64,000 nt of DNA. It comes from Medicago truncatula. Its lineage: Eukaryota > Streptophyta > Magnoliopsida > Fabales > Fabaceae. The DNA is taken from positions 54,275,762 through 54,339,761 of the forward strand of contig NC_053042.1 of the NCBI RefSeq assembly GCF_003473485.1, read 5' to 3'. Below, piece by piece: positions 1 through 64,000 of the stretch. The notes under the pieces were generated by a model. The model saw only the letters and a program-made list of their open reading frames with translations. It ran no database searches and was not told the DNA's origin. Position 1 is the stretch's first letter, and every line of letters starts with the position of its first letter. Made by a program: the position numbers and the translations under genes.

Positions 1-536
1 AACACAATCACGAACTACACAACAACATGAACGACACAACAACACAAACGACACAACATCACACGAACAACACAACACAAACAACACCAAACCCAACCAC
101 ACCTCCGACGAGGTACAAGCACCCACGCCACAACCACCGTAAAAGGAATAACAACACCAAAGAATAAATACGAAAGTAAAAAACAAAAAGAAAGAGTTCG
201 GCCACCAAAACAGGGGTGGCGAGAACAAAAAAAACAACCCAAAACTCCGGCGAGCACCCGACAACGGACAGACCCACGAGACATAGCAGAAAGGGACACC
301 CAAGCTCGAAAACAGCCACCCAAACAGCAACAGTGGAGCTGTCCGACGAGAGGCGACGAGATCGGAGCAAAGAGAATCGCAGAAAATAGATGTTGAACTC
401 CGATAGCAGAGTAGAGTACGACGAGAAAGATATAACACCACGCCGTAGGGAGGAGGTAACAATGGTGATGTGAAGAGCGGACACTCGACATACCACCCTC
501 TCTATGCTACATCGCAACAGAAAAATTGGATGGAAA
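1..536. other. AC-rich low-complexity stretch, no gene
   Basis: The first 130 bases are built from irregular repeats of CAACA, ACACAA and ACGACACAA words. The rest is purine-rich on the + strand. Long open frames exist on the minus strand, but their translations are runs of Cys, Val, Leu and Phe expected from compositional bias, with no recognisable domain. I see no gene here. Confidence 0.5.
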
Positions 537-709
537 ATGTTACATAGATACCTTTTAATTGCATACACCCTTGTACACCCCATGTATTAGGAAGAGAGAA
601 GAGAAGAAGAAAGAGAAAGTGTACTTGTGCGGGGTCCATATGGCCACATGTCAGATTTTTGTGTGGGTGTCAAGGGGTGTATTGCCACCTAAGGGTGTTT
701 ATGTATCAT
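537..709. mobile_element. MITE, ATGATACATAGA-end family (copy 1)
   Basis: This 173-bp unit has short inverted ends: ATGTTACATAGATACC on the left and the complement of ATGATACATAAACACC on the right. Its interior has the word TGTGCGGGGTCC and a purine-rich block. A second copy of the same 173-bp length lies in the opposite orientation at 53340-53512, and this pairing is the main evidence for an element. No coding capacity; target duplication unclear. Confidence 0.65.
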
Positions 710-845
710 AACTCAAATTGGATCTGGGGAGAAGAAGATGTGCTTGGGTTTAGAGAGAGGTTAGAGAAAAAAGTCTAGAGAGAGAAACGAGTAAAGTTTT
801 TAAATCATTAATATTCTATACTTTGTTTCAAATCAATACAAACTA

Positions 846-1105
846 CTCCATTCGTTTTAAAATGAGTGTCGCTTTAGCCAATTGTACACAGATTAAGGAA
901 TGGAATAAAGTAGTAAAATGTCATAACAATTTTACTAAAATAACCTTATTTTATAGGAACAAGACAAACTTAAAATTGCATTGAAAATTGTGTGATAGAG
1001 AAAAGTTGGAAGAAAAAAAATTAAAGTTGTATTGGTAATGTAAAACGACATTCATTTTGATTTTTTTTTTTGGCTAAAACGATATTCATTTTGAAACGGA
1101 GGGAG
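846..1105. mobile_element. Stowaway-type MITE (Tc1/mariner)
   Basis: A 260-bp element whose right end reads GAAACGGAGGGAG and whose left end is the diverged complement CTCCATTCGTTTTAAAATG. It is flanked by TA on both sides (844-845 and 1106-1107). The CTCCCTCCGTTTC terminus and TA target duplication are the hallmarks of Stowaway MITEs mobilised by mariner-type transposases. Non-coding. Confidence 0.85.
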
Positions 1106-1170
1106 TATAAACTACGGAGGAACTGCATACTTTTTTCTTTAGTGTTATGACTTCGTAGTATTTGTTTTTA

Positions 1171-1432
1171 GGCTTAATTGCACTTTTGGCCCCTTATCTT
1201 TCCAAAAGTTGCGATTTTGGCCTCATAACTAATTAAAATACAAAACAACCCCCTATGTATTGGATCTTTGGCAGTTTTGGCCCCAATGCCACTTTTGGCC
1301 CCCTATCTTTCCACTTTGGGGGCCAAAACTGCCAAAGATCCAATACATAAGGGGCTGTTTTGTATTTTAATTAATTAGGAGGCTAAAATCACAACTTTAA
1401 AAAAAATAAGGGGTCAAAAGTGCAATTAAGCC
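1171..1432. mobile_element. Mutator-type MITE, GGCTTAATTGCAC family
   Basis: A 262-bp fold-back element. The left end GGCTTAATTGCACTTTTGG recurs as its complement at the right end, and the interior is a further inverted repeat (GCCAAAGATCCAATACATA). It is flanked by TTGTTTTTA (1162-1170) and TTATTTTTA (1433-1441), a 9-bp duplication with one mismatch. A second copy of the family is at 45947-46381. Non-coding. Confidence 0.8.
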
Positions 1433-1442
1433 TTATTTTTAT

Positions 1443-1943
1443 GGGTTAAATATGTTTTTGGTCCCTATAAATATACCAACTTTTCGTTTTAGTCCTTCTA
1501 AAATTTTCCTTCAACTTTTAGTCCCTATAAAATTTTCAATCACTACTTTTGGTCCCTATTTTTAAGTTAATTTTAGTATTTTTTAATGAAATTGTGCAGA
1601 AATGTGTATAATATTGTAAAAATGTTTCCAAAAAAAAAATTAGAATTTTTTAACAAAATATAAACTTAATATGAATTTTTAACCATAAAAAATATAAAAA
1701 TTCATATTGAATTCATGTATTGTTAAAAAATTCTAAATTTTTTTGGGAGAGATTCTTATAATATTATGAATTTTTCTGCAAAATTTTATTCGCAAATATG
1801 AATTCTAAATGTGAGTTTACTTTAAAGGAGGGACAAAAAATGAAGATGAAAAATTTTAGAGGGACTAAAAGTTGAAGGAAAATTTTAAAGGGACTAAAAC
1901 GAAAAGTTGGTATATTTATAGGGACCAAAATCATATTTAACCC
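1443..1943. mobile_element. Mutator-type MITE, GGSTTAAATATG family
   Basis: A 501-bp fold-back element beginning GGGTTAAATATGTTTTTGG and ending with the complement. It is flanked by a perfect 9-bp direct duplication TATTTTTAT (1434-1442 and 1944-1952). Its left target site overlaps the right target site of the MITE ending at 1432, so one element landed on the edge of the other. Relatives: 6875-7128, 46565-46690 (partial) and 47644-48029. Confidence 0.85.
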
Positions 1944-1952
1944 TATTTTTAT

Positions 1953-2842
1953 TAATGTGAACACTAGGCTGAAATATTTCTATATGATGGGTGTGGCCAA
2001 TATCATACACGATCATGAAACAGATCACATTGGTTTTAATGGCAGTTTTATCAAATTGGTCTGTCAGAAAGAAATCATAATCACACTGTCCCTCACTGCC
2101 TTGTGTTTTTCTTGTCATTTGTTTGGTTTTGCATGTTAGCCTCACAAATGTTTTTGTTTCTAAATGCTAGTAGACTCACACGTATACTAAACCAGCGGTC
2201 TGTGCATGCGAGTTTACTGTTACAGCTATTTAGTGATCTGTGCACCCGTGCATGCGAGTTTGTGACACAGCAACGTCTTTCAAAATTGCAGCACAACAGT
2301 GTAGCGGTTAATCTTGATGTATTGTGCGAATTTTTTTTTTTCTGATCCTTTTATAAAAAAAAAATTCAAGTCTGACCCCTTTGAATTTTTTTTACCGAAA
2401 TAACCCATTTTTTTTTTGTCTTTTTCCTCGTTCCCGCCATCTGAAACGGCGGGACTGAGCCGCCAGTACACGTGGCGCATCCTGACTGGCCACTTTTTTT
2501 TTTTTTTTTTTGTCATTACCGTCATTTGAAATGGCGGGACCGGCAGATTTTGACACGTGTCAAAGTCAGCCGTTTTTTTTTGTCCTGTAGTGTATTCAGA
2601 AAATTGAGAAAAAATTTCAATTTTGTTCCCAGAGGGAATCAAACCAAGCACACATGAGACATTGCCAAGCTGCGTTGCCACCAAGCCAGTGAAAATTTGA
2701 TATTAATGTTTGCATCCAATAATATATATACCATTTTTAAAACCAGATTCACACACCATTAGGCATGAACCATCCAATTTTTCATTTTTGTTTTTTTATT
2801 GGATAATTTAGGATCTCCGACGAAATATATTTTGATAAAATA
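1953..2842. other. Intergenic, with T-tracts and GGCGGGAC words
   Basis: No gene seen. 2330-2585 has several T-tracts of 8 to 18 bases and two similar words, GAAACGGCGGGAC (about 2442) and GAAATGGCGGGAC (about 2528), set about 86 bases apart. It also contains CACGTGG and CACGTGT. This looks like a degraded repeat, but I cannot name it. Confidence 0.4.
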
Positions 2843-2975
2843 TCCGACGAATATATATATATTATTACCCGACAAAATATATATTTTTCACCGATAAATT
2901 ATCCGACGAATATATATATATTATTATCCGACAAAATATATATTTTTCACCGATAAATTATCCGACGAAATGATT
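2843..2975. repeat. 59-bp AT-rich tandem repeat
   Basis: The word TCCGACGAATATATATATA occurs at 2843 and 2902, and TCCGACGAAAT at 2961, so the period is 59 bases with two full units and a partial third. Each unit also contains ACAAAATATATATTTTTCACC. A diverged half unit precedes it (TCCGACGAAATATATTTTG at about 2815). Non-coding. Confidence 0.85.
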
Positions 2976-3216
2976 TATATATTATTTCAAGATAAAATTT
3001 AGAATCCAATTAAAATTATAAAATCTCCTATATTTATTTTTTTTATTGGATAATTGAGGTGCCCGTGGCGGGGGGGAATTTTTTTTTTTTTTTTTTTTTT
3101 ATAAAATCGTCTAGTGGCTAAAAAAATTCACCTTAAAATGAATAAGTGAGGCGAATTCACCTTAAAACAATAAAAAAATTTAATGCGAATTTTAATGCAA
3201 ATTCACCTAAAAAATA

Positions 3217-4348
3217 AAGGGAGCTGGCGGCCATGTCACTGCCTCTAAACTCAATCGTCACTCAAGGGTTCCACACACAAAGCCACCATTCACAGTTGGT
3301 CAGTTGAAGAAATCCATTCCACCACATTGCTTTGAACGTTCCATCCTCTTATCATTCTCCTACGTAGTTTTTGACCTTTCAATAGCATATGTTCTCTACA
3401 TTTCGACTACTTATTTCCACTCATTCCCTCACCCTTTTCCCTTCATCCTTTGGCCTGTCTATTGGCTTCTCCAAGGTTGCATTCTCACCGGTGTTTGGGT
3501 GATAGCTCATGAATGTGGTCACCATGCATTTAGTAACTACCAATGGCTTTGATGATCTTGTTGGTTTCATACTACACACTTCACTTTTAGTTCCATATTT
3601 CTCATGGAAAATCAGTCATCGCCGACACCATTCGAACACAGCTTCTCTTGAACGCGACGAAGTTTTTGTTCCAAAACCTAAATCAAATGTTGGATGGTAT
3701 AGTAAATACTTAAACAATCCACTAGGAAGAGCTTTAACTCTTCTTATCACGCTCACATTAGGATGGCCCTTATACTTAGCTTTCAATGTTTTCGGTAGAC
3801 CTTACGATCGATTCGCGAGTCACTATCACCCTTATGCTCCAATATATTCTAAGAGGGAAAGACTTCAAGTTTTTGTTTCTATTGCAGCTGTTTTAGCTGC
3901 TACTTATTTGCTCTACTTTATTGCATCTTTAAAAGGGTTTGTTTGGTTGATATGTGTGTATTTTGTGCCATTGCTTATTGTGAATGGTTTTCTTGTAACA
4001 ATAACTTATTTGCAGCATACACATTTTTCTTTGCCTCATTATGATTCAAAAGAATGGGATTGGTTGAGAGGAGCTTTGGCAACTGTGGATAGAGATTATG
4101 GGATTTTAATCAAAGTGTTTCATCACATCACTGATACTCATGTGGCTCATCATATCTTTTCCACAATGCCACATTACCATGCGATGGAAGCAACCAAAGC
4201 AATGAAGCCTATATTGGGTGAGTATTACCAATTTGACGATACACCATTTTATAAGGCATTGTGGAGAGAAGCAAAAGAGTGTCTCTATGTGGAGCAAGAT
4301 GAAGGAACATCTCAAAAGGGTGTTTATTGGTACAAAAACAAGTTTTGA
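3217..4348 (+). pseudogene. FAD2: FAD2-type oleate Delta-12 desaturase, start lost and frameshifted
   Basis: Intact relatives are ER-membrane oleate desaturases that insert the Delta-12 double bond to make linoleate on phosphatidylcholine. All three histidine boxes are readable: HECGHH (about 3508-3525), HRRHH (about 3616-3630) and HVAHH (about 4138-4152). The tail YKNKF matches the aromatic ER-retrieval signal of the family. Total length is about 376 residues against a usual 380-385, in one exon as expected. Two lesions are visible. The conserved N-terminal GAGG (3220-3231) is preceded by AAG where the family has ATG, and no in-frame ATG lies before the first histidine box. One extra T near 3549 turns the CTT-GAT junction after the first histidine box into a stop. 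Everything else stays in frame, so the gene is a recent pseudogene or has sequencing errors at two sites. The family is certain; the inactive state is likely. Confidence 0.9.
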
Positions 4349-5476
4349 TGAATAAAAAAGCATGCATGGAGGACCATAAAGTGAGAGTTAAAAATCATGT
4401 TTGTATTGTATCACTTAATTAAAAATCTAAATAAATAAGTGGATTTATCCATGTTATGAACAATGTATTACTTAATTACTTAATAGCATATGAATTTTTT
4501 TTGCCTGTAGTCATGGTTAATGTTAAAATAATAGTATTAGTTGTGTGGTAAGAGTCTTGTGGTTATGAGTATTAGTGATAATTTTTATGTGTTAATTGGA
4601 AGTGGTTGGTGAAAACAAGTGGTTGATACCATGACAAATTTAGAGCTTTCCTTTGATTTGGGTTGTAGGATATTTGATGCAACTCCTATGTTTCTCCCAC
4701 TTTCCTTTGTGACTGTCCTTCTTCTTCTTGGATTTTAGTTTGTTTGTCCTTTAAGCTTTTAACTCTTTTCATTCACAAAAATAAAACTTGATATGACTTC
4801 ATAGCAATACTTTGAGGTTTCCATATTTAGGTGTTACTTATAAAAGTGAACATGCATCATGAGGACCAGTGTCAGATCAATAGTTAAATTAGAATATAAG
4901 TTTATATTGTAATTTTTTTCTTGAGCAGCATTTATATTGTTATTTTTTTGAATTTGAGTGTACTTAATTTTTATGATTAACCTAAATTTATAATTTATAT
5001 TTTCTTTAAGTAGATAAGCGAAATGATAATAGTCATTGAAAACTCATGACATAAGTGGAGGAGCTCAAGTTCAAACTCCAGATCACGATGTTCAGTTTAA
5101 AAATTTATATGTTTTTACTAGTTGAGTTAAAATTGTGATTATAACTAATATTCATATTTTGATAATATATATTAATAATTTTGATATTTTTTATTAGTTC
5201 TTCAAAAAAATTAGTCTTACTATGAGGTGCCTCGAGAGTTCTAGTTAAACAAAAGAGAAAATATAATATATTTTTATAAAAAGTATATTATATTGATTTT
5301 TTTCATAAGTTTTATAATGCATTGATAATATTTAAGTGCTACAAATTTTTAATGAAAAAATGCTACAATTTAAAATATTTTTTAACACGTAAAATCAATG
5401 GCTATTAGTTCAAATAACGAGGAATTTTGTATTTCAAGCTCAAATATCGTAAATTAACCACTAAAAAGATACTGTT
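4349..5476. other. Intergenic, nothing recognised
   Basis: AT-rich sequence containing the likely 3' untranslated region of the FAD2-like gene (to about 4500). No open frame with recognisable content and no clear repeat boundaries. A phrase near 5040-5095 resembles a degraded tRNA-like retroposon but is too weak to call. Confidence 0.4.
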
Positions 5477-5566
5477 TTCTTTTTTTTGGTGGCCGGTATT
5501 CGAACCAAAATCTTGCATATTTTATGCATTGTTCATACCAATTGAGCTAAGCTCACGATGACACTT
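5477..5566 (-). mobile_element. Short tRNA-derived SINE
   Basis: Read on the minus strand it has an RNA polymerase III box A (TAGCTCAATTGG) and a box B (GGTTCGAATACC), followed by CGGCCACC and an A-rich tail. It is flanked by direct duplications of about 13 bases: AAAAGATACTGTT at 5464-5476 and AAAAAATACTGTT at 5567-5579. This structure is diagnostic of a tRNA-derived retroposon mobilised by LINE machinery. A second family member is at 61771-61849. Confidence 0.85.
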
Positions 5567-5611
5567 AAAAAATACTGTTAATTGAACTATCAGATCACAT
5601 TAATTTTTTTA

Positions 5612-5827
5612 GGGTTAATAGGTCTTTACCCTTGTAATATAGGTCATTTCCGATTTTTTCTCCTGTAAAATATTTTTGTTTTGATGAAAAAAAAATTGGT
5701 TTTTGTTCGACCTATTAAAGGGGTAAAATCAAAACAAAAATATTTTACGGGGGATGAATCAAAATATAAATTTTACAGAAAAAACCAGAAATAACCTATA
5801 TTACAAGGGGTAAAGACCTATTAACCC
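5612..5827. mobile_element. Mutator-type MITE, GGGTTAATAGG family
   Basis: A 216-bp fold-back element beginning GGGTTAATAGGTCTTTACCC and ending with its complement. It is flanked by a perfect 9-bp duplication ATTTTTTTA (5603-5611 and 5828-5836). The terminal GGGTTAA matches the GG(C/G)TTAA ends of the other MITE families in the window, while the interior differs. Non-coding. Confidence 0.85.
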
Positions 5828-5836
5828 ATTTTTTTA

Positions 5837-6432
5837 TTCAAATAAAATAATCAGATGATATTATAAGGCAAAACAAAATTATAATATCTTAAAATTTGTG
5901 AAACAAAAAAGATCTTAAAATTTATTCCAACAGAATATTTTTGTTTTATTTTTTAAATAAAAGGATACCAAATTTTTCCTTCAAAAAACAAAAAATTTAA
6001 ATCATTTAAAATAGAAGCACGGATTATTTTTGCACAAGTTATTTCACAAACTTACCTTGAAATTTATCATAATCTTGCTAATAATATTAGTAAAATAATC
6101 AAATAGTTTTTTTTTAAGGATAAAATAATCAAATAGTTGAATTCAATTAATTAATTAATTCCCACAATTGCAAAAATCCAAATAAAAAATAATTTTACTG
6201 TAATGAATCAATTGGGTTAGAGAAACGATAATTGAAAAACAATTTTATCGCAATTTTTGTGATAACTTTCATTTTCATAAAAATTCGTCTGTTATTACTT
6301 AGCACTTAAGTGTTAGTTACACAAACTTGTTCTACCAATTAAAAACGCTGTCATTATTAATACTTTCCTTTTCTTTTTCTTCCTTCTTCTATCAAATCGC
6401 AACGAATCATCTTTTGATCTCGCTCTACTACA
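5837..6432. other. Intergenic and VAMP727 promoter/5' leader
   Basis: AT-rich spacer without open frames. From about 6360 it becomes a C/T-rich stretch (CTTTTCTTTTTCTTCC) typical of plant 5' leaders. A leader intron probably runs from the GT at 6434 to the AG at 6628, just before the VAMP727 start codon. Exact transcription start not determined. Confidence 0.45.
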
Positions 6433-6654
6433 GGTTCTTTCTTCTTCTCTTTCTTCAATTTTAATTCAATCTATACTCCAATTTTACCCAGATTTGTAAT
6501 AATTCTTAGGTTTACTTCTGACCTCAATTAGGGTTATTAATTATCACAATTCTTTCTGATTAATTTGGTAGTTACAACTTGATTAGGTTTTTATAGTGAT
6601 TGAATTTGTATCTTGTTGTTTGTTGCAGTGTAGTTTTTGTGAGAATTGTTGGAG

Positions 6655-9600
6655 ATGAGTCAAAGGGGTTTGATATATAGCTTTGTTGCCAAAGGAACTG
6701 TTGTTTTAGCTGAACACACTCAATATACTGGAAATTTCAGTACCATTGCTGTTCAATGCTTGAATAAGCTTCCTTCAAATAGCACCAAATACACTTATTC
6801 TTGTGATGGTCACACCTTCAATTTCCTCTTAGACAATGGATTCGGTATAATCAACTTTTTTTGCTCATTATTTAGGTTTAAATATGATTTTAGTCCCTGC
6901 AATTGTAACGTTTTTTAGTTTTAGTCTAGTATGTTTTTTTGTTTGGATTTAGTCCCTGCAAATATGAAGATTGTTGCTTTTAGTTCTGTCGTCATGGCCC
7001 AATAAGCTGATTTCGAGAATAAAAGCAATAGTTTTTGAATTTGTAATGACGGAATCCAAACAAAAAAACTTTCAAGGACTAAAACCAAAAAATGTTATAA
7101 TTGTAGAGACTAAAATCATATTTAAATCTTGTTTATTATTTACTAGATCTGCTGCTATGGCTGTTACATAACATGTGATGATGTATGATGCAGTTTTCCT
7201 TGTTGTTGCTGATGAATCAATTGGAAGGAGTGTTCCTTTTGTGTTTTTGGAACGGGTGAAGGATGACTTTAACCAGCGTTATGGTGCTAGTATTAAGATT
7301 GCCAGCGACCATCCACTTGCTGATGATGATGAGGACGATGATTTGTTTGAAGATAGATTTAGCATTGCATACAATCTTGATAGAGAATTTGGGTTGGTTT
7401 ATGTTTGATCACTTTTTAAGTTTTTGTTCACTTTTTTGTTGTTTGTTTTACAGTATTTTGATCTCGTTATGCAGGCCGAGTCTTAAGGGGCATATGCAGT
7501 ATTGTTTGACCCATCCTGAAGAAATGAGTAAACTATCAAAGTTGAAGGCTCAAATAACTGAGGTCAAGGGGATAATGATGGATAATATTGAGAAGGTACA
7601 TGATACTAAACCTAATAACACACACATGCATTCTTTCTGTTTCTACTATATGTTTCCAGCTCTAATGCTTGGTCGAAATACTACCTAGTCTATGTCTGGA
7701 TGTACTGTTTTCTTTTTTTGTTTTTTGCCTTTAAATGATATATAAGGGATGAATACATTAGTATTGTAATTCTGTTTTAAACTTGTGTATTTTGATTATG
7801 CTTCCTGGTGGGACGTGTTTAGATGTGTATGGCTTTTCGATAAACAATATATTTTCGATAAACAATGACATCATTTGGTCTATCTAATCAACCCCACCTA
7901 GTTTGGAAAAAACTTTGGTGATTATGATTATGATATTCTTACTTGGGGGGACTCAGGAAGCACTAAAAATATGAGAGCCTGACTAGTATACTTTAGCTTA
8001 AAATCAGGAAGGCACCTATTGTGGCCAAGACGATAGAGTATCATAAGGAGAATATATTAGATAGAAGGTAGTCTGGAAGTTAGAAGTAAGATAGGACAAA
8101 AATTTACAGGATCAAGGGCCAAACCGTAAAAATGATTTAGGTTTCAATGGTCTGTCTTTAAACTACGTTTGTTCATTGCGACACCATTTGATTCATGTCA
8201 CTAACCCTAATGGGAAAAGCTTCTATATTCTCAAAGCGATTTTGTATATTCAACTGACTATAATTTAAAATTATTCATTTCATGAAGTTACGAAAGGAAA
8301 ATGCTAACCTTATATAATTATATTCTTCAGTAATAAGAAATGCATACTATTCTAGTTTTCTTTAGGCCACTCCATTGAACTGCCCGAGTGGGACTAGATG
8401 AAGATTGACAGTTGAGCATTTTCTAAGGCATTGGTTGGGAGTTTGGAGGGGAGTGGAGGGCTGTGGGGGGTGAAAACGTATAGGGAAAAATAGAGAAATC
8501 TTTCACTTTTTTTGGAAGAGTATTTTTTTAGAGAATGATAAATAAATTTTTAATTTTAAGAATATTATAAGTTATAACAACATAGATTGAATTTGAAAAG
8601 TTCATGTTCATGTAAACCCTCCCCCTATACGAGTTCCTTCAAATTAGAAGGATTCTCTATTATGAAGTAAAAGAACCCACCCAAAGCCCTCCCCTCTCAA
8701 AGTCCTCTATTTTTTCCACTTGCTCCTTCCTTTTTCCCAAAGCCGTCCCCTCCATTGCCCTCCAAACCCGCAAACAAAGTCTAAAGAGACGGAACTTTCT
8801 GTTAATTGGAGCCATTTTTTTTGGAAGGTTTTATTGTAATGAAAACTATGCACTGTCTAATAATTCTTCATTACACACATCGTATATTATACTCATCTAG
8901 CTAATAAAAATTGACATGGACGCTCATACAAGTATTAGGATTTGGATCCCCTCATATCACTGGATCAACATGTAGGAGAGAGACAGACACAAACTTTGTT
9001 GTGTAGAAAAGGATCCAGCCATGATGAAGGTCCTCTAGCAGTCTAGCTATGTTTGAAATTGTCTCTATCTTTATAACAGGACCTTCTCTTATATTTAACA
9101 AGATAAAATTTCCAGATCCATGTGCAAATGTCCCTTTCAGGCCATGGCTTTATAAGATTTGCTTGGGTTTGTACTTTGATTTCATAGCTTGTCTTTCAAA
9201 AATTGTACTACAGTAATTTTCCTTTTGATTACTCATAAAATATTAAAGCAAATAAGCATAAGTTGAGTGATTCCGACGGTTAGACCAACAAAGGGTTTAA
9301 CTGTGATAATTTTTCTTGAGTCCTGTTGGATACTTAAATTAGAATATACTATAAATTTATGTCGGGTGATTATTAAGACAATCTTCGTTGTTTTATAATG
9401 AACAAAATCACCTGTATATATGAATTATGTTTCAGTTCTAAACCAGGAATCAGAAGAAACCATTTAAACTTCTCAACTATTTTCAAAAACCATGTTTCTG
9501 AATATAAAGCGCTTTTAAACATCATTTGCACTCATTGTTTTGAAGGTGTTGGATCGTGGGGAGAAGATTGAACTTTTGGTGGATAAAACGGAAAACTTGC

Positions 9601-9837
9601 AGTTCCAGGTATTAACTATTATCCAAATCCAAACATTTCCGAACTCTGAAACAATCTATTGATGTGATTGTATTTATTTGCATTAAAATTTAGGCTGACA
9701 GCTTCCAGAGGCAGGGCAGGCAGCTAAGAAGGAAGATGTGGCTGCAGAATCTCCAGATGAAGCTGATGGTGGGAGGAGGAATCCTTATCTTAGTTATAAT
9801 ATTATGGGTTATTGCTTGTGGGGGTTTCAAATGTTGA
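6655..9837 (+). CDS. VAMP727: VAMP727-type longin R-SNARE
   Basis: Coding exons: 6655-6844, 7194-7392, 7475-7595, 9546-9608 and 9694-9837, all with GT/AG borders. They give 238 residues, against about 240 in Arabidopsis VAMP727. The protein has an N-terminal longin domain (1 to about 130), an R-SNARE motif (about 145-205) with the zero-layer arginine near residue 174 in [11 protein letters not shown], and one C-terminal transmembrane segment (about 216-236) ending GGFKC. The diagnostic feature is an acidic insertion in the longin domain (DDDEDDD, about 107-113), which separates VAMP727 from the other VAMP72 proteins. In Arabidopsis VAMP727 acts on endosomes with SYP22, VTI11 and SYP51 in fusion with the vacuole and in storage-protein transport. 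The start is the ATG giving [10 protein letters not shown], as in the family. Intron 1 carries a MITE, and the 1,950-bp intron 3 carries another. The frame is intact. Confidence 0.95.
6875..7128. mobile_element. MITE in VAMP727 intron 1
   Basis: A roughly 254-bp fold-back with ends GGTTTAAATATGATTTTAGTC and the complement of GATTTAAATATGATTTTAGTC. Both match the GGSTTAAATATG family (1443-1943, 47644-48029). No clean 9-bp target duplication remains, so it is an older or end-damaged copy. It occupies most of the 349-bp intron and begins 30 bases after the splice donor. Confidence 0.7.
8429..8779. mobile_element. G/C-rich-ended MITE in VAMP727 intron 3
   Basis: The left arm GGGAGTTTGGAGGGGAGTGG is matched in inverted form at the right end (CCCTCCATTGCCCTCCAAAC), enclosing an AT-rich core of about 200 bases. 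Flanks TCTAAGG and TCTAAAG suggest a 7-8 bp target duplication with one mismatch, compatible with an hAT-type MITE. Superfamily assignment is uncertain. Confidence 0.65.
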
Positions 9838-12708
9838 TTGAGGTATAAGAAATTGAATTCTGTATTTGGGCACATAAGGGATGTGTAGAAAATGATATAT
9901 TCCACTTGTACATTGAATTTGGTGCGCATCGAATTTATGGTTATTCTTATTGACTGTAATTAAGCTTGTGGTATACTGCTGGTCACTTTGAATCAAGCTT
10001 ATTTTAGTTGACATAATAACTGGGGTGGTTGTGTATATAATCATTATGCTTTTACCATTTAGACTTTTGACAAGCTTTCCCCTTGCCTTGTTGTAGTGTA
10101 TTAATGTTTACAAGAGCTAGCATCGGGTAGGATTAGATTACAAGTTTAGCTGAAAAGCAAACTATTACATTGCTCTTTTAAATTTTGGGAAGGTTTTGTA
10201 AAGGGGTTAAATTTTGACAAGTAACAAGATTCAGGATTAAAAATATTTTTGGTTATAAAATACTCATAATCTAACTTTAGAGCGTAAAAAAAATCCTTAA
10301 TGTTGGTCCTTCACTTATTTCATCACACTTTGAGAATTGGTCTCCCATTGGGAACCCTAGTTTCTTTGATTACTATGTAAATATAATGCTTCATTATTAA
10401 GAATTTCATATTGCTTTTCTTCTTCTTCTTCTCATAGAGTGTCTAGAACCACCAGAGAGTGAAAGAGTGCTACAAGAACTCTAGTGCGGACCATTTCAGA
10501 GCAATCTGCATCATTTAGATTGGGATGTATACTCTTTCTTCTTAACCATCAAAGTCTTTGAAATGGAAGTATTCCTAATACTCCTGTATAGCAAAGCCAT
10601 AACATACTTAGATCAAGATGAATAACTAGATTGTGTTTAGACAGGTACCTAACCTAATGTGGCAAGCTTTAAAAATTATTTTAATAAAAAATCTTTTAGC
10701 AAAAATACCGTTTCAAAATCACATTTTAAATCTTGAGAAAAAAATTATAATTTGGTATTTTACCCAAATTTGGGTCTGTTTTTTACAGTCTTTTAAAAAT
10801 AATGCAACCAAACATAAGTAAATGATGCGGACCAAACATTTAAAATCAAGTATTTTGGGTCTGTTTTTGACAGTCTTTTAAAAATAATATAATAAAGATA
10901 AAATCTTTTATCGTAAAATACAAATTATTAACAACTTTTAAGTATTTTACCATCTCTCAAACATGATTGCCTTTAGTGGAAAATACAAGTGAGAAACTAA
11001 AAAAAGTAAACTAAATTCACTTTACTAATCCATTTTGTGAGTGTGTAATAAGTGTAACCATTCAAATCAACACGACTTCAGTGCCATAAAAGGTTTGCAT
11101 TTGAAATCCTCTTGGTTTGTAGGTTTGACTTAAAGGTAAGGAGGATACATCATACAAGTTTGGTGAAATGTTTAGTGCTTTTAAGTCAAATTCAGTATAA
11201 AATGGACCTGTCAAAATATCGGTCCATGTTAGACCACTTTTATCCACTGTTAGATTAGATTATTTTACCAAAACTTATCATAGTCTACCCATATCACAAA
11301 CAAATTTTTACTTCATCTCAAAAAGTTAGCAAACATACATATTTTAATAAAGCATACATATTAAAATATAATTGAAGCACGCACCAAAATAACCCACTTG
11401 ATAACATCACATAAATATGTAAATAAACTTATCCTTAAAAAAAATGTAAATAAACTTATATTATTATTACATCTTCCGGTCATTATAGCTAATCTTTCAA
11501 ACCCAATTTGTTTCAGGGATATATACGAAAGTTGTTGTATTCTGAGTTGTTATATGACAGCAATTGTGTTAACAAAATTACAAAGGCATTTCCTCCAAAA
11601 AAATAAATAAATAGAGACATTTGTGTATATGGTAAAATTATGAAATTTAACATGATGCAACTATATACTCTCATTCATAAAAAGGAACTAACATGTAAGG
11701 CTTCCTCTACTCACAAGTATTCAACCATACAAATTACAACCATATCCATTAAAGAGGAACTCACTTGCAAGGTTTACTTTATATCTACTTAATCATTTGA
11801 ATGGCTTTAAAATAAATGTTCCTTATTATTTTTTTGATTGTCAATACACGTTCCTTATAATTATGTGAACTTAATTTTATTGAAATGAATTACCATACAA
11901 ATCCAACTCAAATATAATATGCAACTAGATAGCTATGATGAAGAATTTTCAACAGTTGTATATAAACATTAACGATGATATTAATATATCAAATGATGTC
12001 TAATTTTAAAATACCACCCTATCAGTACAATTTACTAAAAGAAGACTACCACTACTTTTCCTCAACTTATAATTGAGTTTCAGTTTCCAATTCTCAATTA
12101 AATACAGCAAATTGGTTTATTGTTCTTCTTAAAATCAACGAAGCTGTAAATTGTTTCTAAAAATTTGACTCATTGTTTCTAAAAAAAATTATGATCATTT
12201 ATCATGCTATTTATTTTTTCTTCACGATTTTTTAAAATCTCATATACATACCAAAATATAGATTTGACCCTCCACACCTATTAATCCAAACATACCTCAA
12301 GTTTCAAATCGTGTTTTGTTGAGAAATGTATTTTAAAGATATATAAACTACAAAAATGTTTTAGCAAAGATTCAACATTACATACAGAACTAGTCAGTCA
12401 GTCTACTACCACGTATCAGATAGCAGATACTAGTGTTTTTCTCAATTTTTTAAAGATATATAAGACTGACTCATCACAAGAAAAAGCGAAAAACATTGAG
12501 ATGGAAATGCATCCTTTTCCACATAAGATGCTTGCCATCATAGTAAATACAAGTATCATAGTTTTCTCCAATGTCTTGACAAGTAGAACCAAAAGTATAA
12601 ATTCATTAGTAGCAAACACTGCAACTAGAAGTAAATCCTATTGATGAAGAGACACGGCTGTAAAAGCAAAACTTTCATAGAAGCTCAAAGCCAAGATTAA
12701 AAAATCAA
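9838..12708. other. Intergenic, no gene recognised
   Basis: AT-rich spacer between two convergent genes: VAMP727 (+) and delta-COP copy A (-). It includes the VAMP727 3' untranslated region. A direct repeat of about 35 bases (GGGTCTGTTTTTKACAGTC) occurs near 10773 and 10857. Short open frames here (for example minus strand 11062-11247) have no recognisable domain. Confidence 0.45.
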
Positions 12709-15700
12709 TCACACAACTTGGTAGTTTTCTGTTATCAACTGTGTTCTCTGAGCATGTTTGGGAGGATTACCACCCTTAAGTGGTATGATGTTTGTAACCT
12801 GCAAAGAGAGGCAAAAAAGAAGTACTGGTTAAAATCCCATAACATCAATATTCAAGCAATAGTATGTCATATGTTATCCATAACTGCAGTTGACGGACGG
12901 TATAAGGAATTTAATGAAGTAACTTTTATTTAGACATGAAAAAATACCTTCAGTCATACAAACATCTTCAGGTCAATAAATGTGTCGGTTTCAAATTTTA
13001 AACAGACCATTTTGACATTGTTTCAAACTACACTATACATTCACTGTTCCAAATAAATTTGAATACCAGAAAGAAAGAAAAAAAACAATCCATACGAACC
13101 TTCAGGTCACTAAATGTATCAGTTGTCGTAAAACGAACTGAAATGGGAAAGAATGCTGATGAATCGGCTTGTGGAACAACAAACTCCATCGACCCACTGC
13201 CAAATATATTATAATCAGATAAACGTCACAGAACATGTCCAATAAAAAGAAAGATAATAACAGGACAAGTTAGCTCTTAAAAAACCATTCCAATTTAGCA
13301 TACCTGCGATTTGAATTATCAATCAGAAGGACAGTCTACTCCAAAATGGAATTCCTAGAGTCATACCTGCAAAGCCAATTTTATTGCAGAATTAGAGAGC
13401 AAGAATGTAAGGTGACATTAAATGATTTAGAACTATAAATAAAAGTAAAAAATTATGAAAGTCATCAACTGATGATTTTGGGAGGGGAGGGGAGGAGTGA
13501 TGTGGGAAAGAAAAATTAGTTCTACCAAACATTCTAATTCAAACAAATCTAGTTGGTGGTTCAAAGCTTGCAAACATTTACATTGTTTAACAGATTCTAC
13601 AAACCGTCAGCTCATTTATACCAGACTTCAACCCAAAACACAAAAACCATGGTTGTCCCCTAACAATTTTTCAGAGAAAGAAAAAAAACAAATTACACAC
13701 CTCCATTCTCCATCAATCTGACTAACAGATGGTGCTTCTCGGAGAGCTGGAAGAGGTACCGAAATCACAACATTCCTCAGATCAAACATTCAATGCTGAC
13801 ATAAGTCTCGTTTCCAGAAGAAGAGGGCCAACAGTTGACTGCATTAGAAATATACAGAAGACTGTAAGTTATTAATGCATGAACATAAGTAGTTGACCAC
13901 ATCAATGATCGATGTTAACTCACTTGTCAGCGGCACCATTGACTCATCGGTGCTCTTCATTCTCCACTTTAAAAGACCAACACCGGCAGCATCACTGGCT
14001 TGACCAGTGGGGAAAGGCCTGCTGGGATCCTTTAGACCTAGTATATATTCGTTGGCAAATAACTCTTTATTCGTGTTAGGGTGTGTCTTGAAAGAGATGG
14101 CTTGATTATCACCAGTTTGGACCTGCAAAAACAAGGCATGATATGCAAGTGCCGATACTTTAGTTATCTTCCAGTGATATATGCATACAAAAAGGGTCTT
14201 GAGAAGAGGGGGAGAATCAGAGCACTTCAGAATGAATAAGAGAAATTTTAGGTGATGTACAAAAAGAAACTGGAAAATGTAGAGAGAAAGAAAACAAATA
14301 ATTTGATCAAACAGAAAAATATATCATTTTGTATATTGAAAATTGTATTTCCGTGCACAAACTCTTCATTTTTTTCTTCTTCATGGGCGAAAACTATCCC
14401 CAAATAGGTAACCAAAATGATTGTTTCAGTCCCTAAAATACACCATATATCAAAAGCAACATAATGCTTTGAGATTGACAAAAGAACCGTCAGTGTAATA
14501 CCTTACAGGTATCTTAGGCCTAATAGAACAGCCACACCCATATCAACATATTTTGTTTACTCCTCTCTTTCAGGATCTCACCTAGTCCAAGAAGAATAAG
14601 GCTTGGTTGTTGTAGTTGTTCTCTCTGTCCAAAATATAGGAGAACACACAACTATATGACCAAACGGTTGTGCTACCATACCACCTATTAAATGGTTGTA
14701 CAGTAGGAGAAATGGCAACGATTGTAGGGAACCACGATCAGTACCTAACAGAATTAATGACAGCTTTAACTGCCTTGGCTATAGTTAGGCTAGGTTAGTT
14801 AGGGAAGTTAATAAAAGGAGGGAACAGTGGATTGCCAGAAGGAGGAAAAGTTCTTGGCTGCTCCAGTAATTGAATACTGTTATTCTTTCATTCTTTAATT
14901 AAAGATAAGCTTTTCGCTTCTGAAAATAGGTACCAATCCCACCATGTCTGTGAGAAGATTGAACGGGTGGCTATCACCCATAAAACAGGTCATCTTAAGC
15001 ATAACATTGATGCCTAAAAAAATCTAGCTAAAAAAACTTTATAATTGACTTATTTGAACCAAGGAACTTGCATACCGACTGATTTTTAAACATTATCGAT
15101 AAGAAACGTAGATAACTGTTTATCCAACATATCACTGCAAACTAAACCTCATGTAAATCATGAGAATTTGCATGTCAATAGATAACATCTAAGCCAGGAA
15201 AAAGAATTTGTTTCGCATGAACTTATACCCCAAATGATGATGTGATTAAAAGAAACAGCTATAAATTTTGCGTGTCGTTGGTTAATTATTCAAAATGAAT
15301 TCCTGGTTATGCAAACCAGCAGTCACACAGCACACAGAGCTTGGGAGATAGTGACTATACAATACCTGAACTTGAATATGTCCATCTTCTTGGTTAAGAA
15401 TTTGGAGAGACAATTGGCCTTGAACATGAAAATTACTAACTCCGCCATCTCGTTTTAGTGTGACATTTAATTTCTCCTCAACAGTTAAAGTGACCGGATC
15501 TGTAAGTGGTGGGGCAGCTGTCCTAGACTGGCCAAGTTTTGGCTGAACAACTTCAAGAATGACCTCACCTTCTGCTTTCAACGATTCCAAAAACTGATTT
15601 GTCTTTTGAGATTTACCAAGCTTCATACCAAGACCCTTTGGCGGAGCAGTGGCAGATGCAGTTGGACGGCCTAAGGAAGAGAATAGTAGAGTACATAAAT

Positions 15701-18335
15701 GAAAAGATTACTCTTTCTTTATTCAGAAACATGATAATATGGGCGCAGAATAAGGCACAGTTTGGACATTGCATGCTTCATTGCCATTCACAGTCGTTGC
15801 ATTTAAAAGCATTACAGAAGAATTTGTGAGAATTTATGACAACCAACCTTTAGGCTTGGTAGAAAAGGAATCAACATCAGTGGTGGTCAATCCAAAACCA
15901 GTTCCAGTGCTAGAGATGCTCATATCACTGAAGCTATTTTCAATTCTTCCAGATCCCATTGACGTTAACGGACCAAAGCATCCTTTATCACCTCTATTCT
16001 TTTCAATCTGAACAACAAATGTATTACATTCAATTAAATTATGAGCAATCACAGACTTAAAAGTGAATGTAAAAAAAATTAATAAATAGCGGTCCCTCCA
16101 ATACACCAAAAATGGTGGGACCCCTTCCCGGACCCTGCATATGCGGGAGCTTTAGTGCACCGGGTTGCCCTTTTTTTTTTAGCAGTCCCTCCAATCATAC
16201 CTTGCTCTTATCAATCTCACTTGCTTTCCGCTTCATAAGATCCTTAGTTTCATTGACCTTGCTCTGCTGAACCAGCTTGTAAAGCTTTTCTTCGTGACTT
16301 TCCATCTCACAGTATTGCTTAACTTGTGCAACGGTCACACTTTCCTTGTGCCCAAGAGAGATGAGACTTCATCAAACGCAAAAATCAGCTCAAAGGCATG
16401 TTTGCAGATACCCTCTTCGTCAAGGGAATAAGAATATTCAGGGACCTAAAAATATTAAGTAATGAACTGGATATAAGAGCAAGGTAAGAAAGCAGTTTGA
16501 CATTTAAGGGCATTAAAACTGATTCGAAATGGTAAAATACCTCCCACTAAAAACAATTTCATCAATCCTAAACCTTATAAAATTCAATATACCAAACACC
16601 TGTAAATGAAGAAATGAAACTTAGGCATATCATAATTGTACCGTCAAAACCCCATGAAAGCACCAATATGACAGGGGAAATTGAGAAGACATGGCACAAA
16701 AAAATTCTAGAATCAGGCCAGCAAGTCATACTAAGTTAACAACAAAACCAATAATACTCCTAACAAGACGAAAAGACCAATCAATTGAAAATAAATGGAT
16801 TTCAGAAAGAATAATAGTTTGGAGAGAAGTCTCAGAGTATCCAAATCTTCCAGTATGTTGCTCTGTTTGTTTGTTACAAGAAGCATCGGCTGATAAACAT
16901 AGCGCACGTTCTCAGTCTCAATATATGTGTGTTGTTTCCCAGTGCCTATCAACTTGGGAAATGCTGCTAGAAGTCTCAATATATGTGTCCAAAATTTGAA
17001 GTAAAAACTAATGGTACAATGAGAAAATCAGGAACATATAGGGAACTTTCATTTTTCTTAAGTCAAGAGATTTTGTTGTTTTAGATTACTAAAAGGAATG
17101 AGCCTATTGCTTTTGAACAAACAGTGATCCACTCTCACCAATGGAGCCTACAGAAAACTGACAAGCAAATTGCTCATACAGTAAAGTTTATCACAATCTC
17201 TGTACCACCGACCCTTCTGATCAAAGGCATGTCCCGGTGACTGACATGTGTCATTGTCCGACACTGACATCAACACATCTGAATTTTCTCAAATTATAAA
17301 ACAATTTAAATTCTTTAAAACAGGTCAAGAAACATTAAGAATGCCCACGGATTTTATTTCCGAATCACAAATTAAAACCTATGAAGCACGGATAAGGACA
17401 TTGACACGTCGACACCGTTAATAATTTGATAAGATAACATATTTCAATGCAATCACATGTATTAGTGTCAGACAGTGACATGTGTCAAACATCGGACATG
17501 TTTTCGATCAAGATTAAAATTGTATACATACATATAACAAAATTGGAGTGGATATAATACCAAAATTATTCCATAAACATGAATAAACAGTTAAATGCTG
17601 AAATCAAGAGGAAATACATAAACTAATAAGTGTGAGCCTATTGCTTTTCCTAAGTCAAGAGGTTTTGTTTTTCTAGAATACTGAAGGGAATGAGCCTATT
17701 GCTTTTGTACAAACCATAATCCACTCCAGCCAAGCGAGCCTACACAAAACTGACAGGCAAATTGCTCATACAATAAAACTAATCACAATATATGTAGAAA
17801 CCGACACTTTTGATCGAAGACATGTCCAGGTGTCCGTCACGTGTCATTGTCCCACATCGACACAACACCAACACACCCGAATTTTCTCAAATTATTATCG
17901 GTGTCAATGTGTCGATGTCCATGTTGTGCCTATGCTTCATACATCACCATTTTGGATGACATCACACATTACATAACTAAATTAAAGTTAAAACTTTAGA
18001 AGCAAATCAAACAGCAACATAAGCTTGCACGAGAAGATCGCCAGTGATTTGGACAAATCAAGCTAAAACCTAATGTAGAAGATCAGATTTATATAAATCG
18101 AATTCAATTTTAATAACACATCAACATATATTACGAAATTCTCATATCACAAATTAAAACTATATAATTGGAGTAACTAGAGTACCAATATAATTCTATC
18201 AACATGAATAAACAATTAAATAGTGAAATAAAGAGGAAAAACATAAAGTAATGAGGGTGAAATGGTTAAGCAATGCAAAACACGATGAAGTAGTGAAATA
18301 TGAAAGTAGCGGTGAAGACGAAGATGAGTTACCAT
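12709..18335 (-). pseudogene. Delta-COP copy A, decayed coatomer subunit
   Basis: Delta-COP is the medium-chain-like subunit of the COPI coat used for Golgi-to-ER vesicles. Recognisable exons, from the 3' end: 12709-12798, 13100-13196, 13304-13366, 13701-13838, 13924-14122, 15366-15670, 15848-16007, 16201-16445, a remnant at 16815-16975, and a putative ATG-bearing first exon at 18333-18335 (ATG followed directly by a GT donor, as in copies B and C). Compared with B and C, the second exon and the start of the third are missing. The third exon lacks its splice donor and a few internal codons. The fourth has 2 extra bases and the eighth lacks 16. The ninth carries a TAG in place of the Trp codon after ILE. 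Copy A also lost five Gly/Ser-rich residues in frame and gained a SINE in an intron. It is clearly non-functional and more diverged than B from C, so it is the older duplicate. Confidence 0.93.
16103..16180 (+). mobile_element. 5'-truncated Au-like SINE
   Basis: A 78-bp insertion in a copy A intron whose core (GGACCCTGCATATGCGGGAG, then TTTAGTGCACCGGG) ends in a run of T, matching the conserved 3' end of plant Au SINEs as I know it. It is flanked by 15-bp duplications AGCGGTCCCTCCAAT (16088-16102) and AGCAGTCCCTCCAAT (16181-16195) with one mismatch. Copies B and C have a single empty site here, so it inserted after A split from the B/C lineage. Confidence 0.85.
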
Positions 18336-18619
18336 TTTTTCGATTGGAGAATTAAAATGAGGAAAGGAAAATGGTTATTCTACTAGTGATGAATTGAATC
18401 TGCAAAAATAAAAATAAAAATGAATCGCGTTGTTAGGAACTATTGCATCTGGAATGAGGTAGGCAATGTAGTGATTGTAGTAGAGAGATTACCAAAGCAG
18501 GATCTGAGATTCGGATATGAACTGAATCGCAAAGAGAGAGGTTAGCGTCACCGAGAAGTGAAGAGAAGGAGGATCAAAATTGAAGCAAGGCAGGATGGGG
18601 GTTAATTGGGGAGATAAGT

Positions 18620-19242
18620 GGAGAAGGCTTTGATGGGCTTTGGAAGAATTATGAATAAATCTTCAAAAAAAATTGTTGAATGAATAAATTTTCAATTATG
18701 AATAATGCTTTAAAAAAGCTACTTTCTCAAAAACCGTGAGTTTTCCTATGTCTCCCTTCATTTTCTTCCCTCCCTTTCCAAAGGCCTAATGGCGGAAGCT
18801 TTTGACTCCAAGTTCAACATTATTTAACGATCGAACATCACCAAAGCCTTACAGATTGGTTACTCCATCGTGAGAATAATTAGTCAATGCATCACTTTTC
18901 TTTCTATACTTATACTCGCGTAATTAGTTTGCTTTAACCATCATCGATCTCAATTCCCTTCCAAATTAACAGCATACTATATTATAGACCCCAATTAATG
19001 GAGAACAGAGGGGAACGGGTAAGACAACTTTCCACATTAAATATACATGTTATTATTATATAGATAGATAGAAACAATACACACTGGTTTAAGTTCCTAA
19101 CTAATTAGGATGAATCTAAATTATGAACCATGGTAACAAATGATGCAACATGGCGAATAAAAGCCAGTTGAAAAAAGAAAAAAAAAACCGCAACTGTGAA
19201 AGCAAAACTGTCATAGAATCACAAAGTCGGAAGGATAATCAA
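18620..19242. other. Spacer between delta-COP copies A and B
   Basis: No gene seen. The sequence is repeated in arm 2 (about 31930-32550). It includes the 3' flank of copy B, a short TAGA run (about 19061) and the upstream flank of copy A. Confidence 0.5.
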
Positions 19243-22200
19243 TCAGACAACTTGATAGTTTTCCGTTATCAGCTGTGTTCTCTGAGCAAATTTGGGCGGA
19301 TTACCACCCTTTAGCGGAATGATGTTTGTAACCTACAAAGACAAGCCAAAAACATTAAGTCAACTGTAGTCCATCATTGTACACTTGAATGAAGTGATAA
19401 TCGACACCTAAACATGTATAATATTTCCTTGCTAAAAAATCTCTAGTTCAATGCATGCGTCAGTTTCAACCAGATCATCTCAAAAAAGCACTATGCATGT
19501 ATGCTCACAAATAAAGTCGGATGAAAAAAAATAAATCATCAGACAAACCTTCAGGTCACTAAATGTATCAGTCGCTATAAAACGAACTGAAATGGGAAAG
19601 AATGCTGATGCATCTGCTTGAGGAACAACAAACTCCAATGACCCACTGCCAAATATATTAAGATCAGACAACAAATCTAAAAATACAAAGATCAAAATCT
19701 AGCATAAGTAAGCTCTAAGACAACCATTCCAATTTTAGCATACCTGCGATTTGAATTATCAATCAGCAGGACAGACCACTCCAAAATGGAATTCCTAGAA
19801 TCATACCTGCAAAGCCAATTTTATTAAGGAACTATAAAGAGAGTAAGAATTTAATGTACGGACGTGGAGTAAAATTATTTACAACCATAATAAAATATTA
19901 ATGACTAAACTCGTGATCTTAGGAGAGGAGGAGGAGTAGGAGAAGGGGAGGGGGAAGCAGTATTAGTTACACAGAGCATCATAATTCATGCAAATTTAGT
20001 CAGATAATTCAAGATTGCAGACCATTTACACGAGTAACAGATAGTATTATTTCCAATACAAAACGACTGGTTTATTTACTGCAGACTTCAACATGAAACG
20101 CAAAAAACAAGACTGTCCCCGACACTTATTCAAAGGAAGAAAATAAAAATAATTTCCACACCTCCATTCCCCATCAATTTGACTAACAGATGGAGCTTCT
20201 CGGAGAGCTGGAAAGGGTACTGAGATCACAACATTGCGCAGATCAAACATTGATGAAGCCTCATATTCAATGTTGACATAAGTTTCATTTCCAGCAGAAG
20301 AGGGCCAACAGTTGACTGCATTATACATGTATTGCACACTGTAAGTTATAAATACATGAAAACAAAATAGCAGCCAACAACAACGAAATTTAGTTTGCCT
20401 TACTTGTCAGTGGCACCATTGACTCATCAGTGCTTTGCATTCTCCACCTTAAAAGACCAACACCTCCGGCATCACTGGCTTGACCAGTGGGGAAAGGCCT
20501 ATTTGGATCCTTCAGACCTAATATATTTTCATTGGCAAATAATTCTTTATTCATGTTAGGATGTGTCTTGAAAGAGACGGCTTGATTCTCACCAGTCTGA
20601 ACCTGCAAAAACAAGGCACAATATGTAAGTACATCTCTTTTAATTGTTCTCCTGAATAGATGTTTTCATTCAAAACAAATTTCAAGGCATGAGTAAACCT
20701 AGGCTGGGAATCTCAAGAGTCAAGACTGAAGGATGGTAGGAGAAGACAAGTATACAAATAATCCGAAGTAGTATTTTATTACAAAAAAATGGGGAAAATC
20801 TCCCTGGACTGCAACCTTCCTCCCGATGGCCCCAATTCTCTCACAAGAAAATACTGATTAGCACTATTTGAGTCTTACATTAAACACTAAAACATAGGCT
20901 GGTTTTTAAACATTACTCGTTTGAAAATTAGCTCATAATTAACCTTCAATATTACTGACAACTGCATTTACAGAGGATGCAAACTTTGACAAGAGTATAT
21001 GAGGCCTAAATAAAGAAAACAGAAAAAAAATTAAGCAAGACACAAGTTATTACACTACTCATGTCAATAAATAACTACTTATCAAAAAAGACTGCTCAGG
21101 TTATGCAAAGCAGCAGTCAAATGGACACGCATGGAGTTAGTTAGAGATAGTGAGAATGTAATACCTGAACTTGAACATGTCCATCCTCTTTGTTAAGAAT
21201 TTGGAGAGACAATGTTCCTTGAACATCAAAATTACTAAGACCACCATCTCTTTTCAGTGTCACGTTTAGTTTCTCCTCCACAGTTAAAGTGATGGGATCG
21301 ATAAGTGGTGGGGCAGCTGACCGAGACGGGCCAAGTTTTGGCTGATCAACTTCAAGAATAACCTCACCTTCTGCTTTCAATGATTCCAAAAACTGGTTTG
21401 TCTTTTGAGATTTACCAAGCTTCATACCAAGGCCCTTTGGCAGAGCAGTGGCAGATGCAGTTGGACGACCTAAGGAAGAGAATAGGAGAGTAAATAAATA
21501 AAAATGTTACTCTTTATTCAGAAACATGTTAAATGAAAAGGTTACACTTTGGTTCAGCAATCTCCCCCTTTTTGATGGGGACAAGCATATGCATTTTGAT
21601 GAACAAGTGCTGCCTGTATATTGCATGCTTCGTTGCCATTCTGAGTCATTGCATTTAAAAGCATTCTAGAAGAATTTGTGGGAATCTATGATAACCAACC
21701 TTTAGGCTTGGTAGAAAAGGAATCAACATCAGTGCTCGATCCAAAACCAGAGCCACTTCCAAAACCAGTTCCGGTGCTAGATATGCTCATGTCACTAAAG
21801 CTATTTTCAATTCTTCCAGATCCCATTGACGTTAAAGGACCAAATCCTCCTTTATCACCTCTATTCTTTTCAATCTGCACGATAATTGTATTAAATTCAA
21901 TTGAAAGTAAAAACATAAATAAATAAATAAATAAATAAATAGTAGTCTCTCCAACCAAACCTTGCTCTTATCAATCTCACTTGCTTTCCGCTTCATTAGA
22001 TCCTTAGTTTCATTGACCTTGCTCTGCTGAACCAGCTTATAAAGCTTCTCTTCATGACTTTCCATCTCACAGTATTGCTTAACTTGTGCAACGGTCACAT
22101 TTTCCTTGTGACCAAGAAAGATGACTTCATCAAACGCAAAAATCAGATCAAAGGCATGTTTGCAGATACCCTCTTCATCAAGGGAATAAGAATATTCAGG

Positions 22201-24473
22201 GACCTAAAATTATTGAGTAATGAACTGAATAAGAAAACATTTTGGCACAAGTTTAATTTAAGGGCTTAAAAACTGATTCAAAAAGGTAAAATACCTCCTA
22301 CTAAAAATCATTTCATCCATCCTAAACCTTCCTAAAAAATTCAAGGAACTAAAAGCCATGTTTAAATGATCATAATTGTCCCATCAAAACCCCATGAAAA
22401 ACACCAATATGGCAGGAAATTAAGACGACAAGGCCCAAAATTCTAGATTCAGGCCAGCAAGTCATACCAAGTTAATGACAGAACCCATAATTCTCCCAAC
22501 AATATGAATTGACCAATCAATTGAAAATAAATAGATTTGGGAACACAAAATGTCAAATTTGAAGGATCACAGAAATAATACCAGTTTGGAGAGAAGTCTC
22601 AGAGTATCTAAATCGTCCATTATATTGCTCTGTTTGTTCGTTACAAGAAGCAAGTATAGAGCTTCTATTGGCTGATAAACATAGCGGATGTTCTCAGTCT
22701 CGATATATGTGTGTTGTTTCCCAGTACCTATTAACTTGGGAAACGCAGCTAGAAGTCCCTCAATTCTTATCAGAGACATATCCCCAAACTGTCTAGAGAC
22801 TAGCACTGTAATCAAAGAGCAAAATATTTATTGGCACAAGGGTATGGGTGTTGAGTCCGTAAATATTTAGGCACAATCAAATAAAACATCAATTCAGGAA
22901 TAAGCGGTTGTTTATTAATTTAAAAGATTGTCTTGAATGTCAAGGGGAAAAAAAATACTCCAAATAATAAGATGTAATACTAAGGAATCAGACACACAAA
23001 AAATATGGAATAATTAAAATAGGCGACTCCATGGTCTATGTTGCTGACATAAAGTGATGAGCAGATAGATTATTCAGATAAAACTTAAAAGAAGTCATAT
23101 AGCAAAATATACATTTTAGGTTTCCTGACTAAGGCTTGTAACATGTATTAGTTATCTCAACATCAGTGACCATGTTTTAAACCAGAGGAAAAGAAATAAC
23201 TTCATTAGCTGATTTTCCACATGTTCAACCAATGCACATATTCCTGGAAAGGTACTGCCCATCCTGAAAGTAATTTCTTATATATTCCCCGTCTCAAAAA
23301 CACATTGTCTTGTGTTTCATAAAAATGTGCACATGTCTAGCTTAAAGTTAACTATAGTTCTGTCAAAAAAAAAAAGTTAACTATAGCTAAAGGTTGCATC
23401 TCTAAATTGCAGTTCAATGAATTATACAATACAATGAGTACAAATGGAAAGCAAGCTAGACACAGACTATTGGTGTTAATTATTCTAAAATTAAGGGTAA
23501 AAAACCACAAGTTAGTGAATGGATGCAAAGAACTCACCTTTGCCAGATTTGCCGACAATGGATGCAGCAAGCACAACCTGTACAACAAACAAAAACAAAA
23601 ATTGAAGAAGAAAAAAATAACTGTACAAATAGTAAATCAGGAACAGATACGAAACTTCTATATTTCCTAAGCCAAGAGATGTTTGCTTTTCCAATTTACT
23701 AAAGGGAATGAGCTTGTGACCTTTTAGGATGAAATCAAACATTAAATGTTACATAACTAAATTCGGGATAAAAGAAAATCAAACATTACGAAATAGAAAG
23801 CCAAAAACATGTAAAAAGAAACAGAAAATACAGGTTCCACACTCAAGTGAATTCTTCTTTTACCTAAACCAAAAACCATATTTTTTAGCTTCACCATTTG
23901 AGCCACACCCAGATGCCATTCGGCAAGAAAGTCGTTAAAACAATCTAGTTTGGCAGTTCTATCCTCCTAACTTTGGATTCCATCTTTTTTCGCTCAACAT
24001 GAGGCCTAGGCCAACTATAATGTAATGCTACGAGGAAAAATAATGCCAGACCACATCACTCCACACTGATAATGGTTCCAATTTCGGAGGATTGGTTTTG
24101 CCATCTAGAAAGGGTTAGCGGCGCAGTTTGTGCCCGTTTACATGTAATTCTCGAGGATTACACTAAACATCGAAATGCATGTAGCAAAAATAAAGACGAG
24201 CAACAAAACACAACACGGGAGGATAAGCTATAGCAGAAGATTCAAAATTACTGGTAGCGAAATTATTATACAAGGATTTCAATTTTAAAGCATATCAATA
24301 TATTCTGGGAAATTCTTTGAAACCGTAATTTTAGATCACGGGTGGGTTAAACTCATGCATCAAACAATTGTAGGAAGAGAATTGTGGTATGAAAATGAAG
24401 ATAACATAAGAAGTGAAATTAATAGATACAATTAATTAAAGTGCAAAGAATAAGAAACAATAAGCGATACCAT
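19243..24473 (-). CDS. Coatomer subunit delta, copy B
   Basis: Coding exons in gene order: 24471-24473 (ATG only), 23538-23577, 22582-22805, 21961-22203, 21700-21874, 21165-21469, 20404-20602, 20162-20315, 19744-19806, 19549-19645 and 19243-19332. All borders are GT/AG, and the sum is 1,593 bases or 530 residues (Arabidopsis delta-COP is about 527). It has an N-terminal longin-like domain (about 1-140), a charged linker (KASEIDKSK), a Gly/Ser-rich hinge, and a C-terminal mu-homology domain (from about 270) ending ENYQVV. A 5' untranslated intron (24511-24623) precedes the start exon. The frame is open, but B carries replacements at conserved sites where C keeps the usual residue: V22G, R26L, E108D, S118F, P238L, S404A and L431F. 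A Mutator-like element sits about 140 bases upstream of the leader intron donor, so the promoter is displaced. B may be on the way to losing function. Confidence 0.92.
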
Positions 24474-25910
24474 ATTTGCGGTTGATCTGTGAAATTGTAT
24501 GGAATTGAATCTGCAAGTGAAAGAAAAAACAAAGTTTAGATCCGTGAGTGAGATATGCAATGGATTGCAATTGAATGGATAAGAATAGCGAAGAGAATAT
24601 GAAAATGAGAAAGAAGATTTTACCGAACGCGATGAGAGATTGGGGAGAGTAGATCTGAAAGGATTGTGAGTGAAATTGGGGAGGAAGCAATGGTGCAGTG
24701 AAAGACTGAGGCGGGGCTCAGGTTGATCTACTGGAAGCAAAATATGATGCTTTTGGATTTGAGAATTGTTGTTCCCATATTTAATAAGGCTTTGGCACAC
24801 GAGTAATTTACTTTTTCGCCTCTTCGGCAATAATCCCTTTAGCAGCTATTGTCGAGGAATTAGAAATTTCCGGCTGCAGTTAACTGTCAAGGAAAACCTC
24901 GGGAGTTAACTGCCGAGGAAAACAAGCACAGTGAGTTTTGCATGATTCTTTCTACAACATTTTCAAGCCATTTTTCGGCCAGTTTTTACCTGTAATTAAA
25001 GCACAACATTTTGAAAGGCAAAATAATTCATACAACATTGAAACTCGGACATAAACAAAAAAAAACACAATATTTTTTACAATTGTCCATATTTAAATTA
25101 AACCGACATTTGGTTCAAATTACACAAACGTTTGAAATTCAAATCACAAAAAAATATTGGCGCAAATGCACAACTTAATTAAACCAACATTTTTATACAT
25201 TAAACAAAGTTAAAAATCTCATGGAATTAAAAGTAATGTCATCAAAGTACAAATATACAAATCAATGTCATGAAAACACCAAAACTAAAAAACAAGTCCT
25301 AAAAAACAAAATACTACTATTGGCCTGGTCCTGGTCCTGCTGATGATGTCTCCTCCTCGGCCTCTAGCCTCGCCTCCTGGTCAAATCGGCGCGATCTGCT
25401 CCCTCATATGGCTCATGGCCTGAAACCACAGCTGAGGGGTCATGCTCATGACCTCCTCCTGGCCTAACTGCGCACCAGCGTAGGCAACAGCGCCACAAAC
25501 CATGTCATAGGTGTCAGGCGAGCTTCTCGCCTCATACCGCTCCCACTGCTGTGCAATGATCTGCTCTTCATTTGCTGGCCTCGGAAGATCTCCTGGAAGA
25601 GGTTGCAAGATCTGAGGGTGAGACACCCTGGTGTACCATAGCACATAGTCATCTGCTATCCGCCATGTCTGCTCTCCTGCCTGTTCACCCCAATCAGCCG
25701 CCTTAAGTGTGTGAGTGCGGAAGTCGACGAACGCCTACACCATACTCCTGCCCACAAATTTTGTACGCATCCTGCTGCGACACACCCAAGTACCTCATAA
25801 GTAGTGCCGCTCCCTCATGTCTCGGCATCTTCTTCCCATGGCTCAACATCCGCGCCCTCAATCTGAAGATGCGTCAGACATACGACATCATCCAAGGTCA
25901 CGGTCATCTC

Positions 25911-28366
25911 TGTAACGCCCCAATTTTATTTAATTATTATTGGTTGATTTAAAGTCTTTTTATAAATGATTATAAATAATTATTGTTGATGTTGTGGTGT
26001 GATGTATTTTTATTAAATGATTTATTTTTATTATTTAATAGAATAAGTGGAGAAATAGGATTATTTTGGAGTTTGGGGTTAAATTCGAATTAATAGAATT
26101 AAGAGGAGTTAAGGAATATTTGGGAGGTTACAATAGGTTGGGAAAATAGAAACTGAGAATCAGTTTTACGTACAAACAGAAGTTTTGGGAGAAGAACAAG
26201 AGAAAGCTATGAGAAGAGCCAAGTGGGAGAATCTGATTGTGTAAGAGCTTTGTTCATCAAAACTAAGGTAAGGGTGAGGCTAACTCTCAATTATTATAGT
26301 TTGTATGATTCTGATTTTGATTTAGCAAGGGGTTTGTGGTTAAATTTGGGAATTTAGGAATTGGGATTAGGTTTTGATTATTGATTAGGTTAAATTTTGA
26401 TTTTTGAAATTTGATTTTTTTTTTGGTGAAAAATGTGCAGAAATGGTAACAGCAAGGGAAAAACTTGCTAGAAGTTCGCTATCGGCGAAACTCCCTGTAA
26501 CAATTTCGCTATTAGCTAACTTTTCTCCATTATCGAAATTGCCCAGTGACAGCATACCCTATTTTATGTTCTTGCGTCTTTTTCACACATTTCTATTTTG
26601 AATTAGCCTTTGGTGTAAACATGAAAGTTGTAGATAATTTTGTTAGCTTTCCAATGGCTTTGGTTTGACTTGAAAATGATTTTTGGTTTTTGAGATATGA
26701 TGAAAATACTCCAAGGAGGTCTTAGTGAAATCTTATGAAAATTCAGCATAACCGTTTCTAAGTTAATCCAAAACTTATGGGATAATTCCAACCCTCCAAA
26801 CTAGAAGTACCATGAGTTCAATTAAGGTGTTTGAGAGTATTTAACTCATGTTGTGAGTTGATCTTGGGATATGAATGGAAGTTGTTAATAAGTTATAGAC
26901 TTATAGAGAGCCTGAATCAAATGATTTATGATTGTTAGTTAGTTTAAGATATTTAGATTATGAGGAAAATGTATGATATAGAAAATATCGTTGTTTATAT
27001 CATTCAAGTTGTTACTATTAATATTGCTATGTTGCAAGTGGCTCATGTTGTTGTCTCTGCTGTTGTTGATTATTAATATCATTGAGTTAACCAAGTTGTG
27101 GAGTAAGTCATAATTATTTATGCACAATTGTTGTTGTCGTTGTCTACGTTGTCGTTGATGTTTCTGAGTTGTATGTTGATATACACAAAGTTGAGTCCAT
27201 TGCATACTTATAAACTGTTGAGGGCTTATGCCCTGAAATGTTTATCATTCAAACTGTTGAGGGTTTATGTCATGGAATGCCTTGTCATTCAAACTGTTGA
27301 GGGCTCATGCCCTGGAATGCTTTGTCATGCAAACTGTTGAGGGCTTATGCCCTGGAATGCATTGTCATTCAAACTGTTGAGGGCTCATGCCCTGGAATGT
27401 TTATCATTCAAACTGTTGAGGGCTCATGCCCCGGAATGCTTAGTCATTCAACACGTTGAAAATGGTACCACATGCATATTGTAGTTGTTGTTGTTATTGG
27501 TTGCATCGTCGTTGTCATCGTTGTTAGTTGAGTTGTCGTTGTCGTTGTTGTTGATCGAGTTGTTGATCGAGTTGTTATAATTGTTGTTGATCGAGTTGTT
27601 GTCGTTGTTGTTGATTGAAGTAGTAAGTGTTATTAAAGTTGAAGAAGTATGAACATTATTGTTGAATATATGTTGCTGATTATGTTGTGTTGTTCATGTT
27701 ATTATGAGATGATGATTATGTTGTGTTGTTTATGTTGTTATAAGTTGATGTTTATGATGTGAGGATTTATGATATTATATGATGTTGTAAATAATGTGAT
27801 GCATATGAGTTAATGATGATTAGAGGTTTAATGAAGCACTATAGGAGGAATTATTATTATTAATTGATGAAGTTTAAGTTGTTAAATGCATTTGATGGAT
27901 TATATACCTATTATTGTTGTTTGTGAATCTCACTCCTTCTGCTTGGAAATGTTGTCCTTCGTATGGGTAACTTGCAGGTGATCCAGAGTAGTTGTTGTTA
28001 GATTGCTGTCGTGAGTGGACTATCTCTCACGTGTGTCTTTAGGTGCTCTGATACGTAACGAGATGGGAAATATTGTCGTTGTATTCATCATTTCTTATGT
28101 ATCATTATAAACCTGTTGGCATTGTTGAAAAAAATCCTTAAAGATTATTTATGTTGAGGCCTTTGTGCCAGATTTTATTGAGGTTATTTATTGTTAAATG
28201 ATTGAAAAATATTCCGCTGCGAAGTATTAATATCTTTATCAAAGTTGATTAATAAATAGCATTTTATTCTATTTAAGAATTTTTGAAAAGCAGTGTGACA
28301 TTCCCGTTTGTTGTTGAACTCTGATTTATTTTATCAATTACGTTGTTGAAAAAACGGAGTGTTACA
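25911..28366 (+). mobile_element. Solo LTR, Ty3/gypsy (TGTAAC family)
   Basis: A fossil solo LTR of 2,456 bp running from TGTAACGCCC to GAGTGTTACA. It is flanked by a perfect 5-bp duplication ATCTC (25906-25910 and 28367-28371). It shares blocks with the LTR at 43761-45799: AAGGTAAGGGTGAG near the start, and TTCTGCTTGGAAATGTTG then AACTTGCAGGTGATC near the end. It therefore belongs to the same chromovirus-type family. No internal region remains, implying LTR-LTR recombination. It is absent from the matching place in arm 2 as far as that arm extends, and its intact target duplication suggests a fairly recent insertion. Confidence 0.88.
27217..27453 (+). repeat. Tandem repeat of about 40 bp inside the solo LTR
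   Basis: Six units, each starting GTTGAGGGCTYATGCCCTGG followed by AATG and a TCATTCAAACT spacer. Each unit holds a small inverted repeat, GGGCTYATGCCC. Related units with GGGCTTGATGCCCTGG occur at about 45019-45150 in the LTR of the remnant at 40940-45799, so the array is a family trait. Confidence 0.88.
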
Positions 28367-28639
28367 ATCTCCCCCAAGGGCATGTGAAAGGTGCTGGTCT
28401 CGGGATGTCACCTCTCGCATAGAGTCATCAGTAGGGCATGAGGCACTGTGGCGTAGCCCAGGTAAACCAAGTCAGGTAACCCGCTCTGCCTAAGCGGATC
28501 CCAAAACCAATCATGATTCCCGTTTGGGCGTCCGAGACTCAAGATCTTAGCCCCATGATTAATCGGTTTTACCACACGGAGCTTACGAACCTGAAATAAT
28601 AGACAAATAAACATAGTTTAAACAAACAAACATATAAAG

Positions 28640-28925
28640 AAAATAATTAAACATAAAGAAAAGAATTAAAAAAAACACATATAAAAGTGAATATAATAAT
28701 TAAACAAACACACATATAAAAAAAAAAATTCAACATAAAGAAAAAGCATTTTAAAAAAAAAACATATAAAAGTGGATATAATAATTAAACAAACACACAT
28801 ATAAAGAAAATAATTAAACATAAAGAAAAAGCATTTTAAAAAAACATATAAAAGTGGATATAATAATTAAACAAACACACATATAAAGAAAATAATTAAA
28901 CATAAAGAAAAAACATTTAAAAAAA
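28640..28925. repeat. Tandem repeat of about 85 bp in the PMD gene intron
   Basis: Between the first two exons of the decayed PMD gene, an A-rich unit containing ACATATAAAAGTGGATATAA, AACAAACACACATATAAA and CATAAAGAAAAAGCATTTTA recurs three to four times with a period near 83-85 bases. Non-coding. Confidence 0.8.
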
Positions 28926-30400
28926 TTACACTTACGTTATCTGAATTATACCAAAGCGGCAACGCCACATGATTGGCATAAGAGTGCAGCAAAGATAAGT
29001 CTGTCGGTCCTCCAAGAAAGGGAGGGTCCACAGGTAACACCTCTGGGGCAGCAGCTGCTGCAATGTCATCATCATCTCCTACATGCTGCTGCTGTAGTAT
29101 ATGATCCTGGTCATACCCACCATCAGTCACATCGTGGTGTACCTGATCCTGATAATTCAAGTACTCCATCTGCCGGCTCGGGTCAACCACATGCGACTCT
29201 TCAGATTGTGTAGCCTGAGAACCCTCCTGCGAACTCCATGAACCATCTCCCCTCCGACCTCTACCCCTCTTTGGGATGTGGCCGCTCTTCCTCTCCCTAC
29301 GGTGGCTCTGAGTCATCGCACGCCTACCACCAATCATCTTAGATGGATCAATGAGGTCCTGATCGGCCATATCTACACAAAAAATAATAAAATTAACATC
29401 ATTTCCATAACCTAATCAAACACATTAAATCTAAACTAAACATAAACATAATCAAACTCATTAAAAGTACAACAATGAACATCATTTCCATAACCTAAAA
29501 TCATTCAATATAATCAACATTACAATAAAAATTATGTCCATCATTTCCATAATAACCTAAACATCATTCATTATTTAACATACACTTAATCATTTCTATA
29601 CACTTAATCATTTGTGTCCATCATAATTCTCGTAACCTACACTAACTAAAAAATCAATATACACTTAACCAAACTATAATTAACATCATTACTACACCAT
29701 TTCCATAACCTAAACTAACTACATAATCAATAAAATTGTCATTGAGGCATTTTATCAAACACTTTGTGTGCAGAGCATAAAACATATTCAAATTGTGTTC
29801 ATTTGCCACCATTCAAAGCCACATTATGATTTAAACAACATAGGCAACAACTACATTCATTTATCAATTCTTAAACTACACATGCAATCATCAAATTGTC
29901 AATTTTAAAATCAACCCTAACCACATGCAAACTACTATAATTTTTTTTAAAAATCAACCTAAACAAATTAACATTATCATTAAAATGATTGACACAACTT
30001 ACTTGTGATAATGTGCAGTTGATTTGCTTGCAATTCGTGAAAATGACTTTGGTGAAGATTGGAAAGAATTTGAGAAGTTTGGAGAAGATTTGAAAATGGT
30101 ATATGTTTCTGTTTCTGCGTTTCTTTATGTTCAGAAAACCTCGGCAGTTAACTGCAGCCAGATTTCAAATTTTTAACTGCCGAGGGGGCAAAATCGTATT
30201 TAACTAGTGCGACACATTCTTATCAAATGTGGGAACAACCATTCTCTTTGGATTTTGAGTGCGGGAGGAAAAATGCACTTCAAACACACTCATTTTGAAA
30301 CGAATGGAGTATTAGTTTTAACTTTTTTTGAAGGAAATGTCCTTGTTTTTAGTTGATTAATGAATGGTTATCGTTAAATTAAACGGTTTCAAAATAAAAT

Positions 30401-31030
30401 AAATTAAAGTTAAAACTTTAGAAGCAAATCAAACAGCAACATAAGCTTGCACGAGAAGATCGCCAGTAATTTGGACAAATCAAGCTAAAAACTAATGTAG
30501 AAGATCATATTTATATAAAACGAATTCAATTTTAATGACACATCAACATATATTACGAAATTCTCATATCACAAATTAAAACTATATAATTGGAGTAACT
30601 AGAGTACCAATATAATTCTATCAACATGAATAAACAATTAAATAGTGAAATAAAGAGGAAAAACATAAAGTAATGAGGGTGAAATGGTTAAGCAATGCAA
30701 AACACGATGAAGTAGTGAAATATGAAAGTAGCGGTGAAGACGAAGATGAGTTACCATTTTTTCGTTTGGAGAATTGAAATGAGGAAAGAAAAATGGTTAT
30801 TCTACTAGTGATGAATTGAATCTGCAAAAATAAAAATAAAAATGAATCGCGTTGTTAGGAACTATTGGATCTGGAATCGAGGTAGGAAATGTAGTGATTG
30901 TAGCAGCGAGATTACCAAAGCAGGATCTGAGATCCAGATATGATCTGAATCGCAGAGAGAGAGAGGTTAGCGTCACCGAGAAGTGAAGAGAAGGAGGATC
31001 AAAATTGAAGCAAGGCAGGATGGGGGTTAA
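30401..31030 (-). pseudogene. Duplicated 5' fragment of delta-COP copy A
   Basis: Near-identical to 17979-18608. It carries the same start exon (ATG at 30755-30757, minus strand, followed by a GT donor), the leader intron and part of intron 1. There is no downstream coding exon, so it cannot make a coatomer protein. Its presence shows that the duplicated block started inside intron 1 of copy A. It could still act as a promoter fragment. Confidence 0.8.
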
Positions 31031-31337
31031 TCTATCTCAAGTCCGGTGTTGCTGCCCTTTTTATTTAATTTAAAGGGTATGCGTGGATCATCCAATTGAA
31101 ATTCTTTATTTTTACCGCACACTCAATATTCACTCAAAACCCCAAGATCTAGACCAGAACATATAAAAAAAAAGATAACTATGATAGTATTAAGAGAAGA
31201 GGGATAATTCTTAGTTGACATCGTGGTCGATGATATTGACCAACCATAATGTCACAAGTGTATAAAAAACAAAAATAAGAGAAAAAAGAAAGAGTGGTGA
31301 AAAGTTGACATCTTTAGGTAGAATACCACCCTTAAAG

Positions 31338-31373
<36 letters not shown>

Positions 31374-31930
31374 CAACGGATGAAAGAGAGGTGTAGTTTT
31401 AAGGTGAAATTATTAAGATGTTCATGCCACATAGGGGTGTGCATGAGTGGTATACTAAAAAATGTGTCAACCAATAATTACTTGCGAGAATATGTTTTTT
31501 ACTTAATCTTTAGTTTAATTGGGGAGATAAGTGTGTAAACTAGTCTAACCAAATTGAATTTGTTAAAACATGGTATAAGAAAAGTTTGAGCTTGACTTGT
31601 TAAACACATTTTTAACTTCAAACTGTCTTTTCAATCATGTAAATTTTTCTTGATTTCAAACGATTGAAAAATATGTGCACTAATGAAAGAAAAAAAATTA
31701 TAAAAATTTAAATTTTAATAGAAGAGATTAAGATAAGTTCGGTGGACCACCTCATACTGAATTGGAATGTTGATGAATCATGATTTTTATTTTTTACCAC
31801 TCAATCCACCATAAAATCAAATTTAATTAGACGGGGGAATGGTGATTAGGCTCCCTAACTTACATAAAATTTTATTTTCCTTCACCAAACAAAAATCTTC
31901 CAATACGGAATAACTCAAAACAATGCACTG
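31031..31930. other. Arm 2-specific insertion with (GA)15 microsatellite
   Basis: Arm 1 lacks this sequence. A short shared phrase (TTAATTGGGGAGATAAGTG at about 31515) interrupts it, so it may be two insertions or one insertion with local duplication. A GA dinucleotide run spans 31342-31371. No coding frame and no recognisable transposon ends. Confidence 0.6.
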
Positions 31931-32550
31931 GAGAAGGCTTTGATTGGCTTTGGAAAGCTACTTTCCCTATCTTCAAAAAAAAATTGTTGAATGCATAAAT
32001 TTTCAATTATGAATAATGCTTTTAAAAAGCTACTTTCCCAAAAACCGTGAGTTTTCCTATGTCTCCCTTCATTTCCTTCCTTCCCTTTCCAAAGGCCTAA
32101 TGGCGGAAGCTTTTGACTCCAAGTTCAACATTATTTAACGATCGAACATCAACAAAGCCTTACAGATTGGTTACTCCATGGTGAGAATAATTAGTCAATG
32201 CATCACTTTTCTTTCTATACTTATACTCGCGTAATTAGTTTGCTTTAACCATCATCGATCTCAATTCCCTTCCAAATTAACAGCATACTATATTATAGAC
32301 TCCAATTAATAGAGAACAGAGGGGAACGGGTAAGACAACTTTCCACATTAAATATACATGTTATTATTATATAGATAGATAGAAACAATACACACTGGTT
32401 TAAGTTCCTAGCTAATTACGATGAATCTAAATTATGAACCATGGTAACAAATGATGCAACATTGCAAATAAAAGCCAGTTGAAAAGAAAAAAAAACCGCA
32501 ACTGTGAAAGCAAAACTGTCATAGAATCACAAAGTCGGAAGGATAATCAA

Positions 32551-35500
32551 TCAGACAACTTGATAGTTTTCCGTTATCAGCTGTGTTCTCTGAGCAAATT
32601 TGGGCGGATTACCACCCTTTAGCGGAATGATGTTTGTAACCTACAAAGACAAGCCAAAAACATTAAGTCAACTGTAGTCCATCATTGTACACTTGAATGA
32701 AGTGATAATCGACACCTAAACATGTATAATATTTCCTTGCTAAAAAATCTCTAGTTCAATCAATGCATGCGTCAGTTTCAACCAGATCATTTCAAAAAAG
32801 CACTATGCATGTATGCTCACAAATAAAGTCAGATGAAAAAAAATAAATCATCAGACAAACCTTCAGGTCACTAAATGTATCAGTTGCTATAAAACGAACT
32901 GAAATGGGAAAGAATGTTGATGCTGCTTGAGGAACAACAAACTCCAATGACCCACTGCCAAATATATTAAGATCATACAACAAATCTAAAAATACAAAGA
33001 TCAAAATCTAGCATAAGTAAGCTCTAAGACAACCATTCCAATTTTAGCATACCTGCGATTTGAATTATCAATCAGCAGGACAGACCACTCCAAAATGGAA
33101 TTCCTAGAATCATACCTGCAAAGCCAATTTTATTAAGGAACTATAAAGAGAGTAAGAATTTAATGTACAGACGTGGAGTAAAATTATTTACAACCATAAT
33201 AAAATATTAATGACTAAACTCGTGATCTTAGGAGAGGAGGAGGAGTAGGAGAAGGGGAGGGGGAAGCAGTATTAGTTACACAGAGCATCATAATTCATGC
33301 AAATTTAGTCAGATAATTCAAGATTGCAGACCATTTACACGAGTAACAGATAGTATTATTTCCAATACAAAACGACTAGTTTATTTACTGCAGACTTCAA
33401 CATGAAACGCAAAAAACAAGACTGTCCCCGACACTTATTCAAAGGAAGAAAACAAAAATAATTTCCACACCTCCATTCCCCATCAATTTGACTAACAGAT
33501 GGAGCTTCTCGGAGAGCTGGAAGGGGTACTGAGATCACAACATTGCGCAGATCAAACATTGATGAAGCCTCATATTCAATGTTGACATAAGTTTCATTTC
33601 CAGAAGAAGAGGGCCAACAGTTGACTGCATTATACATGTATTGCACACGGTAAGTTATAAATACATGAAAACAAAATAGCAGCCAACAACAATGAAATTT
33701 ATTGACTTACTTGTCAGTGGCACCATTGACTCATCAGTGCTTTGCATTCTCCACCTTAAAAGACCAACACCTCCGGCATCACTGGCTTGACCAGTGGGGA
33801 AAGGCCTATTTGGATCCTTCAGGCCTAATATATTTTCATTGGCAAATAATTCTTTATTCATGTTAGGATGTGTCTTGAAAGAGACCGCTTGATTCTCACC
33901 AGTCTGAACCTGCAAAAACAAGGCACAATATGTAAGTACATTTCTTTTAATTGTTCCCCTGAATAGATGTTTTCATTCAAAACAAATTTCAAGGCATGAG
34001 TAAACCTAGGCTGGGAATCTCAAGAGTCAAGACTGAAGGATGGTAGGAGAAGACAAGTATACAAATAATCCGAAGTAGTATTTTATTACAAAAAAATGGG
34101 GAAAATCTCCCTGGACTGCGACCTTCCTCCTGATGGCCCCAATTCTCTCACAAGAAAATACTGATTAGCACTATTTGAGTCTTACATTAAACACTAAAAC
34201 ATAGGCTGGTTTTTAAACATTACTCGTTTGAAAATTAGCTCATTGTTAACCTTCAATATTACTGACAACTGCATTTACAGAGGATGCAAACTTTGACAAG
34301 AGTATATGAGGCCTAAATAAAGAAAACAGAAAAAAATTAAGCAAGACACAAGTTATTACACTACTCATGTCAATAAATAACTACTTATCAAAAAAGACTG
34401 CTCAGGTTATGCAAAGCAGCAGTCAAATGGACACGCATGGAGTTAGTTAGAGATAGTGAGAATGTAATACCTGAACTTGAACATGTCCATCCTCTTTGTT
34501 AAGAATTTGGAGAGACAATGTTCCTTGAACATCAAAATTACTAAGACCACCATCTCTTTTCAGTGTCACGTTTAGTTTCTCCTCCACAGTTAAAGTGATG
34601 GGATCGATAAGTGGCGGGGCAGCTGACCGAGACGGGCCAAGTTTTGGCTGATCAACTTCAAGAATAACCTCACCTTCTGCTTTCAATGATTCCAAAAACT
34701 GGTTTGTCTTTTGAGATTTACCAAGCTTCATACCAAGGCCCTTTGGCGGAGCAGTGGCAGATGCAGTTGGACGACCTAAGGAAGAGAATAGGAGAGTAAA
34801 TAAATAAAAATGTTACTCTTTATTCAGAAACATGTTAAATGAAAAGGTTACACTTTGGTTCAGCAATCTCCCCCTTTTTGATGGGGACAAGCATATGCAT
34901 TTTGATGAACAAGTGCTGCCTGTATATTGCATGCTTCGTTGCCATTCTGAGTCATTACATTTAAAAGCATTCTAGAAGAATTTGTGGGAATCTATGATAA
35001 CCAACCTTTAGGCTTGGTAGAAAAGGAATCAACATCAGTGCTCGATCCAAAACCAGAGCCACTTCCAAAACCAGTTCCGGTGCTAGATATGCTCATGTCA
35101 CTAAAGCTATTTTCAATTCTTCCAGATCCCATTGACGTTAAAGGACCAAATCCTCCTTTATCACCTCTATTCTTTTCAATCTGCACGATAATTGTATTAA
35201 ATTCAATTGAAAGTAAAAACATAAATAAATAAATAAATAGTAGTCTCTCCAACCAAACCTTGCTCTTATCAATCTCACTTGCTTTCCGCTTCATTAGATC
35301 CTTAGTTTCATTGACCTTGCTCTGCTGAACCAGCTTATAAAGCTTCTCTTCATGACTTTCCATCTCACAGTATTGCTTAACTTGTGCAACGGTCACATTT
35401 TCCTTGTGACCAAGAGAGATGACTTCATCAAACGCAAAAATCAGCTCAAAGGCATGTTTGCAGATACCCTCTTCATCAAGGGAATAAGAATATTCAGGGA

Positions 35501-37774
35501 CCTAAAATTATTGAGTAATGAACTGAATAAGAAAACATTTTGGCACAAGTTTAATTTAAGGGCTTTAAAACTGATTCAAAAAGGTAAAATACCTCCTACT
35601 AAAAATCATTTCATCCATCCTAAACCTTCCTAAAAAATTCAAGGAACTAAAAGCCATGTTTAAATGATCATAATTGTCCCATCAAAACCCCATGAAAAAC
35701 ACCAATATGGCAGGAAATTAAGACGACAAGGCCCAAAATTCTAGATTCAGGCAAGCAAGTCATGCCAAGTTAATGACAAAACCAATAATTCTCCCAACAA
35801 GAAGAATTGACCAATCAATTGAAAATAAATGGATTTGGGAACACAAAATGTCAAATTTGAAGGATCACAGAAAGAATACCAGTTTGGAGAGAAGTCTCAG
35901 AGTATCTAAATCGTCCATTATATTGCTCTGTTTGTTCGTTACAAGAAGCAAGTATAGAGCTTCTATTGGCTGATAAACATAGCGGATGTTCTCAGTCTCG
36001 ATATATGTGTGTTGTTTCCCAGTACCTATTAACTTGGGAAACGCAGCTAGAAGTCCCTCAATTCTTATCCGAGACATATCCACAAACTGTCTAGAGACTA
36101 GCACTGTAATCAAAAAGCAAAAGATTTATTGGCATAAGGGTATGGGTGTTGAGTCCGTATATATTTAGGCACAATCAAATAAAACATCAATTCAGGAATA
36201 AGCGGTTGTTTATTAATTTAAAAGCTTGTCCTGAATGTCAAGGGGTAAAAAAATATTCCAAATAATAAGATGTAATACTAAGGAATCAGACACACAAAAA
36301 ATATGGAATAATTAAAATAGGCGACTCCATGGTCTATGTTTGCTGACATAAAGTGATGAGCAGATAGATTATTCAGATAAAACTTACAAGAAGTCATATA
36401 GCAAAATATACATTTTAGGTTTCCTGACTAAGGCTTGTAACATGTATTAGTTATCTCAACATGAGTGACCATGTTTTAAACCAGAGGAAAAGAAATAACT
36501 TCATTAGCTGATTTTCCACATGTTCAACCAATGCAAATATTCCTGGAAAGGTACTGCCCATCCTGAAAGTAATTTCTTATATATTCCCCGTCTCAAAAAC
36601 ACATTGTCTTGTGTTTCATAAAAATGTGCACATGTCTAGCTTAAAGTTAACTATAGTTCTGTCAAAAAAAAAAAAAAGTTAACTATAGCTAAAGGTTGCA
36701 TCTCTAAATTGCTGTTCAATGAAGTATACAATACAGTGAGTACAAATGGAAAGCAAGCTAGACACAGACTATTGGTGTTAATTATTCTAAAATAAAGGGT
36801 AAAAAACCACAAGTTAGTGAATGGATGCAAAGAACTCACCTTTGCCAGATTTGCCGACAATGGATGCAGCAAGCACAACCTGTACAACAAACGAAAACAA
36901 AAATTGAAGAAGAAAAAAATAACTGTACAAATAGTAAATCAGGAACAGATACGAAACTTCTATATTTCCTAAGCCAAGAGATGTTTGCTTTTCCAATTTA
37001 CTAAAGGTAATGAGCTTGTGACCTTTTAGGATGAAATCAAACATTAAATGTTACATAACTAAATTCGGGATAAAAGAAAATCAAACATTACGAAATAGAA
37101 AGCCAAAAACATGTAAAAAGAAACAGAAAATACAGGTTCCACACTCAAGTGAATTCTTCTTTTACCTAAACCAAAAACCATATTTTTTATCTTCACCATT
37201 TGAGCCACACATAGATGCCATTCGGCAAGAAAGTCGTTAAAACAATCTAGTTTGGCAGTCCTATCCTCCTAACTTTGGATTCCATCTTTTTTCGCTCAAC
37301 ATGAGGCCTAGGCCAACTATAATGTAATGCTACGAGGAAAATAATGCCAGACCACATCACTACACACGGATAATGGTTCCAATTTCGGAGGATTGGTTTT
37401 GCCATCTAGAAAGGGTTAGCGGCGCAGTTTGTGCCCGTTTACATGTAATTCTCGAGGATTACACTAAACATCGAAATGCATGTAGCAAAAATAAAGACGA
37501 GCAACAAAACACAACACGGGAGGATAAGCTATAGCAGAAGATTCAAAATTACTGGTAGCGAAATTATTATACAAGGATTTCAATTTTAAAGCATATCAAT
37601 ATATTCTGGGAAATTCTTTGAAACCGTAATTTTAGATCACGGGTGGGTTAAACTCATGCATCAAACAATTGTAGGAAGAGAATTGTGGTATGAAAATGAA
37701 GATAACATAAGAAGTGAAATTAATAGATACAATTAATTAAAGTGCAAAGAATAAGAAACAATAAGCGATACCAT
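32551..37774 (-). CDS. Coatomer subunit delta, copy C
   Basis: Coding exons in gene order: 37772-37774 (ATG only), 36840-36879, 35880-36103, 35259-35501, 35006-35180, 34471-34775, 33711-33909, 33471-33624, 33053-33115, 32861-32954 and 32551-32640. All borders are GT/AG, and the sum is 1,590 bases or 529 residues. Domain layout as in copy B: longin-like N-terminus, hinge, mu-homology domain. C keeps the family residues at all seven sites where B differs (for example [15 protein letters not shown]). Its own changes are the loss of one Asp codon and an Ala-to-Thr nearby in PQAASTFFP, in a variable loop. The leader intron is 37812-37924. The Mutator-like element lies just upstream (from 38062), and beyond it arm 2 ends in retroelement DNA, so no native upstream promoter of this arm remains beyond about 140 bases from the leader intron. 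C is the best candidate for the functional copy in this window. Confidence 0.93.
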
Positions 37775-38297
37775 ATTTGCGGTTGATCTGTGAAATTGTA
37801 TGGAATTGAATCTGCAAGTGAAAGAAAAAACAAAGTTTAGATCCGTGAGTGAGATATGCAATGGATTGCAATTGAATGGATAAGAATAGCGAAGAGAATA
37901 TGAAAATGAGAAAGAAGATTTTACCGAACGCGATGAGAGATTGGGGAGAGTAGATCTGAAAGGATTGTGAGTGAAATTGGGGAGGAAGCAATGGTGCAGT
38001 GAAAGACTGAGGCGGGGCTCAGGTTGATCTACTGGAAGCAAAATATGATGCTTTTGGATTTGAGAATTGTTGTTCCCAACAAGGCTTTGGCACACGAGTA
38101 ATTTACTTTTTTGCTCTCTGGCAGTAACCCCCTTAGTAGTTACTGCCGAGGAATTAAAAATCCGGCTGCGTTAACTGCCGAGGAAAACCTCGGGAGTTAA
38201 CTGCCGAGGAAAACAAGCACAGTGAGCTTTGCATGATTCTTTCTAAAACATTTCCAAGCCATTTTTCGGTCAGTTTTTACCTGTAATTAAAGCACAG

Positions 38298-40242
38298 TGT
38301 AACACCCCGTTTCCCAAAATCAATTTAATTATAATTATAAAATCAGAGTTCCACATTAAACGGCATGTCACACTACAAAATATAATTTCTTAAATAGATT
38401 AAAACTAATTAACAACATCCTTCATTAAACTGCAGCGGAAAATTCTTTAAATTAAACTCCATTATCCAAAATAATCTTGGCATTAAGCCGCAACATAAAA
38501 ATCAACGATAAACATGGACTACGTTAACTTGTTCCAAAATTTGATACATAGGTAGAAATTTAAACTATAAATTCCATCCCACGCATCAGAGTCCTAGACA
38601 CATTGAGCCACCACCAACCTACTCAGGATCACCTGCAAGTTACCCATAGGAAGGGCAACATTTTCAAGCAGAAGGGGTGAGATTCACAACAAAATATAGA
38701 TAAAGAATACATCAATTGAATCTAACACCCTATCATAATTCATCCACATTATTATTAATTTCATAACATCATTTTCGCATATTATTAATAATATTAATTC
38801 ATACACCTCTCAACAATATATGCAACTTATCACCACTCCACTAAGACTCCTCTAAACTCCCATGCATGTGGTACCATAAATCAGGACCGTGACCCACACC
38901 GCTGTCGAATGGTTAAAGCATTCTCAACAGGACATAAGTCCTCACCACTACACCACTTTGAGTAACTAGTACTCCACCACTTTGAACGACTAAGCATTCC
39001 AGAGCCGAAGCTCTCCCACTGTTATGTTAATGCAACTAATCCCCATAGAGTATATCTACATACCAACCAACCTAGACATATACATATATATGATTCACCA
39101 ACCAACTTACACCTTTAAGGGAATTTAATTATATACAACACACATCAGTCAGCATCCATTCATCAAAACCAACTAAGCATCCAGGGAAATATATATCAGC
39201 ATACAAGCCATGCAATAATTCAACAAAATACACAATCCAAACAACAACAGAAATTAACCAACCAAATACTGGGCAGCTCGCCTCGCGAGCTCATCTACTC
39301 GCTATGGCGAGCTCAGAAAAACAGGTACTCGCCATGGCGAGTTGGAGGCGAACTCGAGGCGAACAGAAATATGGTGCTCTCGGGAAAAATGACATTTTTC
39401 TCACTCAAACCTCAATTCTAAGCTCCCTAATCATCTTTTACACTTAAAACTTGCTCTAGTCCTCTTAAAAATCATCTAGGTACACGAAACTACCCAAAAT
39501 ACGGCTTATAACAACTTTTTCAAAATCCAGATTTTCACAAGGCTACTCGCCATGGCGAGCTGTATCACTCGCGAGGCGAGCGATGAAGTTGTTCACTCGC
39601 TATGGCGAGCAATGGCTACTCGCGAGGCGAGCGATGAACTCCTGTACGGGCAGAATGCAGGTTTTTCCCAAAAATCCCATTTTTCCTCAAATCACTCCCC
39701 AAATTAGTTTACAGATATGCAATGAAAGGTTTTATGCACCCAGAACCCATTTCTACCCTCAATTCTATGATTCCTACACCCAAAACTCCTTAATCAACAA
39801 AAACCTAATTTCTCCCAAATCCTCACATAAACCTGTTAGAACACAATCAACATTCAGAATCTATATAATTGCGGTAAATCTCACCCTTACCTTAGAATTG
39901 CAGAATAAACACAGCAGAAAATGGTTCCTAGGCTCCTCTCCCTTGTTCTTGGTTTTCTCCCAAACTAGACTGTTTTCACGTAAAACAGTTTTCTCTATTT
40001 TTCTTTCCTTTTCTCAATTCCCAAAATGTAACCTCCCACTCCCTAATTAGCAATTAACTCCCTACTAATTATGTTAATTATTTCATAACCCCCAAAATAA
40101 TAATTAATCCTATTCTTATATTATTTTAATTATTTAATAAAATAATCACATAATAAATAAATATACACTACATAAATCACCAAAAATCACATAAATGACA
40201 CCACACAATTAAAAATAATTAAATAAAAATTAGAGTGTTACA
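38298..40242 (-). mobile_element. Solo LTR, Ty3/gypsy (TGTAAC family), reverse orientation
   Basis: A fossil solo LTR of 1,945 bp. On the minus strand it runs from TGTAACACTC to GGGGTGTTACA. It is flanked by a perfect 5-bp duplication CACAG (38293-38297 and 40243-40247). It shares the AAGGTAAGGGTGAG and TTCTGCTTGAAAATGTTGCC blocks (inverted) with the other two LTRs. Arm 1 has the empty site at about 25006, so it inserted after the block duplication. It contains a cluster of CTCGCCATGGCGAG-like palindromes at about 39276-39635. Confidence 0.88.
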
Positions 40243-40509
40243 CACAGCATCTTGAAAGGCAAACTAATTCATACAACATTGAAACTCAGACATAAACAAA
40301 AAAAAACACAATATTTTTTACAATTGTCCATATTTAAATTAAACCGACATTTGGTTCAAATTACACAAACGTTTGAAATTCAAATCACAAAAAAAATATT
40401 GGCGCAAATGCACAACTTAATTAAACCAACATTTTTATACATTAAACAAAGTTAAAAATCTCATGGAATTAAAAGTAATGTCATCAAAGTACAAATATAC
40501 AAATCAATG

Positions 40510-40939
40510 TCATGAAAACACCAAAACTAAAAAAACAAGTCCTAAAAAACAAAATACTACTATTGGTCCTGGTCCTGCTGATGATGCATCCTCCTCGGCC
40601 TCTAGCCTCGCCTCCTGGTCAAAATCGGTGCGATCTGCTCCCTCATATGGCTCATGGCCTGAAACCACAGCTGAGGGGGTCATGCTCATGACCTCCTCCT
40701 GACCTAACTGCGCAGCAGCGTAGGCAACAGCGCCACAAACCATGTCATAGGTGTCAGGCGAGCTTCTCGCCTCATACCGCTCCCACTGTTGTGCAATGAT
40801 CTGCTCTTCATTTGCTGGCCTCGGAAGATCTCCTGGAAGAGGTTGCAAGATCTGAGGGTGAGACACCCTGGTGTACCATAGCACATAGTCATCTGCCATC
40901 CGCCATGTCTGCTCTCCTGCCTGCTCACCCCAATCCGCC
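40510..40939 (-). pseudogene. PMD protein C-terminal fragment, arm 2
   Basis: An open frame reading [19 protein letters not shown] and then LPGDLPRPANEEQIIAQQWE, matching arm 1 at 25381-25652. The last part differs from arm 1 because of a small length difference in one of the two. It ends with a hydrophobic run that is probably not original. It is a truncated fragment of the transposon-borne PMD gene; no upstream exons remain in this arm. Confidence 0.75.
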
Positions 40940-43900
40940 ATGTCCTTGTCTATTGAGAATCAAGCAGTGATTGATAAGTTACAGGTGGTATGCAATTTTC
41001 CCGAAGTTTTTCCTGATGAAATTCCAGATGTGCCTCCAGAGAGAGAAGTTGAATTTTCAATTGACCTTATTCCGGGTACGAAGCCTGTGTCTATGACACC
41101 TTACCGTATGTCAGTTTCTGAGTTGGCTGAGTTGAAGAAACAGTTAGAAGATTTGCTTGATAAGAAGTTTGTAAGACCAAGTGTTTCACCGTGGGGAGCG
41201 CACGTTTTGTTAGTAAAGAAGAAAGATGGTAGTATGAGATTGTGTATTGACTGTCGGTAGTTGAACAAAATGTTGATAAAGAATAGGTATCCACTTCCGA
41301 GAATTGATGACTTGATGGATCAGTTAGTGGGTGCACGTGTGTTTAACAAGATTGATTTGAGATCGGGTTATCACCAGATTAAAGTGAAAGATGAAGATAT
41401 GCAGAAGACAACTTTTAGAACGCGATATGGACATTATGAGTATAAAGTGATGCCTTTCGGTGTTACAAATGCCCCTGGAGTGTTTATGGAGTACATGAAT
41501 CACATTTTTCATGCATTTTTTGATCGTTTCGTGGTTGTTTTCATTGATGACATTTTGATTTACTCCAAGACTGAGGAAGAACATGTTGAGCATTTGAAGA
41601 CTGTTTTGCAAGTGTTGAAAGAGAAGAAACTTTATGCTAAATTATCAAAGTGTGAATTCTGGTTGAAAGAGGTGAGTTTTCTTGGACATGTTATTTCTGG
41701 TAGTGGTATTGCAGTAGATCCCTCTAAAGTTGATGCAGTATCGCAATGGGAGACTCCTAAGTCGGTTACAGAGATTAGAAGCTTTTTGGGATTGGCTGGT
41801 TATTACCGAAGATATATAAAAGGATTTTCCAAGTTGGCACTTCCGTTAACGCAGTTGACTTGTAAAGGTAAAGCCTTTGCGTGGGATGTTCAATGTGAGA
41901 ACAGTTTTAGTGAATTGAAGAAGCGGTTGACGACAGCTCCGGTTTTGATTTTACCAAATTCCGATGAACCTTTTGTGGTATATTGTGATGCGTCCAAGTT
42001 GTGCTTATGCAAGATGGCAAAGTAGTGGCTTATGCGTCGAGACAGTTGAGAATTCATGAGCGGAATTGCCCTACGCACGATTTAGAGTTACTGCAGTGGT
42101 CTTTGTACTTAAAATATGGAGACATTACTTGTATGGTTCGAGATTTGAAGTGTTCAGCGATCACAAGAGTCTGAAATATCTGCTTGATGGTAAAAGAATT
42201 TGAGTGGTTGGAACAGTTTAGAGATTTGAGTTTAGTATGTGAATTGTCACCTCAGAGTGTGAAGCTAAGAATGCTGAAGATTGATAGTGAATTTCTGAAA
42301 AGTATTAAGGAAGCAGAGAAAGTTGATGTTAAGTTTGTAGACTTGTTGGTTACTAGTAATCAGACTGAAGACAGATATTTTAAAATCGATGATCAAGGTG
42401 TGTTGAGGTTTCGAGGTAGAATTTGTATTCCATACAATGATGAGATGAAGAAAATGATTCTTGAAGAGAGTCATAAAAGTAGCTTGAGTATTCATCCGGG
42501 AGCTACGAAGATGTATCATGATTTGAAAAAGTTGTTTTGGTGGTCTGGATTGAAACGTGATGTGGCACAGTTTGTGTATTCCTGTTTGATTTGTCAAAAG
42601 TCGAAAGTTGAGCATCAGAAACCTGCTGGGATTATGGTATCTTTAGATGTACCAGAGTGGAAATGGGATAGTATATCCATGGATTTTGTGACGAGTTTGC
42701 CGAATACTCCTAGAGGAAATGACGCGATTTGGGTGATTGTTGATAGATTGACGAAGTTGGCTCATTTCATCCCGATTAATATCAGTTTTCTTGTTTCTCA
42801 GTTGGCAGAGATTTATATTTGTGATATTGTGAAATTGCATGGTGTTCCTTCGAGCATTGTATCAGATAGAGATCCAAGATTTACTTCTAGATTTTGGAAG
42901 AGTTTGCAAGAGGCTTTAGGTTCTAAGTTGAGGTTGAGTTCGGCGTATCATCCGCAGACAGATGGTCAGTCGGAAAGAACGATTCAGTCGTTAGAGGATT
43001 TGTTGAGGGTTTGTGTACTTGAGCAAGGAGGAAATTGGGATAGTCATCTTCCATTGATAGAGTTCACGTACAATAATAGTTATCATTCTAGTATTGGAAT
43101 TGCACCTTTTGAGGCTTTGTATGGTCGGAGATGCAGAACTCCGTTGTGTTGGTTTGAGTCAGGTGAAAGTGTGGTTTTAGGACCTGAGATTGTTCAATAA
43201 ACTACTGAGAAGGTTAAGATGATTCAACAAAAGATGAAGGCGTCGCAGAGTCGACAAAAGAGTTATCATGATAAGCGTAGGAAAGACCTTGAGTTTCAAG
43301 AGGAAGATCACGTATTTTTGAGAGTCACTCCTGTGACTGGTGTTGGACGTGCATTGAAGTCAAAGAAGTTGACTCCGAGGTTTATTGGTCCGTATCAGAT
43401 ATCAGAAAGAGTTGGAATGGTGGCATATCGAGTGGGTTTACCACCGTATCTTTCGAATTTGCATGATGTGTTTCATGTGTCGTAACTTCGGAAGTATGTT
43501 CCGGATCCATCTCATGTGATCCAAAGTGATGATGTGCAAGTTAGAGATAACCTTACGGTTGAGACTTTACCGGTGAGAATTGAGGATCGAAAAGTGAAGA
43601 CGTTGAGAGGCAAAGAGATACCTCTTGTGAAAGTCGTTTGGAACAGAGCGACTGGTGAAAGCTTAACGTGGGAGTTGGAGAGTAAGATGCTGGAATCTTA
43701 TCCAGAGTTGTTTGCATGAGGTAATTTTCGAGGACGAAAATCTTATAAGTTGGGGAGAGTTGTAACACCCGTTTTGATTATTTAATTATTTTGTTGAGTT
43801 TAGAATATATTTATATGATTTGTGTGATTTATGTGATTTAATGAGGTGTTGTGACTTATTTTATTGTTTAATAAAATAAGATTCGAAAGGGAGAAAAGTC

Positions 43901-45799
43901 AATAGAAGAGAAGAGGACCAAAGAGAGGCTGCGATTTCGATTTTCTAAGGTAAGGGTGAGACTAACATTCAATCCTATTAAGTCTGTAATTATGATTGTT
44001 GTATTTAACAAGTGTAGGATTTGTTTTAGAAAAGTTGAGAATTAGGGTTAAAGTGATAAATTGATGATTAATTGATGTAGAATTGTATAATTGAGGTAGA
44101 AAGTGTTTACAGACCTTAGATAATCCATAAGATGATATCTGGAAGCAATGTTAAGCTTAAAACCATGCCTTTAGGTGGATTTTCGTGAAAACTACAATTA
44201 TGTCGAGCCAACACTCATCGCTCGCCTTCTGAGTGATTACTGATTATCCTCGCCCTCGCGAGGGATGAAGTTCATCGCTCGCCTCGCGAGCAACTTTCAT
44301 TCGCCTTGCGAGCAACACCTTGCAGCTCGCCATGGCGAGCAGATCACTCGCCATAGCGAGTATGACCAGTGAGGAACCTGATTTGTGATTTAACTTATTA
44401 AGTCAAACCTTCGATGATTTTGAGTGCATGAATATGTATAATAATGATTAGGCAAGTTTTTAGATTGAGATTGAACATGGGAAAGTTTAAAAATGAATTT
44501 TAGGGTGAAAAATGTCAAATTCCCGAGAGCACCCAGTTTCTTGTTCGCCAGGGCAAGTAGCTTATTCGCCAAGGCGAATGCCTTTTTCCTGAACTCGCCA
44601 TAGCGAGTAGAGGTTCTCGCCCCGCGAGCCCTTGTGAGACAGAACACCTTGTTAGGTTAAATGTGACCTTTGTCGCACGAGTTGATGTGAATTGATCAGG
44701 GGGTAAGAAACTAAGTTGTTTGTCTTACCGTTGTTACTTCAGTAAGCCTGAATTATATGATTTGATGTTGATATTAATGTGATATAAATGTATATGCATT
44801 ACATGAATTATAAAAGATGTTTGAGATGTTGTTGATTTGCATTTGATATTGTTATATCATGAACTGTTTTATGTACTGCCTATGTTGCTGTTTGTTTATT
44901 AACTAAGCTGCATGAGTCGGTCTAAGATGAAGGATGTTGTTCCAAATTATTGGATTTATATGAGAGGTTGGTGTTTCTAAGATGTTAAGTTGTTGAGTCC
45001 ATGCATACTCATTCATTGTTGAGGGCTTGATGCCCTAGAGCCTTTGCTCAACACGTTGGGGGCTTGATGCCATGGAGCTTTAGCTCAATTAAGTTGAGGG
45101 CTTGATGCCCTGGAAGTATATTAATACTTAATACGTTGAGGGCTTGATGCCCTGGATTGGTACCACATGCATGATTAAGAGGTCTAAGTTGCATAGTCAA
45201 GTTGAAGTCGCATTGTCGAGTCAAGTTGTTAAGTTGTCAAGTTGATTAAAGTTGCGATTTCTATACATGAGCTGTTAATGAAGTGCTATATGATTATTTA
45301 CTATCTATGATGAAAATTATGATATTGTTATGTTGTTAAATATAATTGTTGAATTATATGCTTAATATTATTGTTTTATGAAATCTCACCCCTTCTGCTT
45401 GGAAATGTTGCTCTTCGTATGAGTAACTTGCAGGTGATCGAGAATAAGTAGCTGTTGATTGCTGTCGTGGGTGGCTATCTCTCACTGTGTCTTTAGGTGC
45501 TCTGATACGTAATGGGATGAGAACTTTTGTGGCTATTTTCTATTCCTTACGTATTTGATTATGAATTTACATGATTAAGTTGTTAATTAGATTTTTATAA
45601 GATGTTTTGATGAGACCTTCGTGCCAAAACTATTTATGTTGTTGAATTAAATCCGCTGCGAAGTTTTGAATAATTATGTTGAAGGATAAATTGTTATTTA
45701 TTCCATTTATGATTTTCAAGAAGTGCAGCATTCCGTTTATGTGATGAATACTCTGAAATTTATTATGAAATTTTTATGTTGGGAAAACGGGGTGTTACA
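40940..45799 (+). mobile_element. Ty3/gypsy chromovirus remnant (Tekay/Del-like), 5' half missing
   Basis: A fossil element. Recognisable parts in order are reverse transcriptase (about 40970-41700), RNase H (about 41700-42170), integrase (about 42400-43200), a C-terminal chromodomain-like region (about 43490-43720), a polypurine tract (about 43750) and the 3' LTR (43761-45799, 2,039 bp, TGTAACACCC to GGTGTTACA). There is no 5' LTR, primer-binding site, gag or protease. The coding part is broken at roughly half a dozen places. The family is assigned from the RT and integrase motifs, the chromodomain position and the LTR ends. Its left edge coincides with the end of arm 2. It is younger than, or contemporary with, the loss of that arm's right end. 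Confidence 0.9.
43761..45799 (+). repeat. 3' LTR of the Ty3/gypsy remnant
   Basis: A 2,039-bp LTR with TG/CA ends. It holds a cluster of CTCGC...GCGAG palindromic words (about 44210-44640) and a short tandem array with GGGCTTGATGCCCTGG (about 45019-45150). Both are features shared, in more or less diverged form, with the two solo LTRs in the window. Confidence 0.88.
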
Positions 45800-45800
45800 C

Positions 45801-46774
45801 TCCATCTTATATCAACTTTGTTTTATTTGCTACTACATGTACACCTTACATTTTATATTCTAATTTAGAGCTACTCAATTATAATTTGACTCAAATTAAT
45901 TTACTTGTGAATACGTTATTTTTTAATCTCCTGTTTAAAAATCTAAGGCTTAATTGCACTTTTCCCCCCTATAGTTTGTCAATTGTGCGATTTTGCCCCC
46001 TTTCTGATTTTATGGTCCCCATGACATTTAATGCTGATGTGTCTGTTTTTTATCAATTAATATGTGCCACGTGTGTAATTCCATTTTTTAAAAAATAAAA
46101 AAATGGTATTTTTTAGATTTTTTGGTAGCTTTGAGTTGTGTGTGCCACATGCCTCATTCTCTCAAAATCTGAAAAATACCATTTTTTTTATTTTTAAAAA
46201 AATGGAATTACACACGTGGCACACATTAATTGATAAAAAACAGACGCATCAGCACTAAATGTCATGGGGACCATAAAATCAGAAAGGGGGAAAACTATAG
46301 GGGGCAAAATCGCTCATTTAAAACTATGGGGTGCAAAATCGCACAATTGACAAACTATAGGGGGAAAAGTGCAATTAAGCCAAAATCTAATTGGTTCAGC
46401 TCATTCTCAATAAATTTTTAAATTTGACAACATAGACATGTTGAAATTTGGACAAAAAAATATATATGATGTAAATACTACATTATTTATAAAGAAATAA
46501 ATTTAGTTTGTATCTAACTTTGTAATATTAATCCCTTCCTCAAAGCTTTGTAATATTAATTAGGGCTAAATAAATTTTTGGTCCTTATAAATATAGCGAA
46601 TTTTGTTTTTAGTTCTTCTAAAAAAATGACATGTTTTTGTCCCTCCAAAATATTTTAGTCCCCATTAAATTAAAATTAAAACTAATATATTATAAATAAA
46701 TATGACTATAATTGAAATATAAAAATGCAAGGTGTACAGCTAATACCAAATAAAACAAAATTGATCTAAGATGG
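45801..46774. mobile_element. Composite fold-back element with nested MITEs
   Basis: A roughly 46-bp inverted repeat (left CATCTTATATCAACTTTG, 45804 onwards; right CAAAATTGATCTAAGATG, ending at 46773) brackets a smaller MITE (45947-46381) and a partial GGSTTAAATATG-type piece (about 46565-46690). The left tip abuts the 3' LTR and may have lost a few bases. No coding sequence. Confidence 0.65.
45947..46381. mobile_element. Mutator-type MITE, GGCTTAATTGCAC family
   Basis: A 435-bp fold-back with ends GGCTTAATTGCACTTTTCCC and its complement. It is flanked by a perfect 9-bp duplication AAAATCTAA (45938-45946 and 46382-46390). The interior is itself a near-complete inverted repeat (ACACGTGGCACA and its match). 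Related to 1171-1432. Nested in the composite element. Confidence 0.88.
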
Positions 46775-47002
46775 GGCAATTTGACAATTGCCCCATACTA
46801 AAACTCGCCTTCCTCCAAATCAAGAAGAAAGAAACAAATTCAAAACGACAGTTATTGGGTTTAGAGAGTGAAAAAAGGAAGAATATTGATTGACTGGGAT
46901 GTGTCAATTGTTGGAAAATATTTTATTTGATTTTTCCTATTTTTAACACTATACATCGTCTTAAGTGTTTTTTTTTTATTCAAAAAACACTTAAGACGAT
47001 GT
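46771..47002. repeat. Two perfect hairpins
   Basis: 46771-46796 is an inverted repeat with arms ATGGGGCAATT and a 4-base loop. 46953-47002 is an inverted repeat of ACATCGTCTTAAGTGTTTTT arms around a short A/T loop. Neither has flanking evidence for transposition. Either could be a collapsed MITE end. Confidence 0.6.
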
Positions 47003-47634
47003 GTCTAATTTGATGATTTTAATTGGTTGATAGTGTAAAGTTGTTTTACACTATCAATTTATTCTAATTAATCTCTTTGTAAATACTCTTCCTCCATGGT
47101 TGTTATAAGAAACATTCTAATTTTTAGATTTATTGAATAATTGATTTTTTTTTTTTTTTTTTACAAAAGCAAACTGATATTTATTTATTTAAATTGATAA
47201 AATACATTAGATATAATAACATGATCAACATTGCTAAAAACGTAAAACGTGAATCTGTGAGCAAACTCACAACATCCAAGTCATTAGCATGCAAAGGCAA
47301 AATATCTACAAATAATATGATAAAATTTAAATCACAAAAATACTCATGCTTCCGTATCTATAACGTTAACACTCAAATCATTGGTTAAATATCTGACTAA
47401 TTGAAGTTGATATTTCAATAGGAGGAACAAAATAAACACCGCAATAAGATGTGAAATCAAACAACGACGAACACCACAATGCCGCACTCGAACAACGAAA
47501 TAACGAAAAAACACAAGAAAAAACTCGATATACTTGGAGTTGGAATCCTCTCCATTTAGAATCTTATTCATTTCTTCAATTTGGAAAAATAAAGACACAC
47601 TAAAGCTTTAAAATAATTAATGATGGATCCACCA
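47003..47634. other. Intergenic, no gene seen
   Basis: AT-rich, with a T18-type tract near 47144 and a short inverted pair TAGTGTAAAG/CTTTACACTA-like near 47030. No supported coding frame. Confidence 0.4.
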
Positions 47635-47643
47635 TATATTTTA

Positions 47644-48029
47644 GGCTTAAATATGGAAATGGTCCCTGCAAATATCTGGCGTATTGGTTTTAGTCCTTAT
47701 ATATATATTTTTTTGGTTTTAGTCCCTGCAAATATAGAATATTTGGTTTTGGTCCTTGGTATTTTGTTTTAATCCTTGTAAAATCATTTCATATTGAAAT
47801 TGGTCCCTGTAATATTCATTTTAGTCCTCATTTTGAGGGACTAAAATCAAATATTCTACATATTACAAGGACCGAATCCAATATGAATCAATTTTACAGG
47901 GACTAAAACAAAATACCAAGGACCAAAACCAAATTTTTTATATTTGCAGGGACTAAAACCAAATTTTTTTTTACAGGGACTAAAACCAAAATGTCAGATA
48001 TTTGCAGGGACTATTTTCATATTTAAGCC
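47644..48029. mobile_element. Mutator-type MITE, GGSTTAAATATG family
   Basis: A 386-bp fold-back beginning GGCTTAAATATGGAAATGG and ending with the near-complement, with inverted arms of well over 100 bases. It is flanked by a perfect 9-bp duplication TATATTTTA (47635-47643 and 48030-48038). Non-coding. Confidence 0.88.
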
Positions 48030-48038
48030 TATATTTTA

Positions 48039-49997
48039 TATGCATATCTCTTTCCTAACGACAATCTCCATTTATTTTTATAAAATGGATAGGAACTCAA
48101 CTCATTTGGAAATCACTTATCTAGATTGAAAGAAAAGGAAAAATAAATATACAAAAGGGTGATTCTAAGTAAAAGATGACATAAAACCATCATTTCTCAA
48201 CGAGTGAAAGAGAAAGAGAACTGAGAGAGAATGTGAGATTTCTCTCACTAATAAACTAGGATCGGCTAAAAACATAAAAGTTTAAAAATTGTTAAGGGAG
48301 TTATAAAGGAATCAAGTATAAAAATAACATTTTGAAAATTGGGCAGTGAGCACTTTAAAAATTTAAAAGTTTTACTTTTCAGCACAATTTATTTTTCAAA
48401 AGGCATTTGTTAACATGACTTTTTTTTTTATCAACCCTCCGGTTTTTAAGGAAAAGAAGTTTTGATAATCCAGAGTTTGATCATGATTTAAGTAAAGTCC
48501 AACAAAGAATTTAACTCGGGTTCTCCTACACAATTTATCCTTGGTGTAGCTCATTAACCGCTTGAAGATGTCAAAGTCATTAATTTAATTTTTATTTAAT
48601 CGAAGTTAATATGTCAATATGAACCGAACAAACATTGCAACAAGACGAAAGATCCAAATAACGCCGCACCAAGAAGACAAACAAAACCCATATAAATTGT
48701 GCCATTCAAAGACAACATAACAACTTGGAAACACATAATTTATCTGCTTGACTAACCCCAATGATCAACGTCGACACTATAACGCATACTTCATCGATGG
48801 GTCAAATTTATGATTGATGTCAACACCATCATGCACACTCTATCAACAATTCAGTTATACAGGCTTTGATGTCTAACATTGGCTCGTTAACACACAATAT
48901 GTTATGGGTCAATTAAACATACAACCTAGATTCAAATTCAAACCCGACTATAAACCTTAAATATGTCATGTTAATGAATAGTCGATTACCATTCTAGAGG
49001 AAAAGAAATTGTGAAGCATATAAAATAGACATTCTTCTATAGCCATGAACACAGATGAACAGTGATTGATTCCACACGTAAAAAAAAAAAAAAACTCATC
49101 CTCAGAATACTAAATCAGTTTACTATCAATTTTTAAAAAAAAATAAAATCTTTTGATGTGTATGTGTTCAAACACCATTCATTTTTGTAAATAAAGAGGT
49201 CAAAGCTACGAGGAAATGACATTTGGAGAAAAAACTCCCACACTTACAACTCACATGCTACTGGTGATGATGTTAAAGTGATGCACATCTTTAAATTAAA
49301 AAAGTATTAAAACAAAATAATTATTTTTCTAAAAAAAATAAAATAATTCAAATTGAAAATAAGTAACACTATTTTTTTTAATCTATGGTCAAGTCAATGG
49401 TCTACATTCTGTTTTACAGAATTCAATGTCTGCATTGTTTGGTGTAAATAATAGTGGTAATCAATAAATCCATATCCTGTATTTTGAAAAGTAAAAATAA
49501 ATCCGTTTAATAATCATCCAAGACAAGAGTGATAAGATAGATGACACATTTCTTAAAAAAAGAGATAGAGGACACACATTTACATTTGACATTTAAATAA
49601 TAAATACATTTTTTAACAAAAATATATTATATATTTTATCATTTTAATTTGTTTTTATACATGAATATAATCGTACTTATTATATAAATATCCGTAGAAA
49701 TAATTTTTTTAAACAAAACTTATCAAGACGATCTTTGACAAATCTTTTGAGTTTTTTTTCTTCTAGGAAATCTTTTAAGAACGGATACAATAAATTGATA
49801 ATACTGTGTTGTTTATGAATTTTTTCTAAATATTTATGCATAGAGTAATGATATATGACCAATTTTTGCTTATATTTTAAGATGAAAAGAGTATTTTTTT
49901 TCAAAAAAAAACAATATATTTAGGTTTTGTTATGTTTTGAAAGGAATATGTTTATATTTTAATGTTTTTTAAAGAATATTTATATTTTTAATGTTAG
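48039..49997. other. Intergenic, no gene seen
   Basis: AT-rich spacer. Segments near 47390-47470 and 48590-48670 resemble each other weakly (AAGTTGATAT... GCAATAAGA and AAGTTAATAT... GCAACAAGA), suggesting an old dispersed repeat. No gene or clear transposon ends. Confidence 0.4.
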
Positions 49998-50006
49998 CAT
50001 TTAATT

Positions 50007-50180
50007 TAGGAGAAAACTTAGGTACAATTCCTTAGATGCTTTTCGTATGGTTCTTAACTAAAAATACATATTTTTTGGATATAACAAACTTTGAGAAAAT
50101 TATGGATTTGAGGAAATCATGATATTTTTAGTTAAGAACCATACGAAAAGCATATAAGGAATTGTACCTAAGTTTTCTCC
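50007..50180. mobile_element. Mutator-type MITE, GGAGAAAAC family
   Basis: A 174-bp element of two inverted arms of nearly 60 bases with one mismatch, starting GGAGAAAACTTAGGTACAAT, around a short loop. It is flanked by a perfect 9-bp duplication TTTAATTTA (49998-50006 and 50181-50189). The near-identity of the arms and exact target duplication indicate recent insertion, about 430 bases upstream of the HHE gene start. Confidence 0.92.
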
Positions 50181-50607
50181 TTTAATTTATTACAAATATA
50201 ATAAAATATGATTTGATTGTCCACAAGTCCTAACTCATCTGATAAAAAATTAATATTATTAGGTTGAGTTTGTCATTTGATCTATTTAAAAAAAAGTAAG
50301 ATTTGCCATTTAAAAAATAAATAGATTGTAAGAGAAAATACCGAGTGAAGAAATAGACTTTCTTCCAAACCACGCATAAATCAACATCAACAGTTTCCAT
50401 TCAGAGCTTGACCTCGAAGCTAACACCAATGACCAAACCAAATCTCTTCTCTCACTTTAACACGGTCGGTGGTTTGCTATAATCCAAATTACTCTGTCGT
50501 TTTCAATTCGTTTTAGTTTTAGACTTTTATATCAACTACTATCTTAATTAATCCATTCCCTCACTGATCTCCAATCACAACCAAAACAACTTCACCACAA
50601 CACTCTA

Positions 50608-52592
50608 ATGGGAAACTGTTTTGTTAAGTCGGAGAAATTAACGGCTGAGATTATACCTCGCGACGTAGCTAAAGTCTATCCAACCGTCCGTTTATACGGT
50701 TCACCAAAAAGCATTCTCACTACTTACATTCGTTTCGCTCTTCTTCACAAATCCGTTTCATTGGATTTCGTTCCCTCATCCGAAACTCTACGAGATCATT
50801 TCGGATCCGACCCGGATGGACACGTCACTCTTCAAGTTGGATCCGAAAGTGTTACGGGTTCGCGGGAGAAGGTGTTGCGGTTTATGGAGGCGCGGTTTCC
50901 GAATTTGGTGACGGCGGCCGGCGGTGGTGGTGTGGAAGAGGGAAAATTGCCGGTGATGGTTACGCTGACGAGGTTGCAGCATAAGAGTATGTTGTGGCAT
51001 GTGGAGAGGGTTTTGAGGTGGGCGGAAGATCTTGTGAAACGTGGAGGGAAAAAGGCCGTTGATCCTTCTGTGGGGAGTCCGAAGATGGAGATAAGGAAAT
51101 TCGCGAGAAGCTATTCGGAGTTGTTGGAAGTTATGATGGAACATGCTCGGATGGAAGAGACTCTTCTCTTCCCTTTCTTTGATCGTGCTGATCGAGGTAA
51201 CCAATTTAGTAGCTAGTAAATTAACTATATAAAATTCATCACTTCATGTCAATTTAGTTCTTATCATAGAGGATTGAATTTACTAGTTTTATATAGTTTA
51301 GATAAAAAAATTGGAGAAGTTCTGATAGTTTAGAGACTAAATTGAATTGATGTTTATAATTTTTTTTTCTAACTATTTACTTTACTCTTTAATTTTGTAT
51401 AGATTTTGTTATATTTATCATTTATGTGAAATAAATTTTGCAGTGTCTGTTTAGAAAGTTTTTTCTCTATATTGCAAGTTTTAATTGGTTTTATTTGTAT
51501 TTTTTTTTTTGAGAGAGGTTTTATTTGTATTTGTTATGCGAATAAAAATGGATTTTTTTTTTTGTTGTACATAGGTTGATTTTTGTTTTCTTCATGTTCT
51601 TGGTTCTGGGTGGATTTCCAAATTGATTTTGTTGAACATTGAAAATGTGTCCTAGAAGGTCGGGATGTAGTATTGATGAATTGTTAAATTAGTGTTTTTT
51701 GTTTTGTAAGTAATTCTTTTTATTTTGGGTACCTTATTTGGTGGGCTACTAGGCTTTGAGAAAGGAAGTTTACTTGTATTTGAAGTAATGCTATGGATGT
51801 GTGTATTTATTTATCTTTTGGGAAAAAATGCAGGGCTCTCTAAAGCTGCAAAAGAGGAACATGCCAGGGACCTACCTCTCATGAATGGCATCAAAGAAAT
51901 CATCAAATCTGTTGGTGTTTTGGACTCGGGAAGCCCTGATTTTCAAGAGGCTTTGTACAACCTTTCTGCTCGCCTCAAGTTATTGCTGGTAAGTTCAGCT
52001 CTTAGAAATAACTCATTTTGGTTGAATTCTCGTTTTAGCGTGTGAAGTAAGTAATTTCAATCATTGACAAATAAATTCGTAGTTGATATTACATGTATGT
52101 GCATACAAAAATGCCGACATGAATAGAGTAACTATTAGTTTTCTCACTTAACTCAATTTATAGGAGTTTGATGTTCTCGATTTCGTTGTTATAATTTCGA
52201 TTAGATTTTGTACCTCCTTGATTTCATCCGCTCTTAGAACATTACTGCTAATAGCATATTTACAGTCAATTTGCGATCTTCTGAATTTTATGTGTTTTTT
52301 AATATGGGCTTTGATTTCTTTGTTAATCTGTCATCAGGGGCAGTGCAAACAACATTTCAAGGAAGAGGAAGTGGATTTACTTCCACTAATGGAGGCATTG
52401 GAGTTAAGCAAAGATCAAGAAGAGACTGCACTAGATCAATGTTTTGATCTGATGCATGGAACACACGGCCGTTTATTAAAGTTTTTTCTTGAAGGGCTTC
52501 AACCTCGTGATTCTATGAAGTACTTGGACTTGATTAGCATGTGTAGTAACCAAGATAAAATGGAATCGATGCTTCAAATGATAGTCATGTGA
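50608..52592 (+). CDS. HHE/hemerythrin-like domain protein
   Basis: Coding exons 50608-51196, 51834-51988 and 52338-52592 (GT/AG borders) give 332 residues, similar to the plant HHE-domain family represented in Arabidopsis by At3g54290 (identified from memory, moderate certainty). The C-terminal two thirds is helical and His/Glu-rich: LQHKSMLWH (H125, H131), EHARMEE (H179, E183, E184), KEEHARDLP, CKQHFKEEE and MHGTHGRLL. These are the spaced ligands expected of a hemerythrin-type di-iron or metal-binding four-helix bundle, and they appear as two HHE-like units. The N-terminus is MGNC, a candidate for N-myristoylation plus palmitoylation. Residues about 25-100 (VRLYGSPKS, LLHKSVSLDFVP) resemble a degenerate glutathione-S-transferase N-terminal fold; this is an inference. 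Biochemical role unknown. Confidence 0.88.
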
Positions 52593-53339
52593 AAGGTCTT
52601 GTTAGCAGGTTTTAATCATCACATACACATGGATGGGCTGTGAACTTAGGTTGTCAATAGATGTAACTTTGTTTTTGTTTTAGTCTAATTTAATTATTTT
52701 GGTGGAAGCACCCAGCACATGATATGGGACATTCTTGTTGAACATGTTAGCCTGGCCTTTTGATTAGGGGAACAAAAAAGTAGGGATATCATTTGGAAAA
52801 GTAGGGCATTTTCTTTTTTCCTTTTCCCCTTTACCTCGTGATAGTTTGGATAAGGTTGTCATGAATATATTCCTCTGTAATGTAATGTACATCCAAGTAT
52901 ATGGACCCAGATTTATTCAAAAGTACATGAGTTTACTGGTTTGTTATATTGCATGTGTTGGGTAGGTAATACGACATTTTAATGAAATTTCTTACCTATG
53001 TCTACCTGCTAGTAGCTCATGTGATGTTTGTTCCCTTTCAAGGTTTTATCACCTATGTCTACCAGCTTAGTATCTAAGAATGAAGTACCTGCTTGTGGCT
53101 TGGATATATCATCTATGGTTCAGAATTTTAAAACCTTACTAAAATAAATAAGTCACTTATGTAAAACTTGAGTAACATGTTTAATTGAACAGAGATTGAT
53201 ATCGATGATACATTGAGCATGAAAATATCTGACTTGTCTAAAGTGCGTATTCAAAATGTTATAGAGTAGGAGTGCTAATTTAAAATGAGTTTGATGATCA
53301 GACTTTTTGTTGTCAGAAGAACAAAATTCAATTAGAGTA
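52593..53339. other. 3' flank of HHE gene, no further gene
   Basis: Probable 3' untranslated region to about 52900, then AT-rich spacer without a supported feature. Confidence 0.4.
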
Positions 53340-53512
53340 ATGATACATAGATACCCTTAGGTGGCAATACATCCTTTGTTACCCACACAAAAATCTGACA
53401 CGTAGTCACGTGGACCCCGCACAAGCACACTTTCTCTTTTCTCTCCTCTTCTCTCTTCCTAATGCATAGGGTGTACAAGGGTGTATGAGAATAAATGGTG
53501 TCTATGCATCAT
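53340..53512. mobile_element. MITE, ATGATACATAGA-end family (copy 2)
   Basis: A 173-bp element with ends ATGATACATAGATACCC and the complement of ATGATGCATAGACACC. The interior matches 537-709 in reverse orientation (GTGGACCCCGCACAAGCACAC). Two same-length copies 53 kb apart support a real MITE family. Target duplication is not clear (GTA at the left, TGTA at the right). Confidence 0.75.
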
Positions 53513-54468
53513 TGTATTGCACGATATTTTGTTAGTTAAGACTCGTAAATTATTGTTGCCGTTCTGCCAATTTTTTTTTTTCAACTTGTGACTTTGCCAG
53601 TACGGCACTTCCACCCTCCATTATCTTTCCATCTCCTCACTTTAATCCTGCTAACTATAATTTTCCAAATAAAGCACTGCCATTATTAACAATTTATCAA
53701 TAATTATCCACCACTTCCCTTGTCACCTCATTATTGTTACCTCTTCTTCACTCATCTGTTATGTTATGACAATCACACAATGCTATCTCACTATCTCCAG
53801 CACCATTTTAACCACAAATCACCCCTTCAACTTTCACTACTACCAAACGCTCACCTACCTATTATTTGTAAAACTCTTCAAATTTGATTGTTACATTTGC
53901 CCCAATGATGTACTACTTAACAACAAGTAATATCTTGAAGGAAGTGCATGTTAATTAAATACTCCAACTAAATGAATATCGCTCTTAAAAGTTAGCTCAT
54001 TAGATGATGATGCCCACACACATATTCATCCAATAATTTGAGAACCTTGCCAATGTGGAACTCCAACTTTAATACCCGAGCTCACACTTATCCAAGTTCC
54101 TGGGTCTAATTCCCTATTGTCATCCTTAACCTAGTTTTGCTACCACATTAGACGAGCTTGGCATCACTTCCAAAAACTAGCTAATGACATTTGGGGGTCT
54201 CACATACATATAATAGTTTGAAAATCTCGACAATGTGAGTTCCAAAAAACTTCTTTAAGACTATTTCATTTTTAATTTTCCATTATTGACTGGATCAAAT
54301 AAAAATTAAAATGTGAAATTTTAAGAAATTTAAAATTAAATAAATTTATAAAATATGTAAAATGATATATATTATTGTACATGCAGGGTTCCCTAATATG
54401 AACCTAAAAATTATGGTCTAAAATGAACCACTTTTAATTTAATAAAATTATAAGTTTAATAAATAAAA
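53513..54468. other. Intergenic with a degenerate repeat
   Basis: Segments near 53985-54065 and 54170-54245 share AGCTAATGACATTTGG/AGATGATGATGC and TTTGARAATCTYG-like phrases, suggesting an old repeat. No gene seen. Confidence 0.35.
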
Positions 54469-54876
54469 GGGGAACTTCTACGGTACACATCACAAATTGA
54501 GGTGCACCGGTAATCCTGCTCCATAAATGTATAAATTAACATTCATTTTATGAAATAAAAAGCTATCCGTCATTAATTATATTTTAGAAAACTTCATTTC
54601 ATAAGAAAAAAATATTATTTCATTCGTTATAAGAATCTTATTAAATTTTTAACATTTTATCATAAAAAATAATCAATATTCTTTAGTATGAGTAATAAAA
54701 ATTAAAAAAAGTCAATTTTATTTCGTCGAAGCTTTTGCAAAATAAGATTTAATTATTATTATTGTCTATGGTTGAAAGTAATTATTTTTCTTCAAAAAAT
54801 CAACTCATTTAATTATTAATTTAACGCTTTGGTGTACCGGTACACTCAAATTATTGGGTGTACCATGGAATTTTCC
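54469..54876. mobile_element. Mutator-type MITE, GGTACACC-arm family
   Basis: A 408-bp element with inverted arms GGGGAACTTCTACGGTACAC and, inverted at the right, GGAAAATTCCATGGTACACC. Both are followed by an AATTKGAGTG/GGTGCACCGGTA block. It is flanked by a perfect 9-bp duplication TAAATAAAA (54460-54468 and 54877-54885). It lies about 290 bases upstream of the RPS27 start codon. Confidence 0.85.
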
Positions 54877-55013
54877 TAAATAAAAAGGAATGAATATTGA
54901 ATTTCACAACAAAAAAAAAAAGAAGAGATGGGACCCAAAGTTGAGAGGGTTGTGGAATAAAATGTGGACGTACATTTTAGAAAAAACAATAGTTATATCA
55001 TATCTTTTTCACA

Positions 55014-55138
55014 TGGGCTCTTAATGGCCCAATGTAAGTGAGTGTCGCCTTTAAATAGATTTTCCATTTAACATTTCCAGTCTTTTGCCTTCTTGCAGTC
55101 GCAGCCCCTTCCAATCTCATCAAGAGTTTCTAGGGTTT
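55014..55138 (+). promoter_or_regulatory. RPS27 promoter: site II and telo-box motifs
   Basis: TGGGCT (55014) and GGCCCA (55026) are site II elements, bound by TCP factors in plants. TAGGGTTT at 55131 is the telo-box AAACCCTA in reverse. This pairing just upstream of the start is a known signature of plant ribosomal-protein and other translation genes. It overlaps the leader. Confidence 0.75.
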
Positions 55139-55167
55139 GCGATTTGATTCATCTCTCAACCTCAACA

Positions 55168-56335
<1,168 letters not shown>

Positions 56336-58393
56336 TTATGGATAAGTGATAAAACTCTAGTCTTTTTGTGGGGCTGGTTCTGATTATTTAATGAGAAATT
56401 TTGGTGTAGTTTCTGTTTAGATTGCTGAATTGAACCAGTTGTCTTGTGTCAATGTGTTTGTTGTTCTCTTCATGCTGAGAAGATTTTGAGTAAATTTGGT
56501 TTGATATGGTTGGTTGACTTTATCCCGTTAGCACTAAATTAAATTTAGCAATTTATTGATATGTTGTTTTGTGCCTTGTTTGATGCTGTGTATTACTTTT
56601 ATGAATGCCTCTAATTTAGCATGACTAGTGCACTAGTGTGGTATTTGGCTACATGTGACATAGGACTTGTTTGTATAGATGCGCCTTGGGACTTTTGAGA
56701 ATATGCCCAACAGTGTTTATTTTTTGACGAATAAAGCCCCTTTGGTAAAATATTGTCCTTCGTTTTACTAGTTAGGTAAAACAACTATGCTTACAACCAT
56801 CCTTACTTTTCACCTTGTCTCGAATGCAGTAAACACATTTGAATGCACCCGCTTCTGTTTATTTTCTAGTCAATATTCAGTTTTTCACATATTCCCTGAA
56901 CAAGTTTTTTTTCGCCATATGTAACTCTAGTGGAGATTCAAGACTTAAATTTCAAATCTTCTGTTGGCATACATGGGTTGTAATTTGGGTTTTTCATTGT
57001 TTTTGAGTTATATCCGGCTTAGTCATTTGTTGTTGGCTAATATGTCTGGGGTCTCTACCTCTCGATAGTTTTCTTTAACTGGGGTTGGCCATCTTTGTTA
57101 CAAAGCCCCTCTGTTTGGACTTGGATACTCGGAATCAAAACTAATCTAGTTGCATGTTATAGCTGCTGCATAAAGCATCCTTTACTTTAACTGGGGTTAG
57201 TATTACTGTCGTGTTATAACTCATAACAGTACTAAAAAGAACAAGCTAAAGAAAAGCCACAAGGATTAGATTAGTGGTGAAGGTCTTGAGTAGTTTGTAT
57301 GAGGTCTGTGATGATGGGCTCAAGTAACAAGCCACGCATTCTAGGCTCAAAGATTTGTGAGCCGGTGTTGCCAAAGACTTGTGAAAAAAAGCAGATATCA
57401 AAAGAACGAAGTTCAGTTTCCAAACTGGTAAGCTTAACCAAGGTAAAAGCAACCAATCCAGTAATACAACAATTATATCCCCCTTCCCCTAAAATAGAAA
57501 ATAAAAGTGCTGCTGCTATGAATTTTGCTTTTACCCAATAGTTGAACACAAACTTGTCATCACGTGTCTATTTAAATCTCACCATCTCTTTTGTGATTTT
57601 GGCAATCACACTCATGTAAGAGAGTTTGGGTATTTGGCGCACACATGGGTTTTATAGTGATATTTTTGACTCACTTTGCTCATTAAAAAAGTTATAGTAA
57701 TAATTTTTTGAGAGGAATGTTATACTTAGTTTGCTCATTAACAAAGATAACCTCATTTTTATTCAAAAGAAATAAAATAACCACGGTCAGTTTTTGGTTT
57801 CCTATAGTTTTTCTACGAGAATGAATCATGGCACAATCACCAATAAATGTGAACATCAATCTCAATTAAAATTCGAACATTGGTTACATTAAGATAGCTA
57901 ACGATGGTGCAAATCGATTTATATATACAAAGTTTATTTTTTCTTGATTACTTTTGAGGTTTTAAAAAAACAAGTTTAAATTTATTTAAAAGAAAGCGCA
58001 TTAAAATGGTCAAAATAATATTAATAATAATAATAATTATTATTATATATATATATATATTTTATTTGTAGATAAAGTGATAAACATCATTTAAAATTCA
58101 CACACAAAAAACAAGTCTATGTTTAAAAGTCAAGTTAGACCTTACATGTTTAAAGTGATTATTAATTTTTTCCTTCAAAAAAGTGACCTTTTCATTGAAA
58201 CAGAAAGTGAAAGCTTGACTGGACCGGTTCCCAGTTGAACCGGACGGTCTGTTCTGGTAGAAAAAGACTTTTTTAACCTTTGCCCTAGTTGTATCGCGCT
58301 CTCCTAAAATCAGAGCAGAGAGTTGAAATGGCGGGAAGTTGAAAAAGTATTTAGAATTGAGAGAAAGAAAGCGCGGTTAGTTGTTCAGTGAAA
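56336..58393. other. Intergenic spacer, no supported gene
   Basis: Contains the RPS27 3' untranslated region and the RNase H2A promoter. Overlapping frames on both strands at 57271-57549 (80-92 codons) are the only sizeable ones. I recognise neither, and their overlap makes a chance origin likely. A TA/TTA microsatellite is at about 58019-58060. Confidence 0.4.
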
Positions 58394-61300
58394 ATGGGAT
58401 CTGAAGCTGCTATGGCTCCGGAATGGGCATCGGAGGCTTGCATAATGGGAATCGACGAAGCTGGAAGAGGTCCTGTTCTTGGTCCTATGGTCTATGGTTG
58501 TTTATACTGTCCTCGCTCCTACCAAAAAACCCTTTCTACTTTGAGTTTCGCAGGTAGGTTCTCTCATCTTCTTTCTCTATTCTCATTTTTATATTCTTCT
58601 TCCATTGCCATAGCTTTGAATTTTAATTATAATTTTTGCAAATTCATTAGTTTTGGCTTCTTTAAAATAGGTGTGTTTGGTGTCTGAAATGGCACTACAC
58701 ATGTGGTTATATTCCTTTTTAAATTATTGCCACTGTTTATGTGGTTATATTTTTTCAAACGACACATACAAATAGGACATGTAAACCGTCAAATTCAAGC
58801 TGCGTGGTTGAAATCGTGGAGTATCTTAAGTGTTTCATGTGATACGAAAGTACTACTCAAGTGTAAGTGAAAAATTTATCTGAGACCAACGATGTTGTAT
58901 GGGACAGTGTTGGGCTGTCAAGGATCAACACAGAGATAAATTAGACGAGATATGATTAGAAATGACAACATTGAAAAAAGAGTTCAGGCAGCACCTACAT
59001 TAGAAAAGATGGTGAAAACTAGGATTTGGTGGTTTGAGCTTGTAGACGTTGTAGTAAGGAGAGTAGATCAAATGGAGGATAATCAGATCAGTCGAGGCAG
59101 AGGTAGACTTAAGAAAACTATTAAGATAAATCTAGAGATTATTGAGTTGGATAAAAATATGGTATATGATAGAGCATTATGACATCATTTGATCAATGTA
59201 GTCGATTCTACTTAGCGGGATAAGGCTTGATTGTTGTTGTTGTTGTTGCTGTTGTCTATGTCTCATTATCCTGTCTGTGTCAATGCTACATAGCACACGA
59301 GTTCATCCATAATGAACTAATGGTAGTAGTATCATACACATACTCAGAAATGTACAACTTATGTATAGGCATTTTAGACTCAGTGTCACATTTGTATCTT
59401 TGTTGGAACAGATTCTAAGACACTGAAAGAAGAGAAGAGGGAAGAATTGTTTGAAATTTTGAAAGCCAATGATTCTATTGGATGGGCTGTTGATGTCATT
59501 GACCCAAAGGAACTCTCGTCCAAAATGCTCAAGAAGTAAACAAATAAACCTTAGTCCTTTTGTTTTTGCTGTTTTTGTGTTTTTCTTTTCAATTTAATGA
59601 TGGTTTTTCCTTATTGTAATTTTTCACAGGAATAAGATAAACTTGAATGAGATATCACACGACTCTGCCATGGGTCTCGTTGATAGGGTGCTCAAAATGG
59701 GAGTGCTTCTAACTGAGGTAAACATTTTCCCAACATATTTTAAAGGGAAGGACCTTTCCCAGCTCTAACATGACTTCGGATGTACACATTAAAATAAACG
59801 CAAATTTTGTGCCAACAAAATATGTCATATGGATATGTACACTTCTTATAAGTACTTGGGTTGTAATATTAAGTTGATAATTAAATTATTACAGAGATGT
59901 GAAATGTATAGTTTGGGCTCTTCAGGTTTATATTGATACAGTTGGAGATCCAGGGAAATATGAAGCGAAGCTGTCTAAAAATTTTCCATCTATCAAATTT
60001 GTGGTTGCAAAGAAGGCTGATAGTCTTTATCCTGTTGTCAGTGGTGCAAGTATAGTTGCAAAGGTACCTAACTCTTCCTTGTAGAATTTCCTGCACTGAG
60101 AAGTTTTACCATCTACCTGCAACCTTTAATCCAACCTTTCAGGTCACAAGAGATCGAGCTATAAGAGATTGGGTGCTTGATGAGTCTGCTGATAACATTC
60201 ACAGGAAGTTTGGCTCTGGCTATCCTGGAGGTGAGTAGGTCATGACTCACGAGTAAATCTCATATGATGTCTATTATTCAGATTAACATTGTAATTACAA
60301 TAAATATGGTTATGTTTTCGTTTGTGTAGATCCTGCAACCAAGTCTTGGCTAGAAGATCACAAACATTCTATCTTTGGTTTTCCAACATTGGTCAGGTTT
60401 AGTTGGGGAACTTGCAGCTCTTATTTTAAAGGTGGCACTGAAGTCTTATGGTAAGCATGTTTATTTTGAGTTTTCAGTTTTCAAAACATTTTCCGGTATC
60501 ATTTATTGTTTCTTGCACAAAACTTTGAAAACAAGAAATAAAGCGAAGACGAAGTGGAACTTTTCAAATTAAAATTGAAAATAGGAAGTGAAAACACATA
60601 ATGAAAACAGAAACCAAATAGGCCCCGAGTTTTTGATTTGTTCAGCATATTCTTGTTTTTGATTTGTTTTCTATGCTTTCCACGGCGTGTTTGAACTAGG
60701 CTGGCAGGTGCAGCTGACTATCATTAATCATTCCATGTTAATGTTGACATACTGCTAGGTGCTTTTTATAACCATCATAAGTAGCTTAACTGCTCAAGTC
60801 AGACGTTGAGTCGAGTTCATTTGCTTTCCATAGTTTACGGGCTTCAAGATTCATTTGCTTCCAGAATAGCAATATCAAATCAAAGCCAATCCCACGTTTG
60901 TAATTTTTGGAATTTGCTCCTCTTGAGCTGTAAAAGTAATTTTATTTTAAGATTAAAGAATTTATCTTAGTTGAAACTTTTGTTTCTGGGATAAGATTTT
61001 TGATTTAGACTTCTGTTAACTTTGATCCAAATTCCACTAACTTCATGTTATCCATTTTCTCCCCACTTAAGTAAAAATACGATAATTTTAAAAATTCAAA
61101 AGTGTATTTGAAACATGCAATAATCCTGAAGGCTGTAGGTATTATGCTTGGATTTATTATCTTCCAGTCTTCTCTTACAAACTTTGAGCTTGAAGCATGA
61201 ACAATGTATGGGACCCCCCACCCCACAAAATGATATATTTCTCATGAAAGATGAAGGACGAAATTAAATTCCATTATGTATATGCGAAAAACTACTTTTT

Positions 61301-61567
61301 TTTTTTCTTTCCTCCATTTTTATGTTCCAAGTGTTACGTGCTAGGCGTTTATGCTTATTTATCTGTTAAAACTCGGACTTTTTTTATAGGGAGTCTGACT
61401 TGGATGAAGATGGTGGCAGCAATAATAATAATGGCAAGAGGCAATTGAAATTAAACAATTTGGGTTTCACCACATCCAAGAGAAGAACCGAAGAAATAGA
61501 ATCAAGTGGTAAAGGGCGTTCTAGGTTTTTTCAGGCTCGGAAACTTGAGCACCTCACTCATTTCTAA
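58394..61567 (+). CDS. RNASEH2A: Ribonuclease H2 subunit A
   Basis: Coding exons 58394-58553, 59412-59535, 59630-59717, 59926-60063, 60143-60230, 60330-60450 and 61390-61567 (all GT/AG) give 298 residues; Arabidopsis RNASEH2A is about 296. It is the catalytic subunit of the nuclear RNase H2 complex, which cuts RNA in RNA/DNA hybrids and removes single ribonucleotides from DNA. The catalytic acidic residues are present: D21-E22 in [14 protein letters not shown]156 in [18 protein letters not shown], and D174 in VTRDRA. The C-terminal part (from about 240) has an acidic then Asn-rich stretch ([12 protein letters not shown]) and a basic tail ending HLTHF. An upstream in-frame GTG at 58388 is not a plant start; the ATG at 58394 is used. 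Intron 1 holds a LINE 3' end. Intact. Confidence 0.95.
58880..59256 (+). mobile_element. LINE 3'-end fragment in RNASEH2A intron 1
   Basis: The translated stretch reads [21 protein letters not shown], then RGRGRLKKT and [11 protein letters not shown]. It matches the C-terminal tail of plant LINE reverse transcriptases (usual form RWFGHVRRR, RGRPKKT, MVYDR, WRHLIHVADP). It is followed by a (TTG)n tail at about 59229-59255, as in RTE-type LINEs. It is 5'-truncated and in the same orientation as the gene. The remaining frame is open for 76 codons, but the fragment is non-autonomous. Confidence 0.85.
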
Positions 61568-61770
61568 AAATGATGCCTGATTGTTGTCTTTGCATTATCA
61601 AAGTAATTTATAGCTATTTGAAATTTTAGAATATTGGAGAGCATTTTGTGTACATACATATGCTTTGTATGATGATTCTCTCGCACCCAGTCTAACTAGA
61701 TGTGTACTAGTGTTGAGTTAATTTAATTAGTTTGATTGATATATGTTGAATTTTAATCCACCTTGGACAT

Positions 61771-61849
61771 TTTTTTTTGTTGGTGGTGGCCGGGATTCGA
61801 ACCCTGGACCTTGCATATATTATGCATTGTCCTTACCAACTGAGCTAAG
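61771..61849 (-). mobile_element. Short tRNA-derived SINE / tRNA-like retroposon
   Basis: Minus-strand reading gives box A TAGCTCAGTTGG and box B GGTTCGAATCC, then CGGCCACCACC and an A-rich tail. The whole unit is only 79 bp. It is flanked by a perfect 9-bp duplication CTTGGACAT (61762-61770 and 61850-61858). It is the same family as 5477-5566 and better preserved. Confidence 0.88.
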
Positions 61850-61858
61850 CTTGGACAT

Positions 61859-62494
61859 CTGAATGGAGTGATTGAATTAGTTGACTTTTATGTTTCTTGT
61901 GTGGATTGTTATTTTCTTCTTTTTAGCTTTCAGCTCCTTTTATTCAACTGAAAAAATACATTCATGTGCAAAAAGCACAGGAAACGGCACCATGATTTGG
62001 AAGAAAATAACAAAAACAATATTCCGAGCATGAAAAAATCTGAATATATTATGCACGGAAATTTTGCTGGACAGCTTTAATAGTACTTAAGATGAACATT
62101 AATGATCTGTATAAACTGTTACATTCAACTTGCAAACACTGCCCAACGAAACCACTTATGAAAAATGATAATATTTGTACAAAGTTGTTTCAGTTATAAT
62201 TGTGCATCATGGTACTGCCTATCCAATATGTATCTTTCAGATTACAACTGCTGATCAGTAAACAAGTCAGCACCTTCTGCCCACATGAAATCTGCAGACT
62301 TTATTGCCTTTCTATGATTTTGATTTGATATTTTGAGTATGTAAACATTCCTTGATACATTTTGCATAGTGTTACAAATTCTAACTGAACAAAACACATC
62401 ACTCAATTTCAGGGCACTGGAAAACATAACTGTATAAAAGAACGTGTAAGTGTGTAACAGTTGCATAGCATATACTGAACTAGTTCTGCACTTC
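61859..62494. other. Spacer and 3' flank of the minus-strand gene
   Basis: Spacer between two convergent genes. No repeat or gene recognised; it probably contains the 3' untranslated region of the gene ending at 62495. Confidence 0.4.
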
Positions 62495-64000
62495 CTATGT
62501 TAACCAAACAATCAGCATAAGAGGATAGACTAAGACCAACATAAGCGTGGAAGAGAATTTGATTTTGTTGAGGTTGCAGTCAGCAGCACTATGATGACTC
62601 GGAGGCTGGTGGTTTTTATTTGCAGCACCGGCTGCATAAACAGGTATAACTGCTCCTCCTCCATGTGATTGGCCACCATGACCGCCTCCTCCATGAATAC
62701 CACCTCCTTCCATTTTACTTACATATATTGCCTTATCTTCTAACTTGCTCTTCTGCACAAATTCTATCAACAAAACTCTTATTAAGGTATTTACTCACGG
62801 ACTTCTGTTTCTTAAACATGCTTAAGAAAGAAACTAACAATGCTTTTTCCTCAAGTATTTCGCTTGTAAATAAAACATCATGCATTGTTAAAAAAATGTG
62901 CAGTTCAGAAGAAATCACGTGGTTAATTACTTATTACAAATACTCATGCACATCCATCCCTGTCCACTTATAAGCACTATAACTATACTCCCTTCTTATG
63001 TTGAAGTATGAACTGTAAAATGGATCATTTCATATAGGAATCTCAAATCACTCTTAAAAAGTATCATTAAATCTCTTTCACCTTACAAATTTTCAGTTAT
63101 TAAAGGGTTGTGCAATGAGATTTGAACTAGTCGTACAAAAGCATATTGGTGCTGAAAATGACTACATAATTAGGTAATGGATTCCTACCAGTATCTTTTA
63201 AACCCACTCTTTGTTCTAAGCAATCCACATCAAAATTCAAATTTCTTGTCATGCAAAGGAATCTTTCTACCTTATAGCATCTGAATATTTTACTAGTGGG
63301 AGACAAAGAGTTTAAAGGAAGATAACAATCAATGTGCTTAAAGTTTGCCTCTTCCATTTTAAATCAAACTAGGTATCTTGTTCCTGTTGATACCTGAATA
63401 CAATTTCTTTCACCTATGATCAAGATCAAAGAATCTATAAGCACTCACCCTCATTCTATATTCCAGAGAATCAGGAAAAGGGGCCTGTAATAGAATTGAA
63501 ATAATGTTATAGGGTTTAATAAAAAAGGTCTCTGATCGCGATTTGAACTGCAACATCAACTTTTTTAATATCTCTACGACCACCACGCAACTGCAATCAT
63601 CAAGGATTGTGATGCAACTGGTATACCTCAATTTAAACCATCACCTATACTTAGCCACCAGAAATCTGATACAGAAGTAACATGTTTTTTCTTTTTCAAA
63701 TGGAACTTCAAAAAATCTCCAAAGATATATATGTGTTTCAAAACAATCAGTTTATGCATGTGCAGTCTATATCAAACTGTTTCATTCATTTCTTGCAATC
63801 TAGACATCCTACTGTTTTGTTCTTAATCCTAGGTTTACTTTGAGATGGAGATGATTGTTAGCAGACAAACAGCATGCAACCCACAAATGTGGTGACACAA
63901 TAATTCACTAGGAAACCTTTTGTATGTGTTTAAAATAGAAAGAACAAAAGAAGCTAGAAATATGATATGTTATATGTAGTACCTGCAGGCAAGATGTTCT
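62495..64000 (-). CDS. Glycine-rich protein with hydrophobic C-terminus, partial
   Basis: Three coding exons fit together in one frame: 63983-64000 (continues past the window edge; ends SCLQ), 63449-63484 (APFPDSLEYRMR) and 62495-62752, with GT/AG borders. The last exon (85 residues) has a charged start (KSKLEDKAIYV), a Gly/His-rich stretch (GGGIHGGGGHGGQSHGGG), a short spacer (PVYAAGAANKNHQPPSHHSA), then a hydrophobic tail of about 20 residues (LMLVLVYPLMLIVW) ending at the stop. The tail looks like a C-terminal membrane anchor or GPI-attachment signal. I do not recognise the family. The N-terminal exons are outside the window, so function and localisation cannot be given. Confidence 0.65.

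Follow-up and report, generated by a model that had tools for sequence, protein, structure and literature searches.

The element lying between positions 24761 and 30246 of a 64,000-nucleotide stretch of Medicago truncatula DNA, the whole of which is called the window here, carries a plant mobile domain (PMD) gene between inverted ends and raises the question whether such a gene travels as the cargo of a non-autonomous transposon or as a component of the transposon itself. In the host, PMD proteins function in silencing and gene expression, and they are akin to transposon proteins; the Mutator-like superfamily is characterized by target site duplications of 9 bp (8-11 bp), terminal inverted repeats and a MULE transposase. 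In the reading which we consider highly probable, the window element represents a decayed copy, devoid of transposase, of a family whose transposase mobilises copies in trans and whose PMD gene is a selected accessory.

The boundaries of the element are well defined. The 9-bp motif TTTGGATTT occurs without mismatch at 24752-24760 and 30247-30255, directly flanking the element, and the duplication comprises 9 bp, not 10, with a chance of about 9e-6 that random 9-mers match at these fixed places. The left inverted repeat (about 132 bp, 24761-24892, plus strand) lies beyond the 3' end of the PMD gene and begins with GAGAATTGTTGTTCCC like the rest of the family, while alignment of the arms (24761 onwards against the reverse complement from 30246) places the right repeat upstream of PMD exon 1 (30139-30246, minus strand) and makes it, with about 108 aligned bases, some 24 bases shorter. 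The local alignment score is 53, whereas none of 2000 shuffles exceeded 29, and the ungapped arms include 69 nt at 75% and 24 nt at 88% identity. The inverted ends of about 130 bases and the perfect 9-bp duplication described in the earlier note are thus real, and the 9-bp flanks did not turn out to be part of a longer repeat. Searches of the host genome with the left flank gave three matches (two duplicate copies and a weak one), and those with the right flank gave nine, namely the locus itself, seven weak matches to parts of the flank and one at 98% over a part of it, which is the duplicate's other end; as only self, duplicate and weak matches were obtained, no empty site was seen in the host genome by these flank searches. 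Equally, the open reading frame list of 24761-30246 contains no transposase-like frame, in line with the absence of a transposase noted before.

The PMD gene of the window copy, located on the minus strand, is in ruins. Exon 1 (28936-29370) is open over 145 codons, as judged from the open reading frame list and its matches throughout the genome. The 5' part of exon 2 (28367-28590), recognized by alignment to relatives, contains one internal stop and is followed by a nested TG...CA insertion of 2456 bp (25911-28366) within the exon, which is flanked by the duplication ATCTC at 25906-25910 and 28367-28371 and is missing from the relatives aligned to the window element; judged by its ends and this duplication, the insertion is probably a solo LTR. 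Past the insertion, a further part of exon 2 (25738-25910, aligned to the related copy L051) and an exon 3 tail in the open reading frame list with 117 open amino acids (25381-25734, homologous to exon 3 of the copies L059 and L051) remain, and about 809 bp have gone between these two pieces (window element positions 972/978 versus 5524/6333 in L051). With a loss of about 0.8 kb, stops and the 2456-bp insertion that splits it, the gene cannot encode a full PMD protein and is dead. Neither of the two window fragments scanned gave a Pfam hit; the assignment as a PMD-type gene on the minus strand is nevertheless upheld by exon 1 together with exons 2 and 3 of relatives, which match PF10536. The nested insertion and the internal deletion are absent from the earlier note.

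The window also holds the element a second time, in truncated form and with a nested insertion of its own (38062-40939, plus strand). An apparent tandem segmental duplication, with a unit from 17975 recurring from 30397, encompasses it, and its left flank is identical to that of the first copy over 400 bp, which rules out an independent insertion and identifies the copy as a product of this duplication. By eye, the sequence after 40939, where the second copy stops, looks like Gypsy pol.

The ends are not confined to this locus. When up to 3 mismatches are allowed, a 34-base pattern from the ends matches 669 places in the host genome and its reversed form none; the window element belongs to a Mutator-like family with several hundred recognizable ends. 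The window exon 1 matches at least 149 other places at 73-90% amino acid identity, with the best 150 of 361 candidates scored. Two complete copies, C7:49520965-49529788 (8.8 kb) and C1:25674879-25686140 (11.3 kb), have both ends, combine a MULE transposase with a PMD gene of three exons, in convergent orientation and between perfect 9-bp duplications, and represent the transposase-bearing partner with the same ends that had been proposed as a search target. Besides two-gene copies, PMD-only and transposase-only copies exist. Among ten two-ended copies, the duplication, read by eye, is 9/9 in eight (the window element, L047, L049, L053, L054, L055+L056, L060 and L064), 8/9 in L063 and 7/9 in L050, and the inverted repeats of L047 are 95% identical over 119 bp; L048, L059, L061, L062, L065 and L066 were read short of their far ends.

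The position of the genes relative to the ends is equally regular. The PMD gene starts 831-931 bp inside an end of the same orientation in 29 of the 30 PMD matches that have a listed end (150 scored), and the transposase match lies 1342-1459 bp inside such an end in 20 of 21 (140 rows), with wrong-side controls of 0 and 1, respectively. Convergent pairs of both genes were observed at least six times among the 150 scored PMD matches. The transposase search scored the best 138 of 911 candidates, giving the 140 rows, the two end searches the best 40 of 375 and the best 40 of 580, and 100 of the 669 end-pattern places entered the spacing analysis; since only the best candidates were scored, the counts for spacing and for pairs are minimum values, and a copy described as having no transposase or neither gene has none among the scored rows. 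All five two-gene copies read (L051, L052, L054, L055+L056 and L057+L058) have at least one gene with a stop or frameshift, which weighs against claiming activity today, and in three of the five the transposase-side end is unrecognizable in the sequence read.

The transposase of the relatives is a MULE transposase by its PF10551 match (E 4e-26 in L053, where it lies between the family ends, and 8e-27 in L052). Its N-terminus matches AFT above and FAR1 below the respective Pfam cut-off; its C-terminus resembles OTU below the Pfam cut-off (E 0.0095), with a weak OTU match among solved structures (E 0.058). By eye, one can make out a C-x-C ... C-x-C stretch; Pfam scans returned no SWIM finger. 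With dS of 0.015-0.042 the transposase copies are too similar to provide more than a poor test of selection (pooled pN/pS 0.64, 2 of 15 pairs above 1).

The PMD gene of the family, on the other hand, consists of three exons with about 650 codons and matches PF10536 in L052 (E 9e-28), L048, L059 and L060; a search of solved structures with exon 2 gave no useful match (best E 0.74). It is open across all three exons in 4 of the 17 copies examined (L059, L062, L065 and L066), a share inflated by the choice of L059, L061, L062, L065, L066 and L067 for few stops. In exons 2-3, 49 of the 53 pairs whose dS exceeds 0.2 have a dN/dS of at most 0.45 (range 0.21-0.59), pooled pN/pS is 0.38, and the 16 youngest pairs (dS below 0.08) range from 0.35 to 0.99. 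A candidate third gene of about 112 codons in the middle region, with no Pfam match in its L048 form, has a pooled pN/pS of 0.85 over 15 pairs with single values of 0.19-3.84 and is therefore taken as a caught fragment, which serves, with small counts, as a contrast to the PMD gene. Open three-exon copies and low dN/dS in diverged pairs argue that the PMD gene is not random cargo; as far as substitution patterns tell, it has evolved under constraint, which may have been limited to two-gene ancestors.

These data bear on the most obvious alternative, a Pack-MULE, that is, a non-autonomous element with a captured host PMD fragment as passive cargo. MULEs are known to capture gene fragments (PMC6446971), the window copy has PMD pieces and no transposase, and no scored transposase row lies within 14 kb of 142 of the 150 scored PMD matches. 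However, complete elements hold both genes within the same ends, the PMD genes retain three exons with dN/dS well under 1, and the family PMD is about 21-31% identical to ten other PMDs of the host genome (alignments of at least 200 residues), hence not a recent copy of any of them. No close host parent was found among these ten non-family PMDs (129 matches listed), and in a 15-row tree of host-genome PMDs the five family rows cluster together, with long-branch warnings. We consider a Pack-MULE origin very improbable. From the previous proposal of a PMD gene as cargo of a non-autonomous family, the many PMD-bearing copies persist, but the gene is the second gene of two-gene elements; mere cargo is contradicted by the dN/dS constraint and the convergent pairing with the transposase.

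In the two complete members, the transposase and PMD genes converge, starting from opposite ends of the element and running inward. In the preferred reading of a decayed copy with an accessory PMD gene, the transposase would act in trans on copies with these ends, leaving 9-bp duplications. The window copy would have been mobilised in this way, as its ends, its duplications and the partner sharing the ends suggest; afterwards it was duplicated along with flanking DNA, about 0.8 kb of its PMD gene disappeared, and the solo-LTR-like insertion was gained. The PMD gene, placed as mudrB is in MuDR, would be a selected accessory that most likely aids expression or mobility of the family, one putative form of aid being anti-silencing through binding to the family's own palindrome arrays.

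Such arrays occur near both ends and, in the two-gene copies tested, also mid-element. In the window copy, a CCTCGGCAGTTAACTGCCGAGG-like subterminal palindrome with at most one mismatch per half lies at 24897-24918, and half-sites in the right repeat region lie at 30139 and 30175. That the PMD protein is an anti-silencing factor which, like VANC, binds the noncoding repeats of its own element, and that this keeps the PMD gene under selection, is a tentative proposal by analogy. Besides the arrays, the VANC precedent (PMC10398659), the involvement of host PMD proteins in transposon silencing (PMC7156037) and the speculation already in print on such a role of MULE PMDs (PMC5418596, PMC8616336) speak for it, while the arrays may instead be sites for the transposase. 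The palindrome has a GCAGTT core in common with the host 'DOWN' motif, the motif of genes needing host MAIN/MAIL1 (chance about 0.017, post hoc). As a general PMD word, GCAGTT was rejected, and this counts against the anti-silencing proposal, as it is not enriched in any of four loci of a second PMD-MULE family; nor was it in five of five other PMD loci tested. In L033 it is enriched, with no explanation found.

Two further proposals concern the role of the gene. The MuDR genes are convergent in the same order as those of the Medicago family, which, together with the constraint on the PMD, favours a helper of the transposase in integration or expression, a functional analogue of mudrB with no role in silencing. 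The second gene of MuDR is apparently needed for integration (PMC6446971); we regard the analogy as possible, yet doubtful. PMD-only copies might equally be parasites of two-gene copies, with a functionless PMD gene that is open merely because it is young, and the PMD-only, two-ended L060 has indeed a dS of only about 0.03 to L051 and L057+L058. Parasitism alone leaves the low dN/dS at dS 0.2-0.5 in deeper lineages unexplained, although the two-gene partners of these lineages have been seen only in part; we judge this reading rather unlikely.

A bolder extension, which we hold to be improbable, is a two-component system, in which the genes would be largely split onto copies sharing ends and the PMD protein would act in trans, as a sequence-specific factor, on GCAGTTAACTGC palindrome arrays and lift silencing. 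If true, PMD-only copies would pay their way by unsilencing the whole family, and the GCAGTT core would mean that the PMDs of transposon and host recognize similar DNA words. The window copy alone is ordinary and dead; the interest lies in the family, whose ends number in the hundreds and which, through its open PMD genes, its target-like arrays and the existence of PMD-only beside transposase-only copies, offers a testbed for the benefit of a PMD to a transposon.

Among known systems, an often antisense PMD reading frame is listed for MUDR, MUDRAVI2, MDR, MULE-Monocots and MULE-Solanaceae_1 (PMC6446971, Table 1). These plant groups share with the Medicago family the MULE transposase, the 9-bp duplication, inverted repeats tens to hundreds of bases long and the antisense PMD frame, which lies opposite the transposase in our two complete copies; the FAR1/AFT-like N-terminus and OTU-like tail of the Medicago transposase are, however, not among the features listed there for PMD groups, FAR1 being given there for Jittery (36), a group with no PMD listed (PMC6446971). 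Fusions of clade-C PMDs with MULE transposases are reported from Amborella and several grasses (PMC5418596) and equally place a PMD inside a MULE, whereas in the Medicago family the PMD gene stands by itself, has three exons and lies on the opposite strand. VANDAL of Arabidopsis is likewise a MULE that has accessory genes as well as noncoding repeats, the latter being targets of its own factor VANC (PMC10398659), and PMD and/or DUF are listed in half of the VANDAL group (PMC6446971); the noncoding repeats of the Medicago family could likewise be targets of its own factor. VANDAL ends are, however, absent or short and degenerate, while those of the Medicago family are clear inverted repeats. 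Maize MuDR is equally a two-gene element (mudrA, mudrB; PMC6446971), with mudrB as second gene where the Medicago family has the PMD, a comparison of gene content, not of sequence with MURB. MuTAnT is a MULE family of the same host, but has the end mask GGGGTTTGCTAGAACA and targets TA microsatellites (PMC4486113), while the ends of the PMD family read GAGAATTGTTGTTCCC. Among titles and abstract openings of open-licence PMC articles, no description of a PMD-MULE family of Medicago or legumes was found. Set beside the named groups by features, not phylogeny, the family is new, but the type of PMD-carrying MULE to which it belongs is known.

The Mutator-like copy at 24761-30246 of the window (C1:54275762-54339761, in a genome of 429,922,655 bases and 42 contigs) has the inverted ends of about 130 bases, the identical 9-bp flanks and the minus-strand plant mobile domain (PMD)-type gene without a transposase that had been described in the earlier note. 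The left end, starting GAGAATTGTTGTTCCC, and the right end, starting GAGAATGGTTGTTCCC, align across about 132 and 108 bases, respectively, with a score of 53 against a maximum of 29 in 2000 shuffles, TTTGGATTT stands on both sides as a duplication of exactly 9 bases, and exon 1 of the PMD gene (28936-29370, minus strand, 145 codons) is open. Exon 2 is cut by a nested TG...CA insertion of 2456 bp (25911-28366), a probable solo LTR, with ATCTC at either side. Compared with the two-gene relative L051, exons 2-3 lack about 809 bases, and the alignable codons contain three stops, one of them in exon 2 and the others in exon 3. The window element encodes no complete PMD protein and no transposase. 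Furthermore, window 17975-30396 and 30397-40939 form an apparent tandem segmental duplication of about 12.4 kb (18619-25005 versus 31929-38296 with 97.8% identity; 17975-18606 paired with 30397-31031), which includes a second element copy at 38062 ending at 40939, beyond which the sequence reads, by eye, as Gypsy pol. The 400-bp left flanks of the two copies are identical, yet their first 234 aligned element bases are just 93% identical, and the second copy has its own, different nested TG...CA insertion (38298-40242, TGTAACACCCC...GTTACA, with CACAG on both sides).

The genome search with both ends proposed in the earlier note demonstrates that these ends recur. Each end gave 40 scored places, the best of 375 and 580 first-look candidates, and a 34-base end pattern with at most three mismatches occurs at 669 genome places, the reversed pattern at 0. 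By-eye comparison of the ten copies read with both ends identified 9/9 duplications in eight, namely the window element, L047 (TTAGAAAAT), L049 (TAATTTGTT), L053 (ATGTTTTTT), L054 (AAAATTTTA), L055+L056, counted as one copy (TAAATTATT), L060 (TAAATAGTT) and L064 (AAACCCAAA), while L063 matches at 8/9 and L050 at 7/9 bases.

Equally, the MULE-bearing partner with the same ends that the note had suggested to look for is present, as L054 (C7:49520965-49529788, 8824 bp) and L055+L056 (C1:25674879-25686140, 11262 bp) hold a transposase and a PMD gene between their ends. The family transposase is a good match to MULE (PF10551). In L053, AFT exceeds its cut-off and FAR1 stays under its own, in L052 an OTU match also stays under its cut-off, and a SWIM-like cysteine stretch is seen by eye. 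The PMD gene starts from the opposite end of the element and reads toward the transposase. Among the best candidates, scored as 150 PMD exon 1 matches and 140 transposase rows, a transposase row lies no more than 14 kb from eight of the PMD matches, and six of these pairs converge, with about one such pair expected by chance (computed with 106 transposase rows). The distance inward from an end is 831-931 bp to the PMD start in 29 of the 30 scored matches having a listed end (wrong-side control 0) and 1342-1459 bp to the transposase match in 20 of 21 (wrong-side control 1). In the scored lists, 19 facing pairs of listed ends enclose both genes in two cases, only PMD in three, only transposase in four and neither in ten. 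All five two-gene copies read have a stop or frameshift in at least one gene. Since its final kilobase is 95% identical to the PMD-side end of L055+L056, the transposase-only copy L053 would most simply derive from a two-gene copy by deletion. Family transposase frames of 995 codons without a stop are found at C7:50639071, C2:220133, C3:4025977, C2:10690575 and C8:32762456, with no scored PMD match within 14 kb. Alongside the observed ends, duplications, gene order, spacing and constraint, we propose that each gene would be transcribed from its own end, that the transposase would act in trans on the ends of all family copies and that PMD-only copies would rely on transposase supplied by other copies.

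GT-AG introns separate the three exons of the family PMD gene, which in L059 have 146, 248 and 256 codons. Among 17 copies examined, it is open across all exons in four (L059, L062, L065 and L066), lacks two residues at the exon 3 start in the match of L060, is seen in part in L067, where the sequence examined stops inside the gene, and has stops, frameshifts or missing parts in 11 (the window element, L047-L052, L054, L061, L055+L056 and L057+L058). Of 46 genome PMD matches covering model positions ~13-295, 33 contain, by hand count, no stops other than a single TAA or a TGA plus a TAA, and these fall outside the exons in L059, L062, L065, L066 and L067; four others read among the 33 (L048, L051, L061 and L057+L058) are broken elsewhere. 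Over exons 2-3, the 53 pairs with dS above 0.2 have dN/dS between 0.21 and 0.59, at most 0.45 in 49 of them, and the 16 pairs with dS below 0.08 between 0.35 and 0.99, pairs not being independent in either set. In contrast, pooled pN/pS is 0.85 (small counts) for an ORF of about 112 codons past the PMD 3' end (L048 5216-5656; matching middle region in L055, L057, L059, L061 and L062), for which a Pfam scan gave no match; its near-neutral pN/pS and its divergence, lower than in the PMD gene, point to a fragment that was caught or exchanged. In long alignments, the family PMD is ~21-31% identical to ten other PMDs of the genome, against which five family rows cluster together, and therefore appears to be an old partner rather than a fresh capture of any of the ten. 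Separately, a family-like end at position 661 of locus L014 (C3:23.2 Mb) lies on the upstream side of a full-length PMD gene, ~840 bp from its PMD match; this gene is part of a run of PMD genes (C3:23.03-23.27 Mb).

The palindrome CCTCGGCAGTTAACTGCCGAGG or its half-sites occur near both ends in 7/7 family copies scanned and mid-element in both two-gene copies scanned; all eight half-site matches of the 64-kb window are inside the two element copies. Either the transposase or the PMD protein could bind these arrays. A portion of the middle array and its adjoining sequence matches the distal end of the PMD-only copy L047 except for the outer 61 bases, as is also seen with L054, so that PMD-only copies could have arisen from two-gene copies by recombination between arrays, or two-gene copies by the reverse fusion. 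GCAGTT is enriched in 9/9 family elements tested, with no more than 3 of 100 shuffles reaching the observed level. It is also the one hexamer in common with CATGCAGTTT, the DOWN motif of a gene dependent on MAIN/MAIL1 (PMC9899485), with an after-the-fact chance of ~0.017. Around another PMD-type gene, at L033 (C3:21947067), GCAGTT is also enriched (6 versus 1.3 expected).

A second PMD-bearing MULE family was observed at L035 (C5:31957536), L036 (C8:8562159), L037 (C2:30940834) and L038 (C6:29338627), with GCAGTT enrichment absent at the 4/4 loci tested. In L035, a MuDR-type transposase (DBD_Tnp_Mut and MULE) is head to head with the PMD gene, and a similar N-terminal ORF is seen by eye in L036 and L038.

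PMD, sometimes or often antisense, has been tabulated in plant MULE groups 42 and 45-50 (PMC6446971), and MULE-PMD fusions have been described in grasses and Amborella with anti-silencing proposed as speculation (PMC5418596), an idea repeated elsewhere (PMC8616336); a MULE with PMD is therefore a known kind of element. Our search of openly licensed PMC papers found no description of a family in which a PMD gene of three exons stands as a separate unit beside a transposase with FAR1/AFT- and OTU-like parts and in which PMD copies without a transposase also occur, a combination equally absent from the PMC6446971 table. While PMD is fused in the grass and Amborella elements (PMC5418596), it is a separate three-exon gene beside the transposase in the present family, which we rate as a new family within a known element type.
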